Shown here in pieces: positions 1 to 46,999 of a DNA stretch of 46,999 bases. The stretch is from an uncultured Clostridia bacterium (GTDB taxonomy: Bacteria > Bacillota > Clostridia > Christensenellales > Aristaeellaceae). The stretch is from contig CAMKEI010000013.1 of assembly GCA_946411525.1 (NCBI GenBank), positions 1-46,999 of the forward strand, in the 5' to 3' direction. Position numbers and translations under genes: made by a program. Numbering within the stretch: position 1 is the stretch's first letter; every line of letters begins with the position of its first letter. A model generated the notes under the pieces. That model was not told the DNA's origin, did no database searches, and worked only from the letters and a program-made list of their open reading frames with translations.

Positions 1-291
1 ATGATCGTCGATTTCAGCGTGCTGAAGAAATACCAGCGGAAAGGGATCGGCGGCAAACTGATGGACGCGGCGGAACAGATCGCCGGGCAGTACGCCGACA
101 CCGTCTGCTTGGGCGTCGGCCTGTGCGACAGTTATGGCAGTGCCCAGCGGATGTATGTCAAGCGCGGATATATCCCGGACGGATCCGGCGTATGGTATCA
201 GGACAAACAATGTATACAGTACGAGACGGTCTGCACCGTTGACGACGATCTGGTGCTGTATCTGTCCAAAAAGCTGTCCGTGGACGACTGA
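1..291 (+). CDS. GNAT-family N-acetyltransferase (5' partial)
   Basis: This is the C-terminal 96 residues of a GNAT acetyltransferase, a family that moves an acetyl group from acetyl-CoA to an amine. The acetyl-CoA pyrophosphate loop is visible as QRKGIGGKL near residues 12-20 (Q/RxxGxG). It is followed by the helix leading to SAQRMYVKRGY, the typical GNAT motif in which a Tyr near the end can serve as general acid. Family members are usually about 150 residues, and the window begins in frame, so the N-terminal half almost certainly lies outside. The ATG at base 1 is probably an internal Met. The substrate cannot be told. The gene ends just before a strong bidirectional terminator. Confidence 0.8.
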   Translation: MIVDFSVLKKYQRKGIGGKLMDAAEQIAGQYADTVCLGVGLCDSYGSAQRMYVKRGYIPDGSGVWYQDKQCIQYETVCTVDDDLVLYLSKKLSVDD

Positions 292-318
292 AACGACAGG
301 AAATGGACACAGACTCCA

Positions 319-362
319 AAAAAAGAAAAGCAAAACAAGCCGCCAACCGGCGGCTTGTTTAT
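319..362. terminator. Bidirectional intrinsic terminator
   Basis: A perfect 12-bp stem (333-344 with 349-360, loop AACC) is flanked on the left by an A-rich run and on the right by TTTATTT. It can end both the rightward GNAT gene and the leftward operon that finishes at 392. The U-tract is better for the leftward transcript. Confidence 0.85.
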
Positions 363-391
363 TTGAACGGACAGAAATATCAGGCTGGCTT

Positions 392-964
392 TCAGATTTT
401 CGCCATAGGCTCACCCCAGGCGCCGAGGCTTTCACCTTTCCAGCTGAAATAAGTGGTGCAGGTAGTATGGACCGGGGCGATAGCTGCCAGTTTTTCCGCA
501 GGACCGACGGCTTTTTCCGTCAGCATATCATCCTGCAGGATGTTGTGGATTTTACAGATCATCACTTCGCCGTCGTGCAGCGGGACAAACTGCATGACTT
601 CCAGTTCATAGCTGACAGGGGAGGCGGTCAGGACCGGCACGGGGAGGACACGGCCTTCCTCTGTGTCAATCTTCAGTCTTTCCTTTTCCGGGCTGTGGCC
701 GGCGGTATTGCCCAGATAATCAGCCAGAGGAAGCAATTCCTCGGTGACCAGATTGGCGGAAAACACTTTCCGTTTGTGGATGTTTTCCTTTGTCAGCTTG
801 TTTCCGCCGATGCAGGCCATGACGCCCAGCTCGCCGTTCCAGACATAGCTGAACCAGCAGAACAGGCCGAAATCAGCCTTGCCTTCATCGTCGTAGGTGC
901 CATAGAGAAAGAGCGTCTGGGGGCAGTAATCGTTGGTGAGACGGGCCAGGCTGGTCTTGCTCAT
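392..964 (-). CDS. Flavin reductase-like / flavoredoxin-type protein
   Basis: A 190-residue protein resembling the flavin reductase-like (split-barrel FMN-binding) family. Such proteins bind FMN and pass electrons to small acceptors. Visible features are the N-terminal PQTLFLYGTYDDEGKADFGL stretch, which resembles the family's 'P.pv.lvg..d..gk.n.' opening. A central VFSANLVTEELLPLADYLG and a C-terminal CTTYFSWKGESLGAWG follow. I chose the ATG at 964, not the upstream Met at 1009, because AAGGAG (973-978) sits 8 bases before it. It is the last gene of a leftward run and ends just before a strong terminator. The physiological acceptor is unknown. Confidence 0.65.
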   Translation of the reverse strand: MSKTSLARLTNDYCPQTLFLYGTYDDEGKADFGLFCWFSYVWNGELGVMACIGGNKLTKENIHKRKVFSANLVTEELLPLADYLGNTAGHSPEKERLKIDTEEGRVLPVPVLTASPVSYELEVMQFVPLHDGEVMICKIHNILQDDMLTEKAVGPAEKLAAIAPVHTTCTTYFSWKGESLGAWGEPMAKI

Positions 965-995
965 TTCTGTATCTCCTTTCAGAACTTTATTCTGT

Positions 996-1778
996 TTATT
1001 TGCAGGCAATGAACATGCCGTATTCCTTGGGAATCCTCAAAACGCCTTCGATCATGTGCCGCGAGAGCACCTCCCGGACGGTCTCCCGAGGGAGCTTCCG
1101 GAGCTCCGTCATGCCGGTGAGGGAGAAGATATAGTCAACCAGATCCTCCACGTCGGTCACGTGCAGCGCATCCTCATAGAGGTCCTGTTCGATCTGCGAG
1201 AAAAACGGACGGAGCTTTTCCCTGCCGTTCTGCAGAGTGAAGTTTGAATTGATCCGGGAATCCACGCCGTATTCGCTGAACAGGCTGCCGATATATTCCA
1301 TCATCCCGTGCCCGCCGTAGGTGGCACAATAGAAAAAGCCTTCGTCCTTCAGCACGCGGCGGACTTCGCCGAGGCCTTTGGCGAGGTCCGGGACATGATA
1401 GAGCATCATATTGGCGATGACGGCGTCAAAAGACTGATCCGGATACGGGATCTCCTGAATATCGACGACCCGGTATTCGATCCCGCTTTCCTCCTTCAGG
1501 GTTTCTTTCGCCTTCTCCAGCATCCCTGCGGAAAAGTCGGACAGGATCAGCCGGCTGCAGCGGGAGGCGAGGCTGCTCTTTCCCTTCCACATATCACCTG
1601 TGCCGCAGCCTAGCTCCAGTACGGCAGCGCCGTCCAGAAACCGGTAGTGCTCTGTGATCCAGCTGCCGAAGCCCTGTTTGTTGACGGAATACTTCGCATG
1701 GATCGAGATCCGGGTATTCAGTTTATCCGCTGTGCCATACTGGCTGTTCAGCACTTTTGAGTCAGTCAGCTGAGCCAT
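996..1778 (-). CDS. Class I SAM-dependent methyltransferase
   Basis: A 260-residue Rossmann-fold methyltransferase of the UbiE/Methyltransf_11 type. Motif I is VLELGCGTGDMW near residues 53-64, which binds S-adenosylmethionine. The acidic end of the next strand and the motif IV-like FDAVIANMMLYHVPD are also present, followed by LGEVRRVLKDEGFFY (post-IV). The substrate is not evident. The start at 1778 is preceded by AAGGAG inside the end of the upstream glycosylase gene, and only 2 bases separate the two reading frames. They are therefore very likely translationally coupled in one transcript with the flavin reductase-like gene. Confidence 0.8.
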   Translation of the reverse strand: MAQLTDSKVLNSQYGTADKLNTRISIHAKYSVNKQGFGSWITEHYRFLDGAAVLELGCGTGDMWKGKSSLASRCSRLILSDFSAGMLEKAKETLKEESGIEYRVVDIQEIPYPDQSFDAVIANMMLYHVPDLAKGLGEVRRVLKDEGFFYCATYGGHGMMEYIGSLFSEYGVDSRINSNFTLQNGREKLRPFFSQIEQDLYEDALHVTDVEDLVDYIFSLTGMTELRKLPRETVREVLSRHMIEGVLRIPKEYGMFIACK

Positions 1779-1780
1779 GA

Positions 1781-2983
1781 TTACTCCTTATCGTCCGCCG
1801 CAACGCTGCAGCCGTTGAATTTTGCCAGCCGCTGCACCGCCCTGTCGATTTGTCCGGAGAGTTTCTTTGTCCGGCGGACGCCGGGCTCCAGCCAGATGTT
1901 CTGGACGGTAAGGACTTTGGTTTTCTGGTCTGCTTTCGGTTCGATCCGGCCGATCAGCCGGTCGCCCCACAGCACGGGAAGGACATAATAGCCATATTTG
2001 CGCTTGACGGCAGGCGTATAAATCTCCCAGGAATACTGATATCCCCAGACCGCTTCGATGAGTTTCCGGTCCCACAACATCGGATCCAGGGGAGCCAGGA
2101 ACTCCAGCCGGGGCTTCAGGGACGCCTGCCCGGCGGTCACAGACTCCATGAGCGGCAGGTCTTCATTCAGCATATAGAGCGGAAAACGGATTCCCTCGAC
2201 CTGTACCGGTGAGATGACACCGTCTTTTTCCAGACGGCTGAAGGCGGCGTTCCGCTGTTCAGCGGTCATACTGATACCGAGCCAGGCGGTGGAGTTGCGG
2301 TTCCAAAGCAGACCGACGGCGCCGATCCGCCGTTTCACCCGCCAGCAGAGCCATGAAGGCTCATCCGGGCAGGGATTCGGCGCGGTCAACAGCTCCGCGG
2401 GGAGATACTTTTCCGCCAGATCGTAATACTTCCGGGAACCGGTCTTGTGGTGGATCAGCAGGACGCCGTCCGTATAAAGCTGTTCCAGGACGGAGCGGGC
2501 GGCCTGGGAATCTTTGTGCCAGTGTCCGCTCCAGTGCATGGAGGAGTGCCAGAAAACCGTCCCCTCAATGGGCAGCGTATCGCTGCTGACCGGGCCGTGC
2601 TTCCGGATATAGGCGACGGCTTCCTCCTCCAGCTCCGGAATGCCCGGGAACTGCCTGCCGTGGGCGACGCTCCGCTCCCGGTAGGAGGCAAAGTAAGGCC
2701 AATCCTCACTGGGCCAGATGGACAGCTCCTTATCTGAATAGTCTACCAGGAGACGGTCCCTGTAGAGCAGATCGCTCAGCGTCTTCCGGGTAATCCCTTT
2801 TACCCGGGACTGAAGTGTCAGCTCGGCATTCCTGCCGCAGACGTCCACCGGATCAAACTGGATGCAGCCGGCCCGGCGGACATACTGATAGGCACCGTCT
2901 TTTCCAACGAAACGGTGCGCTCCGAGCAGGCCCTGCCTGAGCAGGATGAACTGCCTTGCCTGATCCACGTTGACGGTCAGCAT
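1781..2983 (-). CDS. YcaQ/AlkZ-like winged-helix DNA glycosylase
   Basis: A 400-residue member of the HTH_42 family (AlkZ/YcaQ/YcaQ-like), DNA glycosylases that unhook interstrand crosslinks and remove bulky N-alkyl adducts. The key catalytic QxD motif is present as CIQFDPVDV with Gln42 and Asp44, matching the QxD form of the YcaQ branch and not the QxQ form of Streptomyces AlkZ. The protein continues with winged-helix repeats (LDPMLWDRK and the WEIYTPAVKRKYGYYVLPVL block typical of the family). The start has AAGGAG 9 bases upstream. It lies between an MFS transporter (23 bases upstream) and a methyltransferase (2 bases downstream). The grouping suggests co-transcription but not a shared pathway. 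Confidence 0.85.
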   Translation of the reverse strand: MLTVNVDQARQFILLRQGLLGAHRFVGKDGAYQYVRRAGCIQFDPVDVCGRNAELTLQSRVKGITRKTLSDLLYRDRLLVDYSDKELSIWPSEDWPYFASYRERSVAHGRQFPGIPELEEEAVAYIRKHGPVSSDTLPIEGTVFWHSSMHWSGHWHKDSQAARSVLEQLYTDGVLLIHHKTGSRKYYDLAEKYLPAELLTAPNPCPDEPSWLCWRVKRRIGAVGLLWNRNSTAWLGISMTAEQRNAAFSRLEKDGVISPVQVEGIRFPLYMLNEDLPLMESVTAGQASLKPRLEFLAPLDPMLWDRKLIEAVWGYQYSWEIYTPAVKRKYGYYVLPVLWGDRLIGRIEPKADQKTKVLTVQNIWLEPGVRRTKKLSGQIDRAVQRLAKFNGCSVAADDKE

Positions 2984-3006
2984 ACGAGTCTCCTTCCGAT
3001 GGTTTG

Positions 3007-4320
3007 TCAGGGATTGCCTTTTGTCCGCAGCAAACGGACCGCGAGCGCAACGATTACGACGGTCAGCACGGCGAGCGCGGCCAGGAAGATATCCGCGGTA
3101 GGCAGGAAAGAAACGGTGCCGTCGCTGTTGGCGACCGTCGGGGAGTCACGGAGCACCCAGGCCCCGATCTGCGGGCCGACGATTCCCGGAATCAGGACCT
3201 GGGAAATGATCCGCAGCCCCTGGAACCGGCCGGCCATGTGCGCCGGCGTATGGTTGCGCAGCTGGGTACCGTACGTGGCCATCCCGCTCAGATAACCGGA
3301 CATCATCAGGAGCGATCCGATAAACACCGGAATTTTCATGGCCAGGCCTTCCGCCGGAATGACGGAGGGAACCAGATACAGCAGGATAAAGCCCAGCATC
3401 AGCAGGAACATCGCCGGAATGACCATTTTCCGGAAACCGAAACGATCCACCAGACGGCCGAAGAAAAAGGTCACCGCTGCCGCCAGCATAATGGCAGGCG
3501 CCATGATCAGCACATAGTCGGAAATCCCCAGCGTCTGCTCGTAATAGATAATCAGATAGGGCATGTAGACCTGGATGGCGGTATTGAAGATGATAAAGGC
3601 CGCCATGGAAAGATAAAGCACGGTGTTTTTCCGGACGATGTCCGGACGGAAACCATACAGGATGGTGCCCATATAGCCGAGACTGTCCGGATTCCGGACA
3701 GGAGATTCCTCCACAAGAAAGAATCCAAGGATTCCGATCAGGAGGACGAGGCATCCGATGACGCAATAGATGACGGTCCAGCTTGAAGCCTGGTCCAGAT
3801 CAAAGCCCATGAAACCGCCGAACACCACCAGGATTGAAATCAGGGGCATCATGGAGTTGATGCCTTCAGCCGCTCCGCGGTTGCCCGAATCCGTTGAATC
3901 CGTCAGCCAGGCGTTGTACGCCGCGTCGTTTGCCGTGGATCCGAAAAACGTCATGACGCAGTCCATGATGATGACCAGGGTAACCCCGACGGATGCCGCA
4001 GAGGCAGCCGCGCCGAACAGGGAGGAGATGATGTCTCCTCGGATCAGCGCGAAGGAGATAATTGAGACGCCCCAGGCGATATAACCGGCGCACATGAAGA
4101 TCTTCCGCTTCCCGATTCTGTCGGACAGGGCGCCCATCAGAATGGTGGTCAGCGTGGCGGACGCGGCGCTGGCGGTGACCATCAGCGCGATATCGGACGC
4201 CGAGGCCCGGAACATTTTGTAGATAAACACGTTGAAATACATGTTTTCCACGACCCAGGCGATCTGACCGGTCAGGGAGAAGATGATCAGGGCAGCCCAG
4301 AATTTCCCGTTTTTGCGCAT
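3007..4320 (-). CDS. MFS transporter, probably sugar or glycoside uptake
   Basis: A 437-residue polytopic membrane protein of the major facilitator superfamily with about 12 hydrophobic segments. The loop 2-3 signature is GALSDRIGKRKIFMCAGY, and a second-half equivalent is FGRLVDRFGFRKMVIPAM. I chose the Met at 4320 because GAGGTG sits about 9 bases upstream; the Met at 4347 has no ribosome binding site. Directly upstream on the same strand (57-base gap) lies a GH2 glycosidase, so import of an oligosaccharide or glycoside is plausible. This is inferred from context and not from a substrate motif. Confidence 0.8.
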   Translation of the reverse strand: MRKNGKFWAALIIFSLTGQIAWVVENMYFNVFIYKMFRASASDIALMVTASAASATLTTILMGALSDRIGKRKIFMCAGYIAWGVSIISFALIRGDIISSLFGAAASAASVGVTLVIIMDCVMTFFGSTANDAAYNAWLTDSTDSGNRGAAEGINSMMPLISILVVFGGFMGFDLDQASSWTVIYCVIGCLVLLIGILGFFLVEESPVRNPDSLGYMGTILYGFRPDIVRKNTVLYLSMAAFIIFNTAIQVYMPYLIIYYEQTLGISDYVLIMAPAIMLAAAVTFFFGRLVDRFGFRKMVIPAMFLLMLGFILLYLVPSVIPAEGLAMKIPVFIGSLLMMSGYLSGMATYGTQLRNHTPAHMAGRFQGLRIISQVLIPGIVGPQIGAWVLRDSPTVANSDGTVSFLPTADIFLAALAVLTVVIVALAVRLLRTKGNP

Positions 4321-4377
4321 TAACAACACCTCAGGTTCTGAATTCAACCGGATCAGACCGTAAAACGGGGACCACGG

Positions 4378-6057
4378 TTATTCTGTTCCGGAACGGAGTG
4401 CGCGGAGAAGCTGACCGGAAACACCGCGGAATTCTTCCGGCGTGACTTTGGCCGCTTTCCGGTCAAAGGTCAGGAGTCCGTTGGTCTCATCCTCGACGTC
4501 GGAGACCTGTGTGTATACGGCGGCGCACAGCCCCTGCGGGATCAGCGGGAGCACCTGTTCCAGATACAGCGCCTTCAGGTCCCGGACGAAGCTTTCCCGA
4601 TCCTCATACTTCTTATACCCGTACGTCCTGTCCTGATTGCAGCTGTGTTCGGGAATCTTCATGGACCATCCGCCGAATTCCGAAAGGAACTGCGGTCGGT
4701 CCTGCTTCCCGGTCCGTAGGGTGCTGAAATAGATGTGCAGGCTTTCCACATCGCTCTTCTCCTGGGCGAACCAGCCGGAGGTGCTGTCGATAAACCGGGT
4801 GCCGTCCAGCGCCTTCAGCCGGAGATAAGCTTCGTCCGCGTGGAACTGACCCCAGCCCTCGTTGAAGATCGTCCACAGGCAGATGCACGGATGGTTCTGA
4901 AGCAGCCGCACCGTGGCGTCCATGGCGTTCAGGAAATTCTTCCTGGCTTCGGGGTTGCGGTTCAGCCGGGAATCTTTCCGGGACTGCATCCCGAACGTCG
5001 GCAGGACCGTATCCCGCAGGTAATGGTATTCCCCGCAGTTTACCATATCCTGAAAAACAACCATGCCGAGCCGGTCGCAGTCGTAGTAGAACTGCTCCGG
5101 CTCGATTTTGATATGTTTCCGCAGCGTGTTGAAGCCCAGCGCCTTCATGGCCAGGATATCCTCTTCATAGCAGGAAGGCGCCGCAGGAGTATACAGGCCG
5201 TCGCTCCAGTATCCCTGGTCCAGCAGGCCGTGGAAGAAGTACGGTTTTCCGTTCAGGCACAGGCGCGGTTTTCCGCCTGTCCGGTCTATGGAAAGGGTCC
5301 GCAGCGCAAAGTAGGATTCCACCCGGTCTTCCCCCGCAGTGACGGAAAAACGGTACAAATACGGGTTTTCAGGGCTCCACCTGACGGGTTCCGCCACCTT
5401 AATCCGGGCTTTTCCACCGGAAAGGGGATACCGGACGCTGTCCAGCTCGACGAATCCCGATTCAACCCCTCCGGCGGTGATCTCCGCGTAATCCGGTCCC
5501 GTACGGATCTCCAGCGCCCGGACATACCGGGCGGGAACCGGCTCCAGCCAGACAGTCTGCCAGATTCCGGATACCGGCGTGTACCACATGCCGCCGCGCT
5601 TTTTCTTTTGTTTTCCCCAGGGGTGCCGGTGGGACAGGTCGTTGACAACGGTGACAGATATTTCGTTATCCCCGGCATGGAGCAGGCCGGTGATATCCGC
5701 GGAAAAGGGGAGATAGTTCTCCTCATGGGAGACCGCCTCCATTCCGTTTATCCGGACGACCGTCTTCCGGCTGACCGCGCCGAAATGCAGCAGGATCCGC
5801 TTCCCGGACCATTCCTCCGGCAGGCTGAAGCGCCTGGAATATACCATTTCCCGGCCGTATTCCATCTTCAGGTCCAGGCCGGAAAGCAGGCACTCCGGGC
5901 AGAAGGGGACCCGGATTTCCTTTTTTACACCGGCAAAGGAGAAATCCCATTTTCCGTTCAGGCACAGCCAGTCCTCCCGGCGCATCTGAGGCCGGGGGTA
6001 GACGTTCCAGGGAATGCCGGACAGCGCTTCCCCGGCAGGCGTATACAGTTTCTTCAT
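4378..6057 (-). CDS. Glycoside hydrolase family 2 protein
   Basis: A 559-residue GH2 enzyme (beta-galactosidase, beta-glucuronidase or beta-mannosidase type). It has an N-terminal jelly-roll sugar-binding domain, a central immunoglobulin-like domain and a C-terminal TIM barrel. The catalytic acid/base Glu is in TIFNEGWGQF near residue 399, and the nucleophile Glu is in FLSEFGG near residue 459, both classical for clan GH-A. There is no signal peptide, so it acts in the cytoplasm on imported sugar, which fits the MFS gene just downstream. The start at 6057 has GGAGGG upstream. It is shorter than LacZ and closer in size to beta-glucuronidases; the exact substrate is undetermined. Confidence 0.85.
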   Translation of the reverse strand: MKKLYTPAGEALSGIPWNVYPRPQMRREDWLCLNGKWDFSFAGVKKEIRVPFCPECLLSGLDLKMEYGREMVYSRRFSLPEEWSGKRILLHFGAVSRKTVVRINGMEAVSHEENYLPFSADITGLLHAGDNEISVTVVNDLSHRHPWGKQKKKRGGMWYTPVSGIWQTVWLEPVPARYVRALEIRTGPDYAEITAGGVESGFVELDSVRYPLSGGKARIKVAEPVRWSPENPYLYRFSVTAGEDRVESYFALRTLSIDRTGGKPRLCLNGKPYFFHGLLDQGYWSDGLYTPAAPSCYEEDILAMKALGFNTLRKHIKIEPEQFYYDCDRLGMVVFQDMVNCGEYHYLRDTVLPTFGMQSRKDSRLNRNPEARKNFLNAMDATVRLLQNHPCICLWTIFNEGWGQFHADEAYLRLKALDGTRFIDSTSGWFAQEKSDVESLHIYFSTLRTGKQDRPQFLSEFGGWSMKIPEHSCNQDRTYGYKKYEDRESFVRDLKALYLEQVLPLIPQGLCAAVYTQVSDVEDETNGLLTFDRKAAKVTPEEFRGVSGQLLRALRSGTE

Positions 6058-6110
6058 GGCGACCCTCCGACGGACGGATGATATACGCGGCACGGGCGGA
6101 TTATGCCCGT

Positions 6111-6139
6111 ATTGTACCATGGGCATGCCGGAATGAGAA
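6111..6139 (-). promoter_or_regulatory. Promoter for the GH2–MFS operon
   Basis: On the minus strand, TTCTCA (6134-6139), a 17-base spacer and TACAAT (6111-6116) form a reasonable sigma-A promoter about 55 bases upstream of the GH2 start. The -35 matches four of six consensus bases. Confidence 0.55.
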
Positions 6140-6179
6140 GGCGAACAAAACCCGATTGACAGATAATTTTTGAAGAAGA

Positions 6180-7469
6180 TCAGAACTGCAGGACCACGGG
6201 ATTCCCGGTACAGCGGACAGACCGGGTATCCGAAGAACCATCAGGACGGATGACGCTAACCCGCAGGCAGACGTCGGCCGGGAAGCTGCCTTCCGCTTTC
6301 CCGAAGGAGAGCGTGCCGCGCAGATCATCCCAGCGCAGCGGGATCCGTAGAAATTCTCCCTGAAGGTATCCCATGCCGTCCCCGGAGTCGTCGTAAAGCG
6401 TGAACGAACCGTCCGCGCCGCCGAAGACCAGCAGCTCGTCAGCGGGGGAATGCAGTTCATCCGTACAGCATCCGCCGGCGGAGAGGGGCAGGATACCGCC
6501 GGCCCGCACCAGCACGGGGAAGCGGTCCAGGGGCGTTTCCACGGTCAGCGCGGCGCCGCCGCTGTGGAATTCTTTTGTGAACAGGTCGTACCAGCCGTCC
6601 GGCGGCAGCATGACAGCCGTTTGATTCCCGCCGTCCATCAACGGCCGGATGACCGGTTTCACCAGCAGGGCGTCTCCCAGCATATACTGGTCCGCCAGGT
6701 TCCTGAGCTCCGGATCGTTCCCGAATGCGGTGAGCATGGCCCGGACCATCGGAAGCCCCTCCTGGCAGGACTGCGCGGCTGCGGAGTACAGATACGGCAG
6801 CAGACGGTAACGCAGGGCAATGATATTCCGCAGGAAGCTGTATTCCGGGCTGTCCTCTCCGCCGAAAGCCCAGGGCTCCCTGGGCGTATCGGTGCCGTGG
6901 GAACGGAAGACGGGCAGCATGGCGCCGAACTGGAACCAGCGGATATAGAGCTCCCGGTACGCCGGATCCTCAACCCCGCGCGGATAGTCGCCGCGCCAGA
7001 ACCAGGGTTCTTTTCGATCCACAAAGAAACCGCCGATATCCATGGTCCACCAGGGGATGCCGCTGCAGGAGACGCGGACGGCTTCCGCGACCTGCTTTTC
7101 CAGGATGTCCCAGCGGGCGGAAATGTCTCCTGACCAGAGGACAGCGCCAAGGGATCCGGAATCCGGGCCGCCGCTGCGTGAAAGGAAGACAGGCCGCTTG
7201 GCGGGGAAGTCCCGGAGCCAGTGCTCCCGCAGCCCGCGGAGATGGAAGGAAGCGTAGTGATTCATGTTTTCCGGGGCCATCCGCAGGGAGGAAGCCTCCG
7301 TGATCAGAAGGTACCGGGTCTCCGGATCCCGCTTTTCCTCCCCGCACCAGTCCGGGTCCGTAATCGGTTCGCAGCTGTCGCACCACAGGGCATCTGTTCC
7401 GCCGTCCATCCAGTAACGGCGGCATTGTTTCCAGTACAGATCCCGTCCTTCCGCCGGCTTTTTGCCGTT
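6180..7469 (-). pseudogene. 5'-truncated GH31 glycosidase (remnant)
   Basis: This frame encodes the C-terminal ~430 residues of a GH31 alpha-glycosidase. The nucleophile region ALWCDSCEP, the acid/base region AVLWSGD and the YLYS...GLPMVRAM segment are all recognisable, as is the C-terminal beta-sandwich. GH31 enzymes usually have several hundred residues before this point, with the N-terminal beta-sandwich and the first barrel strands; these are missing. GH31-like codons (GRDLYWKQCRRYWMDGG) continue upstream of the first Met at 7409 to about 7450-7469. They then run straight into the end of the next gene, whose stop codon is 7468-7470, and the frame closes at 7488-7490. No ribosome binding site precedes 7409. 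I read this as a deletion that removed the promoter and 5' half. Confidence 0.75.
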
Positions 7470-8499
7470 AATGTCCCTGGATGGACTTCACCGTGGTATC
7501 AAAGGTTTCCTCCTGCTGAGAGACGCTGTCCGCCACGCTGTTACCGTCCGTATTCTTTTCTTCAGCCTTCTTTTCCGCCGGTTTCGCTTTCCTGCGGCGG
7601 AAGAGATAATACAGCGTAATGCCGATCATGATCCCGGCCAGCAGGCCGCCGATGGCTTTGAAGGAAGATCTTTCTGTAACCCTGATTACCGGAAGATCCG
7701 GCTCGACAGAAACGGAGGTGATCACATCCCCGGTCCGGTCTCCCATGGCCGCAAGGGCCTCGATTTCCAGATCAGACTCCTCAAAACCAAGCTCCGTGAT
7801 TGGATGCCCGTCAAAGAGGCCTGTATACTGATCGTAGTAGTAGATGCCGTATTGCGGACTGTACTGCGTAATATAGGCTGAAGAGATGTCCCCGGCCATA
7901 TCGCGCTCCACGACCAAATCCGCATTGTCGGTCCGCTTCTGCACGCATGAGGAGTTAATCCGGTCAGCGATATAAAACACGGATTTCGCGACTCCTCCGC
8001 TTCCCATGGCGTTGAACGCCTGCGCGTGGGTTCTTTCCGTATACTCAACGTAGCGTCCCGTGCCGGCGGAGTAAACCAGGAACCAGTCAGTCTCCGGGCT
8101 GAATCTGGACGTATTGATACAGATCCTGTCATCCAGGGTCAGGTCGCCGCTGCGGATCGCCTGATAAGCGTCCCCCAGATGGGCGTAATCATACAGCTTG
8201 CCGTTATATCCACTGACCGACGTAGTTCCGGAAGGATACCGGTACTGCAGAGTGACCGCTTCCGCGATGTCTCCCTTGTTATAGGTCAGGTTCATCTGCG
8301 TCGCGCCGGTGGATTCGAAGGGATAGTCCGTGACGATATGCGGGAATCCCGCATCGTCAAATTCCACCCGGACGGAAAAATCCACAGCCATGGGGATCTG
8401 CGACACTTCTGTGTATCCGTAATCGGCCGAAGCCGTTCCCATCAGCACAAAGCATACCAGGATGACAGCAAAAACGAACAGCAATCCTTTTGTTCTCAT
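7468..8499 (-). CDS. Unrecognised secreted/type-I membrane protein
   Basis: A 343-residue protein I do not recognise. It starts with a clear signal peptide (MRTKG, a hydrophobic core, then a TASAD-like cleavage site near residue 26). An extracellular region of about 250 residues rich in Tyr, Ser, Thr and Gly follows, with one conspicuous Cys pair candidate. Near residues 285-305 there is a single membrane helix followed by the stop-transfer cluster FRRRKAK, and the last ~40 residues form a charged, Glu/Lys-rich cytoplasmic tail. The start at 8499 is chosen over 8559 because AGGAGGG lies 7 bases upstream and the signal peptide begins there. A TATAAT at 8558-8563 is a likely -10 box. It is the truncation neighbour of the GH31 remnant. 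Confidence 0.7.
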   Translation of the reverse strand: MRTKGLLFVFAVILVCFVLMGTASADYGYTEVSQIPMAVDFSVRVEFDDAGFPHIVTDYPFESTGATQMNLTYNKGDIAEAVTLQYRYPSGTTSVSGYNGKLYDYAHLGDAYQAIRSGDLTLDDRICINTSRFSPETDWFLVYSAGTGRYVEYTERTHAQAFNAMGSGGVAKSVFYIADRINSSCVQKRTDNADLVVERDMAGDISSAYITQYSPQYGIYYYDQYTGLFDGHPITELGFEESDLEIEALAAMGDRTGDVITSVSVEPDLPVIRVTERSSFKAIGGLLAGIMIGITLYYLFRRRKAKPAEKKAEEKNTDGNSVADSVSQQEETFDTTVKSIQGH

Positions 8500-8773
8500 G
8501 CGAATCCCTCCTTTCCGCCGGGCAAGCGGCCAGCGCCGGTGCCTGCCCACAGGAAGCATTATACAGTTTCAGCGGCGCCGAATAAAGGGCTGAATCCGAA
8601 AGATATGTTCCGCTATTCGTCCGGGCGCCGGCAAGACCGTTTCCTGTCCCCGACAGAACAGACGGAAGGACACCGCTGAATGTTCCGCAAGAACGCAGGA
8701 TCATATTGCGGAAACGACCGGGTAAAATCCACCGGACACAGCAGCCTGGTCTGCCTCTGTTCTTTTCTGCTGC

Positions 8774-8791
8774 ATTGGAGTATACTCCAAT
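8774..8791. promoter_or_regulatory. 18-bp perfect palindrome (operator candidate)
   Basis: ATTGGAGTATACTCCAAT is a perfect palindrome 47 bases before the MATE start. It resembles MerR-family dyads such as the ZntR and AdhR sites (GGAGT/ACTCC half-sites), but no MerR gene is in the window. The MATE promoter is not clear; TATACT at 8781-8786 inside the dyad could be the -10. Confidence 0.5.
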
Positions 8792-8837
8792 AAACAAACT
8801 GTCCGTAACGAAATCAAGCTGAAAGGAGTGAAGACAG

Positions 8838-10217
8838 TTGAGGCGTGAAAACGGGTTCGACCGTTCCATGCTGGGCACTGTCTTTACCCTTGCCTGGCCG
8901 ACTATGCTGGAGCAGCTGACCCAGACGGCCGTACAGTATATCGATACGGCCATGGTAGGCTCCCTGGGAACAAGGGCGACGGCGGCGGTTGGCGCTACCG
9001 GCACGGTAAACTGGCTGATCGGCAGCGTAGTATCCGCTGTCGGAATCGGTTTTCTCGCTTTTATTGCCAGGCAGATCGGCGCGGGACACGCCGACCGGGC
9101 GAAACAGGCGAGCGCCCAGGCATGTATCGTGACGCTGCTGATGGGCTGCCTGCTGACAGCCCTGACACAGTTCGCGGCCCGGAGAGTACCGGTCTGGATG
9201 CAGGCGGACCCGGAGATCCGGGACCTGGCAGCCCGTTACTTCCGGATCATCTATCTGCCTATGCTCTTCCGGACTGCATCCATTCTGCTCGGAACCGTGC
9301 TGCGGTCCGCAGGGGACACCCGAACCCCCATGCGCATCGGCATGGTGGTGAACGGTATGAACGTACTGCTGAATTTTCTGCTGATTTATCCTTCCCGGTC
9401 TGTTTCCCTGTTCGGTACCACAGTTTTCGTTCCTGGTGCGGGGCTGGGGGTGGAAGGTGCAGCATGGGCCAGTGCCATTGCTTTTATCTATGGCGGGAGC
9501 GCCATGATCCGTGCCCTGTGGAAGCATCCGGCTATTTCACCAAAAGGCCTGTCATTTCATCCTGACCCGACCATCCTGAGGCCGTGTTTCCGGGTGGCGC
9601 TGCCTAATTTGGCGCAACGTTTTGCGACTTCTTTCGGGTATGTTGTTTTTGCATCCATGATCAACAGCCTCGGGGGAATCTCCACTGCGGCACATACCAT
9701 TGCCAATACGGTGGAAAGCGCGTTCTATATCCCGGGATGGGGTATGCAAACGGCGGCTGCCACGCTGAGCGGGAACGCCTACGGCGCCAGGGACCATGAC
9801 CGGCTTAAACGGTTAGGACGAACCATTCTTCCACTGGAGGTCGGACTGATGGTTCTTTCCGGGACGCTGCTGTTCCTGCTGGCGGAGCCGCTGGTCAGGA
9901 TATTCAGCAGCGACGAAAGCGTGATTCGCCTAGGGACAACAGTCCTGCGCATGGTGGCAGTCTCCGAGCCCTTCTACGGCGTCCCGATTGTTGTGGAAGG
10001 CCTGATGCAGGGAGTGGGCAAAACCACAGCGCCTTTTATATATAACGTGATCGGTATGTGGGGGATCCGGATTACGGGGACCTGGATCTGCACGCAGCAG
10101 CTGGGCTTGGGCCTCGTGGCTGCCTGGGGGTGCATGATTGGCCATAACCTGCTGCTTTTTGCTGTTTTTACCTGGCATTATTGTTCCGGACACTGGGATC
10201 CCTTTCATTCCGGATGA
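8838..10217 (+). CDS. MATE-family multidrug/toxin efflux transporter
   Basis: A 459-residue membrane protein with about 12 hydrophobic segments in two six-helix halves, typical of the MATE family (Na+- or H+-driven exporters of cationic compounds). The family opening is visible: LAWPTMLEQLTQTAVQYIDTAM, and a matching second-half segment, VALPNLAQRFATSFGYVVF. The best start is TTG at 8838, with GAAAGGAG (8821-8828) at the right distance; no ATG fits. It stands alone, divergent from the membrane protein to its left, with an 18-bp palindrome upstream that suggests control by a dimeric regulator. The substrate is unknown. Confidence 0.9.
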   Translation: MRRENGFDRSMLGTVFTLAWPTMLEQLTQTAVQYIDTAMVGSLGTRATAAVGATGTVNWLIGSVVSAVGIGFLAFIARQIGAGHADRAKQASAQACIVTLLMGCLLTALTQFAARRVPVWMQADPEIRDLAARYFRIIYLPMLFRTASILLGTVLRSAGDTRTPMRIGMVVNGMNVLLNFLLIYPSRSVSLFGTTVFVPGAGLGVEGAAWASAIAFIYGGSAMIRALWKHPAISPKGLSFHPDPTILRPCFRVALPNLAQRFATSFGYVVFASMINSLGGISTAAHTIANTVESAFYIPGWGMQTAAATLSGNAYGARDHDRLKRLGRTILPLEVGLMVLSGTLLFLLAEPLVRIFSSDESVIRLGTTVLRMVAVSEPFYGVPIVVEGLMQGVGKTTAPFIYNVIGMWGIRITGTWICTQQLGLGLVAAWGCMIGHNLLLFAVFTWHYCSGHWDPFHSG

Positions 10218-10330
10218 ATGTTGCAATCGTTCCGGCCAACACTCGCTTGCAGCCTTATCAGACTCCACTATATAGCATGGTTTCTGATGCAAAACGGCGA
10301 AAAAACGGGGCCGAACAAGACTAATAAACA

Positions 10331-10549
10331 TGTGAGAGTTCAATTGCCGGCTGCATTGGCATAAGGATACCGGATAAAGAAGTGGCCGCCGGCAATGACA
10401 TGAAGATGGCCACCGGATCCCCGGACAGGCGGCAGGAAACGATGGAAAAAGGCGTGCTGACACAGGAAGAGATGGAAAAAGCCGCAAGGAGCATTCTGCG
10501 GCTGATCCTCCAGATCGACAGAGGCCGCATAGCGAAGGGATTTAATTGA
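10331..10549 (+). pseudogene. GH3 beta-glucosidase C-terminal remnant
   Basis: In the frame ending with TGA at 10547-10549, the DNA encodes AAGNDMKMATGSPDRRQETM and then EKGVLTQEEMEKAARSILRL. This matches the end of GH3 (alpha/beta)6-sandwich domains, where AGNDxxMPG is followed by a loop and a 'dG.lt.eeldraa.riL..i' helix. The Pro of MPG is replaced by a Thr. The frame is closed upstream by a stop at 10328-10330, and no start codon with a ribosome binding site exists. Only about 50-70 of roughly 700-800 residues remain. I call it a decayed gene tail; the identification rests on a short motif. Confidence 0.55.
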
Positions 10550-10602
10550 AGGACGGGGAGAAAAGCATGCCTCTATAAAAACGAGAAACAGTCCTTGTGC
10601 AC

Positions 10603-10631
10603 TTGACTTCGAGGGAATGATAGGGTATAGC
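10603..10631 (+). promoter_or_regulatory. Promoter of the cupin gene
   Basis: TTGACT (10603-10608), a 17-base spacer and TATAGC (10626-10631) give a good sigma-A promoter. The predicted leader is about 80 bases and contains a small GGGG...CCCC hairpin (around 10645-10663). Confidence 0.65.
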
Positions 10632-10720
10632 ATAAGCAACAAAGGGGATTACGAAAACCCCTGGGACCTGAGAAAAGCATGGAATGACTGCGCAGTATTA
10701 CAGAGCGAGGAGAGATATTT

Positions 10721-11071
10721 ATGATCAGGAAAAAAGACGAATGCAAGGTGGAGTACAGGGAAAAAATGCGGGATGGGGAAGGCGTGGTAAAGATGACATC
10801 CCTCATCAGCGGCCCTGAGGAACTCAACGGTAAAGGACGCCTCTTCAGCCGAATCACACTGGAGCCGGGATGCAGCATCGGCTACCATGTTCATGAGAAA
10901 GAGGCGGAACTGTTTTATATCCTGAACGGTACCGGGACTTATTCAGACAACGGAAACATCAGAGAAGTGAAAACCGGAGATGTGACAATCTGCGAAAACG
11001 GCCACGGACACAGCATAGCCAACACCGGAGAAGAGACGATGAATGTAGTTGCCGTCATCGTTTACGCCTGA
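10721..11071 (+). CDS. Small cupin-domain protein
   Basis: A 116-residue single-domain cupin. Motif 1 (G-x5-HxH-x3,4-E-x6-G) is visible as SIGYHVHEKEAELFYILNGTG, with the two His and the Glu that bind a divalent metal. Motif 2 (G-x5-PxG-x2-H-x3-N) is GDVTICENGHGHSIANTG, where the usual Pro is Asn but the metal-binding His is kept. Stand-alone cupins of this size include sugar isomerases, dioxygenases and regulators, so no reaction can be assigned. The start at 10721 follows GCGAGGAGAG. It has its own promoter and lies alone between a GH3 remnant and the end of the inserted element. Confidence 0.8.
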   Translation: MIRKKDECKVEYREKMRDGEGVVKMTSLISGPEELNGKGRLFSRITLEPGCSIGYHVHEKEAELFYILNGTGTYSDNGNIREVKTGDVTICENGHGHSIANTGEETMNVVAVIVYA

Positions 11072-11129
11072 ACGGAGCAAGGGAATTGATCTTTGTCCGG
11101 AAACAGAGGGTTAAAGTGGGTTGCAAGGC

Positions 11130-11172
11130 AAAGAAAAAAACCGGAACCGGTTGACAAATCAACGGTTTCGGG
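11130..11172 (-). terminator. Probable original guaA terminator, displaced by the inserted element
   Basis: On the minus strand a stem (CCGAAACCGTTGA with TCAACCGGTTCCGG, one bulge) is followed by seven T. It begins about 10 bases after a stop codon that ends a duplicated guaA tail (11182-11199). Its place and orientation fit a terminator that once followed guaA and was pushed 12 kb away. Confidence 0.75.
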
Positions 11173-11181
11173 CTTTTGCAA

Positions 11182-11199
11182 TCACTCCCATTCTATTGA
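11182..11199 (-). other. Element end with displaced guaA 3' tail
   Basis: On the minus strand this reads TCA ATA GAA TGG GAG TGA, i.e. Ser-Ile-Glu-Trp-Glu-stop, the same five final residues as the intact guaA at 23413. The two 18-base stretches share 15 bases. The 7-bp block TGGGAGT (11184-11190 as ACTCCCA) is identical and is flanked by mismatches, so the crossover most likely fell inside it. Confidence 0.8.
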
Positions 11200-11294
11200 A
11201 ATTAACGATTTTTGTTTAGCCTTTGTGTGTCCTGGTCTCTCCAGTTGATCTGATTCAACAGAGTATTTGTATTATCCCTGCTATCCGGCCAGAT

Positions 11295-11316
11295 TTTATC
11301 ATTTCTTTATCAGAGC
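11295..11316 (+). repeat. 22-bp direct repeat, left copy (integrase arm-site candidate)
   Basis: This 22-mer is identical to 23336-23357 and in the same orientation. It contains two TTTATCA heptamers spaced 11 bases apart, one helical turn. In this copy an inverted partner follows, making a perfect 9-bp dyad (TTCTTTATC at 11303-11311, GATAAAGAA at 11317-11325). The stretch 11200-11393 holds no gene I can support apart from this. Confidence 0.65.
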
Positions 11317-11393
11317 GATAAAGAAGCCGGATGATGGATAACGCAATCTGCACGGATATTATACCGAATCAGACAGTCAGAATCAAGACGGAA

Positions 11394-12029
11394 TCAGGTC
11401 AAACCACAGCCTTTTAGGGCAGAAACACGATCCTCGATGCTTTTCCGGAACTGTTCATCTGTCATAGAGGGATCGCGGGTTGCCTGCCAGATCTCACAGG
11501 GAAGTTGATCACAGGAAGCGCAGTTTGTGAATCGATGCTTATTGGCGCAGCAGGCATAGATCGGACAAGCCTTTCCATTTGCGTGAAACACTTTTCCGCA
11601 GGCTTCATTGCAGCCGGTACACATGTTTCCATGAAGCGGACAGGCGGAACAATCTGTTCCGCAGACAGACAGACCCAGAATTTCCCGTTGCTTCTGCTTC
11701 GGGAAACCTTTCAGAACCAGTTCATAGGAACGATCCAGCCAGTTCTTCAGCAGATCATCCGGAATCTCTCCGTCAGGCTTGACGGAATTCCAGTGCTGCT
11801 TGTTGCTGTAGTATCCGGGGATGATGTCCGGATACTGCTGCTGCATCAGTTCACCTTCCAGCGGTTCCAGCTTCAGGTTGATGTAATAGGGCTGATTACC
11901 ATCATCCAGAAGGATGGCGGCAAACATCTTTCCGCCGATATGATATCTGATCCAGTTCCATTCCGGCTGCAGATCTTTGGTCACGCCGCACTTGGCCATC
12001 AGGTATTCATCGATCCAGGGATACTTCAT
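11394..12029 (-). CDS. MmcQ/YjbR–DUF3795 fusion protein
   Basis: A 211-residue two-part protein. Residues 1-115 match the MmcQ/YjbR fold (KYPWIDEYLMAKCG, then YYINLKLEP, IIPGYYSNKQHWNSV and a final LLKNWLDRSYELVLKGFPK). This is a small alpha/beta fold of unknown function related to DNA-binding CyaY-like folds. The last ~90 residues are a DUF3795-like Cys-rich region with about 14 Cys in CGTDCSACPLHGNMCTGC-type spacing, suited to binding Zn or an Fe–S cluster. The start at 12029 has AAGGAA upstream. It is the first cargo gene inside the element at the end distant from the integrase. Its function is unknown. Confidence 0.75.
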   Translation of the reverse strand: MKYPWIDEYLMAKCGVTKDLQPEWNWIRYHIGGKMFAAILLDDGNQPYYINLKLEPLEGELMQQQYPDIIPGYYSNKQHWNSVKPDGEIPDDLLKNWLDRSYELVLKGFPKQKQREILGLSVCGTDCSACPLHGNMCTGCNEACGKVFHANGKACPIYACCANKHRFTNCASCDQLPCEIWQATRDPSMTDEQFRKSIEDRVSALKGCGLT

Positions 12030-12072
12030 GGCATGTTTTCCTTCCTAATACATAGTTACGGACACATCATTT

Positions 12073-12165
12073 TCAACGAATCGGTTTTCCGCTTTTAATT
12101 TCCTTACGCCATACGGGAGCAGCAACGTCATCAGCCCAGTACTCATCCATTTCAACGATTTTGCC
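12073..12165 (-). pseudogene. Fragment of an NTF2/SnoaL-like protein
   Basis: Read on the minus strand, this encodes GKIVEMDEYWADDVAAPVWR followed by KEIKSGKPIR and a stop. That is the familiar C-terminal end of nuclear transport factor 2/SnoaL-like proteins ('gKI..mdEYw.DdG..P.WR..m.iGkpI'). An in-frame stop lies immediately upstream and no start is available, so only about 30 codons survive. It explains most of the otherwise empty gap between the DUF3795 and HAD genes. Confidence 0.55.
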
Positions 12166-12194
12166 TTACTGTATGAAATCATAAACATTTGTGA

Positions 12195-13100
12195 TTATGT
12201 TAAATGTTGCGGAGTTTGTGAGGTCGAAGCAAGTATTTTAGCTTTTTCCACATTTCGAATTCTATCTGCGATATCCTGTATCTTATTGGTAATCCATAGA
12301 TATGCTGTTGTATTTTGGGAATAATCTGCTTCAGCATACATATCTACACGACCATCTGCGCGCATTTGTTCAACTTGACGCATTGCTTTTAGATCACCCT
12401 TCGGATAAATAGCAAAAGTAGAACCTCCATTTTGTTTGACAAGGGAAAAAGCAGGAATATCACTGGGCCCATCGGCAATATATATCATGTTTTCGAACTG
12501 AACACGTCTTAGTTCTTTCGGTATTTTGGAATTAACGTTAATTTCTGGGAGTTTTCCAATTCCTTTGTTTATCTCAAAAATAGCCCGCGTTTTTGTTGTG
12601 TTATCAATTGTGTAAATAATTTCACTTATTACATCTTCTCCGTTATATGTAGAATCCAATAATTCACATCCCCAAACACCATCGACAAAGGGCATAAGAG
12701 CTGAACCACGTATGGTTTCAGCAAATCCAGTGCTTACGATGTAATGCTCGACTTGAATGCCGTAATCTGTATACAATTTGTTTTCAGAAAACATATGCTT
12801 GGTTCGCTCAAAGATTTCAGGAATCCCAGGATAGAATTTTTGTTCTTTTCCAAACTCATGCAATGCCGCATTGCTTAATCCGGGGAATGTCCCATTATGT
12901 GCACATTTGATAAAATGGTTAAGATAATAGGTATCAGCATTAACCCTAATTCCTTTGCATTCCAATTCTTTGGGAATGGAATTCACTTTTTTCCAGAAAT
13001 CATGTGCATCAATATTATACTTTCTGAAAATTGGGTCTTGCATATACCCATCAATCAAGGTTTTGTCACAATCCCATATTATTGCAATAATGTTTGCCAT
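12195..13100 (-). CDS. HAD-superfamily hydrolase (phosphatase-like)
   Basis: A 301-residue haloacid dehalogenase-type protein. Motif I is WDCDKTL (Asp10 nucleophile, Asp12 acid/base), motif II is YIVSTGF (Ser/Thr), and motif IV is IADGPSD with the two Mg2+-binding acidic residues. A motif III Lys is plausible near ELRR/K. A cap insertion lies between motifs I and II. The most likely activity is a small-molecule phosphatase, but no substrate can be deduced. The gene is clearly AT-richer than its chromosomal surroundings, which marks it as acquired cargo. It lies 61 bases downstream of brnA on the same strand and may be transcribed with the toxin-antitoxin pair. Confidence 0.75.
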   Translation of the reverse strand: MANIIAIIWDCDKTLIDGYMQDPIFRKYNIDAHDFWKKVNSIPKELECKGIRVNADTYYLNHFIKCAHNGTFPGLSNAALHEFGKEQKFYPGIPEIFERTKHMFSENKLYTDYGIQVEHYIVSTGFAETIRGSALMPFVDGVWGCELLDSTYNGEDVISEIIYTIDNTTKTRAIFEINKGIGKLPEINVNSKIPKELRRVQFENMIYIADGPSDIPAFSLVKQNGGSTFAIYPKGDLKAMRQVEQMRADGRVDMYAEADYSQNTTAYLWITNKIQDIADRIRNVEKAKILASTSQTPQHLT

Positions 13101-13161
13101 GCGCTGAATTCTCCTATCAGAATGTACTGATTCAGGCCGCTTGAGTTATTTGCTCAATACA

Positions 13162-13488
13162 TTACATGCTTTTGGCGACCATCTGGGGATCATCGATCGC
13201 ATTGTCCAGCAAGCGACTCAGAAAACCGGTATAACCCTTTCCGGTTGCTTTGGCTTTTTCCAATGTGCTGATTGAGACACGGAGAGCGACAACTGGTTTA
13301 ACTTGCTTGCTTCTTCTGCTCCGGGCAATTGCTGCCATTTCAGCATACTGTTCCAGCGTCAGTTCGGGAGCGTCTTCATCGGGCACGACCGGCTTGGCCA
13401 TAGCTGCTTCAATTTCTTTGATCTGTTCATCAGTCGGCTGCTGTCCAGGACGAACAACAGTCTGAACCATCTTTTCATTCTTCGCCAT
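13162..13488 (-). CDS. brnA: BrnA-type antitoxin
   Basis: A 108-residue antitoxin placed directly behind brnT and overlapping it by 14 bases. The C-terminal part (VALRVSISTLEKAKATGKGYTGFLSRLLDNAI) has the BrnA/CopG-like ribbon-helix-helix layout ('v.iRls.evl...ka.G.GyqtrineaLr..v'). The N-terminal ~70 residues, rich in Glu, Asp and Pro, are probably flexible and protect the toxin. I chose the ATG at 13488 because GAAAGGAAG precedes it; the ATG at 13506 has no such site. BrnA normally dimerises, neutralises BrnT and represses its own promoter. A matching inverted repeat lies over the brnT promoter. Confidence 0.8.
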   Translation of the reverse strand: MAKNEKMVQTVVRPGQQPTDEQIKEIEAAMAKPVVPDEDAPELTLEQYAEMAAIARSRRSKQVKPVVALRVSISTLEKAKATGKGYTGFLSRLLDNAIDDPQMVAKSM

Positions 13489-13765
13489 AGTAAATCTTCC
13501 TTTCATATGGTGTTGCCATCCGCGCAGAGATCAGACGTGCATACTCATCTCTCATGGTATAAACAACATACAGTATTCCCTGAACGCATCCCAGAACCAC
13601 GTATCTTTCTTCATCCTGGCTGTGCAGCTTATCAAGGTATTCAATCCGCTCCTCATCGGCAAATACCAGTGCGGCAGTCTGAAAACTGATTCCATGCTTC
13701 TTGATGTTTTGCTGGTTTTTGTTTTCATCCCATTCAACCAGCGTGCCGGCAATCTCAGATCTCAT
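13475..13765 (-). CDS. brnT: BrnT-family ribonuclease toxin
   Basis: A 96-residue toxin of the BrnT family, a RelE-fold ribonuclease that inhibits growth by cutting RNA. The family signature is clear: VEWDENKNQQNIKKHGISFQ, VFADEERIEYLD, EERYVVLGCVQGILYVVYT and RLISARMATPYERKIYY. The toxin gene comes first and the antitoxin second, the usual BrnTA order. The ATG sits only about 7 bases after the -10 box, so the mRNA is probably leaderless. The pair likely stabilises the element in its host. Confidence 0.9.
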   Translation of the reverse strand: MRSEIAGTLVEWDENKNQQNIKKHGISFQTAALVFADEERIEYLDKLHSQDEERYVVLGCVQGILYVVYTMRDEYARLISARMATPYERKIYYGEE

Positions 13766-13770
13766 GTATT

Positions 13771-13799
13771 AAGTATAACGCAAAGTAATACTTTTGTAA
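13771..13799 (-). promoter_or_regulatory. brnTA promoter with overlapping operator
   Basis: On the minus strand TTACAA (13794-13799), a 16-base spacer and TATACT (13772-13777) form the promoter. The inverted repeat AAGTAT...ATACTT (13771-13776 and 13788-13793) covers the -10 and spacer. This is a natural binding place for BrnA or the BrnT–BrnA complex. Confidence 0.6.
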
Positions 13800-13811
13800 A
13801 TGGTCAGATCG

Positions 13812-13851
13812 GCAGACAAAAAATCCTCTCAGGCGTTTCTGCCTGAGAGGA
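13812..13851 (-). terminator. Intrinsic terminator after the 13858-14472 gene
   Basis: A perfect 11-bp stem (13824-13834 with 13841-13851, loop GTTTCT) is followed on the minus strand by TTTTTTGTCTG. It separates the leftward hypothetical gene from the brnTA promoter. Confidence 0.85.
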
Positions 13852-13857
13852 GCAGGA

Positions 13858-14472
13858 TTAATTCTGTTTCAGCAGATCACGGTAAAACTGCAGAGCCGAC
13901 TCAAAAGCATCGGGGTTGTTGTTGCATGCGGCAAGAACGCCAGGCATCTGCTCAAGGAGTGTTTTTGCCCTGTCCGCATTGCCCGTTTCCGTATTTCTGG
14001 AGAATTGATCTCTGTAGATCATTTCCAGAAACCTGAGTTGCTGCTGGCAGGTCGTTTCCCTGGCTATGAAGGCCTGACTTGTTGCTTCCGCGATGTGGCC
14101 GGCATCATCTTCGCCACCCTGATTTGTGATGTTTTCCATCGTCGAAAGCAATTCGTTCATGAAGAGCATTTCTTTCCGGATGGCGTCCATCCGATCAAGA
14201 AGGCCTTCGATTGTCAGGTCACCCAGTTTGTTATCCGGTTGCTTTGCACTTTCGGTATCATCGACATGCTCTGCTACAGTTTCTGCTTGCTTAATGTTTT
14301 CCATTTCGTTGTCCTCCATTTGTTCCGGCGGACACGCAAGACAGATTGTTCGTTCATCCAGCCAGCGTGCCCTGCCTTTTTTCACAAGACCGTTGGCTCT
14401 TTTCAGCCAGGTAGATTCAAATACTGTCCCGTTTTCGTCCACCACAATAATGTTTTTTTCGATGGGTATCAT
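13858..14472 (-). CDS. Hypothetical protein with a 'WLKRANGLVKKGRARW' domain
   Basis: A 204-residue protein of unknown function. The first ~50 residues (IIVVDENGTVFESTWLKRAN, then GLVKKGRARWLDERTICLAC) form a small conserved module that I have seen in clostridial hypothetical proteins, possibly a compact nucleic-acid-binding fold. After an acidic linker, the rest is helical and polar (GLLDRMDAIRKEMLFMNELL) and may form a coiled coil. The frame could begin at a TTG at 14562, but that codon lies inside the -35 box of a good promoter. The ATG at 14472, touching AAGGGGG, is preferred although the spacing is unusually short. It lies between an Xre-TPR regulator and brnTA. Confidence 0.55.
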   Translation of the reverse strand: MIPIEKNIIVVDENGTVFESTWLKRANGLVKKGRARWLDERTICLACPPEQMEDNEMENIKQAETVAEHVDDTESAKQPDNKLGDLTIEGLLDRMDAIRKEMLFMNELLSTMENITNQGGEDDAGHIAEATSQAFIARETTCQQQLRFLEMIYRDQFSRNTETGNADRAKTLLEQMPGVLAACNNNPDAFESALQFYRDLLKQN

Positions 14473-14532
14473 CCCCCTTGCGGTGTCAGCCTGCTGTTTT
14501 TTCTGATGGGTGTCGTCCCCGAGGCTGAATAC

Positions 14533-14562
14533 ATTATAGGAAAACACAGAATGTCCCGTCAA
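14533..14562 (-). promoter_or_regulatory. Promoter for the 13858-14472 gene
   Basis: Minus-strand TTGACG (14557-14562), an 18-base spacer and TATAAT (14533-14538). The predicted transcript starts near 14526, leaving a leader of about 54 bases. That leader contains a near-copy of the translation start region. Confidence 0.65.
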
Positions 14563-14583
14563 GATACAAATCGCTTATATTGG

Positions 14584-15684
14584 TTATGCTTCTATGTGCT
14601 TTCTTATTGCTGCAACAATCTGACTGAATCTTTCACTGTCCTGGTATCTCTCGAAATACTGATTGGCAGTCAGATGATCCATAAGCGTTTCATAATAGGA
14701 TTTTTCATTGTGCTTAATCGAATAAGTTTTGCCATTATCTATTTCAGAAAGCCAGCATGGTTTGTAGCGGCTATCATATGAAATCTTATCGTATGATTCG
14801 GCGTATACAATAGCTTTTTCAATTTCTTCATGCGCCATGTCATCATTTCCGGCATTCATGTGTGCTTTGGAAAGGGGCAGAGCATTACAAAACAGAAGAT
14901 CAAGATAATGGAGAGGTTCATCATCTGTTACCAGCCTGACCAGTTTCTCATTGAAATGCAGAATATCAATTTGTTGATCCGGTGAATAGTTCCAGCATTT
15001 TCTGATTCTGCTGATCACATTTGAGGTTGCCCACATCAGATTCAGCAACAAAGCTTGCCATGCACGGAGAGCTTCTTTCCCTTCCAGTGTTCTCGGATAA
15101 AGCATATCACAGGTTGTAGGAATATGCGGCAAAGAGGAAGCAATCTCCTGAGCTTTTGTTCTGTTACCGAGATATGTATACAGGTATACAAGCAGTTGTT
15201 TGAAGTAACACGGATTGAAATCTTGACCAGAGAATCTTATCCCTTTTTGACAAAGCTCTATGATTTCTTCTGCCTCTTTTCTTTTTTCATGTTCATCGAA
15301 CAATTCACCACTCTGGAAATAGAGACTGTACAGCGAAGCGGCAAGAGCGTCCATAATCTCCGGAGAGTTTGGGTATTCATTCAGCTTTCCGGAAAGATAA
15401 TCTATGGACTGCTGATTCATTCCCTTTGAAGTGAAATGCTCTCTGTTGTATTCCAGTATCGTGTCAATCTCTTCTTTTTTTCGGGTAATGTCTACGCCCA
15501 GCAGTATATCTGTCGTGACATTGAAGAAGCGTGCCAGTGCAGGCAACTGTGATATATCCGGAGCGGTGCGATCACATTCCCACTGTGAAACCGCTTTGGA
15601 TGTGATCCCAAGACTGTCCGCTAACTGCTCTTGGGTTATATTCTGTTCCTGACGGATTTGCTTTATTCTGGATCCTATTGTCAT
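14584..15684 (-). CDS. Xre-family regulator with C-terminal helical repeats
   Basis: A 366-residue regulator. Residues 1-60 are a Cro/C1-type HTH (IGSRIKQIRQEQNITQEQLA, then DSLGITSKAVSQWECDRTAP) that binds DNA. The remaining ~300 residues are all-helical with a TPR-like pattern, e.g. the EEIIELCQKGIRF and AHEEIEKAIVYAESY segments. This is the layout of RNPP/Rgg-type peptide-responsive regulators and of many helper proteins on mobile elements. The start at 15684 is set by GGAGG; the upstream Met at 15783 lacks a site. No peptide gene is visible next to it. It lies between the oriT-like region and cargo and may control transfer or cargo. Confidence 0.75.
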   Translation of the reverse strand: MTIGSRIKQIRQEQNITQEQLADSLGITSKAVSQWECDRTAPDISQLPALARFFNVTTDILLGVDITRKKEEIDTILEYNREHFTSKGMNQQSIDYLSGKLNEYPNSPEIMDALAASLYSLYFQSGELFDEHEKRKEAEEIIELCQKGIRFSGQDFNPCYFKQLLVYLYTYLGNRTKAQEIASSLPHIPTTCDMLYPRTLEGKEALRAWQALLLNLMWATSNVISRIRKCWNYSPDQQIDILHFNEKLVRLVTDDEPLHYLDLLFCNALPLSKAHMNAGNDDMAHEEIEKAIVYAESYDKISYDSRYKPCWLSEIDNGKTYSIKHNEKSYYETLMDHLTANQYFERYQDSERFSQIVAAIRKHIEA

Positions 15685-15784
15685 GGTTTCGCCTCCTTGA
15701 CCGTTACGATAGCCTGAGTAAATCTTATACGTGACCGTGCTGCTTTGCAAGGAAGCAGATAAAGAATCAAAGTATAGTTTCACT

Positions 15785-16260
15785 TACTATGTTGACGGAA
15801 ACCATTAATATTCTTGGTTGGGCTAAGCACCTTTCGATAATCGTTTCTGCACGGTAAGCTGCTGCGGCCGAAATCATTCATGCATGGTAACGAAAAACGG
15901 GATTTGCATTAAGGCGAATGAAGCGCGCGAAAGTAGAGAGAGCAAGTATCGACCTGTGTCACAAAAATCCGCTTCCGCGTTTTTTGTGCCTTCGGTCAGA
16001 TACTTGTTGGGGAGTGCCTTCCCCAAACCCTGCTCTGGGAACGTTCATCATTCGTGACGCGATTCGCTTTCGTAAGCGATCCCGAAAGCGAATCTTTTCT
16101 ATTTCTTCTGAGGACGATCCTCTTCCTCCAAGGCTGCGCAATCGGATTGTATACAAAGCATAAGCATCCTCCTCTTTGGAAGAAGTATGGCAGATATGAT
16201 CATCATCTGCGGTGACATGATGCTGCATTAGGCTGAACCTAATTCTCCTGATTAAATAAA
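15785..16260. other. Gene-free, palindrome-rich region (oriT candidate)
   Basis: No gene is supported in these ~480 bases, but four dyads are visible. A large hairpin has CAAGTATCGACC (15943-15954) pairing with GGTC-A-GATACTTG (15994-16006) and an inner CACAAAAA/TTTTTGTG pair (15960-15967, 15981-15988). Next come TTGGGGA/TCCCCAA (16007-16026) and GATTCGCTTTCG/CGAAAGCGAATC (16061-16094). The last is ATTAGG/CCTAAT (16227-16243). The region lies directly upstream of mobC and the relaxase, the usual place for an origin of transfer. The nick site cannot be identified. Confidence 0.5.
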
Positions 16261-16287
16261 AAAGTATAATTTATTTTCTCGAAAGAC

Positions 16288-16334
16288 TTTTCAAAACTTA
16301 AACATTGTTGTATAATTAAGCAACTAAGTTTAAG
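16288..16334 (+). promoter_or_regulatory. mob operon promoter with flanking dyad
   Basis: TTTTCA (16288-16293), a 17-base spacer and TATAAT (16311-16316). The inverted repeat CTTAAAC (16297-16303) and GTTTAAG (16328-16334) is centred on the -10 box and would suit autoregulation by the ribbon-helix-helix MobC. Confidence 0.6.
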
Positions 16335-16354
16335 AAACGAAGGAGGGAAGCCTA

Positions 16355-16756
16355 ATGAGTACGGAAACGAAATCAGGGAAAAAGGAAACTCTTGATCATG
16401 TTGTTAAGGCAAGAGTAACCGAACTGGAGTACTATAGAATCATGGAAATCTGTCGACGCCTGAAGATGACACCGTCATCATTGATCCGTTTTTTGCTAAG
16501 ACATGGAGAGGTTCATGCAACTGTTTATGAAAACGGAGTCAATGATCAGACGCTGACACTGCTGAATCAGATCATCACCGAACTCAAACGGATCGGAAAC
16601 AATATCAATCAGATTGCCCGGGTCGCGAATACAATCGGACTGGATGATCCGGTTCTGATCGAAAACCTCAATAAGGCATTGGGCGATCTGACTGAAAGTA
16701 AACATTTACTTCTGGAAAAGGCAGGTGATGCAATTGGCAACCATAAAGCATGTTAG
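16355..16756 (+). CDS. mobC: MobC-like relaxosome accessory protein
   Basis: A 133-residue protein of the MobC type. The N-terminal half (KARVTELEYYRIMEICRRLK and MTPSSLIRFLLRHGE) resembles a ribbon-helix-helix DNA-binding unit. The second half carries the MobC signature ELKRIGNNINQIARVAN, followed by a Leu-rich helix. MobC proteins bind oriT, help melt the DNA around the nick and assist the relaxase. The start at 16355 follows GGAGGG. The relaxase gene overlaps it by 29 bases, so the two are translationally coupled. Confidence 0.85.
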   Translation: MSTETKSGKKETLDHVVKARVTELEYYRIMEICRRLKMTPSSLIRFLLRHGEVHATVYENGVNDQTLTLLNQIITELKRIGNNINQIARVANTIGLDDPVLIENLNKALGDLTESKHLLLEKAGDAIGNHKAC

Positions 16757-18443
16757 CTCGAAGAATGCCAATTACGGCGATGCCGAAAGCTATCTGACTT
16801 TTGAGCATGACGAGTTCTCCGGGAAAGCATTACGGGATAAGAACGGTCATCTGATTCCGCGGGAAGAGTATCGGATGGATACGCTTCTATGCGGTGAAGA
16901 TGATTTTGCGATTGCCTGTATGAGAGCGAATCTGCATTTTGGGAAAAACAATCTGCGCGGAGATGTGAAGAGCCATCACTACATTATCAGTTACGATCCG
17001 CGTGACGCGGAAGATCACGGACTGACTGTTGATCGTGCTCAGGAACTCGGAGTTGAATTTTGCCGAAAGAACTTTCCGGGACATCAGGCAATGATCGTTA
17101 CGCATCCGGATGGTCACAATCACAGCGGAAACATCCATACGCATATTGTAATCAACAGCTTACGCATCGAAGATGTTCCGCGGATGGCATACATGGATAA
17201 AGCCTGCGATACAAAAGCCGGTATGAAACACAGATGCACATCAGCCTGTCTCCGCCATTTACGTGCGGAAGTGATGGAGATGTGTCAGGAAAACGGATTG
17301 TATCAGATTGACTTGCTGGGCGGAAGCAAGGACCGCGTTACAAACAAAGAGTATCTTGCGCAGCGCCGCGGTCAGCAGAAACTGGATGAAAAGACAAACG
17401 GTGCGGAATCCATTTCGGATGATAAGCCATCCGGCAGTATAGTCTCTGTTGACGATAAGCCGGCAAAGACGTCGAAGTATGAAACGGATAAAGAGAAACT
17501 GCGCCGGGCTATTCGTTTCGCTTTGGACCGTGCTGACAGCATGGAAAGCCTCACGAAACTGCTTTTGGAACAGGGCGTTTCCGTCAAAGAAAGCAGGGGA
17601 AGATTCAGCTATCTTTCTGCTGACAGACCGAGGCCGATCACAGACAGAATGCTTGGAGATGACTTTTTACGGCAGGCTGTTCTGGATCAACTGGCGAAGA
17701 ATGCCCGACTGGGATCTGACGCTGAGAGGATTGTTATTGATCAGACTGTAACCGAACAGAATTCGAATGATCCGATTGCTGTGACGAAGACGGTTCTGAA
17801 TATGCTGCTGAAACAGACATCAGTCGTTATAAAGCCGGATAGAGAAAAGAAACTGGAACGCGTTGTTGACATTGATAAGATCATTGAAAACGGAAAAGGT
17901 GAAGGATACAGACAATGGGCCATGGAGCATAATATCAAACAGATGGCCGGATCTATGAGTTATCTGAGCCGCCACGGAATCAACAATTATGATGAACTGA
18001 AGAACAGGCTGAATGCCGCTCTGGACAAAAAAGACAATCTGTTACAGCAGATGAAATCCATTGAAGGCCAGATTAGGGAGAAGAAGGAACTCCGGGATCA
18101 GATCCTGAAGTACGGAAAGAACAAGGACGTTTATACTCAGTGGCGAGGCATGAAAGACGGAAAAAAGAAGGATGCCTTCTATCAGGAACACTGCGCCGAA
18201 ATCATTCTGACAGAAGCGGCGGAAAAATATTTGCGGGCACACGGAATCAAATCCCCGCTGCCTTCGCCAAAGAAAATTCAGGCGGAAATTGAGGATCTAA
18301 TCAGCCGAAAAGCGATCCTGACACAGGAATACCAGGAAGCGAAAAAAACGGCGGATGAACTGGGAACCGTCAAACACAATATTAATGAAGTTTCACAGAA
18401 GTTCCAGCAGCAGAAACGGATCGATCGGGAGTTTGCCAGATAA
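16728..18443 (+). CDS. mobA: Relaxase / mobilization nuclease
   Basis: A 571-residue relaxase that nicks oriT and leads the DNA strand into the recipient. The N-terminal ~220 residues hold the nuclease domain. The metal-binding histidine motif is seen in VTHPDGHNHSGNIHTHIVIN with closely spaced His pairs (HNH, HTH), and the likely catalytic Tyr lies near the N-terminus (NANYGDAESYL). The C-terminal half is highly charged and helical, with coiled-coil stretches such as KKDNLLQQMKSIEGQIREKK, and probably contacts DNA or the coupling protein. The start is ATG 16728 (GTG 16725 is possible), inside the end of mobC. No helicase or primase domain is evident. Confidence 0.9.
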   Translation: MQLATIKHVSSKNANYGDAESYLTFEHDEFSGKALRDKNGHLIPREEYRMDTLLCGEDDFAIACMRANLHFGKNNLRGDVKSHHYIISYDPRDAEDHGLTVDRAQELGVEFCRKNFPGHQAMIVTHPDGHNHSGNIHTHIVINSLRIEDVPRMAYMDKACDTKAGMKHRCTSACLRHLRAEVMEMCQENGLYQIDLLGGSKDRVTNKEYLAQRRGQQKLDEKTNGAESISDDKPSGSIVSVDDKPAKTSKYETDKEKLRRAIRFALDRADSMESLTKLLLEQGVSVKESRGRFSYLSADRPRPITDRMLGDDFLRQAVLDQLAKNARLGSDAERIVIDQTVTEQNSNDPIAVTKTVLNMLLKQTSVVIKPDREKKLERVVDIDKIIENGKGEGYRQWAMEHNIKQMAGSMSYLSRHGINNYDELKNRLNAALDKKDNLLQQMKSIEGQIREKKELRDQILKYGKNKDVYTQWRGMKDGKKKDAFYQEHCAEIILTEAAEKYLRAHGIKSPLPSPKKIQAEIEDLISRKAILTQEYQEAKKTADELGTVKHNINEVSQKFQQQKRIDREFAR

Positions 18444-18584
18444 CCATTGCCTATGGTTCCGAATCGAAAAATAAAGACTGTTTGCCTCTTGGCCAAACCG
18501 AATATAGAAATCTTCTCTTATTTGAGAGATATGCTCATCAAAAGGACTGTTATCTTCAACTGTTGCAATATTGATGCTTCTGTT

Positions 18585-19616
18585 TTAATATTCTTCACGT
18601 CTTTTCTCTGCTTCCGGAAGATTCAAAGCATCCTTTAACAAATCTCTGATCTTATCTAACAGTTCCTTTTTCAATCTAAAGCTGCTGTTTTCCAGCTTAT
18701 AAAATGGTAACCCAGCAATTTCCATAATAAATGGAGCATCCCACTCCATATTTTTAGTAAAACCACCAATCAATTTGTTAGCTGATGCAATATCATAATA
18801 CGAGTATAAATACAACAATGGATTAAACTGCTGCATAATATCAACATTTTCTATATCGTGTTTCGATAATCGCTCATATACTTCCTGCGCATTAGCTGCT
18901 TTCTCAATCATTTCAGTTTTTCTTGAAAGCGTATATATTTTGTAATACTCGAGAGTATCTCTTGCTTTAGTTCTTATCTCATCTCCTACTGGTTGGTTGA
19001 ATTCCTTAACATTTTTATACTCCGTTAACCGAAGAGTATATAGAACAATCGCTAGTAGCGTAATATAATTACTTTTTTCCTTCTTTCCAGAAAGAATAGT
19101 TCGTATTCTCTCTGGAGAAACATTCATCTTTATGTATGAGCTCTCGCCGTTACTAAACCATTGCTCGATGGGAACATTGGGATTTTTCAGTATTTCCTCA
19201 GGGATAAAAATGTTTTCATTTATAGCAGTGGCTAATTCTTCTATAGTAATACCATTCTCGCGTAATATTCTTGAATAAGTTTGTGAGAATCCCTCTGGTA
19301 TCGGAATCATTCGATAAACCATATCGAAATTGTCTAGCCATAGCATTCTATCTCTTTCTTGCTGCGAAAAGCGAATAGAAACTGTTTTGAATACTCGATC
19401 TACTATTTCATTAAATTCCGTTTCTTCGGAAATAAATTTCAAGCATTTTATTAGTTCTTCAGAATCGATTGATGCTATCCCGCCGCTTTCCAGCTTGGAT
19501 ACGTATGACCTTGATCTTCCCAGCGCTTCTGCCAAATCCTTCGCAGGTATACTGTTTTGCGTTCTGATTGACTTAATCGTTTCCGATAGGCCCTGATCAA
19601 CAATTATCTTCGCCAT
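18585..19616 (-). CDS. Xre-family HTH regulator with long helical C-terminus
   Basis: A 343-residue protein with an N-terminal Cro/C1 HTH (IKSIRTQNSIPAKDLAEALG, then RSRSYVSKLESGG). A ~270-residue C-terminal part follows that I do not recognise; it is helical and may carry a sensing or dimerisation function. The gene is markedly AT-rich, unlike the mob genes beside it, suggesting a separate origin within the element. I start at 19616 because AGAGGGA precedes it. It is divergent from a tiny zinc-ribbon gene and a DUF2188 gene, and shares with them a 250-base region holding a good rightward promoter. It is a plausible regulator of that promoter. Confidence 0.7.
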   Translation of the reverse strand: MAKIIVDQGLSETIKSIRTQNSIPAKDLAEALGRSRSYVSKLESGGIASIDSEELIKCLKFISEETEFNEIVDRVFKTVSIRFSQQERDRMLWLDNFDMVYRMIPIPEGFSQTYSRILRENGITIEELATAINENIFIPEEILKNPNVPIEQWFSNGESSYIKMNVSPERIRTILSGKKEKSNYITLLAIVLYTLRLTEYKNVKEFNQPVGDEIRTKARDTLEYYKIYTLSRKTEMIEKAANAQEVYERLSKHDIENVDIMQQFNPLLYLYSYYDIASANKLIGGFTKNMEWDAPFIMEIAGLPFYKLENSSFRLKKELLDKIRDLLKDALNLPEAEKRREEY

Positions 19617-19682
19617 TTTATCCCTCTTAATATCCGGACTTAATTTCGTTGCGGAAATTAGTTTCATAGAGATTGAAAATAA

Positions 19683-19711
19683 TTGACAATACGGCATACT
19701 TGTTGTATCAT
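19683..19711 (+). promoter_or_regulatory. Strong promoter for the zinc-ribbon/DUF2188 pair
   Basis: TTGACA (19683-19688), exactly 17 bases, then TATCAT (19706-19711). The spacer contains ATAC-ttgtt-GTAT, a short dyad that may be an operator for the divergent Xre regulator. The predicted start of transcription is near 19718. Confidence 0.7.
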
Positions 19712-19717
19712 CTATAG

Positions 19718-19865
19718 TGAAAAGGGGCAGTGAATCTTTGGCGAGGCCACTACCCCTGCTGGGTTTACGATTGGAACCCAGCCTTGACTTGAAAAGTCAC
19801 GATGTTATGGTATCAGCCACATCTCTTTCTGTCAAGGTTCAAATCACAATCGAGATGGAGGTGAT
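19718..19865 (+). ncRNA. Structured 5' leader with three successive stems
   Basis: About 150 bases separate the predicted transcription start from the start codon at 19870. Three inverted repeats follow one another. The first is AGGGG-C-AGTG (19723-19732) with CACT-A-CCCCT (19748-19757). The second is GCTGGGTT (19758-19765) with AACCCAGC (19775-19782). The third is CCTTGAC (19782-19788) with GTCAAGG (19831-19837), which encloses a smaller TGACTT/AAGTCA stem. The leader ends in the full-strength SD GGAGGTGAT. I recognise no known riboswitch. A second promoter-like TTGACT–16–TATGGT (19784-19811) overlaps the third stem. Confidence 0.5.
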
Positions 19866-19869
19866 AGGA

Positions 19870-20016
19870 ATGGGAACGATTAGGCGAATTCCGATCCGCA
19901 TCAGGAAAAGAATTTCCTACAAATACTACATATGTTCCTGTGGTCGGAAGATAATCCCGGTTTCAAACCCCAGCCGTTGCCCTTACTGCGGCAAAATTAC
20001 TACATTGAAAGGATAA
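19870..20016 (+). CDS. 48-residue zinc-ribbon protein
   Basis: A very small basic protein: an Arg/Lys-rich N-terminus (TIRRIPIRIRKRISYKYY) followed by a CSC...CPYC zinc-ribbon pair (Cys at about 24, 26, 38 and 41, the last two as CPYCG). The first pair, CxC, is tighter than the usual CxxC. The ATG at 19870 is preceded by GGAGGTGAT at 5 bases. The frame is open further upstream, but that would run through the structured leader without a ribosome binding site. It is followed after 6 bases by a DUF2188 gene. Binding of RNA or DNA is a reasonable guess only. Confidence 0.7.
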   Translation: MGTIRRIPIRIRKRISYKYYICSCGRKIIPVSNPSRCPYCGKITTLKG

Positions 20017-20022
20017 GATAAC

Positions 20023-20244
20023 ATGAACAGCGTAAATGTAATGCCACATCCAGATGGTGGTTGGCAAGTTAAGAGAGACAATGCGAAACGCGCTATCGTG
20101 AGGACAGATACCCAGCGTGAGGCTATCGATATCGCACGTCCTATTTCTCGGAATAGTGGAGATGAGCTTGTCATCCGTAGACCCGATGGGCGGATTCGTG
20201 AGAAGGATTCCCATGGTAGGGATACATATCCGCCAAAGGGGTAA
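20023..20244 (+). CDS. DUF2188 family protein
   Basis: A 73-residue protein of the DUF2188 family, recognised from the full-length pattern VMPHPDGGWQVKRDNAKRA, TQREAIDIARPISRNSGDEL and VIRRPDGRIREKDSHG, ending in YPPKG. The family is widespread in bacteria and mobile elements, and its function is unknown. It is co-transcribed with the 48-residue zinc-ribbon protein and ends just before a clear terminator, so the two form a complete bicistronic unit driven by the promoter at 19683. Confidence 0.85.
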   Translation: MNSVNVMPHPDGGWQVKRDNAKRAIVRTDTQREAIDIARPISRNSGDELVIRRPDGRIREKDSHGRDTYPPKG

Positions 20245-20255
20245 TTATAATTTCT

Positions 20256-20288
20256 GCGCTCTGTCAGAAATGGCAGGGCGCTTTTTTT
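20256..20288 (+). terminator. Intrinsic terminator after DUF2188
   Basis: Stem GCGCTCTG (20256-20263) with CAGGGCGC (20274-20281), one G·U pair, then seven T (20282-20288). Confidence 0.85.
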
Positions 20289-20446
20289 CGCTTGGAATTA
20301 TCATAGTGCATTATTATGAAATAAGATTTCCGCTACTATAACTATTGCTGTTTGTTATGGAAATCAGCAGTTTCCGTTTTTGCACTCTATCAGCTAACTG
20401 CAATAATAGGTTTGGTGGAAACTGAAGAATATCGTTTATATAGTGA

Positions 20447-20480
20447 AAGCCCTTGCGAGTAATCATCATCACAAGGGCTT
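20447..20480 (-). terminator. Terminator-like hairpin after the int–mob–tnpV run
   Basis: AAGCCCTTG (20447-20455) pairs perfectly with CAAGGGCTT (20472-20480). On the minus strand it lies 31 bases after the tnpV stop and is followed by TTTCACTATATAAAC, a weak U-tract. Confidence 0.6.
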
Positions 20481-20510
20481 CTGTCATTATATGGAAACAG
20501 ATAAATTTTT

Positions 20511-20861
20511 TTATACGTTGATAAGTTCGGCTTGTACGATCTCTTCAACCTGGGCCTTACAAGTGTTCATGATTCCGACCCATTTCATCGGATCTCTGGC
20601 TTTCAGCGCTTCGGTTGCTCCGGAGGAGGCAGCAAGCTTCGGCAGGATAGTGTCCAGCCGTTCCTGCGCAGCCCGGTCTGTTTCGTACAGGTGATCGTAC
20701 AGGGTACCGGTTAGGATTATTCGCGTGTACAGCCCGGAACGGTGTTCCTCAAGGTATGCCTTGCGGAGCCGGCCGTAGAGGCCGAGAGGCTTCTGCTGGC
20801 TTTCCGGGATTTCCCAATCCGGGACGAAGTAGTCTTCTTCTTTACGGTACTGGATGTTCAT
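20511..20861 (-). CDS. TnpV-type transposon-encoded protein
   Basis: A 116-residue protein of the TnpV family, found on clostridial mobilizable elements of the Tn4451 type. The conserved stretches are YGRLRKAYLEEHRSGLYTRI, ILTGTLYDHLYETDRAAQER and KARDPMKWVGIMNTCKAQVE. Its biochemical role is not established. Its start overlaps the stop of the upstream mob-like gene by the ATGA arrangement, with GGAGGG as ribosome binding site, so the two are translationally coupled. Confidence 0.85.
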   Translation of the reverse strand: MNIQYRKEEDYFVPDWEIPESQQKPLGLYGRLRKAYLEEHRSGLYTRIILTGTLYDHLYETDRAAQERLDTILPKLAASSGATEALKARDPMKWVGIMNTCKAQVEEIVQAELINV

Positions 20862-21187
20862 GTGTTTTTCCCTCCTTTGATTCCGTTCAGTGTAGTGGTG
20901 ATCAGGGCGATATCCTCAAGCAGTTCATCGCTGGGCTGTACGCCAGTGCTGATCCGCTTCAGTTCCTCCAGGACTTCAGCGAGAGAATCTTTCAGCGCCT
21001 TGTAAACCCGGGGATTCGGCTGTACGGTGATTGTTATGTCCATGCATTTCCGATAGCAGTATTCCTGCTTGGGCAGGCCGGACAGGGCGACGGCCCTGTT
21101 CAGCTGCTCCTGTTCTTCAGGAGATACCCGGAATCCGACCGTGATACTCCTGAAACGATTATGCCTGTCCCGATTCTTAGCTGACAT
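20858..21187 (-). CDS. Second MobC-like, ribbon-helix-helix protein
   Basis: A 109-residue protein resembling plasmid mobilization relaxosome proteins. It has a basic N-terminus, then SITVGFRVSPEEQEQLNRAV followed by ALSGLPKQEYCYRKCMD, a ribbon-helix-helix layout. The tail NPRVYKALKDSLAEVLEELK with RISTG is typical of clostridial MobC relatives. It overlaps the integrase stop by 11 bases and tnpV by 4, so the order int–mob–tnpV is one tightly packed transcript. Having two MobC-like genes, one with the relaxase and one with the integrase, is unusual. This one may instead regulate excision or be left from a second element. Confidence 0.7.
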   Translation of the reverse strand: MSAKNRDRHNRFRSITVGFRVSPEEQEQLNRAVALSGLPKQEYCYRKCMDITITVQPNPRVYKALKDSLAEVLEELKRISTGVQPSDELLEDIALITTTLNGIKGGKNT

Positions 21188-22277
21188 TCCTCATTTCCTC
21201 CTTCTCAGATTTCATAGCGTTGTTCAGCTGTTCTGCCATCTCGTGCTGACGGGAGGGGAACAGATGGGCATACCGGAAGGTGATATCAATACTTTCATGT
21301 CCGACCCTGTCGGCGATGGCGACTGCGCTGAAGCCCATATCGATCAGAAGCGAGATGTGACTGTGCCTCAGATCGTGAATCCTTATACGCTTAACGCCTG
21401 CCTTCCTTGATCCCCGGTTCATCTCGTGGTGCAGGAAGCACTTGGTAAAGGGGAAGATCCGTTCGTTTTTCTGGATCTTGTACAGGGACCGGATATATTC
21501 CTGCATCTCTTCACACAGGAAGTCCGGCATTTCAATGGTTCGAATACTCTTGCGCGTTTTCGGCGTGGTGATCAGATCCTCGCCGCGGATGCGCTGATAA
21601 TTCTTATTGATCCGGACGGTCTGCTTGTTGAAGTTGAAGTCCGCCGGCGTCAGGGCCAGGAGTTCTCCCTCGCGGATACCGCACCAGTACAGCATCTGGA
21701 AGGCGTAGTAGGACATGGGCTTATCCATTACCGCTTCCGCAAACCTCAGGTACTCATCCTTCGTCCAGAACTGCATTTCCTCGCTTTCCTTGCGTCCGAT
21801 GGGGCCGACCGTGGAAGCAGGATTGCTTTTCAGCCCATAGTGCCTGACCGCGTGGCTAAAGATAGCGACCAGCTGGTTGTGAACCGTCTTCAGATAGGTA
21901 TCCGAATATGGCTTCTTCTTTTCATCCCGGTAGGCGAGCATCTCGTTCTGCCAGGCGATGATATCCTTGGTTTCAATCTCGCTGATGATCCGCTTCCCGA
22001 AGGCCGGGATCAGCTTGTTGTTGATGATATTCTCCTTGGTCAGCCAGGTGCTTTCCTTCAGCCGCGGCCGGCGATCCCGTTCGTACAGTTCGCAGAAGGC
22101 CGCGAAGGTCATATCCATATCCGCGGCGTTTTGCTGCATGAAAGCCCGCTCCCAGTCCTGGGCATCCTTCTTGGTGGCGAAGCCGCGCTTGCATTTCTGG
22201 CGGGTTTCTCCCTTCCAGTCCCGGTACCATGGCATTGCGATCCATTTACCGGTTTTTTCATCCTTATATACTGACAT
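21177..22277 (-). CDS. Tyrosine recombinase (integrase)
   Basis: A 366-residue integrase of the Tn916/phage type. Residues 1-50 form the AP2-like arm-binding domain (VYKDEKTGKWIAMPWYRDW, then FATKKDAQDWERAF). Residues 55-150 form the SAM-like core-binding domain, and the rest is catalytic. The active-site set is complete: Arg202 in GIREGEL, a Lys near 240, His301 and Arg304 in HDLRH, His327 in GHESI and Tyr336 in FRYAHLF. GAGGTG precedes the start, and the gene overlaps xis by 14 bases. It should act on the 7-bp core ACTCCCA in guaA, with the phased TTTATCA repeats as candidate arm sites. Confidence 0.95.
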   Translation of the reverse strand: MSVYKDEKTGKWIAMPWYRDWKGETRQKCKRGFATKKDAQDWERAFMQQNAADMDMTFAAFCELYERDRRPRLKESTWLTKENIINNKLIPAFGKRIISEIETKDIIAWQNEMLAYRDEKKKPYSDTYLKTVHNQLVAIFSHAVRHYGLKSNPASTVGPIGRKESEEMQFWTKDEYLRFAEAVMDKPMSYYAFQMLYWCGIREGELLALTPADFNFNKQTVRINKNYQRIRGEDLITTPKTRKSIRTIEMPDFLCEEMQEYIRSLYKIQKNERIFPFTKCFLHHEMNRGSRKAGVKRIRIHDLRHSHISLLIDMGFSAVAIADRVGHESIDITFRYAHLFPSRQHEMAEQLNNAMKSEKEEMRNVS

Positions 22278-22467
22278 TCTTCTTCACCTCTTTTCCTGCC
22301 AGATAGAACCTCTCTTTGAAGTAAATCCGGTTGATCCGTCCCGAGACGGTTTGGAATCCCTTGCTCCGGAGCTCTTCGTTCAGCTCCCGGATCACTTTAT
22401 AGGCATAGGCCTTCGATACACCGAGTTCCTCTGCCACTTCCATCGCGCTCATAAAGCTCTGATTCAT
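22264..22467 (-). CDS. Excisionase-like winged-helix protein
   Basis: A 67-residue protein with an MerR-like helix-turn-helix (SAMEVAEELGVSKAYAYKVI and RELNEELRSKGF), followed by the wing GRINRIYFKERFY. It is the usual companion of element integrases and helps bend att DNA for excision. The ATG at 22467 is preceded by GGAGG; the frame could extend to 22518 but without a site. Its end overlaps the start of the integrase, and it is transcribed from a promoter that faces the Xre regulator. Confidence 0.8.
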   Translation of the reverse strand: MNQSFMSAMEVAEELGVSKAYAYKVIRELNEELRSKGFQTVSGRINRIYFKERFYLAGKEVKKNVSI

Positions 22468-22524
22468 CTCAGCTTCCTCCTTTCCGATGCGCGGATCGTA
22501 ATCGTTGATATTAAGCATAACAGC

Positions 22525-22567
22525 TTAATTCGCTTATTATAATACTAAGCAAATAAGATTGTGTCAA
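22525..22567 (-). promoter_or_regulatory. xis–int promoter and operator
   Basis: Minus-strand TTGACA (22562-22567), a 17-base spacer and TATTAT (22539-22544). An imperfect dyad, ATTCGCTTA (22528-22536) and TAAGCAAAT (22546-22554), brackets the -10. The same TAAGCAAAT half-site recurs in the opposite-facing promoter at 22621. Confidence 0.65.
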
Positions 22568-22610
22568 GTGGCTTTTGAGAAAAAATTAAATATTTCTGTT
22601 AAGGAATCCA

Positions 22611-22639
22611 TTGCGCATTCTAAGCAAATTTGCTATAAT
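22611..22639 (+). promoter_or_regulatory. Promoter of the element Xre regulator
   Basis: TTGCGC (22611-22616), 17 bases, TATAAT (22634-22639). The spacer ends in the perfect 12-bp palindrome AGCAAATTTGCT (22623-22634), a likely autoregulatory operator that shares its half-site with the xis promoter. Confidence 0.7.
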
Positions 22640-22668
22640 CAAGAAAAACAAAGGTTTGAGGTGAACGT

Positions 22669-23196
22669 ATGGCAACCGGAGAGCGGATTCGCTTTTTCAG
22701 AACATTACGGGGGATGACACAGAAGTATCTGGGAATCGAACTGGGGTTTCCGGACAATTCCGCTGATGTCAGACTGGCGCAGTACGAAAGTGAAGATCGG
22801 ACGCCCAAGGCGGATTTGACAGCATCCATGGCGGAGATACTGGATGTTTCTCCGAAGGCAATTGCTGTTCCAGACATTGATTCCATGGATGGATTGATGC
22901 ATACGCTTTTCGCGCTGGAGGACAGGAATCTGATTCGTATCGCTAATGTGGATGGCATGATCTGCATCCGAGCGGCGATTTTTGACGGCGGAATCCATGC
23001 TGCGGATCTGGAACAGCGGCTTCAGTCCTGGGAAAAGCAGGCTGCATTGCTGAAGGCGGGAGACATCACGAAGGAAGAGTACGACCGCTGGAGATATCAC
23101 TATCCGGAATTCGATGATTCGAGTATCCGGGTTAAGATCCCTGAGGAAGTGCCGACCAAGGGCAAACGGGGACGGAAACCGCAAAAGAAAGATTGA
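22669..23196 (+). CDS. Xre-family transcriptional regulator of the element
   Basis: A 175-residue regulator with an N-terminal Cro/C1 HTH (GERIRFFRTLRGMTQKYLGI and ELGF...VRLAQYESEDRTP). A C-terminal region of about 100 residues with an acidic-aromatic segment (ITKEEYDRWRYHYPEFDD) and a Lys/Arg-rich end follows. It diverges from xis–int. The shared operator half-sites in both promoters suggest it represses excision and itself, as in phage-type switches. GAGGTG precedes the ATG at 22669. A good terminator follows at once. Confidence 0.8.
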   Translation: MATGERIRFFRTLRGMTQKYLGIELGFPDNSADVRLAQYESEDRTPKADLTASMAEILDVSPKAIAVPDIDSMDGLMHTLFALEDRNLIRIANVDGMICIRAAIFDGGIHAADLEQRLQSWEKQAALLKAGDITKEEYDRWRYHYPEFDDSSIRVKIPEEVPTKGKRGRKPQKKD

Positions 23197-23203
23197 CATG
23201 AAA

Positions 23204-23246
23204 AAGCCCTCCGATCTGCGGATTGCTTATCCACATCGGAGGGCTT
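23204..23246 (+). terminator. Hairpin terminator after the Xre gene
   Basis: A perfect 12-bp stem, AAGCCCTCCGAT (23204-23215) with ATCGGAGGGCTT (23235-23246), starts 8 bases after the stop codon. The U-tract is short (TTAATA). Confidence 0.7.
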
Positions 23247-23288
23247 AATACATATTCTGTAGACGAAACCGATAACTTTTCTCGTTAC

Positions 23289-23328
23289 CCCACAACCACT
23301 GTATATCGGAGCAATGTGGGTGTTTTTT
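23289..23328 (+). terminator. Second terminator near the element end
   Basis: CCCACA (23289-23294) with TGTGGG (23315-23320), then TGTTTTTT. It would insulate guaA from rightward element transcripts. Confidence 0.55.
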
Positions 23329-23335
23329 GGAAAAC

Positions 23336-23357
23336 TTTATCATTTCTTTATCAGAGC
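23336..23357 (+). repeat. 22-bp direct repeat, right copy (integrase arm-site candidate)
   Basis: Identical over 22 bases to 11295-11316 and in the same orientation. It has two TTTATCA heptamers 11 bases apart and lies 58 bases inside the right core. In the excised circle the two copies would flank the joined att core. Confidence 0.65.
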
Positions 23358-23412
23358 ACCTTTAGAGACCTCTGAGAGCGTTGATCCGTAAGCGGTTAAG
23401 CGTTTTCGGCGC

Positions 23413-23430
23413 TTACTCCCACTCAATTGA
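23413..23430 (-). other. guaA-side att site
   Basis: The last six codons of guaA (TCA ATT GAG TGG GAG TAA) contain the 7-bp core TGGGAGT (23415-23421 as ACTCCCA). The bases after the core, including the stop codon TAA in place of TGA, would come from the element, so the GuaA C-terminus is preserved. Confidence 0.75.
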
Positions 23431-24951
23431 GGCGGGGGGCTTGGTTGTGACGTCGAAGACGACGCGGCTGGCGTGGGGAACTTCATTGACGATGCGGGCG
23501 GAGACCCGGGCGATGAGGTCGTAAGGGAGGCGCGCCCAGTCGGCGGTCATAAAGTCATCGGTGGTGACGGCCCGCAGGGCGATCGTGTAGTCGTAGGTGC
23601 GCTCGTCACCCATGACGCCGACGCTCTGGATGCCGGTGAGGACGGTGAAATACTGGTTTACATGTCGGTCCAGGCCCGCGGAGGCAATCTCCTCACGGAA
23701 GATGGCGTCGCTTTCCCGGACGATCTCCGCCTTTTCGGGTGTGACCTCTCCGATGATCCGGATCGCGAGACCGGGACCGGGGAAGGGCTGGCGCCAGACC
23801 AACTCGCGGGGCAGGCCCAGGGTTTCGCCCAAGGCGCGGACCTCATCCTTGAACAGCATACGCAGGGGCTCGACGAGCTCCGTGAAACCGAGTTCCTTCG
23901 GCAGGCCTCCCACATTGTGGTGGCTCTTGATGACTGCGGCGTTGGTGCCCTGGCCGCTCTCGATAACGTCCGGATAGATGGTGCCCTGGGCAAAGTAGTC
24001 CATTTTGCCCAAAGCCGTTGCTTCCTTCTTGAACACTTCGATAAAGTCCCGGCCGATGATGTGCCGTTTTTCCTCCGGCTCGGTAATACCCTTCAGATCC
24101 GCAAAGAAGCGATCCGCGGCGTCCGACCGGATAAAGCGCACCGGGAAGAGGTGACTGAACACATGGCAGACCTGATCGCTCTCTCCTTTGCGTAAAAGAC
24201 CGTGGTCCACAAAAACGCAGGTGAGCCGGCTGCCGATGGCTTTATATATCAGAGCCGCCACGACAGAGGAATCCACTCCGCCGGACAGGGCGAGAAGCAC
24301 GGTGCCGGTATCGCCGACGGTCTCCCGGATCTGCGCGATGGCCGTTTCGGCAAAGGCGCTCATGGTCCAGTCGCCGGAGCAGTCGCAGTAGCGGAACAGG
24401 AAATTGCGGATCAGCATGGTGCCATCTTCGGTATGAGTGACTTCGGGATGGAACTGCACGCAGCAGATCTTCTTTTCCTCATTGATCATTGCGGCAACGG
24501 GGCAGTTGTCCGTTTCCGCGATGATGCGGAAGCCGTCCGGGCAGGCGCTGACCTGCCAGGTGTGGCTCATCCAGCAGCTGGAGGCGCTCTTCATACCGCC
24601 CAGCAGGCCGGTTTGATCCTTCATCCGGACAGTGACCCGGCCGTATTCGCGTTCCTTCGCCCGCTCCACGCTACCGCCCAGCAGCAGGGCGGTCAGCTGC
24701 ATGCCGTAGCAGATGCCCAGCACCGGGATTCCCGCCTCATACAGGGCGGGATCGATCCGGGGCGCGCCATCGTCATGGACGCTGGAAGGACCGCCGGAAA
24801 GAATCACGCCCCTCGGATTGCGGGCAAGGATGTCCGCAAGGGGCGTATTCCAGGGGATAACTTCTGAATAGACGTGGCATTCGCGGACGCGGCGGGCGAT
24901 CAGCTGAGTATACTGGCCGCCGAAGTCCAGGATCAGGATCAGTTCTTGCAT
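23413..24951 (-). CDS. guaA: GMP synthase (glutamine-hydrolysing)
   Basis: A 512-residue GMP synthetase that converts XMP, ATP and glutamine to GMP. The N-terminal class I amidotransferase has Cys81 in GICYGMQ and the His168/Glu170 pair in FHPEVTH. The ATP pyrophosphatase domain has the P-loop LSGGVDSSV (222-230). The C-terminal dimerisation/XMP-binding region ends in the invariant KPPASIEWE. Full length and intact. It is third in a leftward series after dapL and asnB, 71 bases behind asnB. A hairpin lies between a good SD and the start codon. Its 3' end is the insertion target of the 12.2-kb element. Confidence 0.97.
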
Positions 24952-24991
24952 AGCTTTCTGCGAGGGCTTTCCGATCGCCCTCGTGCTCCTT
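24952..24991 (-). promoter_or_regulatory. guaA ribosome binding region with interposed hairpin
   Basis: AAGGAG (24986-24991) is 34 bases from the start codon, too far to work directly. Between them lies a perfect 7-bp stem, CGAGGGC/GCCCTCG (24961-24967 and 24977-24983, minus-strand loop GATCGGAAA). Folding would loop out 23 bases and leave an SD-to-ATG gap of about 11. The alternative site AGAAAG next to the ATG is weak. Confidence 0.45.
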
Positions 24992-25022
24992 CGGACGCAT
25001 TGAGTCTGGTAGTAAGCGTTGG

Positions 25023-26603
25023 TTATTCTCCGCTGGCACCATAGTTGGAAAGTACCCTTGCAGAAGGATCATCCACGTTGCATCCGGGCCAGGTTTTGTT
25101 CGGCATCCAGAAGCCGGGAATCATGTGAGCCTGGCCGGGATAATACTGCTCGAACAGTTCCCGGTAGAGGAGGCTCTCCTTCGTAAAAGGACGGCAGTAA
25201 TCGTATTTCGCCGCTTTCTCCTCAAATTCCTTGTCCGTATATGTTCTTTCCGCGAGCGCTTTCAGATCGTTGACCATGCTGTGACCGACGGCATCGGAGA
25301 AAGCAGCTTTCTGGCGCCAGAGGATCTCGTCCGGCAGGATATGGTCATCCGCAAAGGCTTTGCGGATCAGATACTTGCCCATATTGTGCCGGTTCATCTT
25401 CAGTTCCGGATCAACACTCATGGCATAGCGGACGAATTTCAGGTCGCCGAAGGGAACCCGGGCCTCCAGGGAGTTGACGGAGATGCAGCGGTCCGCACGC
25501 AGCACATCGTACGCGTGAAGTTCCCGGATGCGTTTTTCAGCTTCCTCCTGGAAGGCGGCGGCGGATGGCGCGAAGTCCGTGTATTTGTAGCCGAAGAGCT
25601 CGTCGGAGATTTCACCGGTCAGCAGCACCCGGACGTCCGTGTTCTCATGGATCCATTTGCAGACCAGGTACATGCCGATGGATGCGCGGATGGTGGTGAT
25701 GTCCCAGGTGCCGAGCAGTTCGACTACTGTGGGCAAGGCGTCCAGCACGTCTTTTTCGCTGATAATGACTTCCGTATGTTCGCTGCCGATATAGTCCGCG
25801 ACCATGCGGGCGTACTTCAGGTCGATGGCGTCGATATCCATGCCGATGGCGAAAGTACGGATCGGTTTATCCAGCATCTTTTGCGCGATGGCGCAGACCA
25901 GGGAGGAATCCAGGCCCCCGGAGAGCAGGAAACCGACCGGCGCGTCCGCGTCCAGGCGCTTTTCCACGCCGTCCATGAGGAGCCGACGCAATTTGGGGCA
26001 GACTTCCTCTTCCGATTTCATGGTGAAATATCCGACATAGGCGGGATCCGCGTACTGGACGAACTCGCCGTCGATCCAGTAATAGCCGGGCGGGAAGGGG
26101 AGGATCGTCTCACAAAGGCCAACAAGGTTCTTCGGTTCGCTGGCGAAGATCATGCCGCCGTCATGGGTTTTGCCATAGTACAGGGGGCGGATGCCGATGG
26201 GATCCCGGGCGGCGATGAGTTTCTGCTGCCGGCCGTCCCAGAGGATCAGGGCAAATTCCGCGTCCAGGGTCTTGAACATTTCCACGCCATATTCGCGGTA
26301 GAGCGGAAGCAGGATCTCGCAGTCGCATTCGCTCTTGATCGGATAGGTTTCCATCAGGCGGGCCCGCAGGGGACGGAAGCCGTAAAGCTCGCCGTTGCAG
26401 ACCACATAATCGTCTTCCAGCCGGAAAGGCTGCATGCCTTCTTCATGCAGACCCATGATCGCCAGACGATGGAAGCCCAGCATGCCGCCGGGAATCTCAA
26501 CCGTACGGGTCATATCCGGGCCGCGGGAGACAGTCCGTTTAAAACAGGTTTCCAGCAGATCCCGGGGTACCCGGGAACCGGTCATACCGAAAATGGAACA
26601 CAT
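25023..26603 (-). CDS. asnB: Asparagine synthetase (glutamine-hydrolysing)
   Basis: A 526-residue AsnB that makes asparagine from aspartate, ATP and glutamine. Cys2 (MCSIFGM) is the class II amidotransferase nucleophile, exposed when Met1 is removed. SRGPD and CNGELYG are glutamine-site motifs. The synthetase domain has the P-loop [10 protein letters not shown] (226-235), [11 protein letters not shown] and SLEARVPF. The start at 26603 follows GGAGTG. The gene lies between dapL and guaA on the same strand. The 133-base gap to dapL is filled mainly by an AT-rich repeat block, so it may be read from the dapL promoter or from a weak promoter in that gap. Confidence 0.95.
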
Positions 26604-26615
26604 GTCGTTTCACTC

Positions 26616-26690
26616 CAATTCAGAATTGATAATTCAGAATTCAGCATATTAATTCATAATTCAAAATTCATAATTCATAATTAATGAATC
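26616..26690. repeat. AT-rich intergenic repeat block (AATTCATAATTC type), copy 1
   Basis: Degenerate tandem and inverted copies of AATTCATAATTC / AATTCAGAATTC fill the dapL–asnB gap. Related blocks lie at 27941-27968, 29620-29741 and 34611-34651, all between nitrogen genes. Confidence 0.7.
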
Positions 26691-26736
26691 CTTGCCGGCA
26701 AATCAAAATATCACGACCGGCGCTGCAGCATATGTG

Positions 26737-27921
26737 TTATTTCCGCAACAAGTTCAGTAATCTCTTCGCTGCTTCGCGGGTATCGGCGGGATCGCCGAAG
26801 GTGGAGAAGCGGAAGAATCCCTCGCCGCAGGCGCCAAATCCTTCACCGGGCGTACCAACTACCTGGATTTCACCGAGCAGTTTGTCAAAGAACTCCCAGC
26901 TACCCATGCCGTTTGGGCACTGCATCCAGATATACGGCGCATTCTTCCCGCCCCAGTAGTGGGCACCCGCTTCGTCCAGGGCTGCCATGAGCACCCGGGC
27001 ATTTTCCTTGTAGATCCGGATGTTGCCGAGGACCTGTTTCCGGCCTTCCTCCGTAAAGACGGCGGCGCCGCCCCGCTGCAGGATATAGGAGATGCCATTT
27101 GTCTTTGTGGTACGGTTCCTGATCCACATGGCGTTCAGATTCAGGCCGCCCCGTTCCAGATCCTTCGGAATGACGGTATAGCCGAGCCGCGTGCCGGTGA
27201 AGCCCGCCGTCTTGGACAGGGAGCAGATCTCGATCGCGCAGGTCCGGGCGCCGGGGATTTCAAAGATGCTGCGGGGAAGATCTTCCTCAATAAAGGCTTC
27301 GTAAGCCGCATCGAAGAGAATCACTGCACCGCGGGCGTTCGCCCAGGCGATCCACTGGGAAAGCTGATCCCGGTTATAGACCGCACCGGTCGGATTGTTC
27401 GGGGAGCAAAGATAGATCAGATCCGCGTCCAGGCCTTCCTTTGGCAGAGGCAGGAAATGATTGTCCGGACCGGAGGGAAGATGCACGATCTCCCGGCCTG
27501 CCATGATATTGGCGTCCACATAGGCGGGATAAGCCGGCTCCATGATCAGGGCGCGGTTCGACCGGTCAAACAGATCAAGGATGTCGCCCAGTTCGTCGCT
27601 GGCGCCACTGGAAACGAACACCTCATCCGGGGAAAGGGATATGCCCCGCTTCTGATAGTATTCTGAGATGGTTTCCCGGAGGAAAGGTGCGCCGCACTCC
27701 GGCATATAACCGTGGAAGCGGTTCTTTTCACTCTGGTCGTCCACCGCCTCATGCAGCGCCGCGATGACCGCGGGCACCAGCGGAAGGGAAACATCCCCGA
27801 TCCCCATGCGGTAAAGGTGCTTGTCCGGATGCTCCGCCAGCCAGGCTTTGGTCCTCTGGGCAATATGATAGAAGAGATAGGACTCCTTGAGATTCGCATA
27901 GCTGAGGTTCGGCGTCAGCAT
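26737..27921 (-). CDS. dapL: LL-diaminopimelate aminotransferase
   Basis: A 394-residue fold-type I PLP enzyme. It converts tetrahydrodipicolinate directly to LL-diaminopimelate with glutamate as amino donor, for lysine and peptidoglycan. Diagnostic stretches are YRMGIGDVSLPLVPAVIAAL, GYMPECGAPFLRETI, LCSPNNPTG and the PLP lysine Lys237 in SLSKTAGFTGTRLGY. The start at 27921 (MLTPNLSYANL) is fixed by the strong AGGGGGTGAT; the Met 7 codons upstream is not used. Its promoter faces that of glnA. The leader of about 170 bases begins with a terminator-like hairpin related to that of glnA. Confidence 0.93.
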   Translation of the reverse strand: MLTPNLSYANLKESYLFYHIAQRTKAWLAEHPDKHLYRMGIGDVSLPLVPAVIAALHEAVDDQSEKNRFHGYMPECGAPFLRETISEYYQKRGISLSPDEVFVSSGASDELGDILDLFDRSNRALIMEPAYPAYVDANIMAGREIVHLPSGPDNHFLPLPKEGLDADLIYLCSPNNPTGAVYNRDQLSQWIAWANARGAVILFDAAYEAFIEEDLPRSIFEIPGARTCAIEICSLSKTAGFTGTRLGYTVIPKDLERGGLNLNAMWIRNRTTKTNGISYILQRGGAAVFTEEGRKQVLGNIRIYKENARVLMAALDEAGAHYWGGKNAPYIWMQCPNGMGSWEFFDKLLGEIQVVGTPGEGFGACGEGFFRFSTFGDPADTREAAKRLLNLLRK

Positions 27922-27940
27922 GGGATCACCCCCTGAGATC

Positions 27941-27968
27941 AATCAGAATTGCTATACATAATTCAGAA
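27941..27968. repeat. AT-rich intergenic repeat, short copy 2
   Basis: AATCAGAATT...ATAATTCAGAAC: a short, diverged copy of the repeat, inside the dapL leader. Confidence 0.4.
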
Positions 27969-28048
27969 CGGAGGAAACCGCCTTTTCTCCTGCACACTGA
28001 GCCTTCCGAAGCTTCGGCGTTATTCCTGAGGCCATCATTCTGAAATAT

Positions 28049-28093
28049 GAAAACAAGGCAAGTTAATCCTTTGACAGGACTCCCTTGCCTTGT
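28049..28093 (-). promoter_or_regulatory. 5'-proximal hairpin of the dapL leader (attenuator candidate)
   Basis: Perfect 10-bp stem ACAAGGCAAG (28084-28093, minus-strand sense) with CTTGCCTTGT (28053-28062), then TTTTC. It begins 1-3 bases after the predicted transcription start. Its 5' side reads GGCAAGGGAGTCCTG, close to the glnA leader. Confidence 0.55.
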
Positions 28094-28101
28094 TGGGAGG
28101 T

Positions 28102-28130
28102 ATGGTAACATTCAACTAACTGCTTGTCAA
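28102..28130 (-). promoter_or_regulatory. dapL promoter
   Basis: Minus-strand TTGACA (28125-28130), 17 bases, TACCAT (28102-28107). Confidence 0.7.
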
Positions 28131-28183
28131 GGTTGAACGGGCGGGCGGGAAACGCGAATACAAAGGGAAAACAATCGGAGGGA

Positions 28184-28212
28184 TTGACAGGCCGTTGGAC
28201 GGGTGATAGGAT
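28184..28212 (+). promoter_or_regulatory. glnA promoter
   Basis: TTGACA (28184-28189), 17 bases, TAGGAT (28207-28212). Transcription should start near 28219, 72 bases before the start codon. Confidence 0.75.
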
Positions 28213-28222
28213 ACGCCCATCA

Positions 28223-28268
28223 GGGCAAGGGTGTCGTGCTGAACGATGCACCTTGCCCTCTTCTTATT
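28223..28268 (+). promoter_or_regulatory. glnA leader hairpin (attenuator candidate)
   Basis: GGGCAAGG (28223-28230) pairs with CCTTGCCC (28251-28258), and an inner TCGT/ACGA stem (28234-28237, 28043+200 = 28243-28246) closes a GCTGA loop. The tract CTCTTCTTATT follows. This is a plausible weak intrinsic terminator right after the promoter. The 5' side GGCAAGGGTGTCGTG closely matches the dapL leader. Antitermination by the downstream ANTAR protein is a natural hypothesis. Confidence 0.6.
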
Positions 28269-28290
28269 CCGATTTAAGGAGGATACCATT

Positions 28291-29622
28291 ATGAGCAAGT
28301 ACACGAAGGAAGACATCATCCGCCTGGTTAAGGAAGGCGACGTCGAATTCATCAGGATGCAGTTCACCGATATCTTCGGTCAGCTGAAGAACGTGGCAAT
28401 CACCGCCAGCCAGATTGAAAAGGCCGTCAATAATGAGATCATGATCGACGGCAGCAGCATTGAAGGCTTTGTCCGCATCAATGAAAGCGACCAGTACCTG
28501 CGCCCCGACCTGGACACCTTCGCGATTCTGCCCTGGCGTCCTCAGCACGGGAAAGTCGCGAGACTGATCTGCGACGTATACAACCCCGACGGAACCCCCT
28601 TCGCCGGCGATCCCCGCGGCGTACTGAAGAAGGTGCTGAAGCGGGCGGCTGATCTGGGTTACTCCTTCAATGTCGGACCGGAGTGCGAGTTCTTCCTCTT
28701 CCAGACGGATGAAGACGGCAACCCCACCACCACGACTTCGGATGAAGCCGGATACTTCGATCTGGGACCGCTGGATCACGGCGAGAGCACCCGCCGCGAG
28801 ATCTGCATGGCGCTGGAACAGATGGGCTTTGAGATTGAAGCCAGCCACCATGAAGTTGCTGCCGGCCAGCATGAGATCGATTTCCGTTACGCCGACGCGC
28901 TGACGGCCGCTGACAACATTATGACCTTCAAACTGGCGGTCAAGACGCTGGCCCAGAAGAACGGCCTGCACGCGACCTTTATGCCCAAGCCTGTGTTCGG
29001 CATCAACGGCAGCGGCATGCATACCAACATGAGCCTGTTCAAGGACGGCAAGAACGTTTTTGCGGATCCCGCCGACAAGCGCGACCTGAGCAAGGAAGCA
29101 TACGCTTTCATCGCCGGCATCCTGACCCACATCCGGGGCATGGCGGCGATCACGAACCCGCTGGTCAACAGCTACAAGCGCCTGGTGCCGGGTTATGAAG
29201 CGCCCTGCTACCTGGCCTGGAGCGCCAGCAACCGCAGCGCCCTGATCCGGATCCCGGCCGCCCGCGGCATGGGTACCCGCGTTGAACTGCGCTGCCCCGA
29301 TCCGAGCGCGAACCCCTATCTGAACATGGCGGTATGCCTGGCTGCCGGCCTGGACGGTATTGAGAAGGGCCTGACCCCGCCGGACGAAATCACCGAGAAC
29401 ATCTTCGCCATGGACGCCGCGACCCGCGAAGCCAAGGGCATCAAGTCCCTGCCCGGCACACTGAAGGAAGCCGTCGACTGCCTGAAGGAAGACGAAGTAA
29501 TCTGCACGGCCCTGGGTGAGCATGTGCTTGGTCAGTATATCGAAGGCAAAGAGAAGGAGTGGGACGCGTACCGCACCCACGTCAGCAAGTGGGAAACAGA
29601 TCGCTATCTCGTGATGTATTAA
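28291..29622 (+). CDS. glnA: Glutamine synthetase, type I
   Basis: A 443-residue glutamine synthetase that makes glutamine from glutamate, ammonia and ATP, active as a dodecamer. Family marks: [19 protein letters not shown] at the N-terminus, [18 protein letters not shown] (metal/ATP Glu residues), [20 protein letters not shown], and [20 protein letters not shown]. The length of ~443 without the longer insertion, and no clear adenylylation Tyr loop as in the GSI-beta type, point to the GSI-alpha form of Firmicutes, which is controlled by feedback and transcription. The ATG at 28291 follows AAGGAGG. It heads the glnA–ANTAR–gltB–gltD cluster and has its own promoter and a leader hairpin. Confidence 0.95.
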
Positions 29623-29741
29623 TTCAGAATCAGATATTCATCGTTCATATTGATCCGCTGCGCAACAATCAATACGGGTTGCAATGTGTTTGCGGAAGCC
29701 AAAAATGGATTGTGAATTATGAATTGTGAGTTATGAATTAT
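29620..29741. repeat. AT-rich intergenic repeat block, copy 3
   Basis: The glnA–ANTAR gap opens with TTAATTCAGAATCAG and closes with the inverse-orientation GAATTATGAATTGTGAGTTATGAATT-like array (29714-29739). The two arms are roughly complementary and could bring the gap into one AT-rich fold. A small GCAAC...GTTGC stem lies between. Confidence 0.6.
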
Positions 29742-29760
29742 TATCGAGGAGGTGCGATCT

Positions 29761-30288
29761 GTGGCCAGGATAGTGATTGTCAGCCAGTCTGATGACAGCC
29801 GAACTAAACTGTACCGGCTGCTTATCTCCTCCGGATACCAGGTATTCCGCAGCTGCGCGTCGGGAAGTGAACTGCGGCGGGCACTGAGTGAAAGCGAAGA
29901 CTGCGTCGTGGTAATGGTCGGCTACACGCCGGACTGCAAACCGGACGAACTGCTGTGGGATTATAAGGACAGCATCCAGATTCTGCTGATTGCCAAACAG
30001 CCGGTGCTGGAGAACATCGAATCACCGGAGATTTTCCGGCTGACGATGCCGGCTTCCGGACAGGCAGTGATCGGCGCGGTGGAGATGCTCTCGCAGCTGC
30101 ACCGCATGAAGCTGCCGAGGCGGACCGGAGCAAGCAAAGACATCGTGGATCGCGCAAAAGCCGTGCTGATGAAGCAGAAGGGACTTTCCGAACCGGAAGC
30201 GCACCGCACCATGCAGCAGTACGCGATGAATCACGGGATGAAGATGGCTGAGTTCGCGCAGCGGATTCTTGATCAATCGGGGGGATAA
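29761..30288 (+). CDS. ANTAR-domain regulator with pseudo-receiver (NitR-like)
   Basis: A 175-residue response-regulator-like protein. The C-terminal ~55 residues are an ANTAR RNA-binding domain (DIVDRAKAVLMKQKGLSEPE and AHRTMQQYAMNHGMKMAEFA), which acts by antitermination on nascent RNA. The N-terminal receiver fold (ARIVIVSQSDDSRTKLYRLL) lacks the phospho-acceptor: where the strand-3 Asp should be, the sequence is VVVMVGYTPD. It is therefore probably controlled by binding rather than phosphorylation, like AmiR. The GTG at 29761 is chosen because GAGGAGGTG lies 6 bases upstream. The order glnA–ANTAR–gltB–gltD equals the glnA-nitR-gltAB arrangement known from Clostridium saccharobutylicum. 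It ends 2 bases before gltB. Confidence 0.85.
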   Translation: MARIVIVSQSDDSRTKLYRLLISSGYQVFRSCASGSELRRALSESEDCVVVMVGYTPDCKPDELLWDYKDSIQILLIAKQPVLENIESPEIFRLTMPASGQAVIGAVEMLSQLHRMKLPRRTGASKDIVDRAKAVLMKQKGLSEPEAHRTMQQYAMNHGMKMAEFAQRILDQSGG

Positions 30289-30290
30289 CA

Positions 30291-33200
30291 ATGAAGGACC
30301 GACAGTATCCTCTTTATCATGAAGAACTGGAACATGACAGCTGCGGCGTAGGCGCCGTGGTGGACCTGAACGCGAAAGCGACTCATCGGACAGTGGACCA
30401 GGCGCTGTGCATCGTGGAACGCCTGGCGCACCGGGCGGGCAGCGACGCGCAGGGAACCACCGGCGACGGCGTCGGCATCATGACGCAGCTGCCCCACACG
30501 CTCTTTGCCGCCTGGGCCAGAGAAGAGGGAATCAATCTGGGCACCCCGGGAGATTACGGTGTGGGCATGTTCTTCCTGCCGGAGGATGAAGTCGGCGCCC
30601 GGAATACAGCCGGTATTTTTGAACAACTGGCGGAATCCGAAGGGATTCCGGTACTCGGGTGGCGGGAGGTACCCTGCCACCCGGCCCAGCTGGGCGCGGG
30701 CGCGCGGCGGACGATGCCGTGTATCCGACAGTGCTTTCTGAAAAGGCCGAAGGAGACCGCCGCCGGGCAGGACTTTGACCGGCGGCTTTATGTTTTGCGC
30801 CGTGTTTTTGAACACCAGGATACGGACGCCTATATCTGCTCCCTGTCCAGCCGCACAATCGTATACAAGGGCATGATGCTGGTGAACCAGCTGCGTTCCT
30901 TTTACGACGATCTGCAGGACGTACGCTATACCAGCAGCATGGCGATGGTCCATTCCCGTTTCTCCACCAACACGTTCCCGTCCTGGAGCAAGGCGCATCC
31001 CCAGCGGATGCTCCTGCATAACGGCGAGATCAATACGATCCGCGGCAACCATGACCGCATGAAGGCCCGTGAAGAGACTATGCGCTCCGACGTGATGGGC
31101 GCGGAGATGCGGCGCGTGCTGCCTGTGGTAGACAACGACGGCAGCGACAGCCAGATGCTGGACAACACGCTGGAATTCCTGGCGATGAACGGTTTCCCGC
31201 TGCCGCTGGCCGGCATGATCCTGCTGCCGGAACCCTGGCAGGGACAGAAAAAAAGAACGCCCTGGAAGGATCTGTACCGTTACTTCGCCACGATGATGGA
31301 ACCCTGGGACGGCCCGGCGGCCATCCTGTATTCCGATGGCGATACGGTCTGCGCGTCCCTGGACCGGAACGGCCTGAGGCCGCTGCGCTGCGCGCTGACG
31401 GACGACCGGCGGCTGATCCTGACCTCTGAGGCGGGTGTGCTGTTTGAGGAAAACGCGCACATTCTGCGCCGGTGGAAGCTGAAGGCCGGTGACGTTCTGG
31501 AAGCAAACCTGAAGACCGGGCGGCTCACGGAGAGCGGGGAGCTGAAAACCCGTTTCGCCCAGGAGCATCCCTATTCCGAATGGATGAAGAAGCTGGTGCG
31601 CCTGGAAGACCTGCCCCGTACGGAAGCTCCGGCTGAAGACCTGCCTGAAGAAAAGAGAGAAAAGCTCTGCAGAGCTTTCAACTATACATGGGAAGACATG
31701 CAGGACGTGGTGCTGCCGATGGCGGCAAACGGCACCGAGCCCATTGTTTCCATGGGCGCGGATATTCCGGTGGCGGCGCTGTCAAAGACCCATCCATCCG
31801 TATACGATTACTTCCGCCAGCGTTTCGCGCAGGTGACAAACCCGCCGATCGACGCGCTGCGGGAAGAAGTCAAGACCGACTGCTCCATCTATGTGGGCGA
31901 TGACGGCAACCTGCTTTCCCGGGAAGCCGCGAACAGCGCCGTGCTGGAACTGCCGTCCCCCGTGCTGACAGAAGAGGAACTGCAGCGGATCCGTGAGATG
32001 AAGCACGCGGATTTTTCCGTGCGCACGGTTTCCCTGCTCTATGACAAAAAGAACAGCCTGCGGGACGCGGTGGACCGCTTCTTTGACACATGTGACCAGG
32101 CTTGCCGTGATCAGATCAACATCCTGATCCTGTCTGACCGGGGGATCGGCCCGGACCGGATGGCGATTCCGTCGCTGCTGGCAGTTTCCGCGCTGGAACA
32201 GCACCTGATCAGGATCAAGAAACGCACCGCTGTCTCCGTCATCCTGGAGAGCGGCGAACCCCGGGATGTGCATCAGCTGGCCATGCTGATCGCCTTCGGC
32301 GCCAGGGCGGTCAACCCGTATCTGGCACACGCATGCATCCGAGCGATGTGCGTGGACGGCCGGATCGATAAGACGCCGGAGGACGCGATCCGCGACTACG
32401 ACAAGGCACTGACGGCCGGCGTGCTGAAGATCGCCTCGAAGATGGGAGTATCCGTGCTGCAGGCGTATCAGAGCGCCCAGCTGTTTGAGGCTGTCGGCCT
32501 GGACGCCGGGTTCGTGGAGACCTATTTCACGAATACGCCCTGCTCGCTCGGCGGCACCGACCTGAACCGGGTGGAGACGGACAGCCGTTTCCATCATGAC
32601 GCCGCATTCGCGCAGACTGCCGCGGCAGGCCTGCCCAGCATCGGCAGACACAAATACAGAAGAGGGGAAGGGGCGGAGGAGCACCTCTACGCTCCCGAAA
32701 CCATTCATTTGCTTCAGCAGGCGGTCTGGACTGACGACCGGGCGACGTTTGACAAATACACCGCGCGGGTGGAAAACGAAGGACCGCGGACGATCCGCTC
32801 CATGCTTTCCTTCCGGTTTGACGCGTGCCGGGAAATTCCGCTTGATGAAGTGGAACCGTCAGAGGAGATCGTGAAGCGGTTCCGGACCGGCGCGATGAGC
32901 TACGGATCCATTTCCCAGGAAGCCCATGAATGCATGGCGAAGGCGATGAACCGCCTGGGCGGCCGTTCCAACAGCGGAGAAGGCGGTGAACTGCCGGAAC
33001 GTTTCGGCACGGAACTGAACAGCGCGATCAAGCAGGTGGCTTCCGGTCGATTCGGCGTGACGCGGGAATACCTGCTCTCCGCGAAAGAGATCCAGATCAA
33101 GATGGCCCAGGGCGCGAAGCCCGGCGAGGGAGGACATCTGCCCGGCGCGAAGGTGACTGACAGCGTGGCAAAGACCCGCTGCTCCACTCCGGGAATCTCC

Positions 33201-34607
33201 CTGATTTCCCCGCCGCCGCATCACGATATCTATTCAATTGAAGACCTGGCGGAACTGATCTATGACCTGCAGTGCGCCAACGAGGACGCGAAAATCACTG
33301 TGAAACTGGTGGCGTCCGCGGGCGTCGGCACCATTGCCAGCGGCGTGGCCAAAGCCGGCGCCGGCGGCATCCTGATTTCCGGCGGCGAAGGCGGTACAGG
33401 TGCGGCGCCCATGAGCAGCGTGCATCATGCAGGCCTGCCCTGGGAAATCGGCCTGGCAGAGGCCCACCAGGTGCTCTGCCGCAACCGGCTGCGCCAGACA
33501 GTGACGCTTGAGACCGACGGCAAGCTGATGACCGGACATGACGTGATGGTAGCGCTGTTGCTGGGTGCGGAACAGTTCGGATTTGCCACGGCGCCGCTGG
33601 TTACCATGGGGTGCCGGATGATGCGCGTATGCCAGCTGGGCACCTGCCCATTCGGCATCGCGACACAGAACCCGGAACTGCGCAAGCGCTTCAAGGGTAA
33701 ACCCGAATATGTAGAACGTTTTATGCTCTTTATCGCGGAGCAAATGCGGGAGATCATGGCGAAACTCGGAGCCCGTACAGTGAACGAACTGGTGGGCCGC
33801 AGCGACCTGCTGGCCGTGAAGGACAACGCTGCGATGGATCTCTCCGACCTGACCGGCTTTGCCCGGAACACACATTTCCAGCCTGCTGCGAAGCACGATT
33901 TCCGCCTGGCGGAACGGGCGGACGCGAGGCTGTATCAGGATCATGTCCATCTGATGACCACAGACCGCGCCTTCGGTACGATGCTGAAGGGAGAACGGCA
34001 TATCCAGGCCCAGGGCTGCGGAGGACAGTCCTTCGGCGCGTTCCTGCCCCGCGGGCAGGAGATTACCCTCTACGGCGTGGCGAACGACTACCTGGGCAAA
34101 GGTCTTTCCGGCGGCACGCTGGCAGTATGCCCGCCCGCAGACTCTATCTGGAAAAAGGAGGATACCCTGATCGGCAACGTGGCGCTGTACGGCGCGACAA
34201 GCGGATATACCTTTGTGGCCGGCATGGCGGGCGAGCGGTTCGCCGTACGCAACTCCGGCGCATGGGCAGTGGTGGAAGGCGTCGGCGACCATGGCTGCGA
34301 ATACATGACCGGCGGCCGGGTGGCCGTACTGGGTCCTGTAGGCGACAACTTTGCCGCTGGCATGTCAGGCGGGGTGGCCTGGGTGCTCGACGAGGATAAT
34401 CAGCTGGAAAGCCGTCTGAACACCGGACATGTGAAACTGTATGAAGTATCTGAAAAACAGGCCGATGAACTGAACCGGCTGCTGGAAATGCATGTGAAGG
34501 CGACCGGCTCGCAGAAGGCCCGGGAGATCCTTGAACACTTCAGCGATTGGCTGCCGAAGTTCAAAGCCGTAATATCGGACGAGTACCTGGCGTATATGAA
34601 TTCATAA
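30291..34607 (+). CDS. gltB: Glutamate synthase large subunit
   Basis: A 1438-residue GOGAT large subunit. It hydrolyses glutamine and transfers the ammonia to 2-oxoglutarate, giving glutamate. The class II amidotransferase begins at Cys18 in HDSCGVGAV, after a 17-residue propeptide that must be cleaved. SRFSTNTFPSW and GEINTIRGN are glutamine-site motifs. The FMN-binding synthase domain includes GAMSYGSISQEAHECMAKAM, GEGGHLPGAKV and ISGGEGGTGAAP. The 3Fe-4S cluster Cys set lies in CRMMRVCQLGTCPFG near residue 1107. The C-terminal GXGXG repeats (GGTLAV, GATSG, GGRVAVLG) follow. It is co-transcribed with the ANTAR gene upstream; gltD follows. Confidence 0.97.
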   Translation: MKDRQYPLYHEELEHDSCGVGAVVDLNAKATHRTVDQALCIVERLAHRAGSDAQGTTGDGVGIMTQLPHTLFAAWAREEGINLGTPGDYGVGMFFLPEDEVGARNTAGIFEQLAESEGIPVLGWREVPCHPAQLGAGARRTMPCIRQCFLKRPKETAAGQDFDRRLYVLRRVFEHQDTDAYICSLSSRTIVYKGMMLVNQLRSFYDDLQDVRYTSSMAMVHSRFSTNTFPSWSKAHPQRMLLHNGEINTIRGNHDRMKAREETMRSDVMGAEMRRVLPVVDNDGSDSQMLDNTLEFLAMNGFPLPLAGMILLPEPWQGQKKRTPWKDLYRYFATMMEPWDGPAAILYSDGDTVCASLDRNGLRPLRCALTDDRRLILTSEAGVLFEENAHILRRWKLKAGDVLEANLKTGRLTESGELKTRFAQEHPYSEWMKKLVRLEDLPRTEAPAEDLPEEKREKLCRAFNYTWEDMQDVVLPMAANGTEPIVSMGADIPVAALSKTHPSVYDYFRQRFAQVTNPPIDALREEVKTDCSIYVGDDGNLLSREAANSAVLELPSPVLTEEELQRIREMKHADFSVRTVSLLYDKKNSLRDAVDRFFDTCDQACRDQINILILSDRGIGPDRMAIPSLLAVSALEQHLIRIKKRTAVSVILESGEPRDVHQLAMLIAFGARAVNPYLAHACIRAMCVDGRIDKTPEDAIRDYDKALTAGVLKIASKMGVSVLQAYQSAQLFEAVGLDAGFVETYFTNTPCSLGGTDLNRVETDSRFHHDAAFAQTAAAGLPSIGRHKYRRGEGAEEHLYAPETIHLLQQAVWTDDRATFDKYTARVENEGPRTIRSMLSFRFDACREIPLDEVEPSEEIVKRFRTGAMSYGSISQEAHECMAKAMNRLGGRSNSGEGGELPERFGTELNSAIKQVASGRFGVTREYLLSAKEIQIKMAQGAKPGEGGHLPGAKVTDSVAKTRCSTPGISLISPPPHHDIYSIEDLAELIYDLQCANEDAKITVKLVASAGVGTIASGVAKAGAGGILISGGEGGTGAAPMSSVHHAGLPWEIGLAEAHQVLCRNRLRQTVTLETDGKLMTGHDVMVALLLGAEQFGFATAPLVTMGCRMMRVCQLGTCPFGIATQNPELRKRFKGKPEYVERFMLFIAEQMREIMAKLGARTVNELVGRSDLLAVKDNAAMDLSDLTGFARNTHFQPAAKHDFRLAERADARLYQDHVHLMTTDRAFGTMLKGERHIQAQGCGGQSFGAFLPRGQEITLYGVANDYLGKGLSGGTLAVCPPADSIWKKEDTLIGNVALYGATSGYTFVAGMAGERFAVRNSGAWAVVEGVGDHGCEYMTGGRVAVLGPVGDNFAAGMSGGVAWVLDEDNQLESRLNTGHVKLYEVSEKQADELNRLLEMHVKATGSQKAREILEHFSDWLPKFKAVISDEYLAYMNS

Positions 34608-34610
34608 ATA

Positions 34611-34651
34611 CAATTCATAATTCATAATTCAGAATGCATAATTAAGAATTT
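34611..34651. repeat. AT-rich intergenic repeat block, copy 4
   Basis: CAATTCATAATTCATAATTC followed by AGAATGCATAATTAAGAATT fills the gltB–gltD gap immediately upstream of the gltD SD. Confidence 0.7.
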
Positions 34652-34672
34652 TGATTTGTGGAGGTGCAGGTT

Positions 34673-36076
34673 ATGGGAAGCACAACGGGTTTCTTAGATA
34701 CAATGAGGATAGAAAACCCTTTTCGATGTGAGGAAGAAAGACTGAATGACTTCGAAGACCTGCATATCCCGCAGGGAGGCGAAGCCAGGCATGCGCAGGC
34801 TTCCCGCTGCATGAACTGCGGCGTGCCCTTCTGCCAGTCTGATTTCGGGTGCCCGCTGCACAACCTGATTCCGGAGTGGAACGACCTGCTGTACCGCGGA
34901 CAGGAGCGGGAGGCTCTCAGGCGCCTGCTGAGGACGGCTCCTTTCCCGGAATTTACGGGCCATGTGTGTCCGGCACTGTGCGAAAAAGCGTGCAACCTGG
35001 AGAACGACGGCGTCACCAACCGGGACAACGAGCTCTATCTGATCGAAACCGGCTTTGAAAAAGGCTGGATCCAACCGAGGATTCCCGCGATCCGCTCCGG
35101 AAAGCGGATCGCCGTAATCGGCAGCGGCCCTTCCGGGCTGGCCGCGGCGGATCTGCTGAACCAGCTGGGGCATGAGGTGACAGTCATCGAGAGGGCGGAC
35201 CGTCCCGGCGGCCTGCTGATGTACGGAATTCCGAACATGAAACTTCCCAAGGAAATTGTGGAACGCCGCATCCGCCTGATGGAGACGGAAGGTATCCGGT
35301 TTGTGCTGAACACCGAGGCGGTTCCGGAGGAACTGCAGGGATATGACGCGCTGCTGCTGTGCGGCGGCTCCCGCAGACCCCGATCCCTTAACGTGGAGCA
35401 CATGGACGCCCAGGGCGTTATGTTCGCAGTGGATTACCTGACGGCGGCGACCCGCGCGGTGACCGGGAAAAAGACGTCAGACGCATCCGCGAAGGATCTG
35501 CACGTGGTGGTGGTCGGCGGCGGCGACACGGGCAACGACTGCGTGGGCACAGCCCTGCGGCAGGGCTGCGCTTCCGTGACGCAGCTGGAAATGATGCCGG
35601 CTCCGCCTGAAGACCGGACGCCGAATAATCCCTGGCCGGAATGGCCGCGCGTCCTACGCACAGACTACGGTCAGACCGAGGCCATCTTTCGCCAGGGCGG
35701 GGATCCGCGGATCTATGAGACCACGGTGAAACAGATCCTGACAGATGAATGGGGACATATATCCGCCCTGGAAACGGTCCGGCTTCAGCGGACGCCTGAC
35801 GGAAAATTCGAGCAGGTGAGCGGCAGCGAACAAACGCTGCCCTGCGGCCTGCTGCTGATTGCCGCCGGTTTTATCGGCTGTGAAGAGAAAACGCTGGACC
35901 GCTTTGCACTGAAGGCGGACGGACGGGGACGGCTGCTGCCGGAGGACGGGAGCCACCACCTGACCGGCAGGCTTTTCAGCGCCGGAGATATGCGGACCGG
36001 CCAGTCCCTGGTGGTCCGCGCGCTGGCGGACGGACGGAACGCCGCCCGGGAAATCGACATCTGGCTGAAACAGTAA
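34673..36076 (+). CDS. gltD: Glutamate synthase small subunit (NADPH-dependent)
   Basis: A 467-residue FAD/Fe-S oxidoreductase that takes electrons from NADPH to the large subunit. The N-terminal Cys clusters for two 4Fe-4S centres are CMNCGVPFC...GCPLHN and CPALCEKAC. The FAD site is IGSGPSGLAAADLLNQLG with the downstream GGLLMYGIP. The NADPH site is VVGGGDTGNDC near residue 284. The C-terminal FAD signature ends with FSAGDMRTGQSLVVRALADG. The ATG at 34673 is set by GGAGGTG, 7 bases away. It is 65 bases behind gltB and 17 bases ahead of purF. Confidence 0.96.
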   Translation: MGSTTGFLDTMRIENPFRCEEERLNDFEDLHIPQGGEARHAQASRCMNCGVPFCQSDFGCPLHNLIPEWNDLLYRGQEREALRRLLRTAPFPEFTGHVCPALCEKACNLENDGVTNRDNELYLIETGFEKGWIQPRIPAIRSGKRIAVIGSGPSGLAAADLLNQLGHEVTVIERADRPGGLLMYGIPNMKLPKEIVERRIRLMETEGIRFVLNTEAVPEELQGYDALLLCGGSRRPRSLNVEHMDAQGVMFAVDYLTAATRAVTGKKTSDASAKDLHVVVVGGGDTGNDCVGTALRQGCASVTQLEMMPAPPEDRTPNNPWPEWPRVLRTDYGQTEAIFRQGGDPRIYETTVKQILTDEWGHISALETVRLQRTPDGKFEQVSGSEQTLPCGLLLIAAGFIGCEEKTLDRFALKADGRGRLLPEDGSHHLTGRLFSAGDMRTGQSLVVRALADGRNAAREIDIWLKQ

Positions 36077-36093
36077 ACGGACACGGAGGAAGC

Positions 36094-37500
36094 ATGGGCA
36101 TCCACGAGGAATGCGGCGTATTCGGCGTGATGGCAAAACAGCCGGAGGACGTCGCCAGCCTGGTTTATTTCGGACTGTACTCCCTTCAGCACAGGGGACA
36201 GGAAAGCTGCGGGATCGTGGTCAACGACGACGGCGTTTTTGTGTCCCATAAGGATATCGGCCTGGTGGGCGAGGTTTTCACCGGCGATATCCTTCATTCT
36301 TTTCCGGCAGGAACCATGGCGGTCGGACATACCCGATACGGCACCACCGGCGGCACAAACCGGAACAACTGCCAGCCGATCGAGGTGAACCACCAGAAGG
36401 GCCGGATGGCGCTGGCGCATAACGGCAACCTTTCCAACGCCGCGGAGCTCAGGTCCGCCCTCGAGATGAAGGGGGCGATCTTCCACACGTCCAGCGATAC
36501 GGAGACGATCGCATATATTATTACCCAGGAAAGGCTGAGCTCGCCTTCCATTGAGGAAGCGCTGAGCCGGGCGATGGACAGACTGGATGGCGCCTACTCC
36601 CTGGTGCTGATGTCCCCCCAGAAGCTGATCTGCGCCCGGGATCCCCACGGTTTCCGGCCGCTTTGCTACGGACAGACGCCGGAAGGCACCTGGATCGTCG
36701 CGTCAGAAAGCTGCGCGCTGCACGCGGTCGGCGCAGAGATGGTCCGGGACGTCGAGCCGGGGGAAATCATCATCTTCAGCAAAGGCGGCGTGCAGTACCG
36801 GAAAGAACACTGCGGCCGGATACAGCCGCGCCACTGCATTTTTGAGTATATCTATTTCGCGAGACCTGATTCGGTGCTGGACGGCATCTCCGTCCATGCG
36901 GCGCGCATCCGGGCAGGGGAGTGCCTGGCACAGTCGCATCCGGTTGAGGCGGATCTGGTGATCGGCGTGCCCGACTCCGGGTTGGACGCCGCGCTGGGGT
37001 ACAGCCGCGCTTCCGGAATCCCGTACGGAATCGGGCTGATCAAGAACAAATATATCGGCCGGACGTTTATCGCGCCGGATCACCGGCTGGACCAGGTGAA
37101 GATCAAGCTGTCCGCGATCGGGGAAGTGATCCGCGGGAAGCGGGTCGTCCTGATCGACGATTCGATCGTCCGCGGTACAACCAGCGGACGGATCGTCAGC
37201 CTGCTGCGGGAAGCGGGGGCGAAAGAGATCCATATGCGCATCTCCTCACCGCCGTTTCTGCATCCCTGCTATTACGGAACGGACATTGATTCGCAGGAAC
37301 ACCTGATCGCCTGCCATCATACGGTGGAGGAGATTGCGGAGATCATCGGCGCGGATTCCCTCGGATACCTTCCGCCGGAAGCACTCCGGACGCTGGCCGG
37401 GCCTGACGTATACTGCCACGCCTGCTTTACGGGGGAATACCCGACGGACATCCCATCCGACACCCGGAAGGACCGGTTTGAGCGCCGGCTGTCGGAGTAA
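36094..37500 (+). CDS. purF: Amidophosphoribosyltransferase
   Basis: A 468-residue PurF, first committed step of purine synthesis: PRPP + glutamine to phosphoribosylamine. Class II amidotransferase with the nucleophile at Cys7 (MGIHEECGVFGVM), so six residues would be cleaved off, fewer than the 11 in B. subtilis. The glutamine channel motifs are GHTRYGTTGG and AHNGNLSN. The PRPP loop is VVLIDDSIVRGTTS. Cys in RHCIFEYIYFARPDS and the terminal YCHACFTGEYP are the positions that hold a 4Fe-4S cluster in B. subtilis PurF, so an oxygen-sensitive cluster is likely. GGAGG precedes the start. Placement at the end of the glt operon is unusual, since purF normally sits in a pur operon. Confidence 0.95.
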   Translation: MGIHEECGVFGVMAKQPEDVASLVYFGLYSLQHRGQESCGIVVNDDGVFVSHKDIGLVGEVFTGDILHSFPAGTMAVGHTRYGTTGGTNRNNCQPIEVNHQKGRMALAHNGNLSNAAELRSALEMKGAIFHTSSDTETIAYIITQERLSSPSIEEALSRAMDRLDGAYSLVLMSPQKLICARDPHGFRPLCYGQTPEGTWIVASESCALHAVGAEMVRDVEPGEIIIFSKGGVQYRKEHCGRIQPRHCIFEYIYFARPDSVLDGISVHAARIRAGECLAQSHPVEADLVIGVPDSGLDAALGYSRASGIPYGIGLIKNKYIGRTFIAPDHRLDQVKIKLSAIGEVIRGKRVVLIDDSIVRGTTSGRIVSLLREAGAKEIHMRISSPPFLHPCYYGTDIDSQEHLIACHHTVEEIAEIIGADSLGYLPPEALRTLAGPDVYCHACFTGEYPTDIPSDTRKDRFERRLSE

Positions 37501-37513
37501 AAGATCAGGGCTG

Positions 37514-40090
37514 TCAGGGATCCAGCGCAATCAGCAGACGCCCGTCCGCTACGTCATGGCAGACTTCGCAGTGCCTGCCGCTGACGTCATACACGTGCAC
37601 AATATCAGACAACGCTTTCCCGGATTCAAACTGACCGACGATATCAGGCGATCCTTCCAGCAGTTCCGGCCGGAAACGGATCGTTTTTTCGTTGCGGAAA
37701 ACTGCCGTATAAAGGATTTCCGCCTCAACCAGATCCTGAAAGATATGGCTCCCGTAGGACAGCTCCGGGTTATAGCCCGCCTGGCGCTCCTCCGTCTCAC
37801 AGATGATCTCGAACGCGCTGATATCGGAGAACGCCGTCGGGACGCCAAGCTCGGGAGACGTCGTACCCACCCGACCAGGCACGATCAGCATCATGTGCCT
37901 GTTCAGATCCCGGTAATGCCAGTTGATCCTGCCGATCAGCCGAGCGGCACTGTTTTTCTCCGCGTAGGGCATGCTGTAATACTTTACGGGATCCACATAC
38001 ACGATCAGGTCGAGCCCGGAGGCTTTCGGCATTCCCATGGAAGCCCCCCTGCTTTCCAGCAGGATTTTTTCCTCCGGCACGTCCGCCGGAATCACAGTGC
38101 CGCCTTTTTCCCTGCGGATCTGCAAGGGACGGCACTGAAGAAGGTCAATGGAGTATTCTCCGCTTTCGGAGATATTGATGGTGAATTCCGTGTCCACCGG
38201 ATAATCATATTCATCCTGAATACAGCGGAGCATTCTCCTCATTTGCTCCATCAGCGTCCGGTTGGTAACCAGGCCTTTGCAGGAAATGAATTTCACGTCA
38301 CGAGGCCTTCCGGATTCGCGCAGGCTGTATTCCGCGTCGTAATCATGCTCGAGCAGGATCCTGTCCAGATACGCCGGAATATCCGGCGCGATTCTTTCAT
38401 AGGGCAGTTTCTCGAGCGTCCGGTTCGTCATGTTGATGACTTCCGCCTTCCCCTGGGAAAACCGGTGCTTATCCGCGGAGGAGGAATAAGAGGTTTTTTC
38501 CGGCATATCCAGGTTGACGATCCGGGGATAGGATCCTTCCGTCCTGTCCACCGCGGAGGTGCCCAGCCCCATAACCAGCCGCAGCATTCCCGCCGAAGGA
38601 TCGGTGTCCTTCATGATCCTGTACGGACTGCAGGAATATCCGACTCCTGCCGCGCAGGGCATGTAATACGCTCCGTAATAGGATCCGGAAACGCGCTGGA
38701 TCAGCAGCGCCATCTGTTCATCCCGCTTATCCAGTCCGCGCCTTTTCCGGTAATCCAGCGCGGACAGGCTCATGGTACTCGCGTACACGGTTTTGATGGC
38801 TTTCTCAAATTCATTGAGCCGGTCTTCCAGACTGCCCCTGTTCACGCAGAAAACGGATTCGTATTTCCCGGCGAAAGCGTTGCCGAAACCGTCCTCCAGG
38901 ATACTGCTGGACCGGACAATGTAAGGATCCTGTCCGTAATACTCAATGATGCGAACGAACTGTTCCCGCATGCCGTCGGAGAAGGTGCCGCTCAGCAGCT
39001 TTTCCGCGAACTCCGCCGCGAGCGGGAAATACCCCTCGTCCGTCCGCTGCCTGACCCGATAATCCCACAGGCCGTTGTCCACGATGTAAGTATAATACAG
39101 ATCCGATCCGACATAGAAGGAGTCATGAGGCTCCAGCACCTCGCTAATGTCCGGCTCCCGGTTGCGGATGATCGCCCGGGCCAGCAGCATTCCGCAGGCT
39201 TTTCCGCCGATCATGCCTGTTCCGATCATGTGATCCCGCACGGCAAAATAGTCTTCCGGCGTGAAATGCTTTTTCACCATTTCCCGCATTTTCTCATCGC
39301 GGGTCATCATGATGTTGCACATCCTGCCGCAGTCTTCCGTAATGTCGGCGCTGCTCTCATGAAGCAGTTTGGTGCGGTTGAAGAACCTATCCCAGGAATC
39401 GGCGTACTGCTCCTCCGCGGACCGCTGCGCCAGGCCCAGCGTCTGATAAAACCGGCTGGCCTTCACGCCGTCCAGGATCGGACGGAACCGGCCGCTTTCC
39501 GGCTCGTAGGTATGGGGAAGGAACATCGTGTCGGAATTCCGGTTCCAGACCTTTTCCGGGCGGACATAGACGCTTTTGCTGTCCGCGTAGACGTCGATGA
39601 AAAGCTGCGTGGTGTTCAGGATTTTATTGATCGCCTGCACGGAATGCTTTCCCCGAACAATCGGGAAGAAAGCGACTGTGTCGAGGATAAACAGGAACGG
39701 GCAGGTAACCCGGAAAAAGTTGCCCATCATGAGGTCCGTGGCCCAGGCCGCCTGCAGATCGGAAAGGCAGTCAAAGACGTAGAACGCGTCTTTTCCTTCC
39801 CTTTCGATGATGTTGTGGATGTCGACCGTAAAGGTTTCAAACCGGTGCGACAGGGGAAGACGAACCGTTTTGACCTCCGGGCGGTCGGCGATCAACGGCT
39901 CATGACCGGCAAAGCGGAAATAGATGATGTTCCGGTGATCCCGGACCGCCTGCTCCACATAAGGCTCCATAAAGAGTCTGAACTGTGAAAGATCCGACAC
40001 GCGCCAGACCACATTGTCCCCGAGCCTGATGTTGTCAAAAGCGACGTCCATTTCCGGAATACCTGACAGGATACGATCGAACGCTGCCAC
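37514..40090 (-). CDS. PEP/pyruvate-binding (ATP-grasp) protein with degenerate KaiC-like head
   Basis: An 858-residue cytoplasmic protein. Residues ~285-680 resemble the N-terminal ATP-grasp domain of PEP synthase/PPDK: GTGMIGGKACGMLLARA (291-307), IVRSSSILEDGFGNAFAGKY (391-410), FTINISESGEYSIDLLQCRPLQIRR. There is no phospho-His swivel domain and no PEP/pyruvate barrel, so it cannot complete the PPDK reaction. Residues 1-190 look like a RecA/KaiC-type fold (LSGIPEMDVAFDNIRLGDNV, YVFDCLSD as a Walker B-like strand), but the Walker A GxxGxGKT is absent (RLGDNVVWRVSDLSQF). The C-terminus ends in YGSHIFQDLVEAEILYTAVF, a feature of this protein type. The start is GTG 40090 after GGAGGTGA. Its function is unknown; a regulated kinase or phosphotransfer sensor is possible. 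Confidence 0.7.
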   Translation of the reverse strand: MAAFDRILSGIPEMDVAFDNIRLGDNVVWRVSDLSQFRLFMEPYVEQAVRDHRNIIYFRFAGHEPLIADRPEVKTVRLPLSHRFETFTVDIHNIIEREGKDAFYVFDCLSDLQAAWATDLMMGNFFRVTCPFLFILDTVAFFPIVRGKHSVQAINKILNTTQLFIDVYADSKSVYVRPEKVWNRNSDTMFLPHTYEPESGRFRPILDGVKASRFYQTLGLAQRSAEEQYADSWDRFFNRTKLLHESSADITEDCGRMCNIMMTRDEKMREMVKKHFTPEDYFAVRDHMIGTGMIGGKACGMLLARAIIRNREPDISEVLEPHDSFYVGSDLYYTYIVDNGLWDYRVRQRTDEGYFPLAAEFAEKLLSGTFSDGMREQFVRIIEYYGQDPYIVRSSSILEDGFGNAFAGKYESVFCVNRGSLEDRLNEFEKAIKTVYASTMSLSALDYRKRRGLDKRDEQMALLIQRVSGSYYGAYYMPCAAGVGYSCSPYRIMKDTDPSAGMLRLVMGLGTSAVDRTEGSYPRIVNLDMPEKTSYSSSADKHRFSQGKAEVINMTNRTLEKLPYERIAPDIPAYLDRILLEHDYDAEYSLRESGRPRDVKFISCKGLVTNRTLMEQMRRMLRCIQDEYDYPVDTEFTINISESGEYSIDLLQCRPLQIRREKGGTVIPADVPEEKILLESRGASMGMPKASGLDLIVYVDPVKYYSMPYAEKNSAARLIGRINWHYRDLNRHMMLIVPGRVGTTSPELGVPTAFSDISAFEIICETEERQAGYNPELSYGSHIFQDLVEAEILYTAVFRNEKTIRFRPELLEGSPDIVGQFESGKALSDIVHVYDVSGRHCEVCHDVADGRLLIALDP

Positions 40091-40151
40091 AGCCGGTCAC
40101 CTCCGTATGACGGGATATACAAACCGCATCAGTGATCTGTCCAGATGCCTG

Positions 40152-40185
40152 CGGAAAACAAAAACGGAGCTGAATCATCAGCTCC
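40152..40185 (-). terminator. Terminator / attenuator between kdpE and the PEP-binding gene
   Basis: Perfect stem GGAGCTGA/TCAGCTCC (40166-40173 and 40178-40185, 4-base loop) followed on the minus strand by GTTTTTGTTTTCC. It lies downstream of the promoter at 40200-40228, so it would terminate transcripts of the PEP-binding gene about 35 bases after their start unless overcome. It also ends kdpE transcripts. Confidence 0.75.
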
Positions 40186-40199
40186 ATTGCCATGCTTTG

Positions 40200-40228
40200 C
40201 TTATATCATACGGCCGCCGCTTTGTCAA
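40200..40228 (-). promoter_or_regulatory. Promoter of the PEP/pyruvate-binding gene
   Basis: Minus-strand TTGACA (40223-40228), exactly 17 bases, TATAAG (40200-40205). Start near 40193, giving a 100-base leader that opens with a strong terminator hairpin. Confidence 0.75.
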
Positions 40229-40261
40229 TCCTCAGAAGCCCGGATGATCCGGCGGGAAAGC

Positions 40262-40963
40262 TCAGCTGTCTGTTCTTACCATCCTGTATCCGATCCCGAC
40301 ATGCGTCTGAAGGAAAGCAGGACTGTCTGGAACGGGTTCAAGCTTTTTCCGCAGGGTGGCCATAAACACGCGCAGGGACGCGACGTTGTTCTCCCAGGAG
40401 GTGCCCCAGACCTGCTGGGTGATGTAATTGTGCGTGAGCACTTTTCCGCAGTTCCGGGCGAGCAGGGTCAGCAGCCTGTATTCGATCGGGGTCAGATGCA
40501 GTTCCTCACCGTTCAGGGATGCGCAGCCGGCGGCATAATCGATCCTGAGCGGGCCGTTGACAAAGACCGTCTGATCGGCATTGTCCATCTGGCTCTGATT
40601 CAGGCGCCGGATCGTCACCCGGAGCCGGGCGAGCAGCTCGTCCACGGAAAAGGGTTTGGTCAGATAATCGTCCGCGCCGGCGTCCAGCGCCTCAATTTTG
40701 TCCGAGTCATCGCTTCTGGCGCTGATGACGATGATCGGCATATTGGACCAGGAGCGGATCTTTTGGATGACTTTGACACCGTCCAGATCGGGAAGACCCA
40801 GATCCAGCAGGACGATGTCCGGGTTGTGTGAAGTGGCCTCCATGATTGCGTTTCCAGCGTTCGCGGCGGAGATATGGCGGTAATCATGGGCTTCCAGCGC
40901 GACGGAAATCAGATTCCGGATCGGCGGATCGTCCTCCACAATCAGGATCAGTGGTTTATTCAT
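40262..40963 (-). CDS. kdpE: KdpE-like OmpR-family response regulator
   Basis: A 233-residue response regulator. The receiver domain has the acidic pocket EDD (10-12), the phospho-acceptor Asp54 in VLLDLGLPDLDG, ISARSD and the Lys in LTKPF. The C-terminal winged helix (LHLTPIEYRLLTLLARNCGK and LRKKLEP...HVGIGYRMV) binds DNA; LTPIEYRLLTLLA with NCGKVLTHNYITQQVWG is the KdpE pattern. The ATG at 40963 is preferred over 40969, since GAGGTGA is adjacent to the latter. It overlaps the kdpD stop by 8 bases. There is no kdpFABC nearby; the linked genes are trkH/trkA, which are probable targets. Confidence 0.92.
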   Translation of the reverse strand: MNKPLILIVEDDPPIRNLISVALEAHDYRHISAANAGNAIMEATSHNPDIVLLDLGLPDLDGVKVIQKIRSWSNMPIIVISARSDDSDKIEALDAGADDYLTKPFSVDELLARLRVTIRRLNQSQMDNADQTVFVNGPLRIDYAAGCASLNGEELHLTPIEYRLLTLLARNCGKVLTHNYITQQVWGTSWENNVASLRVFMATLRKKLEPVPDSPAFLQTHVGIGYRMVRTDS

Positions 40964-42932
40964 GAGCATTCACCTCTTCCTCGGGCAGGGCAAATTCGAA
41001 CCGGACGCCCTGCGGATCACGGTCCGACACCCAGATCCGCCCGTCATGGGCTTTCAGGATGGACTGGCAGAGGGCGAGCCCCACACCCAAGCCGCGCCGG
41101 CTGTCTCCCGTCGGATTCCCGCCGGTATAGAACAGATCGAAGATCAAAGGTTTCTGGTCGTCGGGAATTCCGGGACCGTTGTCCTCCACACTAACATGCA
41201 CTTCGCCGTTTTCCCTGCACGTATTGATCCAGATGCGGGAGCCGGGCGGCGCGTATTTCATCGCGTTGTCCAGCAGATTCAGGACGACCTGGACGATCAG
41301 CCGGGCATCCGCTTTGACAAACAGCAGCTGATCCGGTCTGTTCCATCTGAAATCAAACGCATCCAGACGTTTTCCGAGATGGCGGACCGCTTCACCGATC
41401 AGATCGTCGACCAGTTCCGTGGTGATATTCAGATTCAGTTTTCCCTCGTTCATCCTGCTGGCGGAGAGCAGGTTTTCAACCATGCCTTTCAGCCACTGCG
41501 CATCGTCATAAATATCCTGATAGATCTGATTCCTGGTTGTATTGTCAAGCGTATCGCTGCTTGTGATCAGATTATCCGCATTTCCAAGGATGGACGTGAG
41601 CGGGGTGCGGAGATCATGGGAAACCGCCCTGAGCAGATTCGCGCGGAGACGCTCGTTTTCTGCCAGCAGGATGCTTTCCTCTTTTTCCTTGGCGTTCTGG
41701 GCGTTCTCCAGCGCCAGGGAGCATTCCCCGACGACGGACGCGAGCACGCTCTGCTCCGACGCATCAAGGGGGGAACCGTGAACCGCAACGCCCACCACGC
41801 CATACACACGCTCCTGAACCCGGAGGGAGTAATACAGATAGTCCGTTTGCGGATAGGTCTCCGTGGTTGCGCCCGCCCGCTTATGCTGGCGGAAGGCCCA
41901 TTCTACGGCTTCCTGTTCTTTATCCGCCCTGTAGGGAACCGTATCGTCGGCAGTCGGGTAGAAGCTCGGATTCTGCAGGGTTTCCCCGTCCGAAGGATAA
42001 ATGACCAGGCTTCGCTTCAGCAGCTGGGAAAGCTGACCGGCCAGGACGGAAAAGATCTCATCCCGGGTTTTCGCTTTCGCAAGCTGACGGTCTGTTTCCA
42101 GCACGACGCCCATCCGCTGCGCCGCCTTCGCAGACTGGGACGCGTTCTGCTTCAGCCGGATGGCCAGCGTGCTGATGATAAACGCCGCCGCGAACATGAC
42201 CACAAACGTCACCGGGTATCCGGTGCCGTAGGCGTAGAATGTAAAGCGGGGCGTTGTAAACAGCAGGTCAAAAAGCAGAACGCTCGTAACAGCCCAGACC
42301 AGGCTGAAAGCCCGGTGCGTCGTAAAGATGGAAACGACCAGCAACCCCAGCAGATAAACCATGATGATGTTCGCGTCGGTGAAACCAAGGTTGGAAAACA
42401 GCAGGCCGACCAGCGTGCACAGGCCCAGAGCGGCGAGAAAAATCACGCAGTTGCGCAGGATGTCCCGGTTATTTCCGGACTGTGCTTTTTTCGCGAAAAA
42501 GACTTTCGTCCCGTAATCCGGGATAATAAAATAATCCAGATCAGGAGCATACGCCACCAGACGATCCGTCAACGATTTCTTTTTCCGGAACAGCCCGCCG
42601 ACCGTATTTGTCTGGCCGATGACGACACAGGAAATATCCGACAGCCGGGCGTATTCCGCGATCTGGTACGGCACATCCTCTCCGTTCACGATATCCAGCC
42701 TGGCGCCGAGCTTCTCCGCCAGGTTCATATTGCTCCGAAGGCGCTTTTTATCATCGTCGGAGACAAGGGCATAGGCAGGCGTTTCCACGAACAGCGCGAT
42801 CAGCGTTCCCTGGAAAGCGTCCGCTATCTTGGCGGCGGCGTGGATGACTTTCGCATTGGACGTGGAAGAAGACAAACAGACCAGCACCTGCCGGTTATTC
42901 CGATTCCGCTGCCCCGGACCGCTCACATTCAT
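40956..42932 (-). CDS. kdpD: KdpD-like sensor kinase lacking the N-terminal KdpD domain
   Basis: A 658-residue histidine kinase. Residues ~14-140 form a universal-stress-protein domain (VLVCLSSSTSNAKVIHAAAK, ALFVETPAY). Residues ~158-260 form the four-helix DUF4118 membrane domain. About 280-415 is a GAF-like domain, and the kinase follows with His439 in RAVSHDLRTPLTSILGNADN, the N box LLDNAMKYAP and G box DNGPGIP. Canonical KdpD has ~220 further residues at the front with a Walker site; here that part is absent, not merely unread, because the start overlaps a small gene. The USP domain is the c-di-AMP site in Staphylococcus KdpD; here the SxS is kept but the FTAxY part reads differently. The start may be ATG 42932 or the GTG two codons on. 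Confidence 0.9.
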   Translation of the reverse strand: MNVSGPGQRNRNNRQVLVCLSSSTSNAKVIHAAAKIADAFQGTLIALFVETPAYALVSDDDKKRLRSNMNLAEKLGARLDIVNGEDVPYQIAEYARLSDISCVVIGQTNTVGGLFRKKKSLTDRLVAYAPDLDYFIIPDYGTKVFFAKKAQSGNNRDILRNCVIFLAALGLCTLVGLLFSNLGFTDANIIMVYLLGLLVVSIFTTHRAFSLVWAVTSVLLFDLLFTTPRFTFYAYGTGYPVTFVVMFAAAFIISTLAIRLKQNASQSAKAAQRMGVVLETDRQLAKAKTRDEIFSVLAGQLSQLLKRSLVIYPSDGETLQNPSFYPTADDTVPYRADKEQEAVEWAFRQHKRAGATTETYPQTDYLYYSLRVQERVYGVVGVAVHGSPLDASEQSVLASVVGECSLALENAQNAKEKEESILLAENERLRANLLRAVSHDLRTPLTSILGNADNLITSSDTLDNTTRNQIYQDIYDDAQWLKGMVENLLSASRMNEGKLNLNITTELVDDLIGEAVRHLGKRLDAFDFRWNRPDQLLFVKADARLIVQVVLNLLDNAMKYAPPGSRIWINTCRENGEVHVSVEDNGPGIPDDQKPLIFDLFYTGGNPTGDSRRGLGVGLALCQSILKAHDGRIWVSDRDPQGVRFEFALPEEEVNAHE

Positions 42933-43059
42933 CCGCCTCCTTATCCGCGCCGGTACATTTTATCACATAACGGGCAATGAAGGAATCTATTGCCCTGATG
43001 ATAAACCCTCCGGCGAACAGCATGGCTCCGAAAACGATGATCAGGATCAGATCCGTCAT
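42895..43059 (-). CDS. 54-residue single-span membrane protein in the K+ operon
   Basis: A small gene between trkA and kdpD. It starts MTDLILIIVFGAMLFAGGF, continues with FIIRAIDSFIARYVIK, and ends with a charged tail CTGADKEADECERSGAAESE. GGAGG (in AAGGAGGTGATGTCA) lies 8 bases before the ATG at 43059, a strong site. One hydrophobic helix (residues ~4-22), an amphipathic basic segment and an acidic C-terminus are visible. It overlaps the 5' end of kdpD by 38 bases in another frame, so both are translated from one message. It recalls KdpF and other small subunits of K+ transporters in size and place, but I see no specific similarity. Confidence 0.7.
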   Translation of the reverse strand: MTDLILIIVFGAMLFAGGFIIRAIDSFIARYVIKCTGADKEADECERSGAAESE

Positions 43060-43089
43060 TGACATCACCTCCTTAAGAAGCGATACCGG

Positions 43090-43737
43090 TTACAATCTGA
43101 AGCATCGCTGAACATCCTTCCATTTCCCCAGTACCAGGATGGTCTGGTTTTCCCGGAGAACCGTATCGCTCGTGACCGCGATACTGGGCTGTCCGCTGCC
43201 GCGGATTGCCAGCAGGTTCAGACTGTACTTTTTCCGGATGTCCAGCGCACCGACTGTTTTCCCGTTCCATTCGGCGGGTACAAACAGATCGTAAATAGCA
43301 TATTCCTGATCCAGCGCAATATAGTCCTGCACCAGCGCCGTTGTATGCCGCACAGCAGTCCAGGCTGCCAGCTGCTTTTCCGGATACACTACGTCATCCG
43401 CCCCGTTCCGGAGCAGGAATTTCCGGTGCACTTCCCGGGAAGCCCGGGAAACAACCTTCTTCGCGCCCAGCTCCTTCAGGAGGGACGTAGTTTCCAGAGA
43501 ACTCTGAAAATCCTCGCCGATGGCCACGAAGCAGACGTCATAATTATCCACACCTAGCGAACGAAGGAATGTCTCATTAGTTGAATCGCCGATCTGGGCG
43601 TCCGTAACCAGCGGCAGGACATCGTTGACCCTGGCTTCATCCCTGTCAACAGCCATCACCTGATGATGCATTTCATTCAGCTTTTCAGCGATGCTTCGTC
43701 CGAAACGTCCGAGTCCGATCAGCAGGACAGACTTCAC
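43090..43737 (-). CDS. trkA: TrkA/KtrA-type potassium channel regulator
   Basis: A 215-residue RCK protein, the cytoplasmic gating ring of a Trk/Ktr potassium uptake system. The Rossmann RCK-N domain binds NAD(H)/ATP (MKSVLLIGLGRFGRSIAEKL, with the acidic VDRD at the end of strand 2). The RCK-C domain follows from about residue 145 (LFVPAEWNGKTVGALDIRKK). In KtrA the C-domain binds c-di-AMP. A single RCK unit, as here, fits KtrA better than the duplicated E. coli TrkA. The start is GTG 43737 after AAGGAGG. It is 13 bases behind trkH. Confidence 0.93.
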   Translation of the reverse strand: MKSVLLIGLGRFGRSIAEKLNEMHHQVMAVDRDEARVNDVLPLVTDAQIGDSTNETFLRSLGVDNYDVCFVAIGEDFQSSLETTSLLKELGAKKVVSRASREVHRKFLLRNGADDVVYPEKQLAAWTAVRHTTALVQDYIALDQEYAIYDLFVPAEWNGKTVGALDIRKKYSLNLLAIRGSGQPSIAVTSDTVLRENQTILVLGKWKDVQRCFRL

Positions 43738-43750
43738 AGCGATACCTCCT

Positions 43751-45082
43751 TCAGCCGACGGTTACTTTTTCCAGCGGTCGCAGGCTCTGAACCGGCCTGC
43801 GTACGGACTGCGCAGCATAGATCAGCGTCAGCCCGCCCACGCGGCCCAGGAACATCAGCGCAATCAGGATCAGCCGGGATGCAATGCCCAGGTTTCCGGT
43901 GATTCCCAGGGACAGCCCGACAGTTCCCACCGCGGAGGCCGTCTCAAACAGACAGGTGAGCAGCGACAGGTTTTCAATCCTGCTGATAACCAGACCACCC
44001 AGGAAAAACAACGCAAAATAGATCGAGGCGACAGCGACGGCATGCTGAATGGTGTCCGATCCGATTCTCCTGCCCATACATTCGACATCGTTTTTTCTGC
44101 GGATGACAGAGAAGAGGGTAATCAGCATGACAGCCATCGTGGTCGTTTTCATTCCGCCCGCGGTTGAACCGGGAGAACCGCCGATGAGCATCCACAGAAT
44201 CATGATCGTTTTTCCGCTGCTGCTGACCCGGGTCAGATCCATAGTGTTGAAACCTGCGGTCCGAAGTGTTACGGACTGGAACAGGGACGGAAGAATCCGC
44301 TGCGGAAGAGGAACATCCGGCATTTCAAACAGAAGGATCCACACAAACGGCACGAGGATCAGTATTCCGGAGGAGATCAGGACAATTTTGCTCTGCAGAC
44401 GGTAACGGCTGATATACAGGCCGTGCTCCCGGACGTCATTCCAGACCAGGAAGCCGATGCCGCCGACCGTGATGAGCAAAATCAGGACAATATTGACCAG
44501 CGCATTCCCTGAAAATCCGGTCATGGATGCAAACGGCCCGCTCCCGCCCATCAGGTCAAACCCCGCATTGCAGAACGCGGATACCGCATGGAACGCAGAA
44601 AACCAGACTCCTTTTCCCCAGCCATACACCGGCACAAACACAGGCAACAGCGCCAGCGCGCCGAGCACCTCAACCGAAAGCGCGGTGACGACGATAAACC
44701 CGGTAAGCCTTACGATCCCGCCCACCTGCGGCGCGGAGATTGCTTCCTGCATTACGCTTCGCTGCATCAACCCGATTTTCCGGCCGGAAAGAAAAACGAT
44801 GGTCACAGCGGCGGTGACAACGCCCATTCCGCCGATCTGGATCAAAACCAGGATGACGGCCTGCCCGAAGGGCGACCAGGTGATAAACGTATCCCGAACG
44901 ACAAGACCGGTTACACAGACGGCAGACGTTGCAGTGAACAGGCAGTCCGAAAAACAGGCGGATCCGGCCTCCCTGCTCGCGGCAGGCAGCATCAGCAAAA
45001 GGGTTCCGGCCATCACCAGAGACAGGAAACTGACGGCGATCACCTGGAAAGTTGTGAGCCGGTATCCGCCGAAAATCCTCAC
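43751..45082 (-). CDS. trkH: TrkH/KtrB-type potassium translocating subunit
   Basis: A 443-residue membrane protein with four M1-P-M2 repeats. Each P-loop filter Gly is visible: TSAVCVTGLVV, SAFCNAGFDLM, TLRTAGFNTMD and ASAVGTVGLSLG. The gate-region loop GGSPGSTAGGMKTTT interrupts M2 of the third repeat, as in KtrB. It carries K+ (or Na+-coupled K+) into the cell with TrkA. The start is GTG 45082 with GGAGG 8 bases upstream. It is the first gene of the operon trkH–trkA–small membrane protein–kdpD–kdpE. A clear promoter was not found; TATACT (about 45107-45112) may be a -10. Confidence 0.95.
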   Translation of the reverse strand: MRIFGGYRLTTFQVIAVSFLSLVMAGTLLLMLPAASREAGSACFSDCLFTATSAVCVTGLVVRDTFITWSPFGQAVILVLIQIGGMGVVTAAVTIVFLSGRKIGLMQRSVMQEAISAPQVGGIVRLTGFIVVTALSVEVLGALALLPVFVPVYGWGKGVWFSAFHAVSAFCNAGFDLMGGSGPFASMTGFSGNALVNIVLILLITVGGIGFLVWNDVREHGLYISRYRLQSKIVLISSGILILVPFVWILLFEMPDVPLPQRILPSLFQSVTLRTAGFNTMDLTRVSSSGKTIMILWMLIGGSPGSTAGGMKTTTMAVMLITLFSVIRRKNDVECMGRRIGSDTIQHAVAVASIYFALFFLGGLVISRIENLSLLTCLFETASAVGTVGLSLGITGNLGIASRLILIALMFLGRVGGLTLIYAAQSVRRPVQSLRPLEKVTVG

Positions 45083-45202
45083 TTTACGCGCCTCCTTTAT
45101 CCGGATTCAGTATAGACCGGGAGGGATAAGGCCGGCGTAAGGATTGGGCTGGAAAGCATAAAGGAAGTATTAAGAAAACACGGCCCGGATCCGGACCGCG
45201 CA

Positions 45203-45237
45203 GAAAAACGGGCCACCTCACACAGGGGAGGCGGCCC
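45203..45237 (-). terminator. Terminator after amt–PII
   Basis: GC-rich stem GGGCC-x-CCTC / GAGG-x-GGCCC (45210-45237) followed on the minus strand by GTTTTTCTG (45201-45209). Confidence 0.8.
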
Positions 45238-45257
45238 GGGGGATCTGTTTCAGCGCA

Positions 45258-46976
45258 TTATTCGTCCTCCGACTGGAGAGCGTCGTAGCCTTCCTCTCCG
45301 GTCCGGACACGGACAACATTCTCAACATCCTGGACAAAGATCTTGCCATCGCCGATATGGCCGGTATACAGGACGCTCCGGGCGGTCTCGATGACCTCGC
45401 TCACAGGTACTTTGCTGACGACGATATCCACCTGAACTTTCGGCAGGAGCGTGACTTCCACCGGGGTGCCACGGTAATACTCCGGCTTGCCCTTCTGCGC
45501 GCCGTAGCCCATGACGTTGGTGACGGTCATGCCGGTGATGCCGATGCCGTTCATGGCCTTCTTCAGGCTCTCCAGGCTGGCAGGGCGGCAAATGATCTGC
45601 ACGCGGGTGTAAACCGGTTCGCCGGGCACTTTTTCCGCTTTCTTCGCGGCAACCGGCACGGCTTCCGCAACAGGAGCGGGAGCAGCCGCAGGCGCGGGCA
45701 TGGCGGGCGCCTCGTACCCTTCCTCTGGCAGGATGGCAAACCCTGAATAGGCGGTGAGCAGGCCGTGCTCGCTGCGGTCCATGCCGATGATTTCGTCTTC
45801 AGTACCCGCACGCAGTCCGATGGCTTTTTTGATCAGGAGGAATACCACGGTGATGATCGCGGCTGTCCAGGCGATCGTGGCCAGCACACCGAGGAGCTGG
45901 ATTCCAAGGAATTTGAATCCGCCGCCGTAGAAGACGCCCTTCATGGTGGTGCCGCCGGTGGCAAACAGGCCGGTCAGGACGGTGCCCAGGGCGCCGCAGA
46001 CGCCGTGCACGGAGATCGCGCCGACCGGATCGTCGATCTTCGCAACCTTGTCAAAGAACTCAACCGCGAAGACAATCACAAAGCCGCAGGCCAGGCCGAT
46101 CAGCGCGGCGCCGAAGGGATTCACTGCGTCGCAGCCGGCCGTGATGCCGACCAGGCCGGCCAGCGCCGCGTTGAAGGTCATGGAAACATCCGGCTTGCCG
46201 TAGCGGAGCCAGGTAAAGATCATGGTGGTCAGGGTGGCGACCGCCGCCGCGAGGTTCGTGTTGAAGAAGACCAGCGAAGCGCTGCCGATCAGCTCGTCGC
46301 TGTCCATGCCCACGGTGGAGGCACCGTTGAAACCGAACCAGCAGAACCAGAGGATAAACACGCCCAGGGCTGCGATGGACAGGTTGTGGCCGAGAATCGC
46401 CCGGGGTTTTCCGTCCTTGCCGTACTTGCCAACGCGGGGCCCGAGGATCTTCGCCCCGATCAAGGCGCAGACGCCGCCGACCATATGCACGGCTGTGGAA
46501 CCGGCAAAATCATGGAAGCCCATTTCCGCCAGCCAGCCGCCGCCCCAGATCCAGTGACCGGAAACCGGATAGATGAACAGGGAAATCGCCGCGGAATAGA
46601 TGCAGTAGGCGGAGAATTTCGTCCGCTCCGCCATGGCGCCGGATACGATGGTGGCGGAGGTGGCGCAGAAGACCGTCTGGAAGATCGCGAACGCCCAGAG
46701 CGGGACGCCCGCGGGAAGCACATGGGAATAATCCTTCATGATAAAGGGATCGATCCAGCCGAACAGGGCAGTGCCGGCGCCGAACATGATGCCGTAGCCG
46801 AGCAGCCAGTACAGCGGCGTGCCGATACAGAAGTCCATCAGGTTCTTCATCAGGATATTGCCCGTGTTCTTGGCGCGGGTGAAGCCCGCCTCACACATGG
46901 CGAAGCCCGCCTGCATAAAGAAGACCAGCGCGGCTCCGAGAAGTACCCAGATGGTGTTTGCAGCAGAGAATGTCAT
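45258..46976 (-). CDS. amt: Ammonium channel fused to a C-terminal PII domain
   Basis: A 572-residue fusion. Residues ~1-410 are an Amt/Rh channel with about 11 membrane spans. The first twin His is in STAVHMVGGVCAL, the second in ISVHGVCGALGTVLTGLFAT, and FNGASTVGMDSDELIGSASL and DAVNPFGAALIGLACG are typical Amt stretches. An Ala/Pro-rich linker (~412-451) leads to a PII domain (452-572) with YGAQKGKPEYYRGTPVEVTL as T-loop and TGHIGDGKIFVQDVENVVRV as the C-terminal PII signature. The uridylylation Tyr (YRGAEY) is replaced (YRGTPV). The channel may thus be gated by its own sensor, responding to ligand and not to GlnD. The start is ATG 46976 after GGAGTGA. Its promoter lies outside the window. 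Confidence 0.95.
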   Translation of the reverse strand: MTFSAANTIWVLLGAALVFFMQAGFAMCEAGFTRAKNTGNILMKNLMDFCIGTPLYWLLGYGIMFGAGTALFGWIDPFIMKDYSHVLPAGVPLWAFAIFQTVFCATSATIVSGAMAERTKFSAYCIYSAAISLFIYPVSGHWIWGGGWLAEMGFHDFAGSTAVHMVGGVCALIGAKILGPRVGKYGKDGKPRAILGHNLSIAALGVFILWFCWFGFNGASTVGMDSDELIGSASLVFFNTNLAAAVATLTTMIFTWLRYGKPDVSMTFNAALAGLVGITAGCDAVNPFGAALIGLACGFVIVFAVEFFDKVAKIDDPVGAISVHGVCGALGTVLTGLFATGGTTMKGVFYGGGFKFLGIQLLGVLATIAWTAAIITVVFLLIKKAIGLRAGTEDEIIGMDRSEHGLLTAYSGFAILPEEGYEAPAMPAPAAAPAPVAEAVPVAAKKAEKVPGEPVYTRVQIICRPASLESLKKAMNGIGITGMTVTNVMGYGAQKGKPEYYRGTPVEVTLLPKVQVDIVVSKVPVSEVIETARSVLYTGHIGDGKIFVQDVENVVRVRTGEEGYDALQSEDE

Positions 46977-46999
46977 ACAGATCACTCCGTTCCATAATT

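Follow-up and report, generated by a model that had tools for sequence, protein, structure and literature searches.

Boundaries and composition of the guaA insertion

In the window (the entire 46,999-nucleotide stretch of clostridial DNA that was analyzed), a short sequence at the 3' end of guaA recurs far downstream of the gene, which raises the question of whether the DNA between the two copies entered the chromosome, and can leave it, as a single mobile element. The sequence evidence makes it very probable that this 12,231-bp interval is an integrative mobilizable element (IME) that moved as a unit via attachment (att) sites at guaA. The reading of the interval as a mobilizable element with both ends in place is supported by gene content, composition, att geometry, and empty sites in other species. 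The element would be foreign DNA that seems capable of passing between gut bacteria with outside help. The sequences themselves show the boundaries, gene content, arm repeats and their geometry in relatives, and the empty sites; DNA binding, excision, transfer, and the roles of individual proteins are inferred.

The core repeat, TGGGAGT, was read directly on the minus strand at the guaA-proximal end (attL, 23415..23421) and at the distal end (attR, 11184..11190); the copies are 12,231 bp apart, and the plus strand reads ACTCCCA at both. The minus strand runs ...CAATTGAG TGGGAGT AAGC at guaA and ...CAATAGAA TGGGAGT GATTG at the displaced copy. The coordinates given in an earlier note on this DNA are exact, and a mismatch interrupts the identity on each side. 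Its claim of single-base accuracy goes too far: the crossover can be placed within 7 bp but not at one base, as the identity blocks of other members differ in length, and one relative (L078) has mismatches within the core itself.

A 7-bp match by itself is weak evidence for att sites. We consider the repeat real because it coincides with a drop in GC content, a longer repeat, distances that recur in relatives, and alignment of the displaced flank to congeneric genomes. GC content is 0.38-0.53 across the 1-kb segments from 11001 to 23000 and about 0.55-0.63 in most segments outside, although the segment just beyond the element (10001-11000) is also low, at 0.505. Gene by gene, GC ranges from 35 to 54% inside the interval versus 55 to 64% in most neighbors.

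Just inside both ends lies a perfect 22-bp direct repeat (family D12), absent from the earlier note, of the form TGATAAA N4 TGATAAA with an 11-bp period. On the minus strand, the attL copy (23336..23357) lies 62 bases past the last T of the core, and the attR copy (11295..11316) lies 128 bases ahead of it. The repeat is a tandem of 11-bp units that are probably arm sites of the integrase. Presumably, these units are comparable to the DR-2 repeats of Tn916.

Integration, mobilization, and cargo genes

The integration module is centered on a 366-aa tyrosine integrase (21177..22277, minus strand) with PF14657 (residues 11-49), PF14659 (57-113), and PF00589 (172-341), all above cut-off, that is, in the order arm-binding, SAM-like, and catalytic domain characteristic of IntTn916. 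Tandem repeats on both arms, with a putative arm-site role, are likewise in keeping with this group. The integrase aligns over its full length with that of a related locus (L042); the best match among phage records, at 62%, is an unannotated fecal record. Adjoining the integrase, as in most related loci, is a NikA/MbpA-like protein (20858..21187, minus; PF21983, with MbpA below cut-off), followed by TnpV (20511..20861, minus; PF14198). On the other side are a probable 84-aa helix-turn-helix (HTH) excisionase (22264..22518, minus), matching phrog_989 and, at 56.7 bits against a cut-off of 100, the ICEBs1 Xis profile NF047858, and an HTH regulator (22669..23196, plus; HTH_19, below cut-off) that most related loci also carry next to their integrase.

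The mobilization module comprises a MobC relaxosome protein (16355..16756, plus; PF05713 and PF21983) and a 572-aa MobA/VirD2-type relaxase (16725..18443, plus; PF03432 at 39.6 bits versus a cut-off of 24.6, and phrog_26285 over residues 4-562). Upstream of MobC, two stacked hairpins (15936..16045, plus) form a candidate oriT with a predicted DNA fold of -25 kcal/mol (z -5.64), and alignment shows them to be conserved in two related genomes (G031 and G005). Relatives of the relaxase appear to be distant among plasmids, where all 26 matching records are below 60% identity (the 10 listed, 23.5%); the 10 stretches of viral contigs that fit the relaxase pattern include no true relative. The interval carries its own integrase, flanking att sites, and its own relaxase, features by which IMEs are recognized. 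Among the 16 ORFs attributed to the interval, Pfam recognized no conjugation pore or type IV secretion system genes, and neither tet(M) nor a conjugation module, diagnostic of Tn5801-like integrative and conjugative elements (ICEs), is present in this set. No helper element was identified because the coupling protein family PF02534 had no match in this genome, which is 85% complete.

The backbone is common to relatives and the cargo is not. In G031, the integration module adjoins guaA (integrase 73% identical, NikA 96%, TnpV 82%, HTH regulator 76%, Xis 50%), and the mobilization genes are on a separate contig (relaxase 67%, MobC 76%). Between the two modules of the window element are an HTH_3 regulator with 35% GC (18585..19697, minus), a small protein without a Pfam family (19717..20016, plus), and a DUF2188 protein (20023..20244, plus) of the PADLOC candidate family PDC-S16. 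The distal part encodes an XRE-family regulator (14584..15783, minus), a protein without a match in the Pfam, PADLOC, or phrog scans (13858..14562, minus), the BrnT toxin (13475..13765, minus; PF04365) with its antitoxin BrnA (13162..13506, minus; PF14384), a HAD-like protein (12195..13100, minus; Pfam below cut-off, PADLOC candidate PDC-S34 at E 2.4e-60), and a YjbR/DUF3795 protein (11394..12029, minus). In relatives, YjbR is found near the MATE gene (G022), between guaA and MATE (G002), or on the downstream side of guaA (G012). In view of these positions, we considered whether YjbR signals a misplaced left end and rejected this; it is provisionally read as cargo because the genome has a second copy on another contig (C24), 89% identical and with one internal TGA.

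BrnTA, TnpV, and the two MobC/NikA-like proteins listed in the earlier note were thus all recovered by Pfam. The note also called the element complete, which holds in that the expected parts are present; excision and transfer are predictions. One alternative, that the island has decayed and can no longer be excised or transferred, appears unlikely but deserves consideration, given the missing coupling protein match and a sibling (G005) in which integrase and relaxase are truncated against each other. In the window, by contrast, open frames remain for the integrase, the excisionase-like protein, the relaxase, and MobC. The integrase can be aligned along its length with the L042 protein, as can the relaxase and MobC with those of G031, and both arm sites are perfect.

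Conserved att geometry and tandem arrays at guaA

The spacing of 62 and 128 bases between arm and core recurs in relatives. Among 53 guaA-anchored loci (the window and 52 of 80 integrase loci; the other 28 lack guaA within 3.5 kb, some being on short contigs and some being second members of arrays), 48 show an exact tandem between +60 and +62; in three the tandem is imperfect and sits near +61 or +62, and in two it lies at +123. The arm word is identical at both ends in 36 of 39 attL-attR pairs from the window and relatives. As for the remaining pairs, in L079 an attR with another word intervenes and the element's own attR follows 236 bp later, in L290 the words are one mismatch apart, and in L335 the reading phase is off by one. 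A strict search pattern found no attL and no attR in 3.89 Mb of sequence from one Markov resampling. A relaxed pattern yielded 140 attL, 72 attR, and 43 junctions in real sequence (duplicates still included) versus 0, 1, and 0, respectively, in 7.28 Mb, again from one Markov resampling, a control that was run after the junctions had been counted.

Tandem arrays are common at guaA: the retrieved loci contain 42 different junctions when the relaxed pattern is applied to all of them (21 under the strict pattern without the class sample). Together with the gene-by-gene changes in GC (0.35 to 0.54), this lends some plausibility to a composite island in which at least two older elements were joined and the present ends never moved as one unit. 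We consider this very unlikely: scanning the window turned up a single attL and a single attR, identical in arm word, without any att junction inside the interval, and G031 shares both modules, though on two contigs. A coincidental repeat in ordinary chromosomal DNA can be dismissed because, even though 7-base matches do recur randomly, it is contradicted by the 22-bp repeat, the GC drop, the mobile genes, and a geometry fixed in relatives but matched at most once in resampled sequence. The core, taken together with 11-bp arm sites repeated in tandem at set spacings from it, reveals both ends of guaA elements from sequence, including those in arrays and draft genomes; this signature, nearly free of hits in resampled sequence, marks the ends of many elements at this site.

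In none of the 42 array junctions do neighbors share an arm word, and in eight the words are one base apart. Integrase residues 15 and 29 (window numbering) covary with the word. The array rule and this covariation are a suggestive, possibly new lead. It is conceivable, if somewhat less than even in our estimation, that the arm word is an address read by a few residues of the integrase N-terminal domain (15 and 29), such that elements with the same core can stack in tandem only when they carry different words, since arms in common would let the integrases recombine with neighboring elements and cut them out. Counting against this rule are the eight junctions with a one-base difference; in addition, G031 (L247) has two TGATAAC attR sites 1.8 kb apart with no recognized attL in between, so that a same-word remnant does adjoin an element. 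A strict recognition code was rejected: the N-terminal domain of L097 (TGGCAAC) is almost like that of L104 (TGATAGC). If the address reading is true, arm words would define incompatibility groups of guaA elements, the window element belonging to group TGATAAA, explain which elements co-occupy one chromosomal site, and offer a natural series for studying DNA reading by the arm-binding domain.

The guaA target, the displaced flank, and empty sites

The target, guaA (GMP synthase, 512 aa; 23413..24951, minus; PF00117 and PF00958), retains an intact frame: the shared core covers the W and E codons as well as the first base, T, of the stop, whose remaining letters are derived from the element. At the other end, the displaced guaA 3' flank with its terminator (11113..11183, minus) is supported by alignment to G022 and a stem scan. 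Of the SIEWE ending previously read in the displaced tail, W and E are in the core; S, I, and E lie upstream of it, on the side of the element, and DNA that is surely of host origin begins only past the core. The terminator proposed at 11130-11172 does contain a stem, narrowed by the consensus scan to 11139-11152.

The host-derived part of the displaced tail, terminator included, can be aligned with sequence 3' of guaA in congeneric genomes, with 76% identity over 88 bp to the guaA end of G022, and the flank of G028 aligns as well. Likeness of the terminator alone is no proof of a native flank, for there is a further match (81% over 43 bp) in G025, whose flank holds the tandem of a different element group. 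In G022 and G028, guaA is followed by a terminator and then a convergent PHP-domain gene, without an intervening element; the exact junction is thus compared across species, the genome collection having one genome per species. Weighing against the main reading, the genes to the left of the insertion (cupin and MATE) differ from those after guaA in either genome, and in G002, MATE is 29 kb away from guaA. The native junction in this species would be expected to read TGGGA(A/G)T of guaA followed by GATTGCAAAAGCC.

Proposed mechanism

We propose that the core-binding and catalytic domains of the integrase bind around TGGGAGT while its N-terminal domain would occupy the tandem TGATAAA arm sites at both ends. 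Recombination of attP with the guaA attB would restore the full guaA frame, leaving the gene's former 3' flank, with its terminator, beyond the distal end of the element. The excisionase-like protein together with the integrase might excise a circle for transfer. Nicking at the candidate oriT near 15.94-16.05 kb would fall to the relaxase and MobC, possibly aided by the second NikA-like protein, and a helper conjugative element would supply the pore. BrnTA probably stabilizes the element.

Comparison with known systems

The 3' end of guaA is, as noted earlier, an established integration site, according to two reports that cover guaA-integrating IMEs and ICEs (PMC5357655, PMC4844618). Because such elements are in print, this kind of element is already known; the suggestion that the combination of BrnTA, TnpV, and two MobC-like proteins is undescribed is not contradicted among the matches listed in the open-licence literature. 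The streptococcal guaA IMEs, described as having Tyr_3 family integrases, a mean size of 10 kb, and accretions with other elements (Coluzzi et al. 2017, PMC5357655), share with the window element the tyrosine integrase, the target, and the IME organization, but reside in another host, and the likeness is one of description, not integrase identity; arm words go unmentioned in the part of that report devoted to these elements. Tn5801 and Tn5801-like islands also insert at the guaA 3' end by Tn916-family integration, with 11-bp imperfect direct repeats as the putative core; Tn5801, however, is described as putatively conjugative, 25 kb in size, and equipped with tet(M) and conjugation genes, none of which were recognized in the window element (PMC4844618). 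The integrase has the N-terminal arm-binding, core-binding, and catalytic domains of the IntTn916 subgroup of arm-binding tyrosine recombinases, clusters of which are described as preferring the flanks of conserved genes; the guaA example in that account, epsilon15/CMGI-3, belongs to the IntSXT subgroup, a lineage separate from IntTn916 (PMC8138268). ATE-1 of Trueperella pyogenes, as tabulated in one report, is likewise a guaA IME with a tyrosine integrase and a toxin-antitoxin pair, although its host is actinobacterial and the similarity is by description, not sequence (PMC5704250). The published repertoire of guaA-specific IMEs gains one element.

The insertion in guaA and its gene content

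The window element (11184-23421), at the 3' end of guaA, is well supported as a guaA-specific integrative mobilizable element (IME), new as an individual but of a kind already known. Both 7-bp copies of the core TGGGAGT were found by direct reading where the earlier note had placed them, on the minus strand at 23415-23421 (attL, proximal to guaA) and 11184-11190 (attR, the far end). A Pfam scan of the 16 ORFs assigned to the interval agreed with that note on TnpV, BrnTA and two MobC/NikA-like proteins, and also identified a relaxase, HTH regulators, cargo and an integrase with arm-binding, SAM-like and catalytic domains. The genes of the element are 35-54% GC, compared with 55-64% in guaA, asnB and four left-hand genes; the cupin gene adjoining the left end is 50% GC. 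This cupin gene has a second copy (77%) in the same genome, at C8:23470-23814, as does YjbR (C24:7463-8089, 89%, with one TGA inside). Two cargo proteins (12195-13100 and 20023-20244) match the PADLOC candidate defence families PDC-S34 and PDC-S16, respectively.

The mismatches on both sides of TGGGAGT do bracket the exchange to 7 bp; the single-base accuracy claimed for the overlap is not reached, because the shared block at the core differs in length among other members and one locus (L078) has mismatches inside the core, so that comparison leaves the cleavage positions unfixed. The attR sequence upstream of the core is unlike guaA in the window and different again in another fetched locus, L042, and is read as element DNA. 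Thus, the 'SIE' of the displaced 'SIEWE'-stop tail, previously read as matching the end of guaA, is probably a coincidence.

A candidate oriT lies at 15936-16045, where fold prediction places two stacked hairpins in 110 bases (-25 kcal/mol; shuffled mean -11.4, z -5.64), within a stretch conserved in two relatives' genomes, G031 and G005. The T4SS coupling protein family PF02534 had no match in the window's 2.45-Mb draft genome (113 contigs, the window being one; 85% complete) and matched in 5 of 14 control genomes.

Arm repeats and attachment site geometry

Just inside both ends, the window element carries a perfect 22-bp direct repeat that reads, along guaA, as TGATAAA N4 TGATAAA; the unit recurs in tandem every 11 bp, and we denote its 7-base sequence the arm word. 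The attL tandem lies 62 bases past the last core base, and the attR tandem 128 bases ahead of the last core base. We take these repeats to resemble the DR-2 repeats of Tn916.

A scan of genome contigs with the integrase yielded 283 loci, and among the best 80, the relatives are labelled mostly as Clostridia, several of them from ruminant guts; in 52, guaA lies upstream, co-oriented and at most 3.5 kb away. Two kinds of target were found: guaA of full length, and a shorter paralogue that matches over about 315 residues. Among the 53 guaA loci (these 52 and the window), an exact tandem is present at +60 to +62 in 48, an imperfect tandem close to +61 or +62 in three, and a tandem at +123 in two.

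When the window is pooled with the 350 fetched loci, the 7-base word is identical in 36 of the 39 consecutive attL-attR pairs (one of them the window's; exact duplicates taken out, related elements each counted without clustering), whereas 10,000 shuffled pairings averaged 13.2 identical pairs and reached at most 23. Where the attL word is other than TGATAAC, 15 of 17 pairs are identical; the exceptions are L290, with one mismatch, and L335, whose word is shifted in phase by one base. In L079, the remaining unequal pair, an attR with a different word comes first and the element's own attR stands 236 bp further on. Denoting as a junction a core flanked upstream by an attR arm and downstream by an attL arm, a single Markov resampling run over all loci (7.28 Mb, both strands) produced 0 attL, 1 attR and 0 junctions, versus 140, 72 and 43 in the real sequence, duplicates still included. 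Within these data, the arm geometry is solid.

G031 encodes the same backbone as the window element, split over two contigs, and the window cargo stretches gave no alignment there. In G005, a sibling with truncated integrase and relaxase occupies the shorter guaA, and its far end is followed by a further attL, whose arm word is TGATAAA. In L042 (8871-14472), TGATAAA att sites bound a 5.6-kb element that encodes an integrase (82%) and NikA, with no match to the window relaxase; one of its ORFs seems, by eye, actin-like.

guaA flanks in relatives

In a class sample chosen by guaA rather than by integrase (195 genomes searched, 151 matches at E 1e-140, 100 taken), exact tandems fell at +57 to +65 in 20 of the 100 loci, versus 0.7 expected from the background rate; at least 85 bases past guaA were present in 96. 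Of these 100 loci (L251-L350), 17 are on contigs that stop no more than 500 bp past guaA, as would be expected if the site were repeated or mixed in the population. Within the window's genus (45 genomes searched), 30 guaA loci were read, the window included: a tandem stands at +60 to +62 in seven and at +49 in one, and 15 have none between +40 and +140. Another seven (L004, L012, L017, L023, L024, L025 and L027) carry the word TGGCTAC at +69 to +72 and constitute a second set of insertions at guaA within the genus. In three genomes of this group (G018, G008 and G003), an integrase about 50% identical is located tail to tail with guaA.

Two genus genomes, G022 and G028, have guaA followed by a terminator and a convergent PHP-domain gene, with no element between. 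The window's displaced flank matches G022 by blastn (76% over 88 bp); G028 gave no blastn match to it, yet aligns in the flank alignment. In G012 and G030, a guaA tail and a similar terminator occur some 5 kb beyond guaA; the tail in G012 is accompanied by an arm tandem spaced as at attR. The displaced terminator also matches the flank of G025 (81% over 43 bp), which contains a TGGCTAC tandem, and the homologous flank of G027 (L134:2000-4340) bears TGGCCAA as a perfect tandem at +62, with a gene for a Mob_Pre relaxase further downstream. Given these two tandems, the supposedly native flank common to the genus could be the scar of an old attL.

Seemingly degenerate forms of the G027 tandem occur in the guaA flanks of G028 (L127:2030-2140) and G022 (L128:1040-1174). 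In G001, G032, G002 and G007 (L005, L006, L007, L010; L129:10413), guaA gives way to an apparent inverted copy of its own last codons, 15 nt exact in L005 and, by eye, imperfect in the other three, and then to runs like ACTCTTCACTC. G002 also has, about 11 kb downstream of guaA, a fragment like guaA residues 443-488 (C1:3189495-3189632, L126:7263-7400; 52%).

Arm words in tandem arrays

The arm words agree in none of the 42 distinct array junctions and differ by one base in eight, in a sample of loci picked mostly by similarity to one integrase, in which related strains recur and assembly may collapse identical tandem copies. The junctions form 32 clusters of similar context, 24 of which have a TGATAAC member. 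The chance of no agreement in these 24 is 0.08 with TGATAAC at 10% of elements, 0.02 at 15% (3 of 20 class-sample tandems; hand calculation) and 0.013 at 16.7% (4 of 24, with tandems at other offsets added). Counter to the array rule, a same-word remnant is present in G031.

Integrase residues covary with the arm word. The 54 loci examined provide 35 distinct pairings of an N-terminal domain with a word. Of positions 1-355, those sharing the most mutual information with the word were 15, 29 and 16, and the mean was 0.53 for residues 1-55 versus 0.28 for residues 61-355, all uncorrected for phylogeny; L097 is an exception. In integrases of this type, according to PMC8138268, the arm-binding domain reads sites close to the core.

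We regard the reading of arm words as addresses, whereby same-core elements stack in tandem only if their words differ, as a testable lead. Arm-word exclusion was absent from the titles and abstract openings returned by a literature search, with subscription journals largely outside its coverage, and arm words go unmentioned in the available portions of two accounts of tandem elements (PMC5704250, PMC5357655). According to one of them, a review, the integrases of elements that form functional tandems are in general only distantly related (PMC5704250; compare PMC5357655).
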